Shown here: positions 1 to 64,000 of the stretch, piece by piece | How positions within the stretch are numbered: position 1 is the stretch's first letter | Layout of the letters: the number at the start of each line of letters is the position of its first letter | Assembly (NCBI RefSeq): GCF_014204985.1 | Contig: NZ_JACHMP010000001.1 | Coordinates: 3,844,001-3,908,000 of the forward strand | Source of the DNA: Streptosporangium becharense | Lineage (GTDB): Bacteria > Actinomycetota > Actinomycetes > Streptosporangiales > Streptosporangiaceae | DNA: 64,000 nucleotides | Direction of reading: 5' to 3' | The notes under the pieces: model-generated | Told to the model about the DNA's origin: nothing | The model's database searches: none | The model's input: the letters and a program-made list of their open reading frames with translations, nothing else | Position numbers and translations under genes: made by a program

Positions 1-292
1 ACTGCTTGGCAACATGACAAGCCGACTATCCCCTTTTCAGGCGGAGCAATCATCCTGTTCGGCTGATCGATGCCTTGGTCAAGCGTGTGCCGCCAGTGGC
101 ATGGAGGCGTCGGCGTGTAGGGACATTGTTGTCACCCCAGTTATAGTCACCCAGTGCTGGGGCCCGAAGGAGTCCTCAACGTCGATCGCCCCAGCTAGAG
201 ACGGCAAGCACCAAAGTGAGCGATCGTCATCCTGGACCGAGCGGTCATCTCCTCGTCAGACAGGCGTCGTTTGGAGCACCCTCATACAGGAG

Positions 293-1120
293 TTACACGG
301 TCCCTTCTTTACCTTCGTGAGGCTGGTCGAGCTGTTGCTGACGCTTGCGTTGCTCGACCCGCAATAGCTCAATTTCCTTAGAAAGCTTGTAAAGATTTTT
401 GCTTTCATTGGGATCCTCATAGGGAGGAATCCCCAACTCAAATGCAGCCATATTTTGTTCGATGGCGTCCGCCGTCTGCTGCAGATAGAAGCTGCGTTCT
501 CGATATTTGAAATATCCCGTAAACCCGGCCGAGACTCCCACTGCAAAGCTGAGTGCGACCGTTATCCACTTATAGGGAGCGGGAGTGTCGGCAAGGCTTG
601 CAGCCGTTGTGGTTCCTAGCGAACCAACTATGATAATCGCCTGAAAGATGTTATGAATGCGACGATAATACTTTGCCTCATCGCGCAGTTGCGTCAACTC
701 GCGCGGTATATCTTCCTTATACGCGTACTGTCGTTGATAAACAGGCAATCCAAGGTGCGACGCCGAGAGCCGGCGCGCCTCTTCGGCTAACTCAAGGTCG
801 AGCTGAAGTCTGCGTACCGTTTTACTCTCGTTTCCGGTTCTCTCTGACTCCAGGTAAGCGAGCCTCAGAAATAGAGCGCCAGATAAAACGGTTAAGGGGA
901 TTGCTACGCGATTGATTGGACCCATATCGAAAATGTCCCAGGTTGATACTGTGGCAATAAAGATAGCCACACTTCCAACCGACACTATTGCAGCCGAAAA
1001 GAAAAGGGATCTTTTCTGGATTTTTCGAACCCGTATTGCCTCTTGCAGGGCGAGAATTTTCGCGTTGTGGGCCAATAGCTGAGCTTGTGGACCTGCTCCG
1101 ATGTTCGCAATCTCGGACAA
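293..1120 (-). CDS. DUF4231/SLATT-like four-helix membrane protein
   Basis: 275-residue predicted membrane protein. Two hydrophobic hairpins are visible: helices at about 38-59 and 69-89, and at about 157-177 and 184-204. The stretch KYRERSFYLQQTADAIE (about 205-221) directly after the last helix is characteristic of DUF4231 proteins. Family knowledge: SLATT/DUF4231-type membrane modules are often found beside nucleotide-signal conflict systems and are suspected pore-forming effectors; no nucleotide-sensing partner is seen here. The start is a TTG at 1118-1120 behind a weak GAAGG-like site. Base composition is clearly lower in GC than the flanking genes, which suggests recent acquisition as cargo of the integrative element. 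The C-terminus is charged and glutamine-rich. The biological role is not established. Confidence 0.8.
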   Translation of the reverse strand: MSEIANIGAGPQAQLLAHNAKILALQEAIRVRKIQKRSLFFSAAIVSVGSVAIFIATVSTWDIFDMGPINRVAIPLTVLSGALFLRLAYLESERTGNESKTVRRLQLDLELAEEARRLSASHLGLPVYQRQYAYKEDIPRELTQLRDEAKYYRRIHNIFQAIIIVGSLGTTTAASLADTPAPYKWITVALSFAVGVSAGFTGYFKYRERSFYLQQTADAIEQNMAAFELGIPPYEDPNESKNLYKLSKEIELLRVEQRKRQQQLDQPHEGKEGTV

Positions 1121-1456
1121 GTTTCACCGCCTTCAACCTATTTAGCATTATCGCGCACCTTCTCCCAAGATCTGATCATACACAGAACTTTATTCGTTTC
1201 CAGCAGTTTGTTCTGACCGAAAATGGCCAACCTAACCTCACAGGAGCCATCTTCATTTCACGGCGCCATGCCTTATGGCCAGGTGAAACCCGTACACCGA
1301 ATCTCTGGGAGCAGCCGTTGTTAAGCCTTCAGCCCTGCTCATACATGCGGTGAGGGTCGGCGCGTACGCAACCGACGTGGATCGCTTACGCCTGGGCCGC
1401 GATAGTTCTACTGGATGCCCGTGTACGTCGGGGATGTTGGCCTGTAACTTCGCTGT
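1121..1456. other. Intergenic region, AT-richer, divergent promoters
   Basis: 336-bp gap between the divergently transcribed DUF4231 and Nudix genes. A GATAAT-like -10 hexamer for the leftward gene reads on the minus strand at 1147-1152. No RNA gene or repeat was recognised. The left part shares the lower GC content of the DUF4231 gene; the right part (from about 1350) returns to high GC. Confidence 0.4.
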
Positions 1457-2017
1457 GTGGCTACCAATGAGGAGCAGACGCGTTGGATCGTGCACGGTGA
1501 GCGGCTGATCTACGACAACGAGTGGATCCGGCTCGGGCTCGTGGACGTGGAGATCCCGGACGGGGAGCGGTTCGAGCACCACGCGGTTCATCTGGGGCGG
1601 GCGGCCATGACGGTGCTGGTCGATGATGAGAACCGGGTGCTGATGATGTGGCGGCACCGGTTCCTGTTCGACCGGTGGGGCTGGGAGTTGCCCGGTGGGC
1701 TGGTCGAGGTGGGTGAGGATCCGAAGGACACCGCCGCTCGTGAGGTGGAGGAGGAGACCGGGTACCGCCCCAGGGAGATGGAGCACCTGATCACCTTCCA
1801 GCCGATGGTGGGCATGGTTGACTCCGAGCACCTCGTGTTTCTCGGCAGAGGGGCCGAACTGGTGGGGGAACCGGTCGGGGAGGTTGAGGCCGATCGGCTG
1901 GAGTGGATCCCGATGGCCGAGATTCCCGACATGATCGCCCGCGGGGATGTGTGGAACTCCGGGGTGCTGGTCGGGTTGCTGTACGCGCGAGAGCGGCTCA
2001 ACGCAGCGCGCGGGTAG
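1457..2017 (+). CDS. Nudix hydrolase, Pif-like element protein
   Basis: 186-residue Nudix protein. The complete Nudix box is visible at residues 81-103 (G81-x5-E87-x7-R95-E96-V-x-E99-E100-x-G102), so the Mg-binding catalytic residues are intact. The overall layout resembles ADP-ribose pyrophosphatase-type Nudix enzymes, which hydrolyse nucleoside diphosphates linked to another moiety. In the actinomycete element pSAM2, the immunity factor Pif carries a Nudix motif and prevents redundant conjugal transfer; the same role is plausible here because the gene lies in an element of that type, but this is inference. The start is GTG at 1457. The 3' end overlaps the convergent regulator gene by 20 bp. 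Confidence 0.85.
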   Translation: MATNEEQTRWIVHGERLIYDNEWIRLGLVDVEIPDGERFEHHAVHLGRAAMTVLVDDENRVLMMWRHRFLFDRWGWELPGGLVEVGEDPKDTAAREVEEETGYRPREMEHLITFQPMVGMVDSEHLVFLGRGAELVGEPVGEVEADRLEWIPMAEIPDMIARGDVWNSGVLVGLLYARERLNAARG

Positions 2018-3212
2018 CCGCTCGGGTGAGTTCCTTGACGCGTCGTCCGTGCCGGCGGGAGCCGGTCAGTGTGACGAGTTGCTGGGCTCGGTGGAGATGC
2101 GGGTGGGCGGCGTCCGCCTCTCCCATGGCCAGGAACGCGTGGGCGAGATCGCATCGGAGACCGGCTTCGGCGCGGTTGTAGGTGCCGTCCATGCCCGCCA
2201 GGGCGGACTGGAGATCTTCGATGGTGTCGGGGTCGCCGAAGCGGACCAGGCAGTTGCCGCGCCAGCGGGCCAGGTGGTGCTTGTCGAGAAAGACATACGG
2301 CAGGGTCGGGTCGGCGCCTCCTTGGGGCAGGAGGGCGGCGGCTTGGTCTAGAGCGGTGCGGCAGGTGGTCTCGTCGCCGAGGATGGCGGCGGCTTCGGCT
2401 TCAGCGGCGGCGAGCCAGGTCCGGAGGTGATCGGGGACGTGCCGGTCGTAGGTGGTTCGGATGTGCTGGAGTAGTTCGGTGGCCTCGGCCGGCCGCCCGA
2501 GGTCGACCAGGACGTATGCCTGCTGGCCACGGGCGTAGGCGATCAGGGCTGGGTCTTCGGCTTCGCGGGCGGCTGATATGGCGCGCTCGTGGTGGTCCCA
2601 CGCGTCGGACAGAGCGCAGGTGTCGATGGCCTGCCATCCGGCGAGAGCTGCCGTTTCCGACATGATGCGTGCGAGTTGAGCGCGGATTCCGGGGCGTATG
2701 GCGTGCCGGTGGAAGCGTTCGATCTGGGTGATTTGGGCACGCATTTTGTCGGCGATTGCCGCAGCACCCGCCCGGCGGTCCATCAGGCGCAGATTATTGG
2801 TGTCGGTGGTGAGGATCATGACCATGGTGGAGTCGACGACGGTCGCCTCTTCGATCCGGGCTGCCAGTTCCTCGGCTTGCTCCTGGTGGACGCCGTCGCG
2901 ATTTCCGGTGGGGGAGGCGGTGTCGAGCGGGGCCAGGCCGAACAGCATGCGGGCGTGGTCGGGAAGGCCGAGGCCAGCGGCGATACGCTCGAATACCTCC
3001 AGGTCGGTGACCTGGCGTTGCCCGCGGATGATCAGGCTGATGCGGCCCTGGGTGATCCCGGTCGCCGTGCTGAGGCGTGTCTGGCTGGCGCCGTACTTGG
3101 CGGCGATCTTGAAAAGCTCGGATATGTTGCGACTCTTGAGAATTGCCCTGTTTTCTTCACGGTCCCAAACCTGTTCCGGAATTCGGATCGGATCGAAAGC
3201 GCTTTTTGGCAT
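1998..3212 (-). CDS. XRE-family HTH regulator with TPR-like C-terminus
   Basis: 404-residue regulator. An XRE-type helix-turn-helix lies at about residues 33-85 (TRLSTATGITQGRISLIIRG is the recognition part). A long Ala-rich helical region follows that resembles the TPR-type sensor domains of Streptomyces regulators. Family knowledge: such proteins act as transcription regulators, often next to Nudix or phosphorylated-sugar genes, and bind a small ligand or peptide through the TPR part. It is convergent with the Nudix gene and divergent from the small zinc-motif gene at 3333. The 120-bp divergent promoter region holds an inverted repeat that may be its operator. The ATG at 3210-3212 is the start. 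Confidence 0.82.
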   Translation of the reverse strand: MPKSAFDPIRIPEQVWDREENRAILKSRNISELFKIAAKYGASQTRLSTATGITQGRISLIIRGQRQVTDLEVFERIAAGLGLPDHARMLFGLAPLDTASPTGNRDGVHQEQAEELAARIEEATVVDSTMVMILTTDTNNLRLMDRRAGAAAIADKMRAQITQIERFHRHAIRPGIRAQLARIMSETAALAGWQAIDTCALSDAWDHHERAISAAREAEDPALIAYARGQQAYVLVDLGRPAEATELLQHIRTTYDRHVPDHLRTWLAAAEAEAAAILGDETTCRTALDQAAALLPQGGADPTLPYVFLDKHHLARWRGNCLVRFGDPDTIEDLQSALAGMDGTYNRAEAGLRCDLAHAFLAMGEADAAHPHLHRAQQLVTLTGSRRHGRRVKELTRAATRALR

Positions 3213-3266
3213 CCCGTCCTCCGGTGATCAGCCCCCGAGATGACGCGTCGCTGTGGGTTGGGATCC

Positions 3267-3285
3267 TATATCCCCCGGTGATATA
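3267..3285. promoter_or_regulatory. Inverted repeat in divergent promoter region
   Basis: TATATC (3267-3272) and GATATA (3280-3285) form an inverted repeat with a 7-nt spacer, between the XRE regulator and the rightward gene at 3333. An AT-rich palindrome in otherwise GC-rich DNA at this position is a plausible operator or overlapping -10 region. A second TATA-like hexamer (GGTATAGG) follows at about 3293-3300. Confidence 0.4.
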
Positions 3286-3332
3286 TCCGCGTGGTATAGG
3301 AGCGGTGAGTTCACGCAGACATTCTTTCCGGC

Positions 3333-3743
3333 ATGACAACGCCGGTTAAGTGCGAGGAATGCGACGGGCGCGGCTGGAAGATCGTCACTCGCCGGGGGTG
3401 CGTGGCGGCCACGGTCCTGCGCATGGAGACGTCCTCCCGTGAGGACTGCCTGTACTGCGATGGCGCGGAACAGGTTATCGAGATGTTCGAGTGGGAGGTC
3501 TTCCTCTCCGCGAACGGCACCGACCAGCTCGGGCCGTGCGGGACCAGTTCGAGTCAGGCCGCGTCGATGGATGACCTCAGGATGGCCCTGCGCCGTCTGG
3601 CCGCGAACACGGGAGCGTGGGGACGGATCACGCATCGGCTCTACGACTTCGGCACCGTCCCCGACGACTGGTCCCGGCGGGTGATCTTCAAGGCGACGGT
3701 GGATCCGGCCGGATCGGTGCGCTTCGAACGGGTCGCCTCGTGA
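3333..3743 (+). CDS. Small protein with two CxxC zinc-knuckle motifs
   Basis: 136 residues, function unknown. The N-terminus holds CEECDGRGW (residues 7-15) and CLYCDG (39-44), a pair of CxxC motifs like the DnaJ-type CxxCxGxG zinc knuckle. The remaining two thirds is a mixed alpha/beta stretch without a recognised family. It is the first gene of a two-gene unit: its TGA overlaps the GTG of the next gene (GTGA). Position between the element's two regulators makes it an element-encoded accessory gene. The ATG at 3333 is the only good start and lies just right of the divergent promoter region. Confidence 0.65.
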   Translation: MTTPVKCEECDGRGWKIVTRRGCVAATVLRMETSSREDCLYCDGAEQVIEMFEWEVFLSANGTDQLGPCGTSSSQAASMDDLRMALRRLAANTGAWGRITHRLYDFGTVPDDWSRRVIFKATVDPAGSVRFERVAS

Positions 3744-4042
3744 GCAGGCAGGCCGGGATTCAGGGCGCGTCGTGCTCGGCTCCGCACCTGGCGCCACCGC
3801 AACCGGCGCATGTGCCGCTGACGTGGTCGGCGCTGCGCCGCTTCGAGCGGGTGCGGGTGGTGGCCTGGACCTGCCATGAGCACCGGGTGACGTTCTATGA
3901 GCTGTGCCAGGCCGGCGGGCTGGCCTTCATCCGGCGCACCAGCACCGGCAAGGGCAAGGCGCTGGTGGCGCAGAGCGAGGCGTGGCGGTGCCGGGAGGCC
4001 GAGGCCGTATGGGGCGCCCTGCTGTCCGGGACCGCCCGGTAA
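3740..4042 (+). CDS. Hypothetical protein of the element
   Basis: 100-residue protein chosen from GTG at 3740, because it overlaps the preceding stop as GTGA, the usual coupling in this element. Nothing in it matches a family I recognise. It contains single cysteines (CSAPH, WTCHEH, LCQAGG, WRCREA) that could form a small metal site together, and a basic stretch RRTSTGKGK. Coding is supported by high third-position GC and the coupled start. It ends 119 bp before the GntR regulator. Confidence 0.55.
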   Translation: MSRQAGIQGASCSAPHLAPPQPAHVPLTWSALRRFERVRVVAWTCHEHRVTFYELCQAGGLAFIRRTSTGKGKALVAQSEAWRCREAEAVWGALLSGTAR

Positions 4043-4121
4043 CCAGTCGGTTCGCCAGTAGGCAGTCCGGCTTATGGGCCTGAGGGCAGAGCCCTGACAG
4101 GTGCCTTCTCAGCCAGTACTG

Positions 4122-4139
4122 TGCTTGTGCAGACGAGTG
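4122..4139 (+). promoter_or_regulatory. KorSA-type operator upstream of GntR gene
   Basis: TGCTTGTGCAGACGAGTG matches the palindrome upstream of the pra-like gene (4906-4923) at 15 of 18 positions and lies 22 bp before the GntR start. KorSA of pSAM2 is known to bind sites upstream of both its own gene and pra; the same two positions carry the motif here, so autoregulation is inferred. Confidence 0.6.
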
Positions 4140-4161
4140 CAAGAGTGATCGGGCGGTTGAC

Positions 4162-4878
4162 ATGAGCATGGACTTCGCTCCGCCGAAGTATGCCCAGGTG
4201 ATGACGGCGATCCAGCAACGGATCCAGGCCGGCGAGTACGCGCCGGGAGACATGCTGCCGTCCGAGACCCAGTTGGTGCGGGAGTTCGGGGTGGGCCGCA
4301 CCACGGTGGTGCGCGCGTTGCAGACCTTGGCCATGCAGGGCTGGATCGAGCGCGAGCACGGGCGCGGCTCGTTCGTCAAAGGCCGGCCGGAGAGTTCCCC
4401 GGATCGGGTTCGGCCGGGGCTGGGCGTGGCCGAACAGGCCGAGAGCGCTGAGCAGGCGATTGAGGTGCATCGCCTGGCGGCGCCGCGGCACATCGCCCGG
4501 TTGCTGGGTGTGGCAGAGCGTACTCCGGTGCTCGCCCGCCAGCGGGTGGCCCGCCAAGGGGACCGGGTGGCGGCGGTGGAAACCCTGTGGTTCCCGTTGG
4601 AGGTCGCCCTCGGCACCGACCTCGACAGGCCCGACCCGCTCCGGTACGGGGTGCGCCAGCATCTCCAAGCGGTCAAGCATCTGCGCTTCGATCACGTCAC
4701 CGAGCGGCTGACCGCGCGTGCCCCCTCTGAGGAGGAGACCGACCTGCTCGGCTCGGCCAAGCCGGTGCTCGGGGTGGTCTCGACGGTGCATGACGCAGCC
4801 GGCACGGTGCTGCTGGTGGTGGAGGCGGCGCTGCCCGGTGACCTGCATGAGCTTCAGGATGTGTATCCGGTGAGCTGA
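4162..4878 (+). CDS. GntR-family repressor, KorSA-like, with UTRA domain
   Basis: 238 residues. A GntR winged helix spans about residues 8-76 (ERIQAGEYAPGDMLPSE-like opening, then LVREFGVGRTTVVRALQTL). A UTRA ligand-binding domain follows (about 95-235). In pSAM2-type elements the GntR/UTRA protein KorSA represses the activator gene pra and so keeps replication and transfer silent; the gene order regulator-pra seen here is the same. A palindromic motif occurs just upstream of this gene and again upstream of the pra-like gene. The ATG at 4162 is used; an in-frame ATG two codons downstream is an alternative. Confidence 0.85.
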   Translation: MSMDFAPPKYAQVMTAIQQRIQAGEYAPGDMLPSETQLVREFGVGRTTVVRALQTLAMQGWIEREHGRGSFVKGRPESSPDRVRPGLGVAEQAESAEQAIEVHRLAAPRHIARLLGVAERTPVLARQRVARQGDRVAAVETLWFPLEVALGTDLDRPDPLRYGVRQHLQAVKHLRFDHVTERLTARAPSEEETDLLGSAKPVLGVVSTVHDAAGTVLLVVEAALPGDLHELQDVYPVS

Positions 4879-4905
4879 GCTGTCCTCCCACTCGCCCCGC
4901 TCATT

Positions 4906-4923
4906 CACTTGTGCGGACGAGTG
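4906..4923 (+). promoter_or_regulatory. KorSA-type operator upstream of pra-like gene
   Basis: CACTTGTGCGGACGAGTG is an imperfect palindrome (half sites CACTTGTGC and CACTCGTCC on the opposite strand). It lies about 75 bp before the pra-like start. The pattern CACTxGTxC with its mirror is repeated at 4122-4139 and, in degenerate form, at 4940-4957. Confidence 0.6.
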
Positions 4924-4939
4924 GGGTTCAGCTACTCTC

Positions 4940-4957
4940 AACTCAATCGGACAAGTG
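4940..4957 (+). promoter_or_regulatory. Degenerate second KorSA-type half-site
   Basis: The right half CGGACAAGTG (4948-4957) fits the consensus half-site exactly, while the left half matches only about 5 of 9 positions. It lies 34 bp after the palindrome at 4906-4923, so two operator turns may flank the promoter of the pra-like gene. Confidence 0.4.
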
Positions 4958-4999
4958 GACGTCCGGATGTCGGGCGTCCTTGTGAAAGGAACTACTGCC

Positions 5000-5434
5000 A
5001 TGGCCATCCACGGCCCCATCCCCGTCACCTTCGAGCAGGTCTTCCCGCACGGCTGCTACATCGTCGGCGAGGTCGAGCAGGTCAAGGACTTCGACGCCTC
5101 CTCCGGCGGGCGCACCGTGTTCGCCAAGGACAAGACCACCGGCGAACTCATCTGGCAGGTCGCCGTGATGGACGCCGACCCCGGTGTCAAGGCCGGGCAG
5201 AAGACCGTCTCGGTCAAGCTCCTGTCGGCGGTGCAGCCGGTCGTCCCGCCGGCGCTGCCGGGGCTGCCGTTCGTGCCGGTCGAGTTCGACGGCATGACCG
5301 TCACCCCCTACGTCGCGCAGAACACCGGCCGCCTGGCCTACTCCATCCGCGCCACCGCCCTGCGCGCTCCCCGCACCACCGGCACGGCGGGACCGGCCAA
5401 GCAGAACGGCGCGGTCAAGGAGGCCGCGGCGTGA
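5000..5434 (+). CDS. Pra-like replication/integration/excision activator
   Basis: 144-residue protein beginning AIHGPIPVTFEQVFPHGCYI after Met1, a pattern I recognise from proteins annotated as plasmid replication, integration and excision activators in actinomycete elements. It contains a predicted beta-rich core (VKDFDAS..., ELIWQVAVMDADPGVKAGQ) and a low-complexity Ala/Thr tail. In pSAM2, Pra switches on the rep-xis-int operon; the order here (repressor, operator, pra, then tra-rep-xis-int) supports this role. ATG at 5000 is chosen over upstream in-frame starts because GAAAGGA precedes it. The stop overlaps the next gene as GTGA. Confidence 0.75.
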   Translation: MAIHGPIPVTFEQVFPHGCYIVGEVEQVKDFDASSGGRTVFAKDKTTGELIWQVAVMDADPGVKAGQKTVSVKLLSAVQPVVPPALPGLPFVPVEFDGMTVTPYVAQNTGRLAYSIRATALRAPRTTGTAGPAKQNGAVKEAAA

Positions 5435-5748
5435 CCGAGCCCGTCCCCTATACGTTCGTCACCGCGTCGATCGACGAGGCCGGCACCCGGCTCGGCATCT
5501 CCTTTCGCACCTCCGACCTGGCGGTCAGCGTGCTGGGCGCCGACCGGCACCGGCCGACCCTGGACATCTCCGGCCTCCAGGCGCGGGTGTCGATCTCCAC
5601 CACCGGCGGCGGCCCGGTCACCGACCAGGACCTCACGCTCGCCCGGCAGCTCGCCGACGCCGCCGCCCGCTATCTGGCGGTGTGCGAGCGCCTGCACGCC
5701 GACCAGTCGGTCACCTCGGTCGCCCGGCCCGGCGAGGCCGCGGCCTGA
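5431..5748 (+). CDS. Hypothetical protein coupled to pra-like gene
   Basis: 105 residues from GTG 5431, which overlaps the pra-like stop by 4 bp. No family recognised. The central part (VSVLGADRHRPTLDISGLQARVSI) looks beta-stranded, and the C-terminal half is helical (LTLARQLADAAARYLAVCERLHADQ). It is probably a co-regulated element protein. A hairpin lies 11 bp after its stop, so this gene likely ends the pra transcript. Confidence 0.55.
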   Translation: MTEPVPYTFVTASIDEAGTRLGISFRTSDLAVSVLGADRHRPTLDISGLQARVSISTTGGGPVTDQDLTLARQLADAAARYLAVCERLHADQSVTSVARPGEAAA

Positions 5749-5758
5749 CCACGTAAGC

Positions 5759-5792
5759 GGGGCCGCCAGAAGCGGCAACTTCCGGCGGCCCC
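5759..5792 (+). terminator. Hairpin between pra operon and transfer/replication operon
   Basis: GGGGCCGCCAGAAG pairs with CTTCCGGCGGCCCC (5779-5792) across a CGGCAA loop, with one mismatch in 14 positions. There is no T-run, so it may act as a terminator, attenuator or RNA-stability element between the pra-like unit and the translocase gene. Confidence 0.5.
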
Positions 5793-5838
5793 TCCACTCT
5801 CCCTCGCACGCGAATCCAAGGAAGAAGGCACCAGCCTA

Positions 5839-7251
5839 ATGTTCAAGAAGCTGCCCGGGGACGAGGCGCAGCACCTCGTCACCACCACCCCCGACACCGC
5901 CGTGGTGTTCCGCCCGGCCGTGCTGCACACCCCGGCCATCATCACCGTCCTCATCTTCACCTGGCGACTGCTGGCCGGGCTGATCCGGGTCATCTGGCGC
6001 CACCCCATCGCCGCGATCGTCGTCGCCGTGCCCGTGGTGACCTGGGCCCTGTACGGCTGGCCATGGGGCCTGGGCCTGGTCGCCCTGGTCCTCGTCGGCC
6101 TCACCGCCTGGTTCTTTCTCGCGCGCGCCTCGTTCCTGCGCTGGGTGGGCTGGCGGCTGCTGGCCTTCTGGCGCCGGATCTGGGTGTACCGGCGGCACTG
6201 GCAACCCGTCATGATCGTCTCCGGCCTCGGGCGGCGCATCCACGGCCGCGACTACCTGCCCCGCCTGGTCCACGTCACCTGCACCTCGTGGGCCGACCTG
6301 GTCACCGTGCGGATGCTCACCGGCCAGTGCGTCAAGGACTGGGCCGACCGCGTCGACCACCTCGCGCACGGCTTCGGCGCCACCTCCTGCCGGGTGTCCA
6401 TCGCGCGGGCCGGATGGCTGCTGCTCATCATCCCCCGCCATGACCCGCTGGCCACCCCCTTACCGGCCGTCCCGATCCCGGACGAGGCGACGGTCGGGCC
6501 GGTGGAGATCGGCCGCTGCGAGGACGGCACACCATGGAAGCTCAAGGTCCACGGCACCCACGTCCTGGTGGCCGGCGCCACCGGCGCGGGCAAGGGCTCC
6601 ATCATCTGGTCGACCATCCGCGGTCTCCTCCCTGCCGTCCGCGCGGGCCTAGTCCAGATCTGGGCCCTGGACCCGAAACGGATGGAACTGTCCTTCGGCC
6701 GGACCCTGTTCGGCGACCGGTACGCGGCCACCCCGGACGCCTGCGCGGACCTGCTGGAGGCCGCAGTGGCGGTCATGCAGGAGCGGGCCGACCGCTTCGC
6801 CGGCCTCCAGCGCACCCACACCCCCACCACCGAGGACCCGTTCGTCCTGGTCGTCGTCGACGAGGTCGCGTTCCTGACCGCCTACCAGTCCGACAAAGGT
6901 CTGAAGCTCCGCATCTCCGCCGCGCTGGCCACCCTCACCACCCAGGGCCGCGCGGTCGGCGTCGGCGTGCTGGCCGCCCTCCAGGACCCGCGCAAGGACG
7001 TGCTCAGCATCCGCAACCTGTTCCCCGACAAGATCGCCCTGCGCCTCGATGAGTCCGAGCAGGTGGACATGGTGCTCGGCGACGGCGCCCGGGACCGGGG
7101 CGCGCTGGCCGACCACATCTCCCCCATCCCCGCCCAAGGCGCCGGCGTGGCCTATGTGCGGCTGGAAACCTCCCCGGATCCGATCCGGGTGCGCGCGGCC
7201 TACGTGTCCGACGCCGACATCCGCGCCATGGCCGAGGCGGTGACCGCGTGA
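5839..7251 (+). CDS. FtsK/SpoIIIE-type conjugal translocase (TraSA-like)
   Basis: 470 residues. Three hydrophobic helices near the N-terminus (about 33-51, 56-71, 74-95) anchor it in the membrane. The motor domain has Walker A GATGAGKGS at 246-254 and Walker B LVVVDEVAF around D341-E342. Family knowledge: single FtsK-like proteins of actinomycete elements move double-stranded DNA between mycelia, instead of a type IV relaxosome system. It starts at ATG 5839 after a GAAGAAGG region and opens a strictly coupled operon: its TGA overlaps the next start. The C-terminal gamma-type DNA-reading domain was not clearly identified. Confidence 0.88.
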   Translation: MFKKLPGDEAQHLVTTTPDTAVVFRPAVLHTPAIITVLIFTWRLLAGLIRVIWRHPIAAIVVAVPVVTWALYGWPWGLGLVALVLVGLTAWFFLARASFLRWVGWRLLAFWRRIWVYRRHWQPVMIVSGLGRRIHGRDYLPRLVHVTCTSWADLVTVRMLTGQCVKDWADRVDHLAHGFGATSCRVSIARAGWLLLIIPRHDPLATPLPAVPIPDEATVGPVEIGRCEDGTPWKLKVHGTHVLVAGATGAGKGSIIWSTIRGLLPAVRAGLVQIWALDPKRMELSFGRTLFGDRYAATPDACADLLEAAVAVMQERADRFAGLQRTHTPTTEDPFVLVVVDEVAFLTAYQSDKGLKLRISAALATLTTQGRAVGVGVLAALQDPRKDVLSIRNLFPDKIALRLDESEQVDMVLGDGARDRGALADHISPIPAQGAGVAYVRLETSPDPIRVRAAYVSDADIRAMAEAVTA

Positions 7252-7451
7252 GGGTCTGCTTCCACGGCACCGACGAAGAGATCACCCGCATCTGCGAGCG
7301 GCCCGTCCTGGCCCTGCTCGGACCGCGCCGCACACAACGCGTGGTGGCCTTCGAACTGTCCGACGTCTCCATCACCACCGACCCCTACGGCACCCTCTAC
7401 CGGCTGACCGCCGACCTGACCGAAGTGCACCGCGAGGAGGGAGGCGAATGA
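7248..7451 (+). CDS. Small hypothetical protein between tra and rep
   Basis: 67 residues, GTG start overlapping the translocase stop (GTGA) and TGA overlapping the rep start (ATGA). No known domain; it is a soluble alpha/beta-looking sequence (VVAFELSDVSITTDPYGTLYRLTADLTEVH). Coding is supported by the double translational coupling. Small genes in this place in AICEs are sometimes transfer-associated (spread) functions, but nothing in the sequence shows that here. Confidence 0.6.
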   Translation: MRVCFHGTDEEITRICERPVLALLGPRRTQRVVAFELSDVSITTDPYGTLYRLTADLTEVHREEGGE

Positions 7452-9124
7452 ACACCACGACGACCGACCGCCACCGGCCGCGGGCCGAACGGCAGAAGAT
7501 GCCGGTCGCCCTGGACGTCGCGGTGGAGATCGCCAAGCACAACGGGGTGTGCGTCCGCCCGATCGTGCTGCGCCGCCTGGACGTCCGCACCGGGCGCAGC
7601 GAGGACGTCAACGTCCCGTGCGGCGCCACCCGGGAGACCAAATGCCCCTCCTGCGCCAAGCGCAACCGCTACCTGCGCATGGCTCAGTGCCGCGAAGGCT
7701 GGCACCTCGACCACGAGCCCGTCACCGAACCGGACCCCTCCACCGATGAACAGCGGTGGCTGATCGAGTTTCGCGCCGACGTGCAGGCCAAGCGGGATGC
7801 GGCCGACCGCGACGGCACACCCGAGGAGGTCGCCGACTGGGACGCGGCCATCGCGGCGATCGACGCCGAGATCACCGCGGCCGGCATGCGTGGCACCCTG
7901 TCCGGCCGCACGGCGTCCCGGCGCTCGCGTTCGACCCGGCGCCGTCAGGACGCTCCGGATCTGCCCAGGCGGGCCATGAGCCCCACCACCCTGGGGCGGG
8001 CCTTCCCCGGCACCGACGGGAAGGTCTACCGGCCGTCGATGTTCCTCACCCTCACCCTGCCCTCCTACGGACGCATCCGGGCCGGCCAAGGCGTGCCGGT
8101 CGACCCGGCCACCTACGACTACCGGCGGGCCGCCCGCGACGCGCTGCACTTCGCCAAGCTGGTCGACCGGTTCGTGCAGAACCTCCGCCGCGTCGCGGGC
8201 TACGACGTGCAGTACTTCGCCACCGTCGAACCACAGAAACGCCTCGCCCCGCACCTGCACATGGCGGTGCGCGGCACCCTCCCGCGCGCCGAGATCAAGG
8301 CCATTGCCGCGGCCACCTATCACCAGGTGTGGTGGCCCGCCGTCGACGAGGTGAAGTTCGAGGGCGAACACCTGCCGGTCTGGGCACCGCGGGCCGACCT
8401 GCCCGACGGCACGGCCTATCCGGACGGCCAAGACGGCGACTACCTCGACCCGGCCACGGGCGAGATCCTGCCCACCTGGGACCAAGCCCTCGACCACCTC
8501 GACGCCGACGCCGACGCCGAACCGCTGCACGTGCTCCGCTTCGGCGACCAGATCGACGTCCAAGGCGTGCTCGCCGGCACCCCGGACGCCGACCAGTGCA
8601 TCCGCTACCTGTCCAAGTACCTGACCAAATCCCTCGGCGAGAGCCTCGACACCGACGACCCCGCCCGCCGCGACCACGCCGCCCGCCTCGTCGAAGCCCT
8701 CCGCTACGAACCCTGCTCGCCGGCCTGCCCGAACTGGCTGCGCTACGGCATCCAGCCCAAGGGCGCCAAACCCGGGATTGTCCCGGGCCGGTGCAAGGGC
8801 AAGGCCCACAAGCCCGACCACCTCGGCTACGCCGGCCGCCGGGTGCTGGTCTCGCGTAAGTGGTCGAACAAGACCCTGGCCGAGCACAAGCGCGACCGGC
8901 GCGCCTGGGTCCTGCACGCCCTCGGCCTGACCGACGACCCCACCGCCAACGACCCGCACCGCTACCTCTGGAAACCCGTCCCGGCCGGCGACGGCGACGT
9001 CCCCTCACTGGCCCTGCGGCTGCTGCGCATGGTCGCCGACCGCCAACGCTGGCGAGCGACCCTCCTCGCCCTACAGGAGAAAGCCACCGGACACGATCTT
9101 TCGGCAACGGGGAGGGCCGCATGA
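7448..9124 (+). CDS. RepSA-type replication initiator
   Basis: 558 residues, similar in layout to RepSA-type rolling-circle initiators of actinomycete elements. The N-terminal part carries a cysteine cluster (CGATRETKCPSCAKRN). The core shows MFLTLTLPSYGR, then the metal-binding HLH at residues 269-271, then YLSKYLTKSL with candidate catalytic tyrosines Y387 and Y391, the order expected of HUH-type nicking enzymes. A charged insertion (about 350-370) separates the last two motifs. It nicks the element's origin for replication before transfer. The ATG overlaps the preceding stop. The double-strand origin was not identified; in pSAM2 it lies within or near rep. Confidence 0.85.
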   Translation: MNTTTTDRHRPRAERQKMPVALDVAVEIAKHNGVCVRPIVLRRLDVRTGRSEDVNVPCGATRETKCPSCAKRNRYLRMAQCREGWHLDHEPVTEPDPSTDEQRWLIEFRADVQAKRDAADRDGTPEEVADWDAAIAAIDAEITAAGMRGTLSGRTASRRSRSTRRRQDAPDLPRRAMSPTTLGRAFPGTDGKVYRPSMFLTLTLPSYGRIRAGQGVPVDPATYDYRRAARDALHFAKLVDRFVQNLRRVAGYDVQYFATVEPQKRLAPHLHMAVRGTLPRAEIKAIAAATYHQVWWPAVDEVKFEGEHLPVWAPRADLPDGTAYPDGQDGDYLDPATGEILPTWDQALDHLDADADAEPLHVLRFGDQIDVQGVLAGTPDADQCIRYLSKYLTKSLGESLDTDDPARRDHAARLVEALRYEPCSPACPNWLRYGIQPKGAKPGIVPGRCKGKAHKPDHLGYAGRRVLVSRKWSNKTLAEHKRDRRAWVLHALGLTDDPTANDPHRYLWKPVPAGDGDVPSLALRLLRMVADRQRWRATLLALQEKATGHDLSATGRAA

Positions 9125-9375
9125 CCAGGAAGATCACGCAGACCCCGGTCCTCCCCGAACTGGCGCAAGGACGGCTTCTCACCGTCGAGCAGGCGGCCGA
9201 ACGGCTGAACACCTCGGTCCGCTTCCCACGCCGTCTGATCGCGGAGCGACGCATCACCTTCGTCCACGTCGGACGCAACGTCCGCATACCGGAAGCAGCT
9301 CTGGACGCCTTCATCGCCGCCGGGGTCGTCGAGCCGATCACCTCCGCCACGCTCAGAAAGGGACGGGTCGCCTGA
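9121..9375 (+). CDS. Excisionase (Xis), MerR-like winged helix
   Basis: 84 residues from ATG 9121, overlapping the rep stop. LLTVEQAAERLNTSVRFPRRLIAERRITFVHVGRNVRIPEAALDAF is the helix-turn-helix plus wing of excisionase-family DNA-binding proteins. These bend the attachment sites and push the tyrosine recombinase toward excision. Its TGA overlaps the ATG of the integrase (TGATG), so the two are made together. A positive control from the pra-like activator is inferred from pSAM2. Confidence 0.85.
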   Translation: MTRKITQTPVLPELAQGRLLTVEQAAERLNTSVRFPRRLIAERRITFVHVGRNVRIPEAALDAFIAAGVVEPITSATLRKGRVA

Positions 9376-10553
9376 TGGCCAACAAGGAAGGTCGTCGCCG
9401 TTTCGGCAGTATCCGCAAGAGGGAGTCAGGACGGTTCCAGATCCGCTATCCCGGCCCGGACGGGAGCATGAGGACCGGTGCCACGACCTACGCGACCAAG
9501 ACCGAAGCGGACCGCGCTCTGACACTGATCGAGGCGCAGATCATCTCGGGAGAGTGGACGGACCCCGACCGCGGCAAGGTCCTGCTCGCCGACTACTCGG
9601 AGGCGTGGATCAGGGAGCGGCCGAACCTGCGGCCCAAGACGGTTGAGGGCTACACCTGGCTGCGGAAGCGCCACATCGTGCCGGGCCTGGGTGGGGTTCC
9701 GGTCGGCAAGCTCACTCCGCAGATGGTCCGTGCCTGGCGGGCTGACCTCCTGGCGGACGGCGTGTCGGTCTCCGTCGCGGCCAAGGTGTACCGGCTGCTT
9801 CGGGCGGTCCTCACGACGGCGGTGGAGGAGGACAAGATGCTCGCGCGGAACCCGTGCCGGATCAAGGGCGCCGACAACGAGCAGACGCCGGAGCGGCCGG
9901 TCCTCACCGTGGCACAGGTCTTCGAGCTGTCCGACCGGATGGCCGACCGGCGGTTCCGGGCGCTGGTCCTGCTGGCCACCTTCGCCAGCCTGCGCTGGGG
10001 TGAGGTCACCGCGCTGCGCCGCTCGGACGTCGACCTCGCCGCTCGGACGGTTCGGGTCCGGGAACAGCTCCTCGAACTGGAAGGGGGAGAGATGGTGCTC
10101 AGCCCTCCCAAGTCGCGGGCGGGCCGGCGGATCGTCGGCATCCCCTCGGTGATCGTCCCGGCGCTCGCCGATCACCTGGCGGAGTTCGTCGCCGACGCGC
10201 CGGACGCCTTCATGTTCCTCGGCAAACGCGGCGGGTTCCTGCGGGGCAACAACTTCCGGCGTGAGGCCAGGTGGGCGGACGCGCTCAAGGAGATGGGCGT
10301 CACCGGCCTGCACTTCCACGACCTGCGGCACACGGGCAACACCCTCGCCGCGCAGTCAGGGGCGAGCCTCGCCGACCTCAAGGCGCGGATGGGACACGAC
10401 AGCGACCGGGCGGCGCTGATCTACCAGCACGCCACCCGCGACGCGGACCAGCGGATCGCCGACGCGCTGAGCGCTCGCGTCAAGGCGGAGCAGCGCAAGG
10501 CGAAGAAGACACGGAAGCAGCAGGACGGCGGCGCTGGTGGGATCGTCGGCTAA
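9375..10553 (+). CDS. Tyrosine site-specific integrase
   Basis: 392 residues. It has an N-terminal arm-binding region, a core-binding SAM-like domain (about 60-150) and the catalytic domain. Visible catalytic residues: R207 (LRWGEVTALR), H315 and R318 (HFHDLRHT), H341 (MGHDSD) and the nucleophile Y350 (LIYQH). It integrates the element by recombining attP with the 3' end of a tRNA gene; the tRNA-Ala gene lies only 56 bp downstream, the normal position for attR of an AICE. It ends the tra-rep-xis-int operon and is followed by a terminator. The C-terminus is a lysine/arginine-rich tail. Confidence 0.93.
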   Translation: MANKEGRRRFGSIRKRESGRFQIRYPGPDGSMRTGATTYATKTEADRALTLIEAQIISGEWTDPDRGKVLLADYSEAWIRERPNLRPKTVEGYTWLRKRHIVPGLGGVPVGKLTPQMVRAWRADLLADGVSVSVAAKVYRLLRAVLTTAVEEDKMLARNPCRIKGADNEQTPERPVLTVAQVFELSDRMADRRFRALVLLATFASLRWGEVTALRRSDVDLAARTVRVREQLLELEGGEMVLSPPKSRAGRRIVGIPSVIVPALADHLAEFVADAPDAFMFLGKRGGFLRGNNFRREARWADALKEMGVTGLHFHDLRHTGNTLAAQSGASLADLKARMGHDSDRAALIYQHATRDADQRIADALSARVKAEQRKAKKTRKQQDGGAGGIVG

Positions 10554-10573
10554 TGGCCCGCTGATGGCCCGGA

Positions 10574-10606
10574 CGCCTCACATCGAAATCGGATGTGGGG
10601 CGTTTT
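10574..10606 (+). terminator. Rho-independent terminator of the int operon
   Basis: CGCCTCACATC (10574-10584) pairs with GATGTGGGGCG (10592-10602) as an 11-bp stem with one G-T pair around a 7-nt loop, followed directly by TTTT. It ends transcription from the integrase side just before the convergent tRNA gene. Confidence 0.8.
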
Positions 10607-10609
10607 GGC

Positions 10610-10685
10610 TGGTGGAGCCTAGGAGATTCGAACTCCTGACATCCTGCTTGCAAAGCAGGCGCTCTGCCAACTGAGCTAAGGCCCC
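10610..10685 (-). tRNA. tRNA-Ala (anticodon TGC), element insertion site
   Basis: The minus strand folds into a full cloverleaf: acceptor GGGGCCT/AGGCTCC with the alanine identity pair G3:U70, D-stem GCTC/GAGC, anticodon stem CCTGC/GCAGG with loop TTTGCAA (anticodon TGC), five-base variable loop, T-arm AGGAG-TTCGAAT-CTCCT, discriminator A and encoded CCA (10610-10612). The 3' end faces the integrase gene, so this is the chromosomal attachment site: insertion in a tRNA 3' end preserves the tRNA by bringing an identical segment. The second copy of the 3' segment expected at the far left end was not found in the window. Confidence 0.95.
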
Positions 10686-10908
10686 CGAATCCAAGCCTGC
10701 GAGTGAGGGATATCCCCGCACGGCTTGCTTCAGTCGTACACCGTAGCAACAGGACCCGCTTCGACGCCACTCGGAAACCTCGGGGCGACGGGTCGTATCG
10801 GATCGGGCGGGTTCACCGGCGGGGTGAGGGGATCCGCGTGAGGGGATCCGCTGTGCACGCGGGTGAAGCAGATCTCTCGCAGCTCTCGGACCGAGGTAGG
10901 CCGGGGCC

Positions 10909-11646
10909 TCAGTGGGTGGAGGCGCCTACGGGGGTCCCGGCCGGTACGCCGCCGAGGACGAGCTCGGGGAGGCCGGCGACGGAGTCGAGGATGTGGGTGG
11001 CGCCGCCCTTCAGGAGACGCTCTCTGCTGTGTGCTCCGGTGAGGAGACCGGCGATCACCGATGCGCCTGCCCGCCGCCCGCAGAGCATGTCGCTCTCGGA
11101 GCCGCCGGCGACCGCGACCTGGCGGACGTCCGCGATGCCGAGACGCAGGACCGCACTGAGGACCATGTCGGGCATGGGGCGCCCACGCCCGGCGTCTTCG
11201 GGGCAGAGGGCGAGATCGACCTTGTCGGACCAGCTCAGAGCGGACAGCACGCGGCCGAGTGTGGCCCGGCTGAACCCGGTGATGAGGCAGATCTTGACAC
11301 CCGCGCCGCGGAGCTTGTCGAGCGCCTCGACGGTACCGGGCAGCGGGACCAGACCCGAGCGCTCGACGGCCCCTTCGAAGGAACGCTCGAAGGTCAGGTT
11401 GGCCGCCTGCGCCTGAGCCTCGTTGTCCGGGAAGATGCCCCGGAATATATCGATCTTGGGGCAGCCCCGGGACCGGTGCACGTGCACCATGGCACGCGCG
11501 TACGCACCGGTCCCGGGCACGATGCCCTGCGTGGCGATCGCCTCGGCGAACGCCCGTTCGATCATGGCGATATCACCGATCGTGGTGCCTGCCAGATCCA
11601 GACAGGCAAGCCTGATGGGCGTTACTCCATCTTGGGCAAGGACCAT
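10909..11646 (-). CDS. HAD-superfamily hydrolase, phosphonatase-like
   Basis: 245 residues. HAD motif I is DLAGTT with nucleophile D17; the usual second aspartate is alanine, as in phosphonoacetaldehyde hydrolases (DWAGTT). Motif II is LITGFSR, and a helical cap lies between. Motif III appears as GRPMPDM with arginine in place of lysine, and motif IV is VAVAGGSESDM rather than GDTxxD. It therefore belongs to the phosphonatase-like HAD group, but the altered motifs leave the substrate open. It lies 29 bp downstream of the DLW-39 gene on the same strand and may be cotranscribed. ATG 11644-11646 is the start. Confidence 0.78.
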   Translation of the reverse strand: MVLAQDGVTPIRLACLDLAGTTIGDIAMIERAFAEAIATQGIVPGTGAYARAMVHVHRSRGCPKIDIFRGIFPDNEAQAQAANLTFERSFEGAVERSGLVPLPGTVEALDKLRGAGVKICLITGFSRATLGRVLSALSWSDKVDLALCPEDAGRGRPMPDMVLSAVLRLGIADVRQVAVAGGSESDMLCGRRAGASVIAGLLTGAHSRERLLKGGATHILDSVAGLPELVLGGVPAGTPVGASTH

Positions 11647-11675
11647 GAAAGCACCCGAATCGGTAGCCGCGTCGA

Positions 11676-11795
11676 TCAGTTCTCGCTGCCGGTGGCCTCA
11701 GTCCACAGGTCGAGCTCGGCTCGGTCGGCCTGCACCTTGCGCCAGACCAACAGCCCCCCGACGGCGACGAGCGCCAGAACGAGCAACTTCTTCAC
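11676..11795 (-). CDS. DLW-39 family protein
   Basis: 39-residue protein from GTG at 11793-11795: one N-terminal transmembrane helix (KKLLVLALVAVGGLLVWRKV) followed by a short acidic tail containing the DLW motif. Length and motif fit exactly the actinobacterial family named for them. The function is unknown; in many actinomycetes these genes lie near the gyrA/tRNA-Ile/tRNA-Ala region, which agrees with the tRNA-Ala gene 1 kb away. Longer in-frame readings upstream lack a credible start and were not used. Confidence 0.85.
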   Translation of the reverse strand: MKKLLVLALVAVGGLLVWRKVQADRAELDLWTEATGSEN

Positions 11796-12192
11796 GGTGT
11801 GACCCCACTTCTCGACAGTCTCACCTGCCGGGGTGAGACAACGCCCGGTTCCAATGGTGCCTTGCAGCCTAGCAAGGGATCGGACACTGATCCGGTCAGC
11901 TCGAACGGCTGAACCGGCCGATCTACGCTTACCAGGTAATTCTTCATTATCATCCCGTACGGCTCGTGGTCCGACGATCACGATCCGCCGTGGAACCGGC
12001 CACAGGACCGGTCCCGTTCTCACGATAGCTCGCGTAATGACCGACTCACGCGTCAGACGACGGCCAGATGCCCGCACCGGAGGCCACCCGGTTCGGCTGA
12101 TCCGCTCTGACCAGCGGATCCGTCCTGCCGCTCGGGCGGGGTGGTGCCGGATATCACCTGACTCGATCGGTATGGATGACGAATCGGAGTTT
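11796..12192. other. Intergenic region upstream of DLW-39 gene
   Basis: 397 bp between the DLW-39 start and the stop of the leftward acetyltransferase gene. Long in-frame readings cross it in both directions but show no family and no consistent start. It presumably holds the DLW-39 promoter. An AT-richer stretch (about 11,935-11,955) stands out. No repeat or RNA was recognised. Confidence 0.35.
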
Positions 12193-12477
12193 TCAGGCGT
12201 CCGCGACCAGGTCCGAGTAGTCGGGGTGGCGGGCGATCCAGCCCTTCACGAACCAGCAGCGCGGTACCACCTTCACGCCTTCCGCGCGGGCCGCGTCGAG
12301 CGCCGCGCGGGCGAGCGCGGCACCCACTCCGTTGCCCTCGTACTCCGGGTGGACCTCGGTGTGCGGATAGATGATGACACCGTCCCGCCGGACGAGTTCC
12401 AGCAGCCCTATCTGCCTGCCGTCCACCTCCGCCACATAACGATCACCATCGGGGGAGAGCTTGACATCCACCTGCAT
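12193..12477 (-). CDS. Small GNAT-family acetyltransferase (YjdJ type)
   Basis: 94 residues. The compact GNAT fold of the YjdJ/COG2388 group is visible: beta-strand start, then HTEVHPEYEGNGVGAALARAAL with the acetyl-CoA pyrophosphate loop (x-G-N-G-V-G-x), then VVPRCWFVKGWIARHP. Members are about this short and lack a separate substrate domain; their acceptor is generally unknown. It appears monocistronic. The ATG at 12475-12477 follows GGAGAAAC on the minus strand. Confidence 0.85.
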   Translation of the reverse strand: MQVDVKLSPDGDRYVAEVDGRQIGLLELVRRDGVIIYPHTEVHPEYEGNGVGAALARAALDAARAEGVKVVPRCWFVKGWIARHPDYSDLVADA

Positions 12478-13032
12478 GGGTTTCTCCTTTGCCGGGCCGC
12501 CCTACGGCGGCATCCGGGTCAGCCGTTGCGGTCCGGGGCCGGTTCGCCTCCCGGTCCGAGATTGGTTCGCCTCCCGCTCCGGAGTCGGTTCGCCTCCCGG
12601 AACGGGATCGGTTCGCCTCCCGCTCCAGGGCTGGTTCACGTCCCGGAACGGGATCGGTTCGCCTCCCGGTCCGGGGCTGGTTCACGTCCCGGAACGGGGC
12701 CCGGCGCGGTCCGCGGACGGCCGGACGGTCCCCGGTCCTTCCCACTGTGGCGCATGCGGCCCGTAGGGTGCGCGGAGACGTGCGACCGGAAAGAGCGAGT
12801 GATTACTCCTAAGTTGTACCTTGAGAAGGTATCTGGAGTAATTCGGCGACCAAATGCTGACAGTGATGGCGAGGGCGGCGGTCCGCACCCGTGTGCGGGC
12901 TTCCGAACGGAAGGACGTGATCGGGTCGCTTCTCACCGGTCCTCTCGCCGGACCCCGGCGACGGCCCCGGTCGTGCTTGCCGCCCACCGTCCCCGGCCCT
13001 TCCGTCCTCCGACTCCCCGCAGAGGTGCACCC
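12478..13032. other. Non-coding region with minisatellite and inverted repeat
   Basis: 555 bp without a credible gene. It holds the 23-bp tandem array (12541-12701), an AT-richer stretch at about 12,797-12,845 and, inside that, the inverted repeat TACCTT-GAG-AAGGTA (12817-12831). The last could be an operator or a small hairpin in the promoter region of the downstream anti-sigma antagonist. Confidence 0.5.
12541..12701. repeat. Tandem array, 7 copies of a 23-bp unit
   Basis: Seven contiguous 23-bp units beginning GGTTCGCCTCCCG or GGTTCACGTCCCG start at 12541, 12564, 12587, 12610, 12633, 12656 and 12679. Differences concentrate in the last ten positions (for example GTCCGAGATT, CTCCGGAGTC, GAACGGGATC). 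The period is not a multiple of three and the array lies between genes, so it is a non-coding minisatellite. Confidence 0.9.
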
Positions 13033-13395
13033 GTGAGCACTGCCGTCCATGTGACCCGCGTTCTCGAGCCTGTTGTGGAGAACACCGTTCTCCTGGCTCT
13101 GGCCGGCGAGCTCGACTATGACAACGCCACACGATTCGACCACGACACACACGAGGCGATCGCCGAGCACCACGGCGACGTGGTGATCGACCTTACGGAC
13201 CTCAGCTTCTGTGACTCGACCGGGATGCAGATCCTCCTGAAGGTCCGCAGAGCCGTGCACGACCGCGGCGGACGGCTCATCCTGGTCAACCCGCACTCCC
13301 GCGTGGCCAGACTCCTGCATCTGACCGGGCTGATCCAGGCATTCGAGGTGCGTCCCACTCTCGCCGAGGCTGCCGAGGCCCTGCACGCCACCTGA
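13033..13395 (+). CDS. STAS-domain anti-sigma factor antagonist
   Basis: 120 residues forming a single STAS domain of the SpoIIAA/RsbV type. The phosphorylation motif is FCDSTGMQ with S62 as the expected target of an anti-sigma kinase. The unphosphorylated form would bind the kinase and free a SigB/F-type sigma factor. A gene for an HATPase-type anti-sigma protein follows 270 bp downstream on the same strand and is the likely partner. GTG 13033 with AGAGG upstream is the start; the reading frame stays open far upstream but without homology there. Confidence 0.88.
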   Translation: MSTAVHVTRVLEPVVENTVLLALAGELDYDNATRFDHDTHEAIAEHHGDVVIDLTDLSFCDSTGMQILLKVRRAVHDRGGRLILVNPHSRVARLLHLTGLIQAFEVRPTLAEAAEALHAT

Positions 13396-13664
13396 GTCGG
13401 GCGACCCCCTCTCCGCCTCGATCATCGAATCAACATGATCATGAAATGTCGGCTTCGGGGTTTCGCGGAACTCACGCCCAGCTCACGGGCCCTGATAACA
13501 CCGCGAAAACGGGCAAGCGAACATCTCATGAGCCTGCAGAGTCGTAAGTTAGCAAGGAGCGGGCAGGTGTCCTGCATCGTGTAACTCATCAGCAACGCCC
13601 TGGTCCCGGAGTCAGTCGGCCCGCTTCCCGACGACGGCCGGGCAGGGGTGCCAAGGAGGGTGTC

Positions 13665-14495
13665 GTGAGCGCCGACCACGGCCGACAGTGGCCGATCGAC
13701 GATGATCTCACCGCACTGCGAGAACGTCTCCAGCGCTACGCGGCTCAGGCCGGCATGCGGGGCGAGCGCCTGGACGACCTGCTCCTGGCCGCCAACGAGG
13801 CGGTCATCAACGTCCTGGAGCACGGTGGCGGCAAGGGAACCCTGAGCATCCGGCGGACCGCCACCTCCCTGATCGTCGATATCACCGACACCGTCGGCCG
13901 TCTGGCCGCCGAGCGGATCCCGCGGGAGAGGCCGACGGGCACCGTCCGGGGGTTCGGACTGTGGCTGATGAGCCAGTTGTGCGACGAGTTCACCATCCAG
14001 CAGGCGGAGAAGGGGTCACGCGTTCGGTTGCGCATGCTCCTGTCCTCGCCGGCACCCCGGGAAGTCACCCCGCACGCGGACGGCTCCACACCGGAGGCCC
14101 CGAGCCGGGACGGTGACCGCGCCGGTGCCCCGCACATGACGACCGGCCCTTGGGAGAACACTCCGCACGCGGACGGCTCTGCACCGGAGGCCCCGAGCCG
14201 GGACGGTGACCGCGCCGGCGGCTCTCAGGACGGCACGGCCTTGGGGGCGGCCTCCGGAACGACGCTCGGGGCGTCGGCCGGGACGGGTTCCGAAGGGGCG
14301 TCCTCAGTGCCGTCGAGGACCGTTTCCGGGGCACGCAGGTTACGGACCCCCGGAGAGAGCAGCGCGGCCAGGGAGGAGAGGACGACGAGCGCGGCGCACC
14401 CCAGGAGCGCGGGCTCCGGTCCGACCGCGATCGCCAGCGGCCCGGCCACCATCAGACCGACCGGGCCGAGCATCAACGACCCCAGGGCGTCGTAG
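13665..14495 (+). CDS. HATPase-type anti-sigma regulatory protein with long tail
   Basis: 276 residues. Residues about 10-126 are a GHKL/HATPase_c_2 domain: N-box NEAVINVLEHG (N44) and G-box GTVRGFGLWLM are visible, as in SpoIIAB/RsbW-type serine kinases that bind sigma factors. The remainder is low-complexity and contains two copies of HADGSxPEAPSRDGDRAG about 31 residues apart (from 14071 and 14164). The last 271 bp overlap the convergent MFS gene; the tail shows no homology, so the reading frame may simply have run into it. Start GTG 13665, preceded by AAGGAGGG. Partner: the STAS protein upstream. Confidence 0.8.
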   Translation: MSADHGRQWPIDDDLTALRERLQRYAAQAGMRGERLDDLLLAANEAVINVLEHGGGKGTLSIRRTATSLIVDITDTVGRLAAERIPRERPTGTVRGFGLWLMSQLCDEFTIQQAEKGSRVRLRMLLSSPAPREVTPHADGSTPEAPSRDGDRAGAPHMTTGPWENTPHADGSAPEAPSRDGDRAGGSQDGTALGAASGTTLGASAGTGSEGASSVPSRTVSGARRLRTPGESSAAREERTTSAAHPRSAGSGPTAIASGPATIRPTGPSINDPRAS

Positions 14496-15547
14496 GAACT
14501 GACCCGCGACAGGGACTCCGGCGGGATCTCCCGCTGCATGGTGGTGCTCCACAACACACCGAAGACGTCGAAGCAGACGCCCATCACGACCGCCCCGAGG
14601 ACGATCGCCCACAGCGGGGCCCCTGAACCGAGCAGCACGTACGGAAGGGCCGTGGGCACGGTGAGGATCGTGGCGAACAGGATGGGGCGGCGGGGACGCA
14701 GTCGCAGCGCGACGAAGACACCGCCGATCATGCCGACCGCCTCCCCCGCCAGGACCGCCGCCCAGGCGCCCGCCCCGCCCAGGCTCTCGGTGGCGACCAG
14801 CGGTCCGAGCACGCCGTGCGCGGCCTGCACCGCCATCACCAGCACGGAGAACTGCGCGACGACCACCCAGAGCCACTGCCTGGAGACGAACTCCCGCCAG
14901 CCGCCCCGCAGGTCGGCCAGGACCGAGTGGCTTTCACTGGCGGAGCGTTCCGCCGGGGTGAGGCGGATCCCGGCGACGAGCACGGCCGCCGTCGCGAACA
15001 TGGCGCCGCTGACGGCGAGCGACCAGCCCCCGCCGAGCGCGACCACCGCGCCTCCGCTCAGCACGAGCCCCGCGACACGCGCGCTGTTGCCGCCCAGCCC
15101 GAGCAGCGCGTTGGCGGTCTGCAACCGCTCGGCCGGGACGACGTCGGGGATGATGCCGGTCAGCGCGGGATACAGGACCGCCATGCCCACGCCGGTCAGC
15201 GCCGCCGCCACCGCCAACGCGGGCAGCGGGGTCCACCCGGTGAGCATCATCGCGGCCAGGGAGGAGAACGCCGCCGCGTTGAGCACCTCACCGGCCATCA
15301 TGACCCGGTGCCGAGGCAACCTGTCGGCGATCACACCGCCCACGAGCATGAACACCACCATCGGCAGCGCCTCGGCGGTGAGCACGATCGACAGCGTCGT
15401 GGGCGTCGCCCCAGGGAGGCCGAGGATGCCGAAAGCCAGCGCGACCGGGGCGAAGGAACTGCCCAGCATCGAGATGGTCCGCGCGGCGAGCAGCAGGGTG
15501 AAACGGCGATCCCGGAACATGTCGAGATCGCGGCGATAGTCGTGCAC
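14225..15547 (-). CDS. MFS transporter, EntS-like exporter family
   Basis: 440 residues from GTG 15547, chosen because GAGGAG lies 8 nt upstream. Twelve hydrophobic helices are apparent, with the MFS loop GGVIADRLPRHRVM between helices 2 and 3. The pattern FTLLLAARTISMLGSSFAPVALAFGIL at the start resembles the MFS_3/EntS group, which contains siderophore exporters. It lies 160 bp beyond the GNAT gene that ends the Zur-like operon and could be its last member, as a metallophore or drug exporter. The last ~50 residues are a low-complexity Pro/Ala/Glu tail that overlaps the convergent anti-sigma gene. Confidence 0.8.
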   Translation of the reverse strand: MHDYRRDLDMFRDRRFTLLLAARTISMLGSSFAPVALAFGILGLPGATPTTLSIVLTAEALPMVVFMLVGGVIADRLPRHRVMMAGEVLNAAAFSSLAAMMLTGWTPLPALAVAAALTGVGMAVLYPALTGIIPDVVPAERLQTANALLGLGGNSARVAGLVLSGGAVVALGGGWSLAVSGAMFATAAVLVAGIRLTPAERSASESHSVLADLRGGWREFVSRQWLWVVVAQFSVLVMAVQAAHGVLGPLVATESLGGAGAWAAVLAGEAVGMIGGVFVALRLRPRRPILFATILTVPTALPYVLLGSGAPLWAIVLGAVVMGVCFDVFGVLWSTTMQREIPPESLSRVSSYDALGSLMLGPVGLMVAGPLAIAVGPEPALLGCAALVVLSSLAALLSPGVRNLRAPETVLDGTEDAPSEPVPADAPSVVPEAAPKAVPS

Positions 15548-15623
15548 CTGCCGGCTCCTCACTGGATTCTCCCGAAAGACCCATGGTGCCGTCGCACCGT
15601 CATGGCGTCGAATGAATATCCGG

Positions 15624-15711
15624 CCGGACACCCGACACGCGCACATGAACAACCAGCCGGACACCCGACACGCGCACATGAACGACCAGCCGGGTGCCCG
15701 ACGGGGGTTAC
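15624..15711. repeat. 33-bp tandem repeat upstream of MFS gene
   Basis: CCGGACACCCGACACGCGCA and the following 13 bases repeat at 15624 and 15657, with a partial third copy from 15690. The third copy runs into the 3' end of the GNAT gene. The period is 33 bp, so the minus strand reads an 11-residue repeat (MCACRVSGWLF) in frame with the MFS gene, but the better start lies downstream at 15547. Confidence 0.8.
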
Positions 15712-16283
15712 GAGCGCGCCTGGAGTGCTCCGGACGTGTCGGCGGTGTCCCGGAACCCGTCCAGCGGGATCTCGAAGTGGATGGTCTGGAAGTGCTCGTG
15801 GTCGCCGTCGCGGGCGTCGTGGACCTCCGTGGCCATCGACCTCCAGAACGCCTCCGCCCCCTCCACCCGGGTGTCGGTGTGCAGGTAGAGGGCCTCGTAC
15901 CCGGCGGTGTCGGCCACGAAGCGGCAGGCGAGCCGGACCATGGCCCCGGCCAGTCCCTGACGGCGGTGCTCGGGCCGTACGTAGACGCGGAAGAGCTGGG
16001 CGGTGGTCTCCGCCGGGTAGCGGTCGGCGAGGAAGCGGGGGTGCGGCGGGCACGAGGGACCTCCTGCCCGGACCGCGGTGGTTGCGACGACCTCGCCCCC
16101 CTTGGTCGCCACGAAGAGGGCGTGCCTGGCCGGACGCAGGTAGGTGCCGTCGAGGTCGATGACGTCCCGGTGCCACACCGGGTGGTAGCCGTGGCCGAAC
16201 TCCCGGTAGAAGGTGTCCAGCATGACGCTGCGCGCGCCTTCGAGGTGCTCGGCCTCGGCCGGGTGGACGTCGTAGGGGCTCAT
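15708..16283 (-). CDS. GNAT-family N-acetyltransferase
   Basis: 191 residues. GNAT motif A is visible as FRVYVRPEHRRQGLAGAMVRLA (acetyl-CoA loop RRQGLAG, about residues 108-114), with a C-terminal LYLHTDTRVEGAEAFWRSM motif B region. It transfers an acetyl group to an amine; the acceptor is not evident. Its ATG overlaps the stop of the ABC ATPase gene (ATGA), so it belongs to the Zur-like operon and might modify the exported or imported metallophore, or detoxify it. Confidence 0.82.
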   Translation of the reverse strand: MSPYDVHPAEAEHLEGARSVMLDTFYREFGHGYHPVWHRDVIDLDGTYLRPARHALFVATKGGEVVATTAVRAGGPSCPPHPRFLADRYPAETTAQLFRVYVRPEHRRQGLAGAMVRLACRFVADTAGYEALYLHTDTRVEGAEAFWRSMATEVHDARDGDHEHFQTIHFEIPLDGFRDTADTSGALQARS

Positions 16284-17893
16284 GCTCTGTTCTCCTGGTA
16301 GACGTGTGGATCAAGGAGGTTGCGGGTCAGCGGGTGACGGGGCCGGTCGAGGACGTGCGCGGCGGCACCCTCCTCCGCGACCCGGCCCTCTGAGAGGATC
16401 ACGACATGGTCCGCGAGCCGGGCGACGACACCCATGTCATGGCTGATCAGTACGAGGGTCAGACCGAACGCGCGGCGGAGCTCGTCGAGCAGGTCGAGGA
16501 CACCGGCCTGGGTGACCATGTCCAGGCCGGAGGTGATCTCGTCGCAGACGAGGACGTCGGGGGAGGCGAGCAGCGCGCGGGCGAGCGCCGCGCGCTGGAG
16601 CTCCCCACCGGACAGCTGCCCGGGCCGGCGGGCCGCCGATTCCGCGTCGAGCCCGACCCGCCGGAGCATCTCCAGTGCCGCGTCCCGCGCCTCCTGCGGG
16701 CTCAGGCCGCGCAACCGCACCGCGGTCCGGCTCACCTGGCCGACCACCGTCCGGTTGTGGTCGAAGGAGGCGTGCGCGTCCTGGAAGACGTACTGCACGC
16801 GGGCGATGTCCTCGCGACGCCGGCGCGACAGCGACCGGCCGAGTGGCCTCCCGTCCAGCAGGACTTCTCCCGCCGCAGGTTCGTGCAACCCCGCGATGCA
16901 GCGCGCCAGGGTGGTCTTGCCGCTGCCCGAGCGCCCGACCAGCGCCAGGCACCGCCCGGTGGCCACCCGCAGTGACACCTCGTGCAGCACGGTGGCCGAG
17001 CGGTGTCCTGCGGTCAGCCCCTCCACCGCCAGCCGGGCCGGACCGCGAGAAGGCCCAGGACCGGGGGGAGACCCGGGGCCGGGAGGAGATCCAGGACCGG
17101 GAGAGGGGTCCGGGGTGGGAGAAGGGCTCGGGATGGGAGAGGGGCCCGCGTCGGGAGGAGACGCCGGGCCGGGAGGCGGGCTCACCGGGAGCCGCGCGGC
17201 GAGCAGCCGCCGGGTGTAGTCGTGCCGGGGCCGGGTGAGCACCTCCCGGGCCGGGCCGCTCTCCACCGCCCGGCCGCCGGACAGAACGACGACGTGGTCG
17301 GCGAGCGCGGCCACCACGTCCAGGTCGTGGCTGAGCAGCACCACGGCGAGGCCCGCGCGGGCGAGACCCTTCAGCTCGTCGATGACCTCCCGCTTGGTGA
17401 TGGCGTCCTGACCGGTGGTGGGCTCGTCCGCCACGATCGCCGATGGTGCCACCAGGAGGGTCTGGGCGAGCACCAGGCGCTGCTGCTGTCCGCCGGAGAG
17501 CTGGTGCGGGTAGCGGCGGAGCAGGTCCTCGCCCGCGGGCAGCTCCGCCCGGCGGAGGGCGGACGAGATCCGTTCCGCCTCGTGCCGCCGCGCTGTCTCG
17601 CCCTCCCCGTGCCTCCTGGCGATCTCACGCAGGACCGCGCCGATGCGGCGGACCGGGTTGAGCACCGATGCGGGATGCTGGGGCAGGTAGCCCACGGTGC
17701 CGGTCACCTCGACCGTCCCGGACACGACCACTCCGGGGGCGTGCTCGCCGAGCAACGCCCTGCCGATCGTGGTCTTGCCGCTGCCCGAGGCGCCGACCAG
17801 GGCGAGCACCTGGCCGGGGCCGAGTTCGAAGGAGACGCCGTCGACCAGCGTGCTGCCGCCCGCCTCGGCGCGGAGCTCCGCGACGCGGATCAC
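16280..17893 (-). CDS. Fused double-ATPase of Opp/Dpp-type ABC importer
   Basis: 537 residues: two complete ABC ATPase domains, equivalent to DppD plus DppF. Domain 1 has Walker A GASGSGKTT (34-42), signature LSGGQQQR and Walker B ADEPTTG. Domain 2 has GRSGSGKTT, LSGGELQR and VCDEITSG. They are joined by a proline/glycine/serine-rich repeat linker (DPSPGPGSPPGPGSPPGPG). Start GTG 17893 is preceded by GAGGAGG and overlaps the permease stop by 4 bp; longer upstream readings lack homology. It energises the two permeases that follow upstream in the operon and the family-5 binding protein. Confidence 0.88.
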   Translation of the reverse strand: MIRVAELRAEAGGSTLVDGVSFELGPGQVLALVGASGSGKTTIGRALLGEHAPGVVVSGTVEVTGTVGYLPQHPASVLNPVRRIGAVLREIARRHGEGETARRHEAERISSALRRAELPAGEDLLRRYPHQLSGGQQQRLVLAQTLLVAPSAIVADEPTTGQDAITKREVIDELKGLARAGLAVVLLSHDLDVVAALADHVVVLSGGRAVESGPAREVLTRPRHDYTRRLLAARLPVSPPPGPASPPDAGPSPIPSPSPTPDPSPGPGSPPGPGSPPGPGPSRGPARLAVEGLTAGHRSATVLHEVSLRVATGRCLALVGRSGSGKTTLARCIAGLHEPAAGEVLLDGRPLGRSLSRRRREDIARVQYVFQDAHASFDHNRTVVGQVSRTAVRLRGLSPQEARDAALEMLRRVGLDAESAARRPGQLSGGELQRAALARALLASPDVLVCDEITSGLDMVTQAGVLDLLDELRRAFGLTLVLISHDMGVVARLADHVVILSEGRVAEEGAAAHVLDRPRHPLTRNLLDPHVYQENRA

Positions 17894-18831
17894 GTGACCT
17901 CCTCCTCGCGGCGCCGCTGCACCCCGTCGAACAACAGGTTCAGCCCGACCGACAACATGACGAGGAGCAGGGCCGGTACGACCACCGCCCAGGGCTGGAG
18001 GAACATGCCGGTGCGGTTCCGGTCGACCATCACCGCCCAGTCGGTGGCGTCCGGGGGCACGCCGACGCCGAGGAAACTCGCCGTCGCGACGAGATAGAGC
18101 GCGCCGACGACGCGGACGCCCAGGTCGGCCAGGAGCGTACGGAGCATCGACCGGCCCACATAACCGACGGCCCGCCGCCACCACGTCTCACCCTGGAGCA
18201 GCATCGCCTCCATGGCGGGCCTGGTGGCGACCTCCAGGGCCGCCGCGCGGGACACGCGGGCCACCTCCGGCATGCTGATCACGGCGACGATGACGATCAG
18301 GGTGAGCGGTCCGGGTGGCGCGGTCGCGGCCAGCAGGATGAGCAACAGCAGCGAGGGGATCGCCAGCAGCAGGTCCAGGGGCCGCATCAGCAACTCGTCG
18401 AGCCAGCGGCGCCGGGTCATCGCGGCCAGCATCCCCAGTGGCGTGCCGACGAGGTAGGCCAGGGCGGTGGCGGCCAGCGCGACCGTCACGACGGTCCTGC
18501 CCCCGGCGAGCACCTGCTCCCCCACGTCGCGTCCGACGAAGTCCGTTCCCAGGAGGGAGCCGGAGCCGAACGGGACGCCGCGGGGGCTCGGCTCCCCCGC
18601 CAGCAGCGGGCCGGCGAGGGCGAGCACCGTGGGCACGCCCAGCAGCACTCCGATCGACACCCACCGGAGCACCGGTCGCACACGACGCTCCGGCTTCCCG
18701 CCACCCCGCTCCGGGTTCACGTCCCGCTCCGGCTCCACGTCCTTCCACGCCGCCCTCATGTCCCGCCCGGGGACCGTGCCAGACTCCGGGCTCATGTCCT
18801 GCTCCGGGTTCATGCCGCGTTCCGGGTTCAT
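17890..18831 (-). CDS. Opp/Dpp-type ABC permease (DppC-like)
   Basis: 313 residues with six hydrophobic helices and the binding-protein-dependent transport signature region (SMPEVARVSRAAALEVATRPAME-like EAA loop). The N-terminal ~50 residues form a repeat-rich charged leader (MNPERGMNPEQDMSPES, then DVEPERDVNPERG), unusual for this family. At the DNA level this leader resembles the 23-bp minisatellite at 12.5 kb (GGTTCACGTCCCG). The true start may be further in. Its start and stop overlap its neighbours by 4 bp. Likely substrates are peptides or peptide-like metal chelates. Confidence 0.85.
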   Translation of the reverse strand: MNPERGMNPEQDMSPESGTVPGRDMRAAWKDVEPERDVNPERGGGKPERRVRPVLRWVSIGVLLGVPTVLALAGPLLAGEPSPRGVPFGSGSLLGTDFVGRDVGEQVLAGGRTVVTVALAATALAYLVGTPLGMLAAMTRRRWLDELLMRPLDLLLAIPSLLLLILLAATAPPGPLTLIVIVAVISMPEVARVSRAAALEVATRPAMEAMLLQGETWWRRAVGYVGRSMLRTLLADLGVRVVGALYLVATASFLGVGVPPDATDWAVMVDRNRTGMFLQPWAVVVPALLLVMLSVGLNLLFDGVQRRREEEVT

Positions 18832-19778
18832 GTCGCGCCTCCGGCGCGCGGAGCCAGCCGGAACGCGACGACGTCGGCGACGAGGTTCACGGTCACCGTG
18901 GTGGCCGCGAAGACCAGGGCCAACCCCTGGATCACCGGGATGTCCCGGGCGGAGACCGCGCTGACCAACGAGGTGCCGAGGCCGGGGATGACGAAAACGG
19001 CCTCGACGGCGATCACCCCGCCGAGGAGCCAGTCCGTGGTCCGGGCGAGCTGCTGCACGGCCGGCGCCACCGCGTTGGGCAGCGCGTGCGCCAGCCGTAC
19101 CCTCCGGACCGACAGGCCGAGCCGCAGGGCGTGGCGTACGTAGTCGGAACGCAGGGCGTCGATCATCCCGGCCCGGACCAGCCTGCTGATGGAGCAGATC
19201 GGCCGGGCGAGCAGGACGAGGAGCGGCAGCACCAGCACGGCCGGTTGGGCGAGCAGGTTCGGGCCGACGCCGACCGCGGTGGGAGGGAACCAGCCGAGCC
19301 GGAGCGCGAACAGCGCGACCAGCATGACGGCGAGGGCGAACTCCGGGACCGAGTACAGGCCGATGCCGACCGAGGTGAGCGCCCGGTCGAGCAGCCGGCC
19401 CTCGCGGACCGCGGCGACGACTCCGACGGCCACGGCCAGCGGCACCAACAGCAGCAGGGTGATCGCAGCGAGCTGGACGGTCGGCCCGCCGGCGTCGGCG
19501 AGGAAACCGGTGACGGGGCGCCCGGCCGTCAGGGACGACCCGAGGTCGCCCCGGAGAAGGCCGAGCAGCCAGTCGGCGTAGCGCACCGGCGCGGGCCGGT
19601 CGAGCCCCAGTTCCCGGCGGATCCGTTCGATCCGCTCCGGATCGGGCGTGTCACCGGCCAGCACCACGGCGGCGTCGCCGGGCAGTGCCTCGGTGAGGAC
19701 GAACACCAGCGCCGTGACCGCGAGGATCTGCGCCAAGCCGAGCAGCAGGCGCCGCGCGGCGTACCGGGGGAGGCTCAC
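18828..19778 (-). CDS. Opp/Dpp-type ABC permease (DppB-like)
   Basis: 316 residues from GTG 19778 (SLPRYAARRLLLGLAQ), chosen because this is where DppB homology starts; an in-frame ATG at 19877 would add a tail made only of repeat DNA. Family pattern is clear: amphipathic start, ELGLDRPAPVRYADWLLGLLRGDLGSS, then six helices and the EAA-type loop RAGMIDALRSDYVRHALRLGLS. With the DppC-like permease it forms the channel of the peptide/nickel-type importer. The 211-bp gap to the binding-protein gene holds a 74-bp tandem repeat. Confidence 0.86.
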   Translation of the reverse strand: MSLPRYAARRLLLGLAQILAVTALVFVLTEALPGDAAVVLAGDTPDPERIERIRRELGLDRPAPVRYADWLLGLLRGDLGSSLTAGRPVTGFLADAGGPTVQLAAITLLLLVPLAVAVGVVAAVREGRLLDRALTSVGIGLYSVPEFALAVMLVALFALRLGWFPPTAVGVGPNLLAQPAVLVLPLLVLLARPICSISRLVRAGMIDALRSDYVRHALRLGLSVRRVRLAHALPNAVAPAVQQLARTTDWLLGGVIAVEAVFVIPGLGTSLVSAVSARDIPVIQGLALVFAATTVTVNLVADVVAFRLAPRAGGAT

Positions 19779-19960
19779 CGGGCACCCGCCCGTCCGTATG
19801 CGCGGCACGGACCCGATGCCGCCGGGCGGCACGCGTACCCCGGGAGGCTCATCGGGCACCCGCCCTTCCATGTACACGGTGCGGACCCGACGCTCCCAGG
19901 CGGCACGTGCACCCAGGGAGGCTCATCGGGCACCCGGCCGTCCGGGGGCCGGGTGCGCGG
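19761..19960. repeat. 74-bp tandem repeat containing copies of a gene start
   Basis: Copies begin at 19761, 19835 and 19909, exactly 74 bp apart, with the third incomplete. The first copy includes the actual GTG start of the DppB-like gene; on the minus strand the others read ATGAGCCTCCC at the same place, so the gene start has been duplicated twice upstream. Each copy also carries the motif CGGGTGCCC before the start. Confidence 0.85.
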
Positions 19961-19989
19961 GGCGTGGGTCCTGGGGGTGCGGGAGGACG

Positions 19990-21531
19990 TCAGGCAAGCC
20001 AGACCTTGTCGAACCGGGCCCAGTCGAGGGTGTTGGCCGGGGCGTCGGCGATGCCGCCCACCCGCGGTGAGGTCGCGACGAGCCAGTCGGCGAAGCCCCA
20101 GACGAGGTAGCCGCCTTCGGCGTGCTGCATGCGCTGCATCTCGGCGTACACGTCGCGGCGTGCCTTCTCGTCGGCGAGGGAGACGGCCTTGGTGTAGAGC
20201 GCGTCGAACTCCGGGCGCTTCCACTTGGTGACGTTGACGGTGGACGTGGAGAGCAGGCGCTGTGCGAAGTGCGTCTCGATGGGCATCGCGCCGGAACGGA
20301 AGCAGCACAGGCTTCCCTTGTCGAGGATGTCCTTCCAGTAGGTGTCCTTGTTGCCCATGGCGACGTTGACGTCGAGCCCGGCCTGCCGCATCTGGTCGGC
20401 GAAGACGCTCGCGGACTCCACGAAGCCGCTCGCCGCGGCCGAGGTGTCGAGCTGGATCTTCATCCCCTTCGCCCCGGCCTTCTCCACCAGCCACTTCGCC
20501 TTCTCCAGGTCCCGGGTGCGCTGCGGAATCTCCTCGGCGTAGTACTGGTAGCCCCTGCCGAACAGGTCGTTGCCGACCTGCCCGGCTCCGGCCAGCACGG
20601 TGTCGACCAGTTGCCCGCGGTCGGCCAGCAGGAACATGGCCTCCCGCAGGCCGGGGTCGTTGAAGGGTGCGCGGTCCAGTTTCATGGCGAAGGCCTGCAT
20701 GCCGCTGTTGGTGAGCCGGGTGACGGCCAGCCGGTCGTTGCCCTGGTAGGTGCGGGCCGTGGTGGCGGTGATGTCGTGGGCATAGTCGACCTGGCCGCCG
20801 AGCAACGCGTTGACGCGGGCCGACTCCTCATTGCTGATCAGGTACTGCAGCTCGTCGACGTGAGGAGCGCCTTCCCAGTAGTCGGCGTTGCGCTTGAGCA
20901 GCAGGGAGCGGCCCGGTTCGAAGGACACGAAGCTGAACGGACCGGACCCGACCGGCCGGGTGAAGTCCTCGGTGCCCTCGGGGACGATGAACACGCCGAA
21001 GGCGGCCAGCACGTTGGGGAACTCGGCGAACGGCTGCTTGAGCGCGAACTCGACGGTGCGGTCGTCCACCGCCCGGCTGCGCTTGAGGTCGATCACCGCC
21101 AGGGTGGTCTTGGCGCGGAAGGCGCGGGCGGGATCGGCGATCCGGGCATAGCTGGACAGGACGTCGGCGGCCCGGACGGGCTTTCCGTTGTGGAAGCCGG
21201 CCTGGCGGAGGGTGACCCGCCACGTGGTGAGGCCGGCGTCGGCCTCCCACCGTTCGGCGAGCCGGGGCCGGACGGACAGGTCGGGGCCGTAGTCGGCGAG
21301 CTTGTCGAACATCGCCTTGGACCGGGACGCCTCGACGAACAGGTTGGACAGGTGCGGGTCCAGGGTCTCCTGGGCCCCGCCCCCGGCGAACGCGACGCGC
21401 AGCCGGCCTCCCTTGCGTGGTCCGCCCGTCGCGGCGGTCCCGGTCGCGGGGCCGCTGCCGCACCCGGTGAGCAGGGCGGCGGACAGCCCGGCGGTGGCGC
21501 CGAGGAAGGCGCGGCGGTTCAGGGAGTGCAT
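19990..21531 (-). CDS. Family-5 solute-binding lipoprotein (DppA/OppA/NikA type)
   Basis: 513 residues. The signal peptide has twin arginines (NRRAFLG) and a lipobox ending LLTGC24, so it is probably a Tat-exported lipoprotein. The body shows SBP family-5 landmarks: a GGRLRVAF start, PHLSNLF, W...T..LR.A.FHNGKPVRAADV, RPVGSGPFSFVSFEPGRSLLLKRN. Members bind peptides, Ni- or Zn-chelates; in staphylopine-type systems the same family binds the opine-metal complex. It starts 13 bp inside the methyltransferase gene. ATG 21529-21531 is the start. Confidence 0.9.
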   Translation of the reverse strand: MHSLNRRAFLGATAGLSAALLTGCGSGPATGTAATGGPRKGGRLRVAFAGGGAQETLDPHLSNLFVEASRSKAMFDKLADYGPDLSVRPRLAERWEADAGLTTWRVTLRQAGFHNGKPVRAADVLSSYARIADPARAFRAKTTLAVIDLKRSRAVDDRTVEFALKQPFAEFPNVLAAFGVFIVPEGTEDFTRPVGSGPFSFVSFEPGRSLLLKRNADYWEGAPHVDELQYLISNEESARVNALLGGQVDYAHDITATTARTYQGNDRLAVTRLTNSGMQAFAMKLDRAPFNDPGLREAMFLLADRGQLVDTVLAGAGQVGNDLFGRGYQYYAEEIPQRTRDLEKAKWLVEKAGAKGMKIQLDTSAAASGFVESASVFADQMRQAGLDVNVAMGNKDTYWKDILDKGSLCCFRSGAMPIETHFAQRLLSTSTVNVTKWKRPEFDALYTKAVSLADEKARRDVYAEMQRMQHAEGGYLVWGFADWLVATSPRVGGIADAPANTLDWARFDKVWLA

Positions 21532-22451
21532 GGGGGAAGGGTCCTTTCCGGGGTGGAGTGCCGTAGCCGTGCCACGACGTGGAGCCGGTCGCCGGACAGG
21601 CCGGTCGACAGCGGGGCGTCAGGGGCCCACGGGGGCCGGGTGCGCGGGCCTGGCCCGTCGAACAGGGCGAGCACCTCGAACCCGGCGGTGTCGAGGAAGT
21701 ACTCCAGTTCCCGGGGGAAGAGCAGCCGCCAGGCCGAGCGCTGGTGCAGCGGCTCGGCGCGTCCCGGCCACTCCCAGGTCCGGTGGCGGCGCAGCAGCTG
21801 CGCGGCGTGGTCGATCCACAGCCGGGTGTGGGAGGTGTAGGGCACGCCGTCCCAGACCACGGACCGGGTGCTCGTCCCGTCGAGCAGTTCGGTGTTGCCG
21901 AGGAAGAAGGCGCCGTTGCGCATCTCGGCGACGAGCAGCCCGCCGGGCTCCAGGTGTTCGCGGCAGCGGGCCAGGAACGCGGTCAGGTCGGCGTTCTCGT
22001 GGCAGTAGAGCAGGGCACTGTCCAGGCAGGTGATCACGTCGAACCGGCGGCCGAGGTCGAACGAGCGCATGTCGGCGGCGACGAACTCGACGTCCGGGTG
22101 GTGGCGGCGCGCGTGGGCCAGCATCGGTTCCGAGACGTCCAGGCCGGTGACGGTGTAACCGGCGCGGGCGAGGTGTCCGGCGTCGCGGCCGGTGCCGCAG
22201 CCGACGTCGAGGAGCCGCGTCCGCCGGCCCCTCTCGCCGTCGCCTCGGTTCCCTTCCCTGTCGCCCCGCTTCCCTTCGCCGTCGCCCCGGCCCTTTTCGT
22301 CGCCCCGGCCCTTTTCCCCGTCGCCCCGGTTGCCCGCCCGGGGTCCGCCGCCGAAGCGGCGTACGAGGTCGTCGGCGAAGCGGCCGGCCCGGTGGTCGGG
22401 GTCGGGGAACTGGAGCTCGTACAGCTCCGGGTTGTCGGTGAGGAGGTTCAC
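21519..22451 (-). CDS. Class I SAM-dependent methyltransferase
   Basis: 310 residues. Motif I is LLDVGCGTGRDAGHLA (80-95), followed by VTGLDVSEPMLAHARRH, VEFVAADMRSF and LEPGGLLVAEM, a standard class I fold for small molecules. An insertion of about 40 charged residues (36-77; repeated GDGEKGRGDEKGRGDGEG) separates the N-terminal helix from motif I. Coupled to both neighbours (ATGA with the MFS gene, 13-bp overlap with the binding protein). In context it could N- or O-methylate the product of the pathway. Confidence 0.85.
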   Translation of the reverse strand: MNLLTDNPELYELQFPDPDHRAGRFADDLVRRFGGGPRAGNRGDGEKGRGDEKGRGDGEGKRGDREGNRGDGERGRRTRLLDVGCGTGRDAGHLARAGYTVTGLDVSEPMLAHARRHHPDVEFVAADMRSFDLGRRFDVITCLDSALLYCHENADLTAFLARCREHLEPGGLLVAEMRNGAFFLGNTELLDGTSTRSVVWDGVPYTSHTRLWIDHAAQLLRRHRTWEWPGRAEPLHQRSAWRLLFPRELEYFLDTAGFEVLALFDGPGPRTRPPWAPDAPLSTGLSGDRLHVVARLRHSTPERTLPPCTP

Positions 22452-23614
22452 GGCAGTGCCGTCCTTTCCGGGATGCGGACGCGGAGCGCGGCGACCGCGG
22501 ACGCCAGTCCGAGTGCCGCGCAGAGGATCCAGGCGAGCCGGTCGGCCGTGTCACCCGCCCAGCCGATGACGACGTTGCCCGCCGCGGCGACCACGCCCGA
22601 GGCGAGGTAGAACATCCCGAAGTAGGTGCCGGTGACGTTCTCCTTGCCGAAGGCGGGGATCAGCTCCAGGACGAACGGCTGCGCGATCATCACGCCCAGG
22701 GCGAGGCCGAAGGCCGCCACCAGCACCGGGACCAGACCGGGCAGCAGCGGCGTCAGGAAGGCGGCGCCCATCACCGCCATGCCGAGCGCGATGGCGCCGC
22801 GCCGGCTGAGGCGGTCCTTCAGCCACCGGGTGATCCGCACCTGGAGCAGCAGCGTGGCGATGGTGGACACCAAAAACAGCGCCGCCACCGAGGAGGCCGA
22901 TCCGGTGGCCTGTTCCGCCCGCATCGGCAGGATCAGGTAGAGCTGGTTCTGCAGCGCGAACATCCCGCTCAGCGCCAGCGTGAAGGCGACGAACCCGCGG
23001 TTGGCCAGGCACTCCCGCCAGTCGGCGAGCACCGACCCCTCGCCGGGCGGGACGGGCCGCGCCGGCAGCGTCAGCGCCTGCGCCACCGTCAGCCCCGCGA
23101 AGATCAGTGCGGCGACCGTCGCCGCCACCCGGAAGTCGGCCAGCAGCAGCGCGCTGCCCAGCAGCGGGCCGAGCAACGCCCCGGTGTTGGCGAACACGTT
23201 GAACAGGGAGAACGCCTCCGCGCGGCGGTCACCGGCCTCGGCCGCCACGTAGGCGCGTACCGCCGGGTTGAACAACGCCCCGGCCAGCCCCGACAGGACC
23301 GAGGCCGCGATCAGCACGGGCAGCGAGCCGTCCAGCGCGAAGAGGCCGAAGCCGACGGCGCGCAGCGCGCACCCGGCGATGATGACCGTCCGTGCGCCGA
23401 GCCGGTCGGAGGCGGTTCCCCCGATCAGGAACAGGCCCTGCTGGCTGAGGTTGCGGACGCCGAGCACCACCCCGACGACCGCGGCCGACAGCCCCAGGGT
23501 GCCTCCGAGGTAGCCGGCGAGGTAGGGGATGAGCATGTAGAAGCCGGTGTTGACGCCCATCTGGTTCACCAGCAGAAGCCGTATGGACAGCGGGAAGGAC
23601 CGGAACGTCTTCAT
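22448..23614 (-). CDS. MFS exporter of the Zur-like operon
   Basis: 388 residues from ATG 23614, where the reading becomes [36 protein letters not shown]. Twelve helices, with an MFS loop GGTASDRLGARTVI. It resembles drug-efflux/YdeE-type members. Its place between biosynthetic genes and the importer parallels CntE, the staphylopine exporter, so a metallophore export role is inferred. The longer in-frame upstream reading runs antisense-like through the enolase gene and was discarded. The stop overlaps the methyltransferase start (ATGA). Confidence 0.85.
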   Translation of the reverse strand: MKTFRSFPLSIRLLLVNQMGVNTGFYMLIPYLAGYLGGTLGLSAAVVGVVLGVRNLSQQGLFLIGGTASDRLGARTVIIAGCALRAVGFGLFALDGSLPVLIAASVLSGLAGALFNPAVRAYVAAEAGDRRAEAFSLFNVFANTGALLGPLLGSALLLADFRVAATVAALIFAGLTVAQALTLPARPVPPGEGSVLADWRECLANRGFVAFTLALSGMFALQNQLYLILPMRAEQATGSASSVAALFLVSTIATLLLQVRITRWLKDRLSRRGAIALGMAVMGAAFLTPLLPGLVPVLVAAFGLALGVMIAQPFVLELIPAFGKENVTGTYFGMFYLASGVVAAAGNVVIGWAGDTADRLAWILCAALGLASAVAALRVRIPERTALP

Positions 23615-24717
23615 CCCGCCTCGTCCGCCCGCCGGACGCCGGGCCCGGGAGGACCGGGGTGCCACGGTGCCCCCTCCTCGCCACCGGTCTCGTTCTCCTC
23701 GCCGCCGGTCTCCTCCGCCCGCCGGACGCCGAGCCCGGGGCGGCCGGAGAGCCGCAGCACGCCGTCCTCGCCGCCGATGCCGGTCCAGGGGTCGCGGGCC
23801 AGCAGCAGGTGCCCGTCGAGGTCGGTCCACCGGGCGTGGCCGGCCAGGTGGGCGGCGGGGGCGACGCCGAGCGAGCTGGCCACCAGGCAGCCCAGCATGA
23901 CGTTCATGCCGTGCCCGCGCGCGGCGTCGATGACCCGGAGCGCGGCCCGCACCCCGCCACACTTGGCCACCTTGACGTTGACGCCGGCCACGGCACCGGC
24001 CAGCCGTTCCACGTCGGCCGCGTCGACGGCGTCCTCGTCGGCGATCACCGGCGTCGGGGAGCGCTCGCTCACCCAGGCCAGCAGGTCGGGGCGGCCCGGC
24101 GGGACGGGCTGTTCGACGGCGTCCGCGTAGGGCATCCGTTCCAGGATCCGGACGGCCTGCTCGGCGGTCCACGCGCCGTTCGGGTCGAGCAGTAGCCGCG
24201 CGCCGGGGACGGCGGCCCGGACCGCGGCGACCCGGGCGACGTCGTCGTCCTCATCGGGCGAGCCCAGCTTGACCTTCAGCACGGTGAACCCGCGCTCGCC
24301 CAGGTCACGGGCGGTCTCCCCCGCCCGCGAGGGGTCACAGATCCCGATCGTGTACGCCGTGGGCACGGGGCGCCACTCGGGGTGTCCGGCGAGCCGGTGG
24401 ACCGGCAGCCCGTCGCGTTTCCCCATCAGGTCGAACGCGGCGGCGTCGAGACCGGCGAGCACCCCGGGCGGGTACGGCAGGTCCGGCAGCTCCGCCAGGA
24501 GCGTCTCCGGGTCGGGGCACGCCGGCAGCCCGGTCAGGGCCGCGACGATACCGGGGACGTCCAGCCCGTAGTAGGCGCTGGTCACGATCTCGCCGTACCC
24601 GCTCACCCCGTCGTGGTGGAGGACGAGCTGGACGGCATCGCGGGTGGACATCACCGAGCGGGAGATCCGGAAGGGTTCGCGCAGGGGGAGCGGGACGACC
24701 GACCAGGTGAGCTTCAC
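23611..24717 (-). CDS. Enolase-superfamily dipeptide-epimerase-like enzyme
   Basis: 368 residues from GTG 24717. Mandelate-racemase/muconate-lactonising layout: capping domain, then KxK (K148, K150), metal ligands D178 (LLLDPNG), E202 (VEQPV) and D227 (VIADED), and K252 (VKVAKCGG). This lysine pair on both faces of the barrel is the arrangement of L-Ala-D/L-Glu and related dipeptide epimerases. Next to an ATP-grasp ligase, it probably epimerises a dipeptide or amino-acid unit of the pathway product. The last ~40 residues are a repeat tail ([10 protein letters not shown] and [11 protein letters not shown]). It overlaps both neighbours by 4 bp. Confidence 0.85.
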
Positions 24718-25769
24718 GCCGGGACCCCCACCGCGCGCAGCGGGTCGACGACCCGGCGGCAGCGGGCCCAGCCGGTCACCTCGACGGCGCCCGGATCGGT
24801 GATCTCCAGGGGACGGGTCGCCGGATGCCCGGTCAGCCCGCGGCTGCGGCGGTAGTCGTCGTTGAAGATCGAGTCCAGGTAGCGGTGCGGGCCGTCGGGG
24901 AACACGGTCGCCACCCGGGCCCCGGCCTCCACCCGCGCGGCCCAGGCGGCGACGAGCGCGACCGCCCCGGTGCTCCAGCCCCCGGTGACGAAGGCGTGCC
25001 GGGCGAGGCGGCGGCAGGCGTCTGCGGCCTCCGCGGGCCCGACCCAGTGCACCTCGTCGAACTCGTCGTAGGCGACGTTGCGCGGGTGGATGCTGCTGCC
25101 GAGCCCCCGCATGAGGCGCGGACGCGCCGGCTGGCCGAAGATCGTCGAGCCGACGGTGTCGACGCCGACGAGCCGTATCCCCGGCCAGTGGCGGCGGAGC
25201 TCCGTGATGACGCCCGCGCTGTGCCCGCCCGTCCCGACGCTGCACACCAGCACGTCGGCTCTGCCGAGCTGTTCGACCAGCTCAAGCGCCAGGGAGGCGT
25301 AGCCGGCACGGTTGTCGGGGTTGCGGTACTGGTCCGGCCAGTACGCGCCGGGGAGCCGGTCCATGAGCTGCCGGAGCCGGTCGAGCCGGGCCTGCTGCCA
25401 GCCGCCCACCGGGTGCGGTCGCTCGACCGTCTCCAGGCGGACGCCGTACGCGGTCAGCAGGGCCCGCATGCTCGGTTCCAGCTCGGCGTCGACGACGAGG
25501 ACCACGGGGTGTCCGAGCGCCTGACCGGCGAAGGCCAGGCCGATGCCGAGGGTGCCGCTGGTGGACTCCACCACGGGCGCCCCGGGCCGGAGCTCGTTCC
25601 TGGCGCGGGCGCCGAGGAGCATGGAAACCGCGGCCCTCGCCTTCATGCCGCCCGCGCCGAGACCTTCGAGCTTCGCCCAGAAGCCGGGGTGCGGGTGGGG
25701 CAGCGGGGCCGTGATCCGGGTGACGGGGGTGTTGCCCACCAGGGCGAGCAGGTCGGGTGCGGAGGTCAT
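24714..25769 (-). CDS. Cysteine-synthase-like PLP enzyme
   Basis: 351 residues, fold type II PLP enzyme. Start [13 protein letters not shown] lysine K43 in [10 protein letters not shown], phosphate loop [12 protein letters not shown], second glycine loop GTGGHSAGV and the C-terminal [17 protein letters not shown]. Classical cysteine synthases read NPGGSxKDR at the lysine, so this is a divergent member like SbnA or other beta-replacement enzymes. SbnA-type enzymes join an amino acid to an aminoacrylate from phosphoserine; a similar beta-replacement here would supply a diamino-acid-like metal ligand. That is inference. Coupled to both neighbours. Confidence 0.85.
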
Positions 25770-26581
25770 CGGGTGTTCTCCCCGCGGTAGCGGTAGATGA
25801 CGGTCGGGCCGCCGTCGAGCCAGAAGAAGGGGTACGGTTCCGCCGAGACGGCGGTGACCCCGGCGCCGACGAACCGGCGGAGCACGGCGCTGCCGGTCTG
25901 GGCGAAGAACACCAAAGGTTTGCCGGTCTCCCGCGCGTGCCGCAGCAGGGGGTCGAACGTCCCGTTGCCGAGCGTCATGCCCGAGGCCAGCACGGCGTCG
26001 CAGTCGTCCAGCGCGGCCACGGCGTCGGTCACGTGGGGCTCGCCCCACTCGGTCTCGCCGCCCTTGAGGTCGCACGGCACGTAGCGGGCCCCGCGCTCCC
26101 GCAGGCGGTGCAGGAGCGAGTTGACCACGCCGATCACCAGCACCCGCCGGCCGGGCCCGGCCGGGAGGAGGTCGACCACCGCCGTGGCCCTGGCCAGCGA
26201 CTTGTCCAGGGACGATCCCGCGGGCACGGTCACGGCGGCGGCGGGGTCGTGGGGGTGCTCGTGCATCAGGTACGCGTCCAGGGCGGCCACCCGCACCGCG
26301 GGCAGCGGGTGCGCCAGCAGCGTCGCCACGTCGCGGCCCACGCATTCGTACACCGCGTCGTCGGGGATCTCGTCCGGCTCGACGGCGCAGGATCCCACCG
26401 CGGCGCCGAGTCTGAGGCTGATCACGTGGTTGCGGTAGCCGCGCCCGCGTGTGGCGTGGTGCGCTCCCTGCCTGGTGACGAATCCGACGCTGATCCGGTG
26501 CCGGGCGGGGTCGTCGCCCATCCGGCCGGCCAGGACGTCCGTCACCAGGTCGTCGAGGGTGCCCGCGGTCGCCGGCTTCAT
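25766..26581 (-). CDS. Rossmann-like DUF364/DUF4213-type protein
   Basis: 271 residues. The N-terminal half has [22 protein letters not shown] and the C-terminal half a Rossmann-like region ([60 protein letters not shown]). This matches the family called putative heavy-metal chelation domain (DUF364), whose biochemical activity is unknown. Histidine- and acid-rich stretches (HEHPHD) could bind metal. It is coupled to the ATP-grasp gene (ATGA) and to the PLP gene, so it acts in the same pathway, either on a metal or in making the ligand. Confidence 0.78.
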
Positions 26582-27828
26582 GCGTACTCCACGGTGAGGG
26601 CGGCCACCAGCTCCTCGGCCCGGGACCGGGCTCCCGGCCCCGAGGTGTCCGCGACCATCACGTGGCCGAGGTAGTCGTTGTTGCTCGTCCCCTCGCCGGC
26701 GCGGAAGCCCGGGTCCTTCACCCGCCACTCGACGACGTCGCCGGCCTCGGCGAGCCGCCCGGTGCCGTGGACCGCCGAGAGCGTCCCCGGCCGCGGAGGG
26801 ATGAGGAAGGCGATGGCCGCGCTGCGCACCCCGGTCTCGGCCGGGGTGAGCCGGGGACGCTCCCCCAGGGCGAGCTGGGCGTAGGCCATCGGGATGTCGA
26901 CGCCGGTGACCCGGCGGACCAGCTCGGTGATCTGGTTCCCGGCCGGGCGGGGGTTGATCTCCACCACCTTCGGACCGTCCGGGGTCAGTTTGAGCTCGGT
27001 GTGCGCCACCCCGTGGTCCAGGCCGACCGCGGCCAGTGCGGCGAGCGCCGTCTCACCGGCCGCCCGCGTCACGTCGGGGTCGAGCGCGGCGGGGAACATG
27101 TGGCCGCTCTCCACGAACCACGGCTCGCCGGTGACGCTCTTGTCGGTCACGCCGATGACGGTGGTCTCGCCTTCGAAGGCGACCGTCTCCACGCTGATCT
27201 CGGGGCCGGTCAGGAGCTCCTCCAGCAGGACGAGGGGGGTCCGCGTCTGCCGGCGCGCGTTGACGGGGAAGCCCTCCAGGGCCAGGTAGGCGTCGCGAAG
27301 TTGTTCCCGGTCGCCGACCTTGCGCACGTACATCCCGGCGCACAGGTCGACCGGCTTGATCACCAGGGGGTAGCCGATCTCCTCGGCGCGTGCCGAGGTC
27401 TCCGCCCACCCGCTCGTGACGGCGAACGCCGGCCCGGCCAGCCCTGCGCCACGCAGCGCCTCGCGGGTCAGGTCTTTGCGGTAGGCCCGCTCCACCGCCT
27501 CGGGCTTGGCGCCGGGCAGCCCCAGATGGGCGCCGATCCGGGCGACCGTGCCGAGGTAGTAGTCGCAGGAGGAGATCACCCCGTCGAAGCCGAACACCTC
27601 GTGCAGCCGCTCGACGCGGTCGAGCAGGGCCGGGACGTCGTTGGTCTCCTCGGTGACCACGTTGTCGGCGGCGAGCAGGGGATGCGGGACGGCACCGGCC
27701 GGGGCACGCAGGTAGTGGTGCAGGTCGCGGGTCAGGAAGGTGAACCGGTGGCCCGCCTCCAGGATCGCCCGCGGGAGAAGGGTGCTCATCGCCCCCACCC
27801 AGCTCTCGACCATCAACAGGTGCCCCAA
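26578..27828 (-). CDS. ATP-grasp ligase, first gene of Zur-like operon
   Basis: 416 residues. ATP-grasp landmarks: [19 protein letters not shown] (nucleotide lysine), [18 protein letters not shown] and the Mg-binding [25 protein letters not shown]. Family members of this type form amide bonds between amino acids (L-amino-acid ligases) or similar carboxylate-amine pairs. TTG at 27828 is chosen: GAGGAGG lies four bases before it and it restores [13 protein letters not shown]; the ATG five codons later is the alternative. It leads the operon and its promoter region contains the Zur-like box 36 bp upstream. Confidence 0.85.
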
Positions 27829-27863
27829 GACGCCTCCTCGGCCCGAACGTCGGATGCAAGAAA

Positions 27864-27878
27864 TGATAATGGTTTTCA
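27864..27878 (-). promoter_or_regulatory. zur box: Zur-like box
   Basis: TGATAATGGTTTTCA is a 7-1-7 palindrome matching the actinobacterial Zur operator pattern TGAAAATxATTTTCA at most positions. On the minus strand it overlaps a TATCAT -10 hexamer for the ATP-grasp gene. Iron boxes of the same genome (TTAGGTTAGxCT type, three seen at 41.6 and 63.7 kb) look quite different, which argues against an iron regulator here. Zinc-dependent repression of the whole operon is inferred. Confidence 0.75.
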
Positions 27879-27950
27879 ATGCCGCCGCAACCCTTGACAA
27901 AAGCCGCATCTTCGGCAGGACAGGGGCTGCCGCCTCCGTCACGGCCTCCG

Positions 27951-28100
27951 GCCCAGGTGGGGGACTCGCGGTTGCGGACCAGAGGGAGGCTCACAGCGGC
28001 GGGCCAGGGGGAGGCTCACGGCTCCGGACCAAGGGGAGGTCACAACGGCGGGCCAGGTGGGGGACTCGCGGCTGTGGACCAAGTGGCTCACCACCGTGAC
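27951..28100. repeat. About 50-bp tandem repeat, three copies
   Basis: Three diverged copies of a unit containing GCCAGGTGGGGGACTCGCGG or GCCAGGGGGAGGCTCACGG start near 27952, 28003 and 28052 (spacings 51 and 49 bp). On the minus strand the units carry GTGAGCCTCCC, the same motif as in the 74-bp repeat at 19.8 kb. Confidence 0.75.
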
Positions 28101-28153
28101 GGGGTGTCGCGACGCCGCCGGAAACCGTCGCAGGCGCCTGGCAGGCTCTCCGC

Positions 28154-28708
28154 GTGACCGAGAACACCACAGGCGACGTCAACCACTACTCGCCCGACTG
28201 GGCCGCCGGCGCCCGCCGGCCCCTTCCCCTCATCGGCGACGAACGGGCGGTCCTGACCGCCTACCTCGACTGGCACCGGCACACCTTCGAGCTCAAATGC
28301 TCCGGTGTCCCGGCGGAGCGGCTCTCCGACCGGGGCGTCCCGCCGTCCACGATGAGCCTGCACGGCCTGGTCCGTCACCTGGCCGCGGTCGAGCGGTGGT
28401 GGTTCCGCCGGCAGTTCGCCGGCGAGGAGGTGCCGCTCCTCTACTACTCGGACGACGATCCCGACCAGGATTTCGAAACCCTCGACGGCGACGTCCTGGA
28501 GGCGTTCGCCGTGTGGCGGGCGGAGTGCCGGCGTTCCCGCGAGATCGTCGCCGCGGCGCCCTCCCTCGACCTGACCGGTACCCGGGCATCCGACGGTGAG
28601 CCGATCTCGCTGCGCGTGATCATGGTGAAGATGATCGCCGAGTACGCCCGGCACAACGGGCACGCCGACCTGCTCCGCGAGCGGATCGACGGCGCCACCG
28701 GCCACTGA
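28154..28708 (+). CDS. DinB-like (DUF664) protein
   Basis: 184 residues of the DinB/DUF664 four-helix family: LTAYLDWHRHTFELKCSGV, SLHGLVRHLAAVERWWFRRQF (metal histidine) and EYARHNGHADLLRERIDG (two more histidines) give the usual His triad. Family members include bacillithiol/mycothiol-dependent transferases and many of unknown function. Start GTG 28154. It is divergent from the Zur-like operon but its own promoter region shows no Zur box beyond the shared one about 275 bp upstream. Confidence 0.85.
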   Translation: MTENTTGDVNHYSPDWAAGARRPLPLIGDERAVLTAYLDWHRHTFELKCSGVPAERLSDRGVPPSTMSLHGLVRHLAAVERWWFRRQFAGEEVPLLYYSDDDPDQDFETLDGDVLEAFAVWRAECRRSREIVAAAPSLDLTGTRASDGEPISLRVIMVKMIAEYARHNGHADLLRERIDGATGH

Positions 28709-28778
28709 CCCGGTCGGGAGGGCGACGCACCCGGGGCGGCACCGGTGACACCGGTATGGGCCGGATATCGTCCTGCCA

Positions 28779-29414
28779 GTGGACGTCTACACCTCGCTTG
28801 TCTCATTCGCCGCCGTCGTCGGTCTGCTGACCCTCACCCCCGGTCTGGACACCGCGCTCATCCTGCGCACGTCGCTGCTCTCCGGCAGGGCGTCGGCCTG
28901 GGCCGTGGTGCTCGGCATCCAGGCCGGGACACTGTCGTGGGGCGCCCTGACCGCGGCCGGCCTCTCCGCGCTCCTCGCGGCCTCGCAGCTCGCCTACGAC
29001 ATCCTGCGCTGGGCGGGCGCCGTCTACCTCGTGTGGATGGGTGTCCAGATGCTCTGGCACAGCCGCAGGAGCGGGCCGGACGAGGCCGCGACGCCCGACC
29101 AGCCGAGCGGCGACAGCCGGTGGTCAGCGTTCCGCCGCGGCCTGCTGACCAACCTGCTCAACCCGAAGGTCGGCGTCTTCTACATCGCGATGCTTCCCCA
29201 GTTCATGCCGGACGACGTGCCCCACGTCGTGATGGGCCTGCTGCTGGCGGGTGTCCACGTCGGCGAGGGCCTGCTGTGGAGCGCCTTGCTCATCGGGTTC
29301 GCCGGCCTGGTCCGCGGCTGGCTGCGCAGGCCCTCGGTCCGGCGCGGCCTGGACCGGCTCACGGGTCTCGTCGTGGTCGGCTTCGGCCTCCGGATGGCGG
29401 CCCAGCAGTCGTAG
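28779..29414 (+). CDS. LysE/RhtB-family amino-acid exporter
   Basis: 211 residues with six hydrophobic helices and the family opening LTLTPGLDTALILRTSLLSGRASAWAVVLGIQAG. The loop FRRGLLTNLLNPKVGVFYIAMLPQFM is typical of LysE/RhtB exporters. Substrates are amino acids or small amino compounds. Start GTG 28779. Its stop codon lies inside a perfect 15-bp inverted repeat that separates it from the convergent beta-glucosidase gene. Confidence 0.88.
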   Translation: MDVYTSLVSFAAVVGLLTLTPGLDTALILRTSLLSGRASAWAVVLGIQAGTLSWGALTAAGLSALLAASQLAYDILRWAGAVYLVWMGVQMLWHSRRSGPDEAATPDQPSGDSRWSAFRRGLLTNLLNPKVGVFYIAMLPQFMPDDVPHVVMGLLLAGVHVGEGLLWSALLIGFAGLVRGWLRRPSVRRGLDRLTGLVVVGFGLRMAAQQS

Positions 29415-29428
29415 GCCGCCATCCGGAG
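29388..29428. terminator. Bidirectional hairpin between convergent genes
   Basis: CTCCGGATGGCGGCC (29388-29402) and GGCCGCCATCCGGAG (29414-29428) pair perfectly over 15 bp around an 11-nt loop. The left arm encodes the last residues of the LysE-type exporter, and the stop codon starts in the loop. It can serve both convergent transcripts. Confidence 0.7.
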
Positions 29429-29433
29429 TACGC

Positions 29434-30882
29434 CTAGGAGGCGGGCGTGCCCGCCCGTTCGCCCCCCGGGCCGGCCGGCAGCGCGCCGGCGGTGACCACC
29501 TCCCGGTACCAGTGAGCGCTGTCCTTCCAGGTGCGCCGCAGCGTGTCCCGGTCGACGTACACGATCCCGAACCGCTTGGCGTAGCCGCGTGCCCACTCGA
29601 AGTTGTCCATCAACGACCAGACGAAGTAGCCGCGCACGTCCACGCCCGCGTCGATCGCGTCGGCCACCGCGGTCAGGTGACGGTGCAGGTAGTCGATCCG
29701 CCGCTCGTCGCGGACACGGCCGTCGCCGTCGGGGACGTCGGCGAAGGCGGCCCCGTTCTCAGTGATCATCATCGGCGTGCCGGGGTACTCGTCGCGCAGC
29801 CGCACGAGCAGCTCCGTCAGACCGGTCTCGTCGATGTTCCAGCCCATCTCCGTGTAGGGGCCGGGCTGCTGGACGAACTCGACGTCGTCGCACGCGATCC
29901 AGGGGGAGGCGGCGCCGTCGGCGTGCCCGTCGGCCGTCACCCGCGGGCCCGACCCGTCCCACCGGCGGACCAGGACCGGGTTGTAGTAGTTGACGCCGAG
30001 CAGGTCGACGGGTGCGCACGCGGTCGCCTCGTCGCCGTCGTGGACGAAGGACCAGTCGGTGACGGCGGCGGTGTCGTCGATCAGGTCGCGGGGATAGGCC
30101 CCGTCGAGCATCGGGCCGAGGAAGGCCCGGTTGGCGAGCGCGTCGACGCGCCGTACCGCGTCGGCGTCCGCGTCGGACACCCCCCGCACGTGGTGCAGGT
30201 TGAGGGTGACCGCGATCCGGGCGGCCGGGTCGACCACGGAACGCAGCGCCCGTGCGGCGAGCCCGTGCCCGAGATTCAGGTGGTGCAGCGCCGCCAGCGC
30301 CGCGGCCGGGTCGGTCCGGCCCGGGGCGTGCACGCCGGAGGCGTACCCCAGGTAGGCCGAGCACCACGGCTCGTTGAGGGTGATCCAGGTGTCGACCCGG
30401 TCGCCGAGGGCCTCGCCCATCCGCCGCGCGTACTCGGCGAACCGCAGTGCGGTGTCCCGGTGCGGCCAGCCGCCGGCGTCCTCCAGCTCCTGCGGCAGGT
30501 CCCAGTGGTAGAGCGTCGCCACCGGCGCGATGCCCCTGGCCCGCAGCCCGTCGACCAGCGCCGAGTAGAAGTCGAGGCCGCGCTGGTTGAGCCGGTCGCC
30601 GCCGCCGGGCAGCACCCGCGACCAGGAGATGGAGAACCGGTAGGCGCCGACGCCCAGCCCGGACAGGATGTCCAGGTCCTCCCCCATCCGGTGGTAGTGG
30701 TCGCAGGCGATGTCTCCGGTGTCGCCGTTGTCGACCAGGCCGGGGGTGTGGGAGAAGGTGTCCCAGATCGACGGCCCGCGGCCGTCCTCGGCGGCGGCGC
30801 CCTCGACCTGGTAGGCGGCGGTGGCGGTGCCCCAGACGAAGTTCTCGGGGAAGGTCCGGCCCGGGAAGGGCGATGATGACAT
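29434..30882 (-). CDS. GH1 beta-glucosidase
   Basis: 482 residues, full-length GH1. Opening [19 protein letters not shown], acid/base E171 in TLNEPW and nucleophile E375 in MITENGAAF. No signal peptide, so it is cytosolic and cleaves oligosaccharides imported by the ABC transporter. ATG 30882 lies only 5 bp after the GH31 stop, hence the same transcript. A Ser/Gly-rich C-terminal tail adds little. It would release glucose from the reducing or non-reducing end of the trimmed backbone. Confidence 0.93.
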
Positions 30883-30887
30883 GGGGG

Positions 30888-33224
30888 TCACTCCTTGGGA
30901 CTGAGGACGATCTCGATGTGGCCGGTGCCGGGATCCGCGGCGACCCGCACGCCGGCGGGGGTGGTCTCGGACCGGCCGCCGCTGACGTGACCGGCGCCGG
31001 TCTCCCCGGCGAGCAGCAGGTTCCAGCTCTCCGGGGTGCCCTCCACCAGGTCGGCGCGGAGCCGGTCGCCGGAGCGGGACACCTCGAACACGGCTCCGAC
31101 GCCACCGTCGGCCGTGGGAACGGTCACCGTGCGGCGGGCGCCGTCGGCGAAGCGGTAGACGTTCAGGGTGACGCCGTCGGCGTAGTCGTAGTCGGGCCGG
31201 TCGGAGCGGGCGCCCGTCGGCAGCACCGCGCCGGGCCGCACCAGCAACGGCAGGCTGTCGAACCCGTGCCGCTCGGTGCGCCAGCCGGGCCCCTCCACGG
31301 GGGTGCCGTCCAGCAGCCGGGTCCAGGCGCCGGCCGGCACGTAGTAGGAGACCTCGCCGTCGGCGGACAGCACCGGGGCCACCAGCAGGTCCGGGCCGAG
31401 CATGTACTGGGCGTCGAGGTAGTCGCAGCCGCGGTCGCCGGGGAACTCCAGCTGCATCGCCCGCATCGTCGGCATGCCCTCCCGGGTGGCCTGGACCGCG
31501 ACGGCGTACAGGTAGGGCATCAGGCGGGCCTTGAGCCGGGTGAAGGAGCGCAGCACGTCGACGGACTCCTCGTCGAAGAGCCACGGGACCCGGTAGGAGC
31601 GGCTGCCGTGCAGCCGGCTGTGCGACGACAGCAGCCCGAAGGCGATCCAGCGTTTGAAGACCGCCGGGTCCGGGAGCCCCTCGAACCCGCCGATGTCGTG
31701 GCTCCAGAAGCCGAAACCGGCCATGCCCAGGGAGAGCCCGCCGCGCAGGCTCTCGGCCATCGCCTCGAAGGACGACTCGCAGTCGCCGCCCCAGTGCACC
31801 GGGAGCCGCTGGCCGCCGACGGTGGCCGCGCGGGCGAACAGCACGGCCTCGCCCGCCCCCCGGTGCCCGGCCAGCACCTCGTGGACGGTCTCGTTGTAGA
31901 GCAGGCTGTAGTAGTTGTGCATCCGCTCCGGGTCGGACCCGTCGGCCCACGCCACGTCGGTGGGGATCCGCTCGCCGAAGTCGGTCTTGAAGGAGTCCAC
32001 GCCCATGTCGAGCAGCCCGCGCAGCTTGCCGGCGTACCACTCGCGGGCCCTGGGTGCGGTGAAGTCCACCAACGCCCGACCGGCCTGCCAGTGGTCGTCC
32101 TGCCAGACGCGGCCGTCCGGGCGGCGCAGCAGGTAGCCCGCCGCCGCACCCTCCTCGAACAACGCCGACGCCTGCGCGATGTACGGGTTGATCCAGACGC
32201 AGATCCGCAGGCCGCGCTCCTTGAGCCGGCCGAGCATGCCGGCCGGGTCGGGGAACACGTCGGGGTCCCACTCGAAGTCGCACCAGCGGAACTGCCGCAT
32301 CCAGAAGCAGTCGAAGTGGAACACGCTCAACGGCAGGTCCCGCTCGGCCATGCCGTCGACGAAGGACGTCACGGTCGCCTCGTCGTAGTCGGTGGTGAAG
32401 GAGGTGGACAGCCACAGGCCGAACGACCAGGCCGGCGGGAGCGCCGGGCGGCCGGTCAGCGCGGTGTAGCGGCGCAGGATCTCCGCCGGCGTCGGGCCGT
32501 GGATGACGAGGTACTCCAGGTCGTGTCCCTCGGCGCTGAACTGGACCCGCGACACCGTCTCCGAGCCGACCTCGAACGACACCCGGCCCGGATGGTTGAC
32601 GAACACCCCGTAACCGCGGTTGGTGAGGTAGAACGGGATGTTCTTGTACGCCATCTCACTGCTGGTGCCGCCGTCCTCGTTCCAGATGTCGACGGTCTGG
32701 CCGTTGCGCACCAGCGCGCCGAACCGCTCGCCCAGGCCGTAGACGAGCTCCCCGGCGCTCAGGTGCAGCTGTTCGACCATGAAATGCCGGTCGTCGGCGT
32801 CGTGCACGATGCCCAGGCACTTGGCGCCGCTGCGGGTGAGTTCCCGCCCGCCCGCGCTGAAGACCATGTCCCAGGGTGCGTCCCGGCGCAGCCCGACCCG
32901 CAGCGCGCCGCTGGTCAGGCTCACCTCCCCGGCGTCGACGTCGATCGCCACCGGGACGTCCGGGTCCTCGTGCACCGTGAACGCGGGTGCGTCCGGCACC
33001 GACCCGGCGAAGTGCACCGCCCGCACGCGGATCACGTCCGGCATCGGGGACGACACGTCGACCCGCAGCACCGGGCCGTCGATGGTATTGCCGCGACGGG
33101 TGATCGGCCTGGTGGGGGCGAGCACCCGTACCGCGCGGGCGTCCGCGGTCACGTCGAAGGCGGCGGTGGCGTACTCGCCCCGCACACCCGGACGCACCCG
33201 CCAGTAACCGTCTTTGAACTTCAT
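30888..33224 (-). CDS. GH31 alpha-xylosidase (YicI-like)
   Basis: 778 residues. Layout of YicI-type GH31 enzymes: N-terminal beta-sandwich, (beta/alpha)8 barrel with nucleophile D415 in [11 protein letters not shown] and acid/base D481 in HWGGDCESS, and a C-terminal beta domain. The KTDFGE motif and FHFDCFWM are typical of alpha-xylosidases, as opposed to alpha-glucosidases. No signal peptide. Together with the neighbouring GH42 and GH1 genes it suggests processing of alpha-xylosylated oligosaccharides. ATG 33224; 61 bp from the permease gene. Confidence 0.9.
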
Positions 33225-33285
33225 GCTTTCCGTTCCGTGAGTGGTGGAAGTGGTCGCGGGGCCGGGTGGGCCTCCGAAAGCGGGG

Positions 33286-34203
33286 TCACCCCTTGAGCCC
33301 GCCGGCCACGAGGTCGAGACGCCAGAAGCGCTGCAGGAAGAGGAACAGCGCGACGATCGGGATGATCGACAGCAGTGATCCGCTGATCACCAGGCTGTAC
33401 AGGGCGGGCTGGGAGGCGCCCCGGTTGAGCAGCGAATAGAGGCCGACGGTGAGCGGGAACAGGTCGTCGTCGGCCAGCATGATGTACGGCAGCAGGAAGT
33501 TGTTCCAGATTGAGATGAACTGGAGCAGGAAGACCGTGACCAGGCCCGGCGTCATGATCGGTACCGCCACCGACCACAGCAGCCGGAACTCGCCGGACCC
33601 GTCGACCCGGCCGGCCTCCAGGATCTCGTCGGGGACGGCGGCGGCGGCGTAGATCCGGCACAGGTAGATGCTGTACGGGCTGATCACGCTGGGCAGGATG
33701 ACCGACCAGGAGGTGCCGACCAGGCCCATCTCCGACAGCAGCAGGTACTGCGGGACGGCGAGGGTGATCTGCGGTACGAGCACCCCGGCCAGCAACGCCC
33801 CGAAGATCAGCCGCTGACCGGCGAAGCGGTACTTGGCCAGGGCGTAGCCGGCCGCCGCGGACACCACGACGGTCAGGAACGCGCCTCCGCCGGCGTAGAT
33901 GAGGCTGTTGAGCATCCACAGCCAGAACCGGCCGTCGCCGTAGTCGTCGAGGGCGGCGATGTTGCCGGTGAAGCCGCCGTTGAAGCTGGGCCAGCCGGAG
34001 AAGGTGCTGAACAGTTCCTCGGGGGTCTTGGTGGCCGCGATCACCACCCAGAGCAGGGGCAGCACGGCGTACACGCCGCCGAGCGCCAGGACGACCGTGG
34101 GCACGATCTTCGTCCGCGCCGGGCGGACGGCCGCCCGGGACGGTGCCGGGGAGCCGTCCGCCGGGGCGGTCGCGGCGGCGGGCGGGACCTGCTGGACGCT
34201 CAT
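33286..34203 (-). CDS. Sugar ABC permease, MalG-like
   Basis: 305 residues with six helices and the EAA loop EILEAGRVDGSGEFRLLWSVAVPIMTPGL. It belongs to the CUT1 carbohydrate permeases and pairs with the MalF-like protein whose gene overlaps it by 4 bp. The first ~30 residues are an Ala/Pro-rich cytosolic tail. No ATPase gene occurs in the locus; CUT1 systems of actinomycetes commonly share the MsiK ATPase. Confidence 0.9.
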   Translation of the reverse strand: MSVQQVPPAAATAPADGSPAPSRAAVRPARTKIVPTVVLALGGVYAVLPLLWVVIAATKTPEELFSTFSGWPSFNGGFTGNIAALDDYGDGRFWLWMLNSLIYAGGGAFLTVVVSAAAGYALAKYRFAGQRLIFGALLAGVLVPQITLAVPQYLLLSEMGLVGTSWSVILPSVISPYSIYLCRIYAAAAVPDEILEAGRVDGSGEFRLLWSVAVPIMTPGLVTVFLLQFISIWNNFLLPYIMLADDDLFPLTVGLYSLLNRGASQPALYSLVISGSLLSIIPIVALFLFLQRFWRLDLVAGGLKG

Positions 34204-35138
34204 CGGTCGCTCCTCGCGTTGCGGACCCGGAGGACGGCGAGCGCGGCGAGCGACAGCAGCACGGTCGCACCGGCCAGCATCACCGAGGTGGCCGCACCCA
34301 GGTGGATGTCGTTCTCCACGAACGCCTGCTGGTAGACCCGCATCAGCGGCACCCAGTCCTGGGTGACGGTGTTGGTCATCGGCCGCAGCGTGGCCGGTTC
34401 ACTGAAGACCTGGAGCATCCCGATGAGGGTGAAGACCGAGGTCATGATGAGGGCCGGACGCAGCAACGGAATCTTGATCTTGAGGGCGATCTGCCACTCG
34501 GCGCAGCCGTCCAGGCGGGCGGCGTCGTACAACTCCTTGGGGATCGCCCGCAGGGTGGTGTAGAGCACCACCATGTTGAACCCGACGGACCCCCAGACCG
34601 CGATGTTGGCGACCGAGAAGAAGATCGACACGTCGCCGAAGAAGTCGGCGGCGGGCAGCCCGAGCGCCTCCAGCGCGGCGGTGATCGGGCTGACCGCCGG
34701 CAGGTAGATGAAGCCCCAGAGCAGGCTGGCGATGACCCCGGGCACCGCGTAGGGCAGGAAGATCGTGATGCGCGAGTAGCGTTTGCCGCCGACCCGGGGG
34801 GCGTCGAGCAGCAGAGCGAAGAGCAGGGCCAGGCCCATGGTGGCGGGCACCATGATCAGGCCGTAGCCGAGCATGCGTTGCATCGCCTCGTAGAACGCGG
34901 TGTCCCGCACCGCGTCGAGGTAGTTCTCCAGGCCGATGAAGACCTCGCTGCGGATGCCGAGCCCGGTGCCCCGCACCCGCATGGCGTGCAGGCTCAACCA
35001 GATCGCGTAGCCGATCGGGACCAGGATGAAGACGACGAACAGCGCGACGGCGGGGGCCGTCATCAGGTAAGGCGCGACGGCCGGCCCGCGCCGGCCCGAC
35101 CGGCCGGGTCCGGGCGTGTTCTCTCTGACAGAGGTCAT
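34200..35138 (-). CDS. Sugar ABC permease, MalF-like
   Basis: 312 residues, six helices, EAA loop KELYDAARLDGCAEWQIALKIKIPLLRPAL. CUT1 partner of the MalG-like permease. Proline/glycine-rich N-terminal tail of about 25 residues before the first helix (YLMTAPAVALFVVFILVPIGYAIWLS). It starts 46 bp after the binding-protein stop. Confidence 0.9.
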   Translation of the reverse strand: MTSVRENTPGPGRSGRRGPAVAPYLMTAPAVALFVVFILVPIGYAIWLSLHAMRVRGTGLGIRSEVFIGLENYLDAVRDTAFYEAMQRMLGYGLIMVPATMGLALLFALLLDAPRVGGKRYSRITIFLPYAVPGVIASLLWGFIYLPAVSPITAALEALGLPAADFFGDVSIFFSVANIAVWGSVGFNMVVLYTTLRAIPKELYDAARLDGCAEWQIALKIKIPLLRPALIMTSVFTLIGMLQVFSEPATLRPMTNTVTQDWVPLMRVYQQAFVENDIHLGAATSVMLAGATVLLSLAALAVLRVRNARSDR

Positions 35139-35184
35139 GGGTTCATATCCGTTCTCGCGGCCCCGCCGGCCGGCGGAGGCCGTG

Positions 35185-36510
35185 TCAGCCGCCGACGACC
35201 TGGTAACCCTGCTTCTTGAGGTCCGCGACGCTCATCTGCTGCACCTGGGCGGCGACGGCCGCGAGGTCCGACTTGCCGCGCACCGCCGTCGGCATCAGGT
35301 CCTCGAACGCGCCGTAGGTGACGTTGGTGTTCGGCCCCCAGCTGCTGAAGCCCCGCGCGGTCTTCGCGATCTCGGCGGCCGAGTCGTAGTAGTCCTTCTG
35401 GCTCACCATGAACTCCGGCGCCGCCCCCAGCTGCTCGGAGGTCTGGCCGGCGCTGGCCGACGGGTAGAGGCCGATCTCGACGAGCAGCTTCAGGGCCTCG
35501 GGATCGGTGTTCATCCACTTGGCGAACTTCGCGGCCTGGGCCTTCTGCTTGGAGGAGGCGCTGACCGCGGTGGACGAGCCGCCCCAGAACCCGGTGAACC
35601 GCTCCCCGGCGTTCCACTGCGGCAGCGGGGCCATCCGCCACTTGCCCTTGCTGGACGCGGCGACGCCCGCGAGCACACCGGCACCCCAGACCGCGCTGGG
35701 CCAGGCGATGATGGTGCCGTCGCTCATCTGGCTGTTCCACTGCGGTGTGTACATCGGGTCGCCCAGGATCGCACCCGAGTTGACCAGCCCGCCCCAGAAG
35801 GAGAGCATCTTGCGGGTCGCGGGGTCGTCGACGGTCACCTTCCAGGCGCCGTTCTCGTCGGCCCACCAGTTCGCCCCCGCCTGCTGGGCGAAACCGGCCA
35901 GCCAGCCGGCGTCACCCGGCGAGAACGTGGTCAGGTAGCGTTTGGAGTCCTTCTCGCGGACAGTCCCGGCGAGCGCGCCGAACTCCTCCCAGGTGGCGGG
36001 AACCGCGAGGCCCATCTCCTCGAAGATGTCCTCCCGGTAGAAGAGCATCATCGGCCCGACGTCCTGCGGCACCGCGTAGGTGGCGCCGCCGAAGGAGGTC
36101 AGGTTCCAGGTGCCCTCCGGGAAGGCCGACCTGACCGGGCCGATCACGCTGGTCAGGTCCTGCAGGGCGTTGTTGGTGATGAGAGTCGGCAGCGACTGGT
36201 ACTCCACCTGCAGGATGTCAGGTGCGTTGCCCGCCTTGACCGCGGTGAGGAACTTGGCGACCAGCTCGTCGCCGGCCGCCTGGCCGCTGAGGGTGACCTT
36301 CTGGGTGGGGTTCTTCTCATTCCACAGGTCGACCACCCGCTGGATGTTCTCCGCCCACGCCCAGAAGGTGAGCGTGGCCGCGGCGTTCTCGTCACCCTCG
36401 ATGGGGGCGGCCTGGGCCGGGTCGGCCTCACCGGAGTCGGAGGCGTTGCCGCCGCAGGCGGACAGGAGCAGTGTCGCCGCCGACGAGAGGAGGAACGTTC
36501 TTCTGCGCAT
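35185..36510 (-). CDS. Sugar-binding lipoprotein of CUT1 importer
   Basis: 441 residues. Signal with RRRTF twin-arginine-like start and lipobox LLLSAC19. Body is a family-1 solute-binding protein: LTFWAWAENIQRVVDLWNEKNP, AGNAPDILQVEYQSLPTLI, YAVPQDVGPMMLFYREDIFEEMGL. It captures the oligosaccharide outside the membrane and delivers it to the two permeases encoded next. ATG 36510 with GGAGACACC-type upstream sequence; 164 bp separate it from the GH42 gene, room for its own promoter. Confidence 0.92.
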   Translation of the reverse strand: MRRRTFLLSSAATLLLSACGGNASDSGEADPAQAAPIEGDENAAATLTFWAWAENIQRVVDLWNEKNPTQKVTLSGQAAGDELVAKFLTAVKAGNAPDILQVEYQSLPTLITNNALQDLTSVIGPVRSAFPEGTWNLTSFGGATYAVPQDVGPMMLFYREDIFEEMGLAVPATWEEFGALAGTVREKDSKRYLTTFSPGDAGWLAGFAQQAGANWWADENGAWKVTVDDPATRKMLSFWGGLVNSGAILGDPMYTPQWNSQMSDGTIIAWPSAVWGAGVLAGVAASSKGKWRMAPLPQWNAGERFTGFWGGSSTAVSASSKQKAQAAKFAKWMNTDPEALKLLVEIGLYPSASAGQTSEQLGAAPEFMVSQKDYYDSAAEIAKTARGFSSWGPNTNVTYGAFEDLMPTAVRGKSDLAAVAAQVQQMSVADLKKQGYQVVGG

Positions 36511-36674
36511 GGTGTCTCCTAGCTGGGGGTGCGGCCGGGCCCAGCGGGTACGGCCTGGTAGCGCAAGTGTCCGAAGGTGGGATGAGGGCCTGGCGGGCCG
36601 CCGGCCGGAGGACGGGAACGGGGACCGGACGAGACGGGGGCGGGGACGGGGGCCGGGCCGCCGCCCGCCGGAGG

Positions 36675-38714
36675 TCAGGGAAGGGGGCTCAGCGCGACGA
36701 CGGCGCGCGGCGCCAGCGTCACCCGGTCGTGGACGGGGGATCCGGTCAGCAGATCCTCGGAAGGCTGGGGAAGCGGCACCTCCACCGTGCCGGCACCGTG
36801 GTTGAGCAGGAACAGCACGGGCCCGCGGCGGACCGCCTCGACGCCGGGCGGCAGCTCGGGCAGGACACCGGTCACGCCCGCGTCGGCCAGCGCCCGCACG
36901 GTCAGCTCGCCCAGCCCCTCCGGCTCGGGAATCGTCGCCACGTACCACGCGACCCCCTCGCCGGTCTCGTGCCGCAGCACCGCCGGCCGGTCGGCGAGGT
37001 CCCCCTCGGTGAAGGTCGCCACCGTCCCGGCCCCCTCGGCGCGCACCAGCTCGGTCCAGGTCCGCGCGGTGAAACCGGTGCCGTCGGCCCACCGGCAGCG
37101 CACCGGCCGGTCCTCCGGCGCCGGCATCCACTCCTCGCCGGAGGCGCCCAGCACCTCCCGCAGCGGCGCCGGGAACCGGCCGGTGCGGACGTGCCCCCGG
37201 GGATCCGTCACCCCGGAGAAGGGCCCGACGACGAGCACGCCGCCGCCGCGGACGTACTCGGTCAGCGCCGCGGCGTCCCGGTCGTCGATCAGGTAGAGGT
37301 TCGGCACCACGACCAGCGCGTAGCCGGTCAGGTCGGCCGACGGCCGCGCCAGGTCCACGGTCACCCCGCGCTCCCACAGCGGCCGGTAGAAGCGCAGCAG
37401 CTGGTCGGGCAGGTCGAGCCGGTCACTAGGCCGGCCGCGCTCCTCCAACGCCCACCAGCTGGGCCAGTCGTGCAGCATCGCCACCTTCGCCGGCACCGGC
37501 GTGCCGACCACGGGGTCCAGCCGGCGCAGCTCGGCGCCGTGCGCGCGGACCTCGGCGTGGATCCGGGTGTCCGGCCCGGCGTGCGGCAGCATCGCCGCGT
37601 GGAACCGCTCCGACCCGAACGCGGAGGCCCGCCACTGGAAGTAGCACAGCCCGTCCGCGCCGCGGGCCACCGCCTGCAGCGACTCCAGCCGCAGCTGCCC
37701 GGCCGGCTTGGGCAGGTTGTGCGGACGCCAGTTGACCGCCGACGGGGACTGCTCCATCAGCAGCCAGGGCCGTCCCCCGCCCAGCGAGCGGATCAGGTCG
37801 TGGGTGAGCGCCGTGCGCGCGGGGGAGAGCGGGTCGGCGGGGTCGGGGTACCAGTCGTTGGAGACGATGTCCTCCTCCGGCGCCCACGACCAGTAGTCGA
37901 CCGGCTTGAACAGGCCCATGAAGTTCGTGGTGACCGGCGTGTCCGGGGTGCGTTCCCGCAGGATGTCGCGCTCGGCGCGGTAGTGCGCGAGCAGCGCGTC
38001 CGAGCTGAACCGTGCGAAGTCCAGCCGCTGGGTGGGGTTCACGATGTAAGGCGCGCGCCGCGGGGTGACGATCTCGTCCCAGTCGCTGTAGTGCTGGCTC
38101 CAGAAGGTGGTGCCCCACGCCTCGTTCAGCGTGTCCAGGTCGCCGTAGCGCTCACGCAGCCAGGCCCGGAACGCCGCCGCCGAGTCGTCGCAGTGGCAGA
38201 TCTGGCCGTACTCGTTGCCCACGTGCCACAGCGCCAGCGCCGGGTGCCCGGCGTAGCGGTCGGCGAGGTCGGTCACGATGGCCAGTGCCCGCTCCCGGTA
38301 GACCGGGGACGACGGGCAGAACTGGTTGCGGGCGCCGTACCAGAGCCGGTGCCCCGACTCGTCGACGGGAAGGGTCCGCGGCCAGCGGTGCCCCATCCAC
38401 GGGGGCGGCGAGGCGGTGGGGGTGGCCAGGTCGACCGCGATCCCGGCCGAGCCGAGCAGGTCGAGCACCCGGTCCAGCCAGGTGAAGTCCCGCGCGCCGG
38501 GCTCCGGCTCGATCCGCCCCCAGCTGAACACGCCGACGGTGACCAGGTTGACCCCGGCGGCCTTCATCAGCTCGACGTCTTCGTCCCACACGTGCTCGGG
38601 CCACTGCTCGGGGTTGTAGTCGCCGCCGAAGAGCAGCCCGCGTCCGGCGGTGAGGGTGTGCATGCCCGGTCGCGGCGTCCCGGGAGCCGTCGTCGGTCGT
38701 CCCGCCATCCTCAT
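36675..38714 (-). CDS. GH42 beta-galactosidase
   Basis: 679 residues. GH42 landmarks: LLFGGDYNPEQWPEHVWDEDVELMK, acid/base E168 in WHVGNEYG, nucleophile E321 in LLMEQSPS, plus the trimerisation domain and C-terminal beta domain. Intracellular (no signal). It removes terminal beta-galactose. ATG 38714 overlaps the LacI-type gene by 4 bp; an internal ATG at residue 18 would match the usual GH42 start more closely. Confidence 0.92.
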   Translation of the reverse strand: MRMAGRPTTAPGTPRPGMHTLTAGRGLLFGGDYNPEQWPEHVWDEDVELMKAAGVNLVTVGVFSWGRIEPEPGARDFTWLDRVLDLLGSAGIAVDLATPTASPPPWMGHRWPRTLPVDESGHRLWYGARNQFCPSSPVYRERALAIVTDLADRYAGHPALALWHVGNEYGQICHCDDSAAAFRAWLRERYGDLDTLNEAWGTTFWSQHYSDWDEIVTPRRAPYIVNPTQRLDFARFSSDALLAHYRAERDILRERTPDTPVTTNFMGLFKPVDYWSWAPEEDIVSNDWYPDPADPLSPARTALTHDLIRSLGGGRPWLLMEQSPSAVNWRPHNLPKPAGQLRLESLQAVARGADGLCYFQWRASAFGSERFHAAMLPHAGPDTRIHAEVRAHGAELRRLDPVVGTPVPAKVAMLHDWPSWWALEERGRPSDRLDLPDQLLRFYRPLWERGVTVDLARPSADLTGYALVVVPNLYLIDDRDAAALTEYVRGGGVLVVGPFSGVTDPRGHVRTGRFPAPLREVLGASGEEWMPAPEDRPVRCRWADGTGFTARTWTELVRAEGAGTVATFTEGDLADRPAVLRHETGEGVAWYVATIPEPEGLGELTVRALADAGVTGVLPELPPGVEAVRRGPVLFLLNHGAGTVEVPLPQPSEDLLTGSPVHDRVTLAPRAVVALSPLP

Positions 38715-39889
38715 GCTCCTGTCTCGTCGCCGGTGCGGTCACGGGCGGGGTGGCCGGCACGGTCGCCGGTGCGGTCACGGGCGAGGTCACCGGTCCGCTC
38801 GTCGCGATCGCCGGTCCGGTCACCGGCCGTCGCTCCGGCGGGGCCACCGGCCCGGCCGCCGCGTTCGCCCGGCGTCGCGGGTGGCGGGCCGGAGCTGTCC
38901 CCGACCACCAGCCGGCAGGGCACCAGCCGCTGGTGGGGGGTGTCGTCGCCGCTCTGCAACCGGTCGATCAGCATCCGCACCCCGAGTCGGCCCAGCTCCG
39001 AGCTGGGCGGCTCCAGCGTGGTGAGCCGGGGATGGAACATCTCCGCGACCCTCGCGGAGGACAGCACCAGCATCAGGGTCAGGTCCTGCGGGATCCGCCA
39101 GCCCCGTGCGGCGACGGCGGCGAGCACGCCGACCGCGGCGTGGTCGTTCATCACGGCCAGCGCGGTCACGTCGGGACGCTCGTCGACCAGCCGGTCGAAC
39201 GCCCGTCGGCCCTCCTGTGCCGAGTCGGCGTGGAGGCCGCCGACGTAGTCGATCCCCGCCCGCCGCGCCGCCGCGGCGAACTCCTCACCGGTGCGGATGG
39301 TCGGGCCGTACTGCGGGGAGTACGCGTTCGAGGAGTGGTTGAGGAAGGCCAGCGTTCGGTGCCCCAGCCCCGCCACGTGTGCGACGGCGTCCTGGGCGGT
39401 GCGCGCGAAGTCGATGTCGGCGTAGCTGGTCGAGCCGGGATCGCGGGTACGCCCTATCATGCTGAACGGCACCCCCGCCTCCGTCAGGAACGCCGTCCGC
39501 TCGTCGTCGAGGCGCACCTCCATCAGCAGCACGCCGTCGATCAGGCCCAGCCCGGTGAGGTAGCGCAGCTCCTTGACCGGGTCGGTGTTCTCCGGGGAGA
39601 GCATCAGGTGGTAACCCAGCTCACCGGCCGCCTCGGCGGCACCGGTGGCGAACTGCATCTCGGTGAGCCCGAAGCCGCTGTGCGGCGCGGGGAACAGCAA
39701 CGCCAGGATGCGGGTCCGCTTGCTCACCAGCCCCCGGGCCAGCAGGTTGGGGCGGTAACCCAGCTCGGCCGCGGCCCGCTCGATCCGGGTCTTGGTCTCC
39801 GCCGCCACCGGCCGGGTGCCGTTCAGCGCGGCGGAGACGGTGCTGACCGCGACCTGTGCCCGCTTGGCCACGTCACGTAACGAAGTCAT
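38711..39889 (-). CDS. LacI-family repressor of the oligosaccharide locus
   Basis: 392 residues. LacI helix-turn-helix at the N-terminus (TSLRDVAKRAQVAVSTVSAALNG, hinge RAAAELGYRPNLLARGL), then the periplasmic-binding-like sensor. The last ~45 residues are a repetitive charged tail (GDRTGDRDERTGD, DRTGDRAGHPARDRTGDETG), not normal for the family and made by in-frame minisatellite DNA. It lies first in the locus and is coupled to the GH42 gene. A perfect palindrome 51 bp upstream of its start is the likely operator. Confidence 0.9.
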   Translation of the reverse strand: MTSLRDVAKRAQVAVSTVSAALNGTRPVAAETKTRIERAAAELGYRPNLLARGLVSKRTRILALLFPAPHSGFGLTEMQFATGAAEAAGELGYHLMLSPENTDPVKELRYLTGLGLIDGVLLMEVRLDDERTAFLTEAGVPFSMIGRTRDPGSTSYADIDFARTAQDAVAHVAGLGHRTLAFLNHSSNAYSPQYGPTIRTGEEFAAAARRAGIDYVGGLHADSAQEGRRAFDRLVDERPDVTALAVMNDHAAVGVLAAVAARGWRIPQDLTLMLVLSSARVAEMFHPRLTTLEPPSSELGRLGVRMLIDRLQSGDDTPHQRLVPCRLVVGDSSGPPPATPGERGGRAGGPAGATAGDRTGDRDERTGDLARDRTGDRAGHPARDRTGDETGA

Positions 39890-39939
39890 GCCACTCCGAC
39901 CTTGGGCTGCCCGGCGCCGGAAGCTGCCGAGGCGGTTGT

Positions 39940-39951
39940 CGAAACGTTTCG
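39940..39951. promoter_or_regulatory. LacI-type operator palindrome
   Basis: CGAAACGTTTCG is a perfect 12-bp palindrome with the central CG typical of LacI-family operators. It is extended imperfectly (TTGTCGAAACGTTTCGCAA) and lies between the LacI-type gene and the divergent histidine kinase gene. Autoregulation of the repressor operon is inferred. Confidence 0.75.
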
Positions 39952-40171
39952 CAAACCGTAGAGTCGGGTTTGTGGAGATGTCAATGGCGTTACAAAGAGC
40001 GTCCTGAACATGTCCGGCGGACAACGGTGAAGGCCGGCCGAGGTGCACCCGCCCCCACCTGAGACCCGCGATCCCCCACCGGCCGCGGACCGGAGGGGTA
40101 GGGAAATCCCCACCCCGGGATGCCTGTGGGCAGGATCGAGTGGCGGCCCGGTGACTCATAGCGTTGACCCC

Positions 40172-41419
40172 ATGAGATCCCTCGTGCATCGCCTCGGCGC
40201 CGACACGCGCTACCTGCTCCTCGGTTTCCCGCTGGCCGTGATCGCCTTCGCCCTGACGGTGGTCGGTTTCGCCGCCGGAATCGGGACGGTGGTCGTGTGG
40301 GTGGGCGTGCCGGTCCTGGCGATGACGTTGATGCTGGCCAGGGGGTTCGCCGACGTCGAGCGGAGGATGCTCACCGAGGTGCTGGACCGCCCGGTCGCCC
40401 GGCCGCGCTACCGGCCGGCGCCCGAGGGGGCCGGCTGGTTCCGCAGGATGGCCAACCCGCTGACCAACGGCCAGTCATGGCTGGACCTGCTCCACGGCAT
40501 CGTGGCCCTCCCGATCGCCGCCGTGACCTTCACGTTCACGGTGGCCTGGTGGGCCGGGACGATCCTCGGCCTCACCTCCCCGCTCTACGGCTGGTTCACC
40601 GCCTCGATCCCCGGTAACCAGGGGCTGGCCCACCTGCTCGGGTTCGGTGACAACACCGCGGTCGACGTCGTGATCAACACCGTCATCGGGGTGCTGTTCG
40701 CCCTGACCCTGCCGGTGGTCGTGCGCAGCGCCGCGCTGCTCCAGGCCGGGCTCGGCCGGGCCATGCTCACCGGCGTCGCCGAGCTGCACGAGCGCATCGA
40801 CGACCTGGCCGAGGGCCGGGCCGCGGCGGTCTCCGCCGAGGCCAACGCGCTGCGCAGGCTGGAGCGCGACATCCACGACGGCCCCCAGCAGCGCCTGGTC
40901 TCCCTGGCCATGGACCTCTCCCGGGCCCAGCGCCAGCTCAAGCGCGACCCGCAGGCGGTGCAGGAGATGCTCGACCAGGCCATCACCTCCACCCGCGAGA
41001 CCCTCGACGAGCTGCGTGCCCTGTCGCGCGGCATCGCCCCGCCCATCCTCAGCGACCGCGGGCTGACCCCGGCGCTGGCCGCCCTGGCCGGCCGCTCGCC
41101 CATCCCGGTCGAGCTGGACGTGCAGGTCACCGGGCGCTTCACCGCCGCGATCGAGAACACCGTCTACTTCGTCACCGCCGAGTCGCTGGCCAACGCCGCC
41201 AAGCACAGCCGCGCCACGGTCTGCACCGTCACGCTGAGCCGGACCGGTGACACGCTGATGCTCACCGTCGGGGATGATGGGGTCGGCGGCGCCCATGTCG
41301 CCAAGGGACATGGTCTGTCCGGTCTGGCCGACCGCCTCAGGGCGGTGGACGGCGAGCTGACGGTCGATTCACCCGTCGGCGGGCCGACGGTCATCGTGGC
41401 GGAGGTTCCGTGCGGGTGA
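40172..41419 (+). CDS. NarL-type sensor histidine kinase, orphan
   Basis: 415 residues. Hydrophobic helices at about 18-58 and 104-190 form the membrane sensor domain of the actinomycete 'putative sensor' type. HisKA_3 motif ERDIHDGPQQRLV has the phospho-acceptor H235. The HATPase domain shows ESLANAAKHSRAT (N-box) and VGDDGVGGAHVAKGHGLSGL (G-boxes). Such kinases are nearly always followed by a coupled LuxR-type response regulator; here only the remains of a start (GGAGGTTCCGTGCGGGTGACC) are present, followed by tandem repeats. ATG 40172; the frame is open further upstream without homology. Confidence 0.88.
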   Translation: MRSLVHRLGADTRYLLLGFPLAVIAFALTVVGFAAGIGTVVVWVGVPVLAMTLMLARGFADVERRMLTEVLDRPVARPRYRPAPEGAGWFRRMANPLTNGQSWLDLLHGIVALPIAAVTFTFTVAWWAGTILGLTSPLYGWFTASIPGNQGLAHLLGFGDNTAVDVVINTVIGVLFALTLPVVVRSAALLQAGLGRAMLTGVAELHERIDDLAEGRAAAVSAEANALRRLERDIHDGPQQRLVSLAMDLSRAQRQLKRDPQAVQEMLDQAITSTRETLDELRALSRGIAPPILSDRGLTPALAALAGRSPIPVELDVQVTGRFTAAIENTVYFVTAESLANAAKHSRATVCTVTLSRTGDTLMLTVGDDGVGGAHVAKGHGLSGLADRLRAVDGELTVDSPVGGPTVIVAEVPCG

Positions 41420-41570
41420 CCATGCCCCGGTGAGAGCGCGGGTGACCATGCCCCGGCAGGAGCGGGGGCGACCGCACTCCGGCAGGAGCGGGGGCGACCG
41501 CACTCCGGTGAGAACGCGGGTGACCGCACCCCGGCGGGGATACCGATGACCGCGCTCCGGTGAGGATGAC
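41418..41570. repeat. 26-bp tandem array behind the histidine kinase
   Basis: Six units aligned on GACCATGCCCCGG / GACCGCACTCCGG begin at 41418, 41444, 41470, 41496, 41522 and 41548, exactly 26 bp apart. The first unit overlaps the kinase stop codon. The period is not a multiple of three and no frame stays open. Confidence 0.9.
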
Positions 41571-41584
41571 GGCCTGCCAGCCGA

Positions 41585-41639
41585 ACGGGGGAGTCCTGGA
41601 CGATCTGTCGTCCTCGGGGCTCCCCCGTCCGCTGTTTTT
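41585..41639 (+). terminator. Terminator before the siderophore genes
   Basis: Outer stem ACGGGGGAG (41585-41593) / CTCCCCCGT (41620-41628) encloses an inner hairpin GGACGA-TCTG-TCGTCC (41598-41613), followed by a T-run (41635-41639). It would end the kinase transcript. Its T-run touches the iron box of the next operon. Confidence 0.75.
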
Positions 41640-41656
41640 AGGTTAGCCTTACCTCA
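41638..41656 (+). promoter_or_regulatory. IdeR/DmdR-type iron box
   Basis: TTAGGTTAGCCTTACCTCA closely matches the actinobacterial iron-box consensus TTAGGTTAGGCTAACCTAA. It lies 20 bp before the likely GTG start of the FhuF-like gene, so iron-dependent repression of this three-gene operon is inferred. Confidence 0.85.
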
Positions 41657-41676
41657 TTTACATGATCGGAGGGGCC

Positions 41677-42528
41677 GTGGACACGACCGGATCCGCGCTG
41701 CTGGCCGACGAGCGGCTCACCGAGACGGCACCGGGACCACTGGAGCCGCCGAGAACACCAGAGCCACCAGAATCGCTAGCGCCGCCGGGATCGCCGAGGC
41801 CCCCAGAGCTGCTGGAGCCGGCGGGGCCATTGGGACCGCTGGAGCCGTTGGCCGCGCGCCTGCGCGCCGCCGCCGAGGCCGGGCTCTCCCCCGCCCTCGC
41901 CCCCGGGCTCCGTGCCGAAGGGCCGGGCTGGTACGCGGCGTCGGAGCTGGCGGCTCCGACGTACCACCGGCTGAGCGAACTGGTCGAGGAGATCCGGCGC
42001 GAGCAGGAGGCGCCGCTCCACGTGGCCGCCGCCCTGTGGTGGAAGGGTTTCGCCTACTGGACCACGTTTCCGGTCGTCATGGGATGGGCGATCAACCGGC
42101 ACGTCCCCCTCATGACCGCGGAGAACACCGTTCTGCACTCGTCGCCCGGGGAGCCCCGCCTGCGGGTCGGACTCGGCGAACCGCTCGCGGCCACCGGCGG
42201 GGCCGCCGAGCTCGGTGCGATCATCCGCGAGACGTTGCTGGAGGACCTGCACGCCCCGATCGTCGAGGCGCTGCACGCGCTCACCCGGACCGGGCGGCGC
42301 GGACTGTGGGGTTCGACGGCCGAGGCGTTCGCCCACCCCCTCGTCTCCTACGCCCGGGACCTGCTCGACGATCCCGCCGACGCGGCGGCGACCCTGCTGC
42401 GCTCGACCGGAGGCCCGGTGACCGGACTGCTGGAGACGCCTTCGATGCGCCGGCGCACCTGCTGCCTGTGGGTGACGCTCCCCGGACGCGACGCCTGCTC
42501 CACCTGCTGCGCGGTTCGCCGCGGATGA
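41677..42528 (+). CDS. FhuF-like [2Fe-2S] ferric-siderophore reductase
   Basis: 283 residues. The C-terminal motif C-C-x10-C-x2-C (TCCLWVTLPGRDACSTC) is the [2Fe-2S] ligand set of the FhuF family, which reduces ferric iron in imported hydroxamate siderophores. A proline/glutamate-rich repeat of about 40 residues (PEPPESLAPPGSPRPPELLEP) sits near the N-terminus. GTG 41677 is favoured by GGAGGGG just before it; ATG 41662 lacks a ribosome-binding site and would abut the iron box. Its TGA overlaps the ABC gene (ATGA), so reductase and transporter are made together. Confidence 0.85.
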   Translation: MDTTGSALLADERLTETAPGPLEPPRTPEPPESLAPPGSPRPPELLEPAGPLGPLEPLAARLRAAAEAGLSPALAPGLRAEGPGWYAASELAAPTYHRLSELVEEIRREQEAPLHVAAALWWKGFAYWTTFPVVMGWAINRHVPLMTAENTVLHSSPGEPRLRVGLGEPLAATGGAAELGAIIRETLLEDLHAPIVEALHALTRTGRRGLWGSTAEAFAHPLVSYARDLLDDPADAAATLLRSTGGPVTGLLETPSMRRRTCCLWVTLPGRDACSTCCAVRRG

Positions 42529-44237
42529 CCGGAGGAGCGGGAGTGCCGGTCGAGGGCCGCGACGTCCTGCGTCGTGCGATCACCGGGCAGTGGCGGCACA
42601 CGGCCGGCGGGTCCGTCCTGGCCGCCGGCCACCAGGCGTGTGAGGCCCTGGTGCCCGTGATGGTCGGGCTGGTCATCGACAGGGCCATCGCGACCGGTGA
42701 CGCCGGGGAGGTCGCCCGCTGGATCGCGGCCCTGGCCGTGGTCTTCGCCGTGCTGTCCCTCAGCTACCGTTTCAGCTTCCGCCTGGCCGAGCGCGCGTCC
42801 GAACTGGCCGCGCACGATCTGCGGACCGAGTTGGCGGGCCGGGTCCTGCGGGCCAGGGGCGGCGCGGAGACCGGGCGGCTGCCGGGTGAGCTGGTCGCGG
42901 TCGCCACGCAGGACGCCAAACGGGTCGGCGCCGTGAACGTGGCCGTCGCCTCCGCGATATCGGCGCTGGCCGGGCTGCTCGCCGGGGGCGTGGCGCTGCT
43001 GCGCGTCTCCGTACCGCTGGGCCTGCTCGTCCTGCTGGGAACCCCTCCCCTGTTGCTGCTGGCGCACCTGCTGGGCAGGCCGCTGGAGCGGCGCAGCGGT
43101 GACGAGCAGGAGCGCGCCGCGCACGCCTCGGGCGTGGCCGCCGACCTGATCGCCGGGTTGCGGGTGCTCAAGGGCATCGGCGCCGAGGCCGCGGCGGTCG
43201 GCCGTTACCGGCGCACCAGCCGCGACTCGCTGGCCGCCACCTTGCGGGCGGCGCGGGCCCAGGCATGGCATGACGGCGGCATGCTCATCCTGACCGGTGT
43301 CTTCATCGCCGTCGTGGCCCTGGTCGGAGGCCGGCTCGCCGCGCAGGGTGAGATCAGCGTCGGCCAGCTGGTGGCGGCGGTCGGGCTCGCCCAGTTCCTG
43401 CTCTCCCCGCTGTCCATCCTCTCCTGGGCCAACGGTGAACTCGCCCAGGGACGCGCGTCGGCCGCCCGGGTCGCCTCCGTGCTGGCCGCGCCGCCCGCGG
43501 TGACCGGAGGTGACGGCACCCTGCCGCAGGACGTCCGGGGCCGGATCCGGTTGCGCGAGGTCACGCACGACGCGCTGCGCGGGCTGAGCCTCGACGTGGC
43601 ACCGGGTGAGCTGGTGGGCGTCGTGACGGCGGACCCCGCGGTCGCGGCCTCGCTGCTGCGGGTGCTGAACCGCACCGCCGACCCCTCCTCCGGCGTGGTG
43701 GAACTGGACGGCGTACCGCTGTCCGGTCTCGATCCCGCCGAGGTACGCCGCGCCGTCGTCGTCGCCGAGCACGACGCCGACCTGTTCGAGGGAACCCTGC
43801 TCGGCAACGTGACCGCCGCCGTGCCCCCGGACGCGGCCCCGGACACGGTCGAGGCGGCGATGGCGGCCGCGGCGGCCGACGAGATCGCCCGGGTCCTGCC
43901 GCACGGCGCCGCCACCGCGCTCACCGAGCGGGGCCGGTCGCTGTCGGGCGGGCAGCGTCAGCGGGTGGCCCTCGCCCGTGCCCTGGCCACCGGCGCCCCC
44001 GTCCTGGTCCTGCACGATCCGACCACCGCGGTCGACGCGGTCACCGAGGCCCGGATCGCGGACGGGATCCGAAAGGTCAGATCCGGGAGAACAACGATCA
44101 TGGTGGTCACCAGCCCGGCGCTGCTCGCGGCGGCCGACCGAGTGGTCTTCGTGGACGGCGGGGCCTCGACCGCGGAGGGCACGCACGCCGAGCTCGTCCA
44201 CGGGGACGAGGCCTACCGGACGACGGTCCTGGCCTGA
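42525..44237 (+). CDS. Exporter-fold ABC half-transporter with degenerate P-loop
   Basis: 570 residues: six-helix membrane domain then a nucleotide-binding domain. The NBD is unusual. Where Walker A should read GxxGxGKST it reads TADPAVAAS (about 367-375), so the lysine is gone. Walker B reads VLHDPTTAVD. The switch histidine is serine (VVTSPAL). Yet the signature LSGGQRQR (from 473) is perfect. It therefore cannot hydrolyse ATP by itself but can complete the active site of a partner. The next gene encodes exactly the complementary half. With FhuF in front, the pair recalls IrtAB/YbtPQ-type siderophore importers with exporter fold. Confidence 0.85.
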   Translation: MTGGAGVPVEGRDVLRRAITGQWRHTAGGSVLAAGHQACEALVPVMVGLVIDRAIATGDAGEVARWIAALAVVFAVLSLSYRFSFRLAERASELAAHDLRTELAGRVLRARGGAETGRLPGELVAVATQDAKRVGAVNVAVASAISALAGLLAGGVALLRVSVPLGLLVLLGTPPLLLLAHLLGRPLERRSGDEQERAAHASGVAADLIAGLRVLKGIGAEAAAVGRYRRTSRDSLAATLRAARAQAWHDGGMLILTGVFIAVVALVGGRLAAQGEISVGQLVAAVGLAQFLLSPLSILSWANGELAQGRASAARVASVLAAPPAVTGGDGTLPQDVRGRIRLREVTHDALRGLSLDVAPGELVGVVTADPAVAASLLRVLNRTADPSSGVVELDGVPLSGLDPAEVRRAVVVAEHDADLFEGTLLGNVTAAVPPDAAPDTVEAAMAAAAADEIARVLPHGAATALTERGRSLSGGQRQRVALARALATGAPVLVLHDPTTAVDAVTEARIADGIRKVRSGRTTIMVVTSPALLAAADRVVFVDGGASTAEGTHAELVHGDEAYRTTVLA

Positions 44238-44282
44238 CAGCGCGAGGGTCCGGTGCAGGATCCGGTGGAGGAGAGCACACAG

Positions 44283-46145
44283 ATGACGACGACCACGGCA
44301 CCGCACGCCGGAGAGCGGGAGCTGCTGCCCACCGCGACCCCCGCGCAGACCCGCGCGGCCGTGCGCGAGCTGGCCCGCCCCCACCGCCCGGCGGCCCTGG
44401 GCGGCTTCGCGGTTCTCACCGTCTCGACCGGGGTGGGGTTGCTCACCGCCCCGATCCTCGGCCACATCATCGACCTGGTCGCCGGAGGGCGGCCCGCCGA
44501 CGCGATCACCGTCCCGGTCGCCTGGCTGGCGGCGATCGCGGTCGTGCAGGGGGTTACCGCGGCGGTCGGCGTCTCCCTCATCGCCCGGCTCGGCGAGGGC
44601 ATGCTGGCCACGCTGCGGGAGCGTTTCGTGGAGCGGGCGCTGCGGCTCCCCCTGGAACGGGTCGAGCGGGCCGGGTCCGGAGACCTGACCTCACGCGTCA
44701 CCAACGACGTCTCGGTGATCACGAACGCGGTCCGTGACGCGATGCCGGCCTTGGCCCGTTCGCTGCTGACGATCGCGCTGACCCTGGTGGGACTGGCGAT
44801 CCTGGACTGGCGGTTCCTGCTCGTGGCGCTCGTGGCCGTCCCCATCCAGGCGCACACGGTGCGCTGGTACGCCCGCCGGGCGGTCCCCCTGTACACCGCG
44901 CAGCGCGTCGCCGTCGGCGCCCAGCAGCAACAACTGCTGGACACGGTCGGCGGGGCGTCCACCGTCCGGGCGTTCCGGCTCGCCGACGAGCACGTCCACC
45001 TCGTCGGCACCCGGTCACGGGCCGCGGTGGACCTGGCCCTGCGCGGGGTCCGGCTGGTGACGCGGTTCTACTCCCGCCTCAACCTCGCCGAGTTCGCGGG
45101 CCTGTCGGCGGTGCTGGTGACCGGTTTCCTGCTGGTGCGCGGCGGCGACGCCAGCGTCGGGGTGGCCGGAGCCGCCGCGCTGTACTTCCACAGCCTGTTC
45201 ACGCCGATCAACATCGCGCTCGGCCTCGCCGACGACGCGCAGGCCGCCGTCTCGGGCCTCGCGCGGCTGGTCGGGGTGGCCGGCGCCGCCGCCCCGCCGC
45301 TCCCGGCCCCGCCCGCGGCCCTTCCCCCAGCCCCGGCCTCCACCCCGGTCCCGGCCCCGGCCCTTCCCACCGCGCCGGCGGTCCGTGTCCGCGGTGTCGA
45401 GTACGCCTACCGGCCCGGTCACCCGGTGCTGCACAGCGTGGACCTCGACATCGCCCCCGGAGAACGGGTCGCCCTGGTCGGCACGAGCGGCGCGGGGAAG
45501 ACCACACTGGCCAGGATCGTCGCGGGCGTCCACCGGCCCGCTGCCGGCTCGGTCACCGTGGACGGGGTGGAGGTGTGCGGACCGGACCCGGCGACGACCG
45601 GACGGTCCGTCGCCCTGGTCACCCAGGAGGTCCACGTCTTCTCCGGCCCGCTCGCCGACGACCTCCGGCTGGCCCGGCCGGAGGCGGACGACGACGAACT
45701 GCGGTCCGCCCTGGAACTGGTGGGGGCACTGGAGTGGGCTCGGGCGCTCCCCGAAGGACTGGACACGGTGGTCGGGGAGAACGGCCACCGGCTCACCCCC
45801 GCCCAGGCGCAGCAACTGGCGCTCGCCCGGCTCGTCCTGGCCGACCCCCCGGTGGCCGTGCTCGACGAGGCCACCGCGGAGGCCGGCAGCGCCGGTGCGC
45901 GACTCCTTGAGGCGTCGGCCGCCGCCGCGGTCGCCGGCCGGACCGCGCTCGTCGTGGCGCACCGGCTCACCCAGGCCGCGGCGGCCGACCGCGTCGTGGT
46001 GCTCGACGGCGGGAGGGTGGCCGAGATCGGCACGCACGCCGAGCTGATCCGCGCAGGCGGCGGCTACGCGGCCCTGTGGGAGGCGTGGTCGGACGACCGG
46101 GAACCACGACCGGGAGGACCGGTGGGCCTGCCCCGGCAAGGGTGA
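44283..46145 (+). CDS. Exporter-fold ABC half-transporter with degenerate signature
   Basis: 620 residues: six-helix domain (about 40-330), an Ala/Pro-rich linker (PAPPAALPPAPASTPVPAPA) and an NBD. Walker A GTSGAGKTT (about 400-408), Walker B VAVLDEATAE and switch histidine VVAHRLT are intact, but the signature LSGGQ is replaced by LTPAQ (about 504). It complements the upstream partner, leaving one competent ATP site formed by this Walker A and the partner's LSGGQ. Start ATG 44283 follows GGTGGAGGAGAGC. It is convergent with the MbtH gene, with a strong hairpin between. Confidence 0.87.
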   Translation: MTTTTAPHAGERELLPTATPAQTRAAVRELARPHRPAALGGFAVLTVSTGVGLLTAPILGHIIDLVAGGRPADAITVPVAWLAAIAVVQGVTAAVGVSLIARLGEGMLATLRERFVERALRLPLERVERAGSGDLTSRVTNDVSVITNAVRDAMPALARSLLTIALTLVGLAILDWRFLLVALVAVPIQAHTVRWYARRAVPLYTAQRVAVGAQQQQLLDTVGGASTVRAFRLADEHVHLVGTRSRAAVDLALRGVRLVTRFYSRLNLAEFAGLSAVLVTGFLLVRGGDASVGVAGAAALYFHSLFTPINIALGLADDAQAAVSGLARLVGVAGAAAPPLPAPPAALPPAPASTPVPAPALPTAPAVRVRGVEYAYRPGHPVLHSVDLDIAPGERVALVGTSGAGKTTLARIVAGVHRPAAGSVTVDGVEVCGPDPATTGRSVALVTQEVHVFSGPLADDLRLARPEADDDELRSALELVGALEWARALPEGLDTVVGENGHRLTPAQAQQLALARLVLADPPVAVLDEATAEAGSAGARLLEASAAAAVAGRTALVVAHRLTQAAAADRVVVLDGGRVAEIGTHAELIRAGGGYAALWEAWSDDREPRPGGPVGLPRQG

Positions 46146-46180
46146 GGGCTCCGCCCCGGATCTCCCGGGGCGGAGCCCTC
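46144..46180. terminator. Strong bidirectional terminator hairpin
   Basis: GAGGGCTCCGCCCCG (46144-46158) and CGGGGCGGAGCCCTC (46166-46180) form a perfect 15-bp stem with a 7-nt loop between the convergent ABC and MbtH genes. Its left arm begins in the stop codon of the ABC gene. Confidence 0.8.
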
Positions 46181-46197
46181 GTCCGCGTGACCGGCGG

Positions 46198-46422
46198 TCA
46201 GTCCCGCGTGGCCTCGCCCATGGCCCGCGCCAGGCTGCGGGGACGCAGGTCCGTCCAGTTCTCCTCCACATACCGCAGGCAGGCGTCGCGGGAGTCCTCG
46301 CCGAAGACCCGCTCCCAGCCCGCCGGGATCCCGGCGAAGGCCGGCCAGAGCGAGTGCTGGCCCTCGTCGTTGACCAGCACCAGGTAGCGGCCCTCGGGGT
46401 CCTCGAACGGGTTGGTGCTCAT
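46198..46422 (-). CDS. MbtH-family NRPS chaperone
   Basis: 74 residues, full-length MbtH protein: [39 protein letters not shown] and [17 protein letters not shown] carry the conserved tryptophans. MbtH proteins bind adenylation domains and are needed for their folding or activity. The ATG overlaps the NRPS stop (ATGA), so it is produced with the NRPS. It is the last gene of the minus-strand siderophore operon. Confidence 0.95.
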
Positions 46423-47700
46423 GAGTCGTTCCTCCTCGGGTCGTCGTGGGCGAGCGGCCGGTCGGGATCGGCCACCGCCGTCTTCAGGATGCGGACCAGG
46501 TCGTCCGCGAGCCGCCGGACCGTGTTCCGGTCGAACAGGCCGGTGTCGTACTCCAGCAGGCAGTCCACCGGCCCGTCACCGTGCGGTTCGAAGAAGCTGA
46601 GCGCCAGGTCGGCGTTGAGCGCTCCTGTCGGGACCGGTTCGAACGCGGCGTCGAGGTCCTCGATCCGCGACATCCGCGCCTGCTCGTGGTGGACGAGCAT
46701 CACCCTCGGCGCCGGCAGGCCGAGCTCCCGGGCGACCCGGTCGAACGGGACGTCCTGCCGGTCGAGAGCCGCCAGGTCGGTCTCCCGAACCCGCGCGAGC
46801 AGCTCGCGGAAGGTGGGGTCGCCACCGGTGTCCGTGCGCAGCACGACGGTGTTGAAGAAGCACCCGACCAGGTCGGTGAGCGCCTCCTCGGTGCGGCCGG
46901 CGACGAGCGAGGCGATCGGCAGGTCCGTTCCGGCGCCGTGCCGGGTCAGCAGGGCGGCCAGCGCCGCCTGGAGCACCATGAACATGCTCGTGCCCGTCCG
47001 GACGGCCAGGTCGTCGACGTCGCGGTGCAGGTCCGGGTCGAGGACGAAGGGCACGTGGTCCCCGCCGCCGGGTGCCTGTCCGCGCGGCCGGTCGTACGGC
47101 AGGGCCGGGTCGAGCGGCAGCCCGCGCAGGGTCCGCCGCCAGTAGTCCAGCTGCCGGTCGGCCAGGCCGGCGAGCGTCCCGTGAGCCCAGGACGTGTAGT
47201 CCGCGTACGTCACCGGCAGCGGGTCCCACACCGGCGCTGCACCCCGGACGCGGGCCGCGTAGGCGACGGAGACGTCGCGCACCAGCGGCACGACCGACCA
47301 CTCGTCGACGCCGATGTAGTGCATCGTCAGCAGGAGCGCCTGGGCACCGGATCCGTCGGTGAGCAGCCGGGCACGCAGCGGCGGGCGGCCGGTCAGGTCC
47401 GGCCGCTCGGCCGCCAAGGCACGCAGCCGGTCGTCGAGGTCGTCGACCCGGACGGATTCCAGCCCCAACCCGGCGGGCTCCTGGACCGGCCGGCCGTCGC
47501 GTTCGGCGAAGGCCGTGCGCAGCGGTTCGTGGCGGGCGGCGACGTCGGCGAGCGCCTCGGCCAGCGCTCCGGCGTGCAGGCCGCCGCCGGGTGAGCGCAG
47601 CGCGAAGGCCATGTCGTACGGCCCCCCGTCCCGGTGCCGGGTCCACTGCCACTCCTGGGGCGGGGCGACCGCCGGGATCCGCGGCCCGTCGGCCGCACGC
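46419..47700 (-). other. NRPS terminal condensation domain
   Basis: About 420 residues after PCP4 with the fold markers of a condensation domain ([52 protein letters not shown]) and catalytic-region [10 protein letters not shown] in which the first histidine of HH is methionine. No A, PCP or TE follows. It is the candidate release domain. Confidence 0.75.
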
Positions 47701-50700
47701 GACGGCGCCAGCCGCGGCCGCCCGCCGCGCGCGCCGTCCAGCCGTTCGGCCAGCGCCGCGACCGTGGGCGCCTCGAAGACGTCCCGCAGGGCGAGGTCGG
47801 CGTCCAGCAGCGTGCGGACACGGCCGAGCAGCCGCATCGCGGACATGGAGTGGCCGCCCAGGGTGAAGAAGTTGTCGTGGACGCCGACCCCGGGCAGTTC
47901 GAGCACCTCGGTGAAGAGCTGCGCCAGCGCCTGCTGCCGCCCGGTCGTCGGGCGGGCGTCGCCGGTCAGCGCCGACCAGTCGGGCGCCGGGAGCGCCCGG
48001 CGGTCCAGCTTGCCGTTGGGAGTGAGCGGCAACGGCCCGTCGAGCACCACGACCGCGGCCGGGACCATGTAGTCGGGCAGCAGCCTCGCCACGTGGGTGC
48101 GCACCTCGGCCGGGTCGGGCGGCGGACCGTCCTGGTCCCGGGCGGGGACGGCGTAGCCGACCAGCCGCGGCTCGGTCGCGCCGCGGTCGACCACGACGGC
48201 CGCCTGGGCGACCCCCGGGTGCCGGGTCATCGCTCCCGCGATCTCGCCGGGCTCGATCCGGAAACCGCGGATCTTCACCTGGTCGTCCGCCCGGCCGAGG
48301 AAGTCGAGGTTGCCGTCGGGGCGCCAGCGCGCCCGGTCGCCGGTCCGGTACATCCGCGTCCCGGGCGGGCCGAACGGGCAGGCCACGAACCGTTCCGAGG
48401 TCAGGTCGGGCCGTCCCAGGTAGCCGCGGGCGAGCCCGCGGCCGGAGACGTACAGCTCCCCGGCGACACCGGGCGGCACCGGCCGCAGTCGCTCGTCCAG
48501 CACGTACGCGCGGGTGTTGGGGTCGGGGACGCCGATCGGCACCGCCCCCGTCCAGCCCGGTTCGGCGGGCCACAGCGTCGAGTTCACCGTCGCCTCGGTC
48601 AGCCCGTACGCCGCCAGCAGCCGCAGCCGCCCGGCCCACCGGGCGATCACGGCCGGTGGCACGGTCTCGGTGCCCACCAGCACGGTGGACCCCTCCGGCA
48701 GGTCGCAGTCGGCCGGAAGGGCCGCGACCAGAGAGGGCGGCAGGATCGCGTGGGTGATCCGCTGCCCGTTCATGAAGTCGGTCAGCTCCCGGCCGGGCAC
48801 CCGTGCCTCGTCGGGGACGAGCACCAGGCAGCCGCCGTGGCACAGTGCCATGGACAGCTCGAAGATCGTCACGTCGAACCCGATGGAGGCGAACTGCAGC
48901 ACCCTGCTGTCCGGGGTGAGGCCCATCCGGTCGACGGCCGTCGCCACCAGGCTGGCGATCCCCTCGTGCGGGACGAGGACGCCCTTGGGGCGGCCGGTCG
49001 ATCCCGAGGTGTAGATGACGTAGGAGGCATGGTGCAGGGTGACGGGCGCCGGTGGTCCGTCCTCCCCCGGTTCGGCGAGCCGGGCGGCCACCTCGGGGTC
49101 GTCGAGCGGCAGCACCCGCACCCCGTCCACCTCGGGGATCTTGCCCGCGACCTGCTGGGTGGCGACGACCACCTCCGCCCGCGCGTCGCCGAGCATGTAC
49201 GCCAGCCGGTCGGCGGGGTGGGCCAGGTCCAGCGGCAGGAAGGCGGCGCCGAGCTTGTTCGCGCCGAGCATCGCCGCGACCATCTCCACCGAACGCGGCA
49301 CCGCCACCCCGACCACGCTCTCGGCCCGCACCCCGTACCGGGTGAGCAGCCGGGCCATCCGGTCCGACAGGGCGTCCAGCTCCGCGTAGGTGACCGTGCG
49401 CGGCCCGTCCACCACCGCGGCGGCAGCCGGACGCTCGCGTACGCACCGCCGGAACATCCCGACGAAGGTCTCCTCGGGCACCACCCGGTCGGTCCGGTTG
49501 AAACCGGTCACGACCCGCTCGCGCTCGTCATCGGTGAGCACGTCGATCCGGCTGACCGGAAGGCCGGGGTCGGCGGCCACCGCTGTGACGAGCGCGGCCA
49601 GCCGGTCGCCGAGCACCGCGACCGTCCCGGGGTCGAACAGGTCGGAGCGGTACTCGATCAGGCAGGTGATCCGGCCGGTTCCGGAGTCCTCGGTGAAGGC
49701 GAAGACCAGGTCGAACTTGGCCGTGCGCACCTCGACCGGCTGCGGCAGCACCTCCAGCCCGTCCAGCGCGAAGTCGTCGCCGGTGCGGTTGCGGTAGCCG
49801 ACCATCACCTGGAACAGCGGGTTGCGGTCGGGCGAGCGCACCGGGTTGAGCTCCTCCACGACGGCCTCGAACGGCACGTCCTGGTTGGAGAAGGCCGCCA
49901 GCGCGCTCTCCCGGACCCGTCCCACCACGTCGGCGAAGGTCGGGTCGCCCGACAGGTCGGTGCGCAGCACCAGGGTGTTGACGAAGAAGCCGACCAGTTC
50001 GTCCAGCGCGCCGTCGGTGCGGCCGGAGATCGGCGCGCCGAGCGGGATGTCGTCACCGGCGCCGAGGCGGTGCAGCAGCGCGGCGACCGCCGCGTGGCAC
50101 GTCATGAACATGCTCGCCCCGGCCCGCTGGGCGATCCGCCGCAGGCGCTCGCAGTCCGCCGGGTCCAGCTCGACCGCCAGTTCCCCGCCGGCCGGGCTCG
50201 GCCGCGCCGGGTGGGGCCGGTCGGTGGGCAGCTCCAGCCGCTCGGGTGCGCCGCGCAAGATCTCGGCCCAGTGGGCGAGCTGACGCGCGGCCAGGCTGCC
50301 GGGGTCGGACCGCTCGCCGAGCAGCCGCCGCTGCCACAGGGTGTAGTCGACGTACTGGACCGGCAGAGGCTCCCAGCCGGGGGCCCGCCCGCTGCGGCGG
50401 GCGGCGTAGGCGGCCGACAGGTCCCGCAGGAACGGGCCGTCCGACCACTCGTCGGTGGTGATGTGGTGCAGCAGCACCACCACCACGTGCTCCCGCGGAC
50501 CGAGCCGCACGACCGTGGCGCGCACCGGCGGTTCGGCGGCGAGGTCGAACGGGCGGGTGACGACCTCCGACAGCAGGCCGCCCAGCCGGTCCTCGTCCGC
50601 GTCGACCACCTCGACGGCCGGGTGGGCCTCCCCGGCCGGCAGGACGTCCTGGAACGGGCGGCCCTCCCGCTCGGCGATGCGGGTGCGCAGCGTCTCGTGC

Positions 50701-53700
50701 CGGTCCGTCACGTCGGCCAGCGCGGCGCGCAGCGCCTCGACGTCGAGTTCGCCGCGGAGCCGCATCACCAGGGGGAAGTTGTAGAGCGCCGACGGGCCCT
50801 CCAACTGCTCGATCACCCACAGGCGCTGCTGGGCGAACGACAGGGGCGGCTCGTCCGGGCGGCTCCCGGCGGCGACCAGCGCCGGGCGCCCCACGGCACC
50901 CGCCGCCTGCGAACCGGCGACCCGGGCAGCCAGCTCGGCGACGGTCGGCGCCTCGAACAGGTCGCGGATCGCCAGCTCGGCGCCGAGCGCGGTGCGGGCA
51001 CTGCTGACCAGCCGGGTGGCCAGCAGGGAGTGCCCGCCCAGGTCGAAGAAGTCGTCGTCGACGCCGACGCCCTCCACGCCGAGCAGCTCGGCGAACAGCC
51101 CGCACAGGACCCGCTCGTGCCGCGAGCGGGGCGGGCGGCCGCGGGTGCCGGCGGTGACCTCCGGCCGGGGCAACGCCCGCACGTCCAGCTTGCCGTTCAC
51201 GGTGAGCGGCAGCCGCTCCACCGCCATGAGCGCGGCCGGGACCATGTATCCGGGCAGCCTGGCCTTCAGGGCCTCCCGCAGCAGCGCGGCGAGCTCCCCG
51301 GCGTCCGCGGGCCCGTCCATGAACCGGCCCGCGGGCCCGCCCGTGGACTCGCCGGTGATCCCGCCCGTGGGCCCGTCCGCGGGCACCACGTAGCCGACCA
51401 GCCGCTTGGCGCCGCCCGGGCCGGAGCCGTCGGCGACGACGGCCGCGTGCGCGACCAGCGGGTGCTCCTCCAGGGCCGCGGCGATCTCGGCGGGTTCCAC
51501 CCGGTAACCGCGGATCTTCACCTGGTCGTCGGTGCGGCCGAGGAAGTCGAGGTTGCCGTCGGGGCGACGGCGTACCAGGTCGCCGGTGCGGTACATACGG
51601 GCGCCGGGCTCACCGCTGAACGGGTCGGCGACGAAACTCGCGGCGGTCAGGCCGGGCCGGCGATGGTAGCCGCGGGCCAGGCCGACACCGCCGATGTACA
51701 GCTCACCCGGCGTTCCCGGCGGGACGGGACGCAGGCCCGAGTCCAGCACGTAGGCGCGGGTGTTCCAGATCGGCCGCCCCACGGTGGGTGTGGGGCTGTC
51801 GCCGGTGGACGCGCCGAGCGTGTTGATCGTGTACTCGGTCGGCCCGTACAGGTTGTAGCCGAAGGTCCCCGGGGTGTCGCGCAGGGTGGCCCAAACGGTG
51901 TCGGACACCGCCTCACCACCGAGCAGCACCAGCGGGGGCCGGTGCCCGTCGAGCAGGCCCTCGTCGATGAGGTGGTGGGCGTAGGTCGGCGTCACGTTGA
52001 CGACGTCGACGCGTTCCCGGTCGCAGTAGGCCACCAGGGCCTCGGCGTCACGGCGCAGGTTCTCGTCGCAGACGTGGACCTCGTGCCCCTCGACCAGCCA
52101 GAGCAGTTCCTCCCACGACATGTCGAAGGCGAAGGAGACCGTGTGGGCGATGCGCAGCCGCCGCCCCCCGGCCGCCGCGATGGCCGGCTCGAAGATGGCC
52201 TCGCGGTGGTTGAACTGCATGTTCGTCAGGCCGCGGTAGGGGGTGACGACCCCCTTGGGGCGGCCGGTCGACCCCGAGGTGTAGATCACGTAGGCGGGGT
52301 GTTCCAGCCGGTGCGGCAGGTCGCGGGCGAAGGCGGGCCGCTCGGCGTCGTCCAGGGCGTCGCCGGGCAGCGCCGCCAGCGCCGCCACCGTGTCCGGGTC
52401 GTCCAGCAGGACCTGCTCCACCCCGGAGCGGGGGAGCGTCGCGGCGACCTCCGCGGTGGTCACCACGCACGCCGGTGCGGTGTCGGCCAGCATGAACCCC
52501 AGACGTTCCGCCGGGTACTCCAGGTCCAGCGGCAGGTAGGCCGCTCCCGTCTGGAGGACGGCGAACAGCGCCGCCACCATGTCGGCCGAGCGGGGCAGGG
52601 CCAGCGCGACCACCCGTTCCGGTGCCGCGCCGCGGGCCAGCAGCAGGCGGGCCAGACGGTTGACACGGGCGTCGAGGTCGGCGTAGGTCAGCCGCTCGGC
52701 GCCGAAGACCAGGGCCACCTCGCCGGGGGTGCGCGCCGCCTGCTCGGTGAGGAGCTCGGCGACGGTCAGCGCGGGCAGCGGCCGCCTCGCCGCGTGCCAC
52801 TCCGCGTCCAGGTCGCGCCGCTCGGCCGGCAGCAGCAGGTCGAGCCCGCCGACCGGGCCGGGCAGGCCGTCCAGCAGCCGGCCGAGGAGCGCGGTGAAGC
52901 GCTCCAGCAGCGCGGCGGCGTCGTCCGGCCGGTAGGCGTCGGGCCGGTAGGACAGCGTCACGCGCAACCGGCTCCCCTGGGTCACGATGAGGGTGAGCGG
53001 GTAGTGGGTGGCGTCCACACCGGCCACGTCCACGATGCCGTTGCGGCCGGTGAACGCGGTCATCCGCTCCTCGCCGCCGGCGTCGCGCAGCACGAAGAGC
53101 GTGTCGAAGAGCCGGCGGTGCCCGCTCTCGCGCTGGATCTCGCCCAGGCCGGCGTACTCGTACGGCATCAGCGCCACGCGCTCGTCCTGCAACCGCCTGA
53201 GCAGGCCGAGCACGGGCTCGCGCGGGTCGAGGGTGACCCGTACCGGGACCGTGTTGAGGAACATCCCGATGATGTTCTCCACGTCGGGGACCGCCACCGG
53301 CCTGCCCGCCACCGCGGCGCCGAAGACCACGTCGTCGCGGCCGACGGTGGCGGCCAGCACGAGTCCCCAGGCGGCGTTGAGCACGGTGTTGAGGGTCAGG
53401 CCGTGCTCGCGGGCCGTGGCGCGGAGCCGGTCGCCGAGCCGCGCGGGCAGCACGGTGTCGAGGTTCACCGGGATCACCGGGTGCAGGCCGTCGTCGGCGG
53501 GCCGCACGAGCGTCGGCTCGGCCAGCCCGGCGAGGGCACCGCGCCAGGCCGCGAGCGCCTCTCCGGCGGGCTGCGCGGCGAGCCAGGCGAGGTAGTCGCG
53601 GTAGGAGCCGGGGACGGGCAGACCCCGGTCGTCGCCGGACCGGTCGTAGAGCGTGAACAGCTGCTCCAGGAACAGCCACGCCGACCAGCCGTCCCACAGG

Positions 53701-56700
53701 ATGAGGTGGTGGCTGACGACTAGCCGGTCGCGCTCGCCGAGCCGGATCAGCAGCAGCCGCATCAGCGGCGGGCTCGACAGGTCGAACCTGCGGGTGCGGT
53801 CCTCGGCCAGCAGTTCGGCCACCTGCTCGTCCTGCTCGGCGGTGCCCAGGTGGGACAGGTCGATCTCACGCAGCGGCGGCGTCAGGACGGTGCCGACGAA
53901 CTGCGCCGTCCGGGGCAGCCCTTCGGCGGTGAAACCGGCGCGCAGGCTCGGGTTGCGCGCCAGCAGGGCGGAGCAGGCGGCGCGGAGCCGGTCGGCGTCG
54001 ATCCGTCCGGCGAACTCGAAGACGTCCTGGGAGGTGTAGACGTCGACCGCGCCGGTGTCGTAGCTGGAGTGGAAGAAGATCCCCTCCTGGAGCGGGGAGA
54101 GCGGCCAGATCTCCTCGACCGGGACGGGACTGGTCCGCCGCACCCGCTCGGCCTCCTGCGGGGTGAGCCGGAGCAACCCTGCCTCCTCCGGCCGGCCGGT
54201 GCCGGCCACGCCGCCGGGACCCACCGCGCGGTCCGCCGCGGGCAGCGCCGCCGCCAGCGCGGCGGGGGTGCGGTGCGCGAAGACGTCGCGGGGGCTGAGC
54301 GGCAACCCCGCCCTGCGGGCACGGCCGGAGACGGCGATGGAGGCGATGCTGTCGCCGCCGAGCACGAAGAAGTCGTCGTCCGGCCCGGCGCCGACGCCGA
54401 GGACGTCGGTGAAGATCTCACACAGCAGCGCCTCCCGGCCGGGACGCGGCGCCCGGCCGCCGGGCCGGATCTCCGCAGCCGCGGCGTCCGGCACGGGAAG
54501 GGCCGCGCGGTCCACCTTGCCGTTGGGCGTCAGCGGCAGGCCGTCGAGCACGACGACCGCGCCGGGGACCATCGGCGCCGGCAGCGCCGCGGTCAGCGCG
54601 GCCCGCAGCGCGGCGCCGTCGAGCCGGGCTCCGGCGGCCGGCACCGCGTAGCCGGCCAGGCGCGCCGCGGTCCCCGCCCCGTGCGCGACGACCACCGCGC
54701 GGGCCACGCCGGGCTGGGCGGCGAGCGCCGCCTCGACCTCGCCGAGTTCGACGCGGTTGCCGCGGATCTTCACCTGGTGGTCGCTCCGCCCCGCGTACTC
54801 CAGCGCGCCGTCCGCGCGCCGCCGCACCAGGTCGCCGGTGCGGTACATGCGCGTGCCCGGCGGGCCGTACGGGTCGGCGACGAAACGCTCGCCGGTGAGC
54901 CCGGCGCGGCCGTGGTAGCCGAGGGCGAGCTGGTCGCCGGCGATGTAGAGCTCTCCCGGCACGCCCACCGGGACGTGCCGCAGGCAGCAGTCCAGGACGT
55001 ACAGCCGGGTGTTCCACACCGGCCCGCCGATCGGGACGCCGTCGCCCCCGGACGGCTCGTCCCCGTCCCACCAGGTGACCTGGACGGTGGCCTCGGTGGG
55101 CCCGTAGCAGTTGTCGACCGGCACGCCGGTCAGCTCCCGCCACCGGCGGGCCGGGCCCGCGGCCAGCGCCTCGGCGCCGCCGAAGACCTTGCGCAGGCTT
55201 CCCGCCCAGGACGGGTCCGCCGTCACCTCGTCGGTGTCCAGGAACGCCTGGAGCATCGAGGGGACTATGTCCAGGACGGTGACGCGCCGATCCCCGATGA
55301 GACCGGCCAGGTACACCGGGTCGACGTGCCCGCCGGGCTCGGCCAGCACGACGGCGCCGCCCGAGCACAGCGGCCAGAACAGCTGCCAGACCGAGGCGTC
55401 GAAACTCGCCGACGCCTGCTGGAGCATGCGGTCTCCGGCCCCCATCCGGAACTCGCCCTGTGCCCACGCGAGGTGAGCGGTGATCGCCCGGTGCGTGACC
55501 ACGACACCCTTGGGCCGGCCGGTCGACCCTGAGGTGTAGATGAGGTAGGCGGGATCATCGGGCCCCGCAGGACGCGGGAGCACGACCCCCGCCGGGACGG
55601 GCCCGGCGGTGTCGCCCCCGGTGGCGTGCCCGCTTCCGGCGGTGTCACTTCCGGCCACGTCGCTTCCGACGGCACGTTCACTCCCGGCGGCATCGCTTTC
55701 GACGGCGTCGCCCCCGGTGACGTCGCCCCCGGTGGCGTGCCCGCTTCCGGCGGCGTCGATGAGGATGCGCTCCACCCCCTCCGTCCCGGGGAGGGCGGCG
55801 GCCGCCCCGGCGGTGGTGACGACCGCGCGGGCGCCGCAGTCGGCGAGCATGAACGCCAGCCGGTCGGCGGGATACTCGACGTCCAGCGGCACGTACGCCG
55901 CCCCCGACTTCAGCACGCCGAGCAGCGCGACGACCAGGTCGGCGGAGCGCGGGACCGCCACCGCCACGAAGTCACCCGGACCGGTCCCGCGGGCGGCCAG
56001 CCGCCGGGCGAGGTCCTCCGCCCGGCGGTCCAGCTCGGCGTAGGAGACCTCCCCGTCGGCGATCACCGCCGTGGCGTCGGGCGAGTCGGCGACCCGCGCG
56101 GCGAAGGTCTCCACCAGCGTCGTCTCCGGGACCGGCACGACCTTCCCGGCGAGTGGCGCCCGCTCCCGCTCCGCCGCGGGCAGCACGTCCAGCCGCCCGA
56201 CCGGCCGGTCGGGGTCGGCGACCATCGCCTCGATCAGCTGCGCCAGCCCCGCCGCCAGCTGCCGGGCAGTCTCGGCGTCGAAGCGTCCGGTGTCGTAGTC
56301 CAGCCGCAGGTCCAGCCGCGATCCGGGCACGACGGTGAGGGACAGCGGGTAGTGGGAGGCGTCCCGGACGTCGACCCCGGTGATCTCGACGGTGCCGTCC
56401 GGGGCACGCAGGTCACCCGGGGCGGGATAGTTCTCGACCACGACGAGCGTGTCGAACAGCCCCCGCGTGTCCGGGCCGGTGAAGCCGGCGAGCCGCTGGA
56501 TCTCCGCCAGGCCGAGGTGCTGGTGGTCGAGCAGGTCCGCCTGCGCGTCCTGCAGCCGGGCCAGCAGGTCCGCCGGCCGCTCGCCGGGCTGCCACGTCAC
56601 CCGCACCGGCACCGTGTTGACCAGCAGGCCCGCCATCGACTCGACGCCTTCGACGTCGGCCTGGCGGCCGGAGACGGTGGTGCCGAACACGACGTCGCGG

Positions 56701-59700
56701 CGGCCGGTGAGGCGGCCGGCCAGCAGCCCCCACGCACCCTGGACGACGGTGCCCAGCGTCAGCCCGCGCACCCGTGCCCACCCGGTCAGTGCGGCGGTCG
56801 TCTCCTCGGTGAGCTCCCGGCGGACCTGCCCGGCCGGTCCCGGAACGGTGCCGGCTGCCGTGCTGGTGCCGGTGCCGGCTGCCGTGCTGGTGCCGGTGCC
56901 GGTGCCGGTGCCGGTGCCGGTGCCGATGCCCGCCAGGAGGGTGGGCTCCTCCAGCCCGTGCAGTGCCCGCCGCCAGGCGTCACGCGCCGCCCGGTGGTCG
57001 CGTGAGCGCAGCCAGGAGAAGTACTCCCGGCAGCGGCGGAGCGCGGCACCGTCCCCGCCGGCACCGTCCCCGCCGTTCCCGGCCGGGCGGCCCGCCAGCA
57101 GGTCACGCAGCATGATCGGCACCGACCAGCCGTCGGCGACCAGGTGGTGCAGGGTGAGGACGAGCCAGTGGCGGCCGGTGCCGCGAACCAGGGCGCCGCG
57201 CAGCAACGGCGGGGCGGCGAGGTCGAAGCGGTGCGCGCGCTCCCGCTCGGCGACGGCGCGGGCGGTACGCGCCGCCTCGTCGTCGTCCGGCGCGTCGACC
57301 TCCTGCCACGGCACCGTCACCTCGCCGGGGACGAACTGTACGACGCGGCCGTCCGGACGCTGCCGGAACCCCGCGCGCAGCAGCGGGTGCCGTTCCAGCA
57401 GGCCCCGCACCGCCTCGCGCAGGGCGGCACCGTCGACGGCGCCGGTCAGCTCGACGACCTGCTGGACGGTGTACACGTCCGGGGCGCCGGCGTCGAAGAG
57501 CGCGTGGAAGAACAGGCCCTGCTGCAACGGTGTGACCGGCAGGACGTCCACCGGGCCCCAGGCCGCTTCCAGCTCGTCGATCTCCTCCTGGTCCACCTCC
57601 ACCAGCGGGAAGTCCGACGGGGTGCGTCCCCCGGCGCCAGGCTCGGCCGCGTGCGCGGCCAGGCCCCGCAGCGCCTCGATCCAGGCCCCGGCCAGCGCGT
57701 CCGCGTCGGCGGGGTCGAGGACCTCCTCCGGCCACGACCAGGTCGCGCTCAGCTCCGGCCCCGAGGCGCCGTCGCGGACGACGGCGTTGACCTCCAGGGG
57801 GTGGGCCAGCGGCGTTCCCGGGTGCCGTCCGGCCGTCAGCGGCTCCGTGTCGGCCGGGGACTGCCAGTCCCCGTCCCCGTCCGCCCGGAAGCGGCCCAGG
57901 TAGTTGAAGAGCAGCTGCGGCGCGGGGCCGCCGGTCAGCGCGGCGGCCGTCTCCGCGTCCAGGTGCCGCAGCAGGCCGTACCCGAGACCGGATCCGGGCA
58001 CGGCACGCAGCTGCTCCTTGATCCGCTTGAGCACGCGTCCGGCGGCGGGCCCGCCGGCCCGGAACTCGTCCCAGTCGAGGTCGCCCGGGTCGAGCCGGAC
58101 CGGGAAGACGCTGGTGAACCAGCCCACGGCGCGGGTCAGGTCGGCCCGCGCGGCCTCGCCGCCGAGGTCGTCCGGCTCACGCCCGTGGCCTTCCAGCTCC
58201 AGCAGAAGCCCTCGCCCGGCGCCGGCCGGCCCCCTTTCCCGCCGGAAGCGGGCGACGGCCACGGCGAGGGCCGTCAGCAGGACGTCGTTGACGGTGGCGT
58301 GGTAGGCGGCCGGGAGGCCGGTGAGCAGCGGGGCGGTCGTCTCGCCGGGCAGCGACACGGTCAGTGAGCGCTCGCGCTCCGCCGTGTCGGTCGCCGGGTC
58401 GAGGGGACGCCGGCCGAGCGCCGGGGCGGGTTCGCGCAGCATGTCCCGCCAGGCGTCCAGCTCGGCCCGGCGGGAGGCGGTCCGGGCGTCCTCGGTCAGC
58501 AGCCGGGCCCATCCGGGGAACGAGGTGCCGACCGGCGGCAGGTCGGCGGGGGAGCCCTCGGCGAGAGCACGGGCGGCCTGGGCGAGGTCGGAGATCAGGA
58601 TGCGCCACGACACACCGTCGACGACCAAGTGATGGGCGACCAGGAGCAGCCGCCCGGGGGTGTCCCGGCCGGCGTCGAGCCAGACCGCCTGGAGCATCCG
58701 GCCGGATTCGGGGGCCAGGCGTGCCACGGCCCGCTCGCGTTGCGCGGCGACCGTCTCGCGCGAGGGGGTGCCGGTCTCGACCCGGGTGATGAGGTCGGCG
58801 GCCCGGACCGTGCCGGGCGGCGGCACCTGAAGCGTCCACTCGCCGTCGCGCAGCAGCCGGGCACGCAGCATGCCGTGGTGGTCGAGCACCGCCTGCAGGG
58901 CGGCGGCGAGCAGGTCGGGGGTGAGGTCCGCCGGGACCCGCAGCTCCACCGACTGGTGGAAGCCGTCGACGGGACCGCCGCTCTCCCGCAGCCGGTGGAT
59001 GATCGGCGTCGCCGGCACGGTGCCGACACCGGGGTCGTGCGTCGCCGGCACCGGAGCCTCACCGCCCCGCTCGCGGGCGAGCGCGGCGACGGTCCGGTGC
59101 CGGAAGACGTCACGGGGGGTGATGTCCAGCCCGGCGCGCCGGGCCCGGTTCACCAACTGGATCGCCACGATGCTGTCGCCGCCGAGCTCGAAGAAGCCGT
59201 CGTGCACGCCCACCGCGGGCAGCCCGAGCACCTCGGCGAACAGGCCGGCGAGGAGACGCTCGGCGGGCGTGGCGGGGACGGCGTCGCCGGTCCGCGCGGT
59301 CCAGTCGGGTTCCGGCAGGGCCCGCTTGTCGAGCTTGCCGTTGGGGGTGAGCGGCAGCACCCCGTCCAGCACCACGATCGTGCCGGGCACCATGTGGTCC
59401 GGGAGCGTGTCCGCCGCCAGTTTCCGCAGCCCCGCCACGTCGACGCCGCGGGCCCCGGTCCCGGAGGTCCCCGCGGTGACGTAGGCGACGAGCCGTCTGA
59501 CGCCGCGGTGGTCCTCCCGGGCGACGACCGCCGCCTGCGCGACGGACGGGTGCGCCATCAGCGCGCTCTCGACCTCGCCCGGCTCGATGCGGTGGCCCCG
59601 GATCTTGAGCTGGCCGTCCTGGCGGCCGAGGAAGTCGATGTTCCCGTCGGCGCGCCAGCGGGCCCGGTCGCCGGTGCGGTACATGCGCGTGCCCGGCGCT

Positions 59701-62462
59701 CCGAACGGGTCGGGGACGAAGCGTTCCGAGGTCAGACCCGGCCTGCCGAGGTAGCCGCGGGCCAGGCCACGTCCGGAGACGTACAACTCGCCCACGGCGC
59801 CGGGCGGCACGGGCCGCAGCGCGGAGTCGAGCACGTAGCAGCGGGTACCCGGGTCCGGAACGCCGATCGGGACCGGGCCGGGCAGGTCGGGGTCGGCGAG
59901 CCAGAGCGTGGAGTTGACGGTCGCCTCGGTCAGGCCGTACGCCACCACCACCCGCATCCGCCGCCCCCAGCGGGCGATCAGCTCGGCCGGGACGGCCTCG
60001 GTGCCCACCACGAGCACCCCTCCGGCGGGCAGCTCGCACTCGGCGGGCAGCGCGGCCACCAGCGACGGCGGCAGGATCATGTGGGTGGCGCGGTGCTCGG
60101 TGAGGTAGCCGGTCAGCTCGTGGCCGGCGACGCGCCGCTCGGCCGGTACGACGACGGCGGTGCCGCCCACGCACAGCGACATGACGAGGTCCCAGACGGC
60201 GACGTCGAAACCGACCGAGGCGAACTGCACGACCCTGCTGCCGGCGTCCACCCCGAGCCGTTCGACGGCGGTGGCGATGAGGCTGCCGATGCCGTCGTGG
60301 GATACCACGACCCCCTTGGGACGCCCGGTCGATCCCGAGGTGTAGATGACATAGGCCGCCCGGTCCAGCCCCGTCCCGGCGACCTCGGTGAGGTCCGCGC
60401 CGTCCAGCGCGGCGAGTTCCGCGGTGACGGCGGGGTCGTCCAGGAGCAGGGGCGGCACGGGAAGACCGGAGAGGTCGGGGAGGTCACCGAGGAGAGCGGT
60501 CACGGAGACGACGGCACGTGCCCGCGCGTCCTCGACCATGAACCTCACCCGGTCCTGCGGGTGGTCCGGGTCGAGGGGGAGGTAGGCGGCGCCCGCCTTC
60601 ATCACGGCGAGCAGTGCGACGACCATGTCGGCCGAACGCGGCACGGCGACCGCGACGACGTCCTCGGTGGTCACGCCGCGGCGGCGCAGCGACCGCGCGA
60701 GGCGGTTGGCGCGGCCGTTGAGCTCCGCGTACGACAACCGCTGCGACTCGCAGACCAGGGCGGTCGCGTCCGGCGTGCGGGCCACCTGCCGCTCGAACGC
60801 CTCGGTCCAGGACAGTTCCTGGACCGGGGGCAGGGTGCCGGCGAACCGGGTGAGCACCAGCCGGCGTTCATCGTCGGTGGCCAGGTCGACGGAGCCCAGC
60901 GGCCGGTCCGGGTGGGCGGCCATCGCCTCCAGCACCGCCAGGAGGCGCTGTTCGTGCCGGGCGAGCTCGTCGGGGTCGCAGACGTCCGCGTCCGCGTCGA
61001 GGTCGATCCGCAGGCCCTGCCCCGCGGGCCGGTCGTAGACGGCGACGGACAGGTCACCGACCGGGCCGAGGGACAGGTAGTGGACGGTGCCGGGCAGGTC
61101 GCCGAACCGCATCTCCTCGTGGAACGGCATGACGTTGACGGTGGGGCCGATGAGAGCGCGCAGACCCTCGGCGCGTCCCAGCTCCCTGGCCAGGTCCTCG
61201 CCGCGGTAGCGCGCGTGCGCGGTCAGTTCGCGGATCCGCTCGGCGACGTCCCGGACGAGTCCGGCGGCGGTCGTGCCAGGCCGCACCGTGAGCCGCAGCG
61301 GCAGGACGTTGGACATCAGGCCGGTGGTGTTCCGCAGCTCGGCGTCCGGCCGGGCGGTCACCGGCAGGCCGAGCACCACGTCCTGCTCGCCGGTGACCCG
61401 GTGCAAGTAGGCCGCCACGGCGGCGACGGCCAGGCGTGACAGGCGGGTCCCGGCGGAGGCGGCGGCCTCGTGGAGCCGCTCCGCGCGCTCGGCGGGCAGT
61501 TCCACGGTGCGCCGCAGGGTCCGGGTCGCCTGCGCGGGCGGGCACTCGATCAGGCGGGCGGGTTCCTCGGGCAGACCGGTGAGCCGGTCGTGCCAGAAGT
61601 CGCGGTCCTGCGTGTACAGCGCCGATCCACGGTAGTCCGCGTCGGCGGCCACCAGGCGGCTCAGGGTCCACTCGGGCGCGGACGCGGTGCCCGCTCCGGG
61701 CTCGGTGCCGGTTCCGGGCTCGGTGCCGGTTCCGGGTTCGGTGCCGGTTCCGGGTGCGGTGCCGTCCCCCGGCGCCGCGCTGTACAGTTCGGCGGCCCGG
61801 TGGATGAGCCGCAGGATCCCGTAGCCGTCGGTGAGCAGGTGGTGGTAGCGCTGGTACCACCACAGGCCGCGCTCACCCAGCACCAGCAGCGCGTGCGTGA
61901 ACAGGGGGCCGCGGGCGAGGTCCGCGGCGCGGGCCATGTCCGCGTCCATCCAGGCGCGGGCCGCCGCCTCCGGGTCGGGCTCCGCGGTCAGATCCAGCAC
62001 CGCGGGCGACCAGTCGCCGGGGGAGCGGAGCACCTGGACGGGCTTCCCCCGCTCCTCGGCGAAGACCGCGTGCAAGGGCTCGGCCTCCCGTACGGCGCGG
62101 CCCACCGCTGCGGCCAGCCGTGACACATCAGGCATGCCAGGTATCTCAGGTGTTCCGGGTGCCTTACGCACCCCGAGCACGCCGGGCTCTCCGGGCATCT
62201 CATGCACCCCGGAAACCCTCGACGCTCCGGGAACCTCGGGCACTCCGGAAACCCTCGACGCTCCGGGAACCTCAGGCACTCCGGGAACCTCGGGCACTCC
62301 GGACGCCCCGGAGGCGGAGGCGTCTCCCACCCGCCCGGGGAACTCGACGTAGCAGCCGATGTTGTAGGCCGGGCTGTCCGGCTCGATCTGCTGGGCCAGC
62401 CATATTCCGGTCTGCGCTCCGGTCAGAGGCAGCGCGAACCCGTCACCGAACATCGTCTTCAT
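46419..62462 (-). CDS. Four-module siderophore NRPS with terminal C domain
   Basis: 5347 residues. Order from the domains I can trace: C1-A1-PCP1-E, C2-A2-PCP2, C3-A3-PCP3, C4-A4-PCP4, C5; no thioesterase. Landmarks: C1 HHLLTDG (~207), PCP1 GGDSI (~1092), [11 protein letters not shown] (~1276), C2 HHLVADG (~1770), PCP2 GGDSI (~2700), C3 HHLILWDG (2918), PCP3 GGHSL (~3807), C4 HHITTDE (~3997), PCP4 GGHSM (~4867), C5 MHYIGVDE (~5046). All four A domains have [11 protein letters not shown]. The A3 pocket reads D-M-E-N-L-G-L-I-N, the known code for N5-acyl/formyl-N5-hydroxyornithine, so a hydroxamate siderophore is made. Terminal C domains in erythrochelin-type synthetases release a diketopiperazine; the same is inferred. 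Repeat insertions occur in C1, C2, A2 and A3. ATG 62462 follows GGAAGG. Confidence 0.93.
47701..50890 (-). other. NRPS module 4: C-A-PCP
   Basis: C4 is of the type with HHITTDEWS (DE replacing DG). The A4 pocket reads D-V-F-I-L-G-A-V-N, close to A1 (D-V-W-I-V-G-A-V-N), so modules 1 and 4 may use the same or related residues, perhaps another ornithine derivative. PCP4 has GGHSM. Confidence 0.65.
50891..54130 (-). other. NRPS module 3: C-A-PCP for modified hydroxyornithine
   Basis: C3 carries [10 protein letters not shown], one residue longer than the standard HHxxxDG. The A3 pocket reads D-M-E-N-L-G-L-I-N plus the invariant lysine: FDMSWEE (about 52108-52128), N before VTPTY, LLGGE and [11 protein letters not shown]. 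This is the code for N5-acylated/formylated N5-hydroxyornithine in coelichelin- and erythrochelin-type systems. PCP3 has GGHSL. Confidence 0.8.
54241..57560 (-). other. NRPS module 2: C-A-PCP
   Basis: C2 has an intact HHLVADG and should accept the D-configured intermediate. A dinucleotide-like (GT)n-rich loop ([20 protein letters not shown]) is inserted. A2 pocket residues read D-A-W-D-F-G-C-V-Q, not matched to a substrate. A ~50-residue Gly/Ser/Asp repeat ([14 protein letters not shown]...) is inserted just before the A3 core motif. PCP2 has GGDSI, the form usual before epimerases, but no E domain follows. Confidence 0.65.
57561..62462 (-). other. NRPS module 1: C-A-PCP-E
   Basis: C1 begins [25 protein letters not shown], the pattern of condensation domains that start siderophore chains and accept an acyl or aryl starter (as in EntF). 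Two repeat insertions interrupt it (about residues 51-111 and 230-260). The A1 pocket reads D-V-W-I-V-G-A-V-N, which I cannot assign with confidence. The E domain ([17 protein letters not shown]) makes residue 1 D-configured. Boundaries are approximate. Confidence 0.7.
62130..62310. repeat. 36-bp in-frame repeat inside NRPS C1 domain
   Basis: A 36-bp unit starting CACCCCGGAAACCCTCGACG at 62205 repeats at 62241 and as an 18-bp half unit at 62277, with more diverged copies to the left. It encodes [12 protein letters not shown]-type repeats inserted between the first conserved motif of C1 and the next helix. Confidence 0.85.
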
Positions 62463-62505
62463 GCCTTCCGTACCCTGCCGCGGTGGATGTCGTCGACCTG
62501 AGGGA

Positions 62506-63570
62506 TCACTTCTTGAGCAGCGGCACGACCTGGTCGACGGCGTAGGGGATGCTGAGCACCGTGTTGAAGGACAGCGCCGCGCCGATGGGCGGGTCCTGGT
62601 AGGTCAGGAAGAGGTCCCGGCCCTCCTTGGCGACCTTCAGTTCCTTGTAGACCTTGTCGTTCTTGATGCGCTCCCAGGGCTCCTTGCCGGTGGTGAGCCA
62701 CACCAGCCGGTCGACCTCCAGGATGTTCAGGCCCTCGGAGCCGAATTCCGCGACGTTGGACGTGCCCGCCTGCTTGGTGATCTCCTCGGGGATGGTGAAG
62801 CCCAGTTCGGCCAGGAAGGCCGACTTGGGGTCACCCTTCTGGAAGGCCGAGTACTGGCCGGGCTTGAAGCTGTCGGCGGCGACCGCCGTCTTGCCGGCCC
62901 ACTGCGGGTTCTCCTTGCGGACCTGGGCGAACTTCTCGCCGATCCCGGTGATGAGCTGCTCGGCCTTGGCCTCCTCGCCGAGCGCGCGACCGGCCAGCCG
63001 GGTGATGTCCTGCCACGGGGCGGCGTAGGGGTCGTATCCCTTGGGCTGGGCGACCACCGGAGCGATCTTCGAGAGCTGGTCGTAGTGCTCCTGCTGGATG
63101 CCCGAGTACATGGCGAAGATCAGGTCGGGCTTGAGCGTGACCAGCTTCTCGAACTTGACGCCGTCCTCGCGCAGGCCGAGAACAGTGGGCTCGGCGCCTC
63201 CCCACGCCTGCTTCGCCCACGGCCAGTCGGTGAACGGGCTGCGCTGGAACCAGTCGACCACGCCGACCGGCTTGTGGCCGAGCGCCAGCACCGGCTCGTG
63301 GTCGCTCAGGCCGATCGTGACGATCCGCTCCGGCTTCTTCTTGATCTCCGTCGTGCCGTACAGGTGCTCGACCCGGACCGGGAAGGCACCCCCGGAGCCG
63401 GGGGCCGCCGTACCCGTGCCCGCACTCGGCGAGGCCGCGGCGGCCCGTTCGCCGGGCTCACCCGCACCGCCGCAGGCGGCGGCCACCGCGGTCAGAGCCA
63501 GCACGGTGAGAGCCGTCATCAGGCTTCTGGCAAGGCGGGCACCCATGAAGGACGTGGGGGGATGGGCCAT
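62506..63570 (-). CDS. Iron-siderophore-binding lipoprotein (FepB/FhuD type)
   Basis: 354 residues. Signal peptide with lipobox AVAAAC33, then an Ala/Ser/Gly linker and a helical-backbone-type binding protein: [64 protein letters not shown]. It captures the ferric siderophore and feeds a FecCD permease, whose gene begins divergently at 63785. ATG 63570 follows GAGGAAACG. It is the first gene of the operon with NRPS and MbtH; only 43 bp separate it from the NRPS start. Confidence 0.93.
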
Positions 63571-63689
63571 CGTTTCCTCTTCGAGCTGGGGTCGGCGTGC
63601 GGGACCGTTCTCGCGGGGTTCTGACGGCCCACTGGGGCCACCTGCCGGAAGGCGCGCCGCACCGGCGAACAACATCAACAAAGTGATAC

Positions 63690-63708
63690 TAAGGTTAGGC
63701 TTACCTAT
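63690..63708. promoter_or_regulatory. Iron box for the leftward siderophore operon
   Basis: TAAGGTTAGGCTTACCTAT matches TTAGGTTAGGCTAACCTAA at 16 of 19 positions. It lies about 120 bp upstream of the binding-protein start, in the divergent region, so it most likely controls the SBP-NRPS-MbtH operon. Confidence 0.85.
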
Positions 63709-63746
63709 ATTCAATGCCTGATCATGACTTGCATACTGATCACCAC

Positions 63747-63765
63747 TGAGGTATGCCTTACCTAA
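63747..63765. promoter_or_regulatory. Second iron box, for the rightward permease gene
   Basis: TGAGGTATGCCTTACCTAA matches the iron-box consensus at 14 of 19 positions and lies 19 bp before the GTG of the FecCD-type permease gene. Together with the box at 63690 it gives each divergent promoter its own operator. Confidence 0.75.
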
Positions 63766-63784
63766 AACCGCAGAGGGGATCTTC

Positions 63785-64000
63785 GTGACACCCCACGCAC
63801 CATCGCCTCCGCACGGGGCGTCACCGACGGACGGCCCCCACGAGGCGGTGGCGGCCGGCACGCCGGTGACGCGACCGGCCCGGAGGGTACGGCTGATCAT
63901 CACGGCGACCGGCGTCCTGGCCGGGCTGTGCCTGCTCTCACTGGCGGTGGGGAGCCGGGCCATCCCCCTCGACCAGGTGACGCGCTCCCTCCTGGATCCG
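63785..64000 (+). CDS. FecCD-type iron-siderophore permease, partial
   Basis: The first 72 codons are in the window and the gene runs off the right end. From GTG 63785 the reading is a Pro/His/Gly-rich leader, then RVRLIITATGVLAGLCLLSLAVGSRAIPLDQV, the first transmembrane helix and GxxxIP motif of FecCD/BtuC-type permeases. It would form the membrane channel for the siderophore-binding protein encoded divergently. Further permease, ATPase and ornithine-modifying genes would be expected beyond the window. Confidence 0.85.
   Translation, partial: MTPHAPSPPHGASPTDGPHEAVAAGTPVTRPARRVRLIITATGVLAGLCLLSLAVGSRAIPLDQVTRSLLDP

Follow-up and report, generated by a model that had tools for sequence, protein, structure and literature searches.

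In this study we analysed a window of 64,000 nt from Streptosporangium becharense (contig NZ_JACHMP010000001.1, positions 3,844,001 to 3,908,000), the whole stretch of DNA considered here, in which gene calls place a run of 12 minus-strand genes behind the palindrome TGATAATGGTTTTCA (Table 1). An earlier note on this DNA had counted up to thirteen genes; DppD and DppF are however fused into a single gene with two Walker A motifs. The junctions it described were reproduced: most are 4-bp overlaps, DppB follows a gap of 211 bp and the last MFS gene one of 160 bp. The methyltransferase and the solute-binding protein overlap by 13 bp. Ten of these genes form a conserved operon comprising an ATP-grasp ligase, a DUF364 protein, an SbnA-like PLP enzyme, a dipeptide epimerase, an MFS exporter, a methyltransferase and an Opp-type importer.

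This gene set was followed through 80 related loci, 60 of them from Streptomyces and the rest from nine other genera, so that the loci are not independent of each other; they were fetched by their DUF364 gene, hence its presence in 80/80. In 70 of them the ten core genes are all found on one strand. The ten-gene set also occurs on one plasmid of Rhodococcus and one of Streptomyces, and genes for making, export and import stay together in ten genera and in Rhodococcus.

Table 1. Position of the box and the twelve genes in the window, with family assignments and occurrence among related loci
Feature	Coordinates	Strand	Assignment and occurrence
Zur-type box TGAAAACCATTATCA (minus-strand reading)	27864..27878	-	35 bp from proposed TTG start
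ATP-grasp ligase, L-amino-acid-ligase type	26578..27828	-	PF13535 + LAL_C2 PF18603; 80/80 loci
DUF364 protein	25766..26581	-	PF04016; 80/80 loci
SbnA-like fold-type II PLP enzyme	24714..25769	-	PALP, TIGR03945; 80/80 loci
Dipeptide-epimerase-like enolase	23611..24717	-	MR/MLE enolase; PDB matches include dipeptide epimerases; 79/80 loci
MFS exporter (MFS1)	22448..23614	-	PF07690; 77/80 loci
SAM-dependent methyltransferase	21519..22451	-	PF13649; 74/80 loci
Opp/Nik-type solute-binding protein	19990..21531	-	PF00496 (SBP_bac_5); 74/80 loci
DppB-like permease	18828..19778	-	PF00528 (BPD_transp_1); 72/80 loci
DppC-like permease	17890..18831	-	PF00528 (BPD_transp_1); 73/80 loci
Fused DppD-DppF ATPase, two nucleotide-binding domains	16280..17893	-	two ABC_tran stretches; 74/80 loci
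GNAT acetyltransferase, optional partner	15708..16283	-	PF00583; 35/80 loci
Second (last) MFS gene	14225..15547	-	MFS family; 160-bp gap before gene

Enzymes and transporters of the operon

The most likely start codon of the first gene is TTG 27828, downstream of the box; AGGAGG lies just ahead of it, and this reading agrees with the start of the Streptomyces scabiei protein (MAHLLVVESWVG). An alternative start at GTG 27942 was rejected because the box would then fall inside the gene; the ligase searches themselves were run with a start at ATG 27813. The best PDB matches of the ligase are the L-amino acid ligase 3vot and BacD. The enolase carries the motifs expected of a dipeptide epimerase, namely KxK, the D/E/D metal ligands, the second-side lysine and DxD, and they are kept in 77-78 of the 78 homologues read. 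The dipeptide proposed earlier as the product thus gains weight, because the DxD and lysine motifs are retained and the ligase resembles L-amino-acid ligases. A PHROGs search gave nothing.

The PLP enzyme had been described as divergent and cysteine-synthase-like. It is a PLP enzyme, and the assignment can be refined: its top family is SbnA (TIGR03945), at 246 bits below the cut-off of 350, and its best PDB match is SbnA as well (5d84/5d87). Its ESTSGN loop has Thr at the position of the SbnA Asn. A beta-replacement reaction with phospho- or acetyl-serine as donor is probable. The partner family SbnB (TIGR03944) had no match in the genome; as a control the model gave matches under its cut-off in 8 of 14 genomes.

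For the DUF364 protein the predicted model is of high confidence (pLDDT 91) and its best folds are the DUF364 structures Dhaf4260 (3l5o) and PH1506 (3npg), but at 14-17% identity. A function could not be read from the fold, as these top matches are DUF364 structures without an assigned function and the others are partial with TM < 0.4. Genome context of the family has earlier been taken to suggest metal chelation (PMC2954201), and in another report a DUF364 protein is tied to prodigiosin output and not to zinc (PMC4046660).

Together MFS1 and the Opp/Nik-type importer correspond to the exporter and importer pair typical of Cnt systems. The NCBIfam model matching the solute-binding protein best is of NikA type, with CntA also matching, each below cut-off; for the fused ATPase NikD is found above cut-off and CntF and CntD below. 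Binding protein and ATPase are at least as similar to nickel systems as to zinc systems.

The GNAT gene is an optional partner of the operon, often with a box in common. Among the 35 loci that have it, it lies on the same strand in 13 and on the opposite strand in 22, of which 13 face the ligase across a common box; a GNAT with a box of its own was counted in 3 of the 22, and the loci named for this arrangement are L069, L070, L090 and L122. The last MFS gene, by comparison, probably lies outside the unit. As the 80 loci stop short of its position, 16 longer loci reaching 2.2-14.8 kb past the ATPase were used, at least six of which are places already among the 80 or come from their genomes. 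No homologue followed the ATPase in any of the 16, two weak matches being MFS1 itself, and the gene was dropped from the operon.

The Zur-type box in this genome and in related loci

The palindrome has one exact copy in the 7.8-Mb genome. It is the sole match in the 64-kb window to the published core motif of actinobacterial Zur sites, TGaNAANNNTTNtCA (PMC5472717). Two features of a Zur regulon are present, a 15-bp palindrome of 7-1-7 form near the promoter of the operon and sites of this type at canonical Zur genes elsewhere in the genome. A similar box precedes the genome's own znuA, and a Fur-family gene follows 2.7 kb downstream of it; another box lies between the L33-L28-S14 ribosomal-protein genes and a COG0523 gene. 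The box had been called Zur-like in the earlier note, and both the published core and these other boxes of the genome agree with that description.

Conservation of the box was scored as the best match to TGAAAATNATTTTCA, counting up to 4 mismatches. At this threshold it precedes 76 of the 80 related operons, compared to 8 of 1483 control windows, and 76 of the 78 whose promoter is readable; the four loci not counted consist of L032 (assembly gap) and L042 (contig end), both unreadable, and two with 5 mismatches. Weak boxes with 5 mismatches were seen in Frankia, Rhodococcus and one Micromonospora. Of 79 promoters (34 kb), 54 contain a relaxed form of the published core, [TC]G..C[AG], and 25 do not; elsewhere this form occurs 5 times in 1.53 Mb. 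In other genomes (L112, L117, L118) boxes of similar type adjoin znuA. With a box of this type ahead of the operon in almost every relative that can be assessed, the site is more than a chance occurrence. The conserved box that the earlier note had asked for in homologous loci is therefore there, and its description of genes behind a box is confirmed as a whole, the box type recurring before the same operon in relatives. Its interpretation as a zincophore system is supported in part: the box, the gene set and the lack of PF03059 stand, the last MFS gene and the count of thirteen do not.

A putative zincophore pathway and its alternatives

We consider it probable that the operon encodes a Zur-repressed system that makes, exports and reimports a zincophore of modified dipeptide or diaminopropionate type. 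The site and the gene content are observed, and from them we infer the Zur binding, metal, product and DUF364 reaction in the following course of events. When zinc is scarce Zur would leave the box and the operon would be transcribed. The SbnA-like enzyme, judging by its family, might join a serine-derived aminoacrylate to an amino-acid nitrogen, giving a diaminopropionate-type aminocarboxylate, which would probably not be oxidised in the manner of SbnB to free diaminopropionate because SbnB was not found in the genome. The ligase would couple a second amino acid through an amide bond, the epimerase could invert an alpha carbon of a dipeptide, DUF364 might carry out a core step of unspecified nature, and the methyltransferase would complete the product; these steps are listed without implying an order. 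MFS1 would send the chelator out, and the metal complex would be returned by the binding protein and the Opp-type importer with its fused ATPase. A speculative role for the GNAT is to free the metal by acetylating the chelator after its return.

The operon might instead serve a nickel, cobalt or multi-metal metallophore, under Zur control since zinc is one cargo. The NikA and NikD matches favour this, and importers of the Opp type for metallophores are often broad, but Cnt models match the same proteins, below cut-off, and the site is of the type found at znuA and the zinc-free ribosomal proteins of this genome, so that we regard a nickel or cobalt system as unlikely. A little less likely still is that the product, made when zinc is lacking, is secreted as an inhibitor or antibiotic, such as a peptidase inhibitor that chelates zinc, and that the importer is used for salvage or sensing. 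BacD, which makes a dipeptide antibiotic, is among the PDB relatives of the ligase, MFS exporters often confer self-protection, and the GNAT could presumably be a self-resistance enzyme. Nevertheless the four-gene importer is kept (72-74 of 80 loci per gene), and a second type of operon keeps DUF364 and the PLP enzyme, mostly with a FecBCD-type importer. That the genes take up and break down dipeptides or chelators from other makers we find very improbable: importer, epimerase and PLP enzyme could all be catabolic, but the ATP-using ligase (80/80), the exporter (77/80) and the methyltransferase (74/80) favour synthesis.

Among known systems, staphylopine and pseudopaline (Cnt) combine zinc-responsive control, small aminocarboxylate chemistry, an MFS exporter and an Opp/Nik-type importer. 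The operon resembles them in its matches, below cut-off, to CntF, CntD and CntA, and differs in its ATP-grasp, SbnA-like, epimerase and DUF364 genes. A nicotianamine-synthase-like gene had been noted as absent, and indeed the CntL model (PF03059) found none in the genome, with a match in 1 of 14 control genomes; the opine dehydrogenase model for CntM (PF10100) had no match in the genome and likewise none in the 14 controls. SbnA/SbnB of staphyloferrin B and CmnB of capreomycin are among the nearest solved relatives of the PLP enzyme, which however scores below the SbnA cut-off in a genome where the SbnB family was not found. Coelibactin is a peptide-synthetase product, whereas the twelve genes here contain no peptide-synthetase domain. 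EDDS has a serine-derived diamine core and, to our knowledge, neither a peptide bond nor a D-residue. The coelibactin cluster of Streptomyces coelicolor is a Zur-controlled metallophore cluster (PMC6103462, PMC12161575), and [S,S]-EDDS (aes) of Amycolatopsis japonicum, an actinobacterial Zur-controlled zincophore (PMC6103462), shares with the operon its actinobacterial origin and its link to Zur. A rule for aminopolycarboxylic acid metallophores is included in antiSMASH 7 (PMC10320115).

The second operon type, with DUF364, an SbnA-like enzyme and mostly a FecBCD-type importer, has a Zur-type box in 19 of 23 loci, four being without one at <=3 mismatches, a count made without a matched control. 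An iron box was rejected: six loci were scanned with an IdeR-type consensus and a close match (3 mismatches) was found in L028 alone, 1.8 kb before its FecCD gene; a Zur-type box stands 325 bp upstream of that gene as well. The DUF364 and SbnA-like families appear to be central to a broader group linked to Zur. We lean, with less confidence than for the operon itself, towards an unrecognised class of zincophores across Actinomycetota with at least two Zur-linked architectures (ATP-grasp, epimerase and Opp importer; GHMP kinase and FecBCD importer), with DUF364 and the SbnA-like enzyme as its core and DUF364 carrying out a bond-forming step of a new kind as the chelator is built.

In titles and abstracts, with most subscription journals outside the coverage, we found no described system with this gene set and no link of DUF364 to Zur or to an SbnA-like enzyme. 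The operon recurs in many soil bacteria and its gene set matches no zinc scavenger that we found described. Zur-controlled zincophores named in PMC6103462 are coelibactin, EDDS and pseudopaline. If our reading is true, the operon would add a chemical type to the few known, by way of a ligase, an epimerase, a diaminopropionate-type enzyme and DUF364. DUF364 would gain a concrete pathway, and its occurrence together with an SbnA-like PLP enzyme near a Zur box would serve as a marker pair for pathways of this kind.

Gene content and conservation of the operon

Within the window (72% G+C) of this 7.8-Mb, two-contig genome, the minus strand holds eleven tightly packed genes between 27828 and 15708, and a twelfth lies beyond a 160-bp gap. 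The earlier note had counted up to thirteen, a number that has to be lowered since the double ATPase is one fused gene. It had also included the last MFS gene, which was not found in longer stretches from 16 loci, where the operon ends at the ATPase or at the GNAT gene.

Features of the operon, places with at most two mismatches to TGAAAATNATTTTCA, and loci of the second type (gene assignments from Pfam and NCBIfam)
Feature	Position or locus	Strand	Assignment
Ligase		minus	ATP-grasp with L-amino-acid-ligase C-terminal domain
Second gene		minus	DUF364
Third gene		minus	SbnA-like PLP enzyme
Fourth gene		minus	dipeptide-epimerase-like enolase
Fifth and sixth genes	22448..23614 (MFS)	minus	MFS, then methyltransferase
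Importer genes		minus	Opp/Nik-type binding protein, two permeases, one fused double ATPase
Eleventh and twelfth genes	15708..16283 (GNAT); 14225-15547 (MFS)	minus	GNAT, then MFS
Ligase promoter	27864..27878, window	minus	match to TGAAAATNATTTTCA
znuA promoter	host genome		match to TGAAAATNATTTTCA
Inside small reading frame	L003, host genome		match to TGAAAATNATTTTCA
Before second Opp/Nik-type importer of host genome	L004/L127, box 11292 (C1:7768291)		TGATAATCATTATCA, match to TGAAAATNATTTTCA
Second-type loci	L024-L028, L135-L152, L158, L159		DUF364 and SbnA-like PLP enzyme, mostly with Zur-type boxes

A DUF364 alignment was used to scan a collection of genomes; at least 468 relatives were confirmed among 598 candidate stretches, and the best 80 of these were compared. 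The neighbourhood recurs: the ligase, DUF364 and PLP genes are present in all 80, and 70 of the 80 carry all ten core genes (ligase to ATPase) on one strand; in four of the other ten (L045, L054, L101, L107) the locus runs off its contig. Streptomyces contributes 60 of these best 80 loci, followed by Micromonospora (5), Actinokineospora and Lentzea (3 each), Nonomuraea, Streptoalloteichus and Saccharopolyspora (2 each), and Frankia, Actinoplanes and Umezawaea (1 each). The closest relative found has this operon too; its core enzymes are 79-90% identical to those of the window and a 2-mismatch box lies 5' of the ligase. All ten genes also occur on two plasmids (L156, L157), one from Rhodococcus and one from S. 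angustmyceticus, annotated there as ATP-grasp protein, DUF364 or hypothetical protein, cysteine synthase family and dipeptide epimerase; hence the operon may be mobile between hosts.

The enolase bears out its proposed likeness to dipeptide epimerases: its KxK, D, E, D, K and DxD residues align with those of known dipeptide epimerases and are retained in 77-78 of 78 homologues. The PLP enzyme has in common with SbnA the predicted PLP-binding lysine, an ESTSG loop, a YWxxQY region and a GS.IFG motif, and Thr replaces the Asn of ESTSGN in 79/79 homologues. The substrates of SbnA are O-phosphoserine and glutamate, with SbnB completing diaminopropionate; no match to the SbnB family was found in the host genome. 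The predicted DUF364 model (pLDDT 91) best matches two solved DUF364 proteins, at a TM of about 0.5-0.6.

The Zur-type box

The minus-strand palindrome TGAAAACCATTATCA sits 5' of the ligase gene. The Zur motif of Streptomyces coelicolor is tGaNNatSatNNtCa, and a znuA-derived motif from 17 actinobacterial genomes is taaTGaNAANNNTTNtCANta (both from PMC5472717). The strict core of the latter occurs once in the window, at the ligase-upstream box. Four places in the host genome come within two mismatches of TGAAAATNATTTTCA. At no more than three mismatches there are 25 places versus 5 for the reversed pattern, so that a loose match alone carries little meaning. One of the 25 is the promoter between the ribosomal-protein paralogues L33-L28-S14 and a COG0523 GTPase, a classic pair of Zur targets. 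Three Fur-family genes were found in the host genome; one of these carries a His-rich motif, is located downstream of the znuA box at a distance of 2.7 kb, and is likely to encode Zur.

Searching from 400 bp upstream of the ligase match to 40 bp inside it with TGAAAATNATTTTCA, we found a best match of at most four mismatches in 76 of the best 80 loci, as against 8 of 1483 equal-size random windows from the same loci, which upholds the suggestion that Zur-type boxes precede homologous operons. The four misses are an assembly gap (L032), a contig end (L042) and two boxes with 5 mismatches (L029, L033). The [TC]G..C[AG] form of the published core is found in 54/79 promoters versus 5 occurrences in the remaining 1.53 Mb, and in 0/1600 base shuffles. 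On the plasmids, the S. angustmyceticus promoter has a 2-mismatch box and the best Rhodococcus candidate has 5 mismatches. The Streptomyces count is inflated by relatedness, yet the 78 boxes comprise 30 distinct 15-mers, and boxes with at most four mismatches occur in eight further genera.

GNAT genes were found in 35 of the best 80 loci. Of these genes, 13 share the strand of the operon and 22 lie on the opposite one; downstream copies are undercounted because the loci stop about 10 kb beyond DUF364 (at least 700 bp past the ATPase in 53/74). For thirteen of the 22, 166-338 bp separate GNAT and ligase, and the box falls within that interval. Among the nine more distant ones, those of L069, L070 and L090 have a separate 1-2-mismatch box 86-140 bp away, and in S. 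buecherae (L122) a GNAT apart from the operon has a 2-mismatch box immediately upstream. As boxes are shared with the ligase or stand beside GNATs away from the operon, GNAT is tied to the same predicted Zur-type control. In S. scabiei (L109, L125; L125 box 9551), GNAT and a Zur-type box are followed by another Opp-type binding protein, a permease and an MFS1-like gene, and the L125 region is perhaps a further metallophore uptake locus. In the closest relative (L023, 15325-15417), the GNAT match downstream of the ATPase gene is reduced to 31 residues.

A second operon type and the proposed function

More distant DUF364 relatives, examined in 23 loci, represent a second operon type. A related PLP enzyme is present in 23/23 (best family SbnA, 134 bits, for the one enzyme scanned), and within the stretch covered a GHMP kinase and a related MFS gene each in 19/23, and a methyltransferase and a FecCD permease each in 17/23. 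At least one box with no more than three mismatches occurs in 19/23, against an expectation of about 0.1 per 15-kb locus at a rate borrowed from the random windows of the first-type loci (5/1483 windows of 440 bp); no such box was found in L026, L140, L141 or the short contig L149. L140 is a hybrid, combining synthesis genes of the second type with an Opp importer that shares 49-53% identity with that of the window. Two further loci that match the second type lie on plasmids, in Tsukamurella and S. melanogenes. In L028, a neighbour is possibly under iron control, as a 3-mismatch IdeR-like box lies at 8644, 1.8 kb before the FecCD gene. Among 394 genomes drawn evenly from the class, with at most six candidates scored per genome, DUF364 was found at 67% identity or more in 10, at 42-53% in 20 and only marginally in 3.

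The earlier note had proposed a functional analogue of staphylopine-type systems lacking nicotianamine synthase. The likeness lies in the way of working, and this part stands; the nicotianamine synthase test was negative in the host genome, and the operon is therefore not classed as staphylopine-type. The comparisons establish the Zur-type site and the gene set at sequence level, from which we infer the product chemistry, the metal and Zur binding. A zincophore is the reading that best unites control by Zur with the synthesis of a small molecule, its export and its import.
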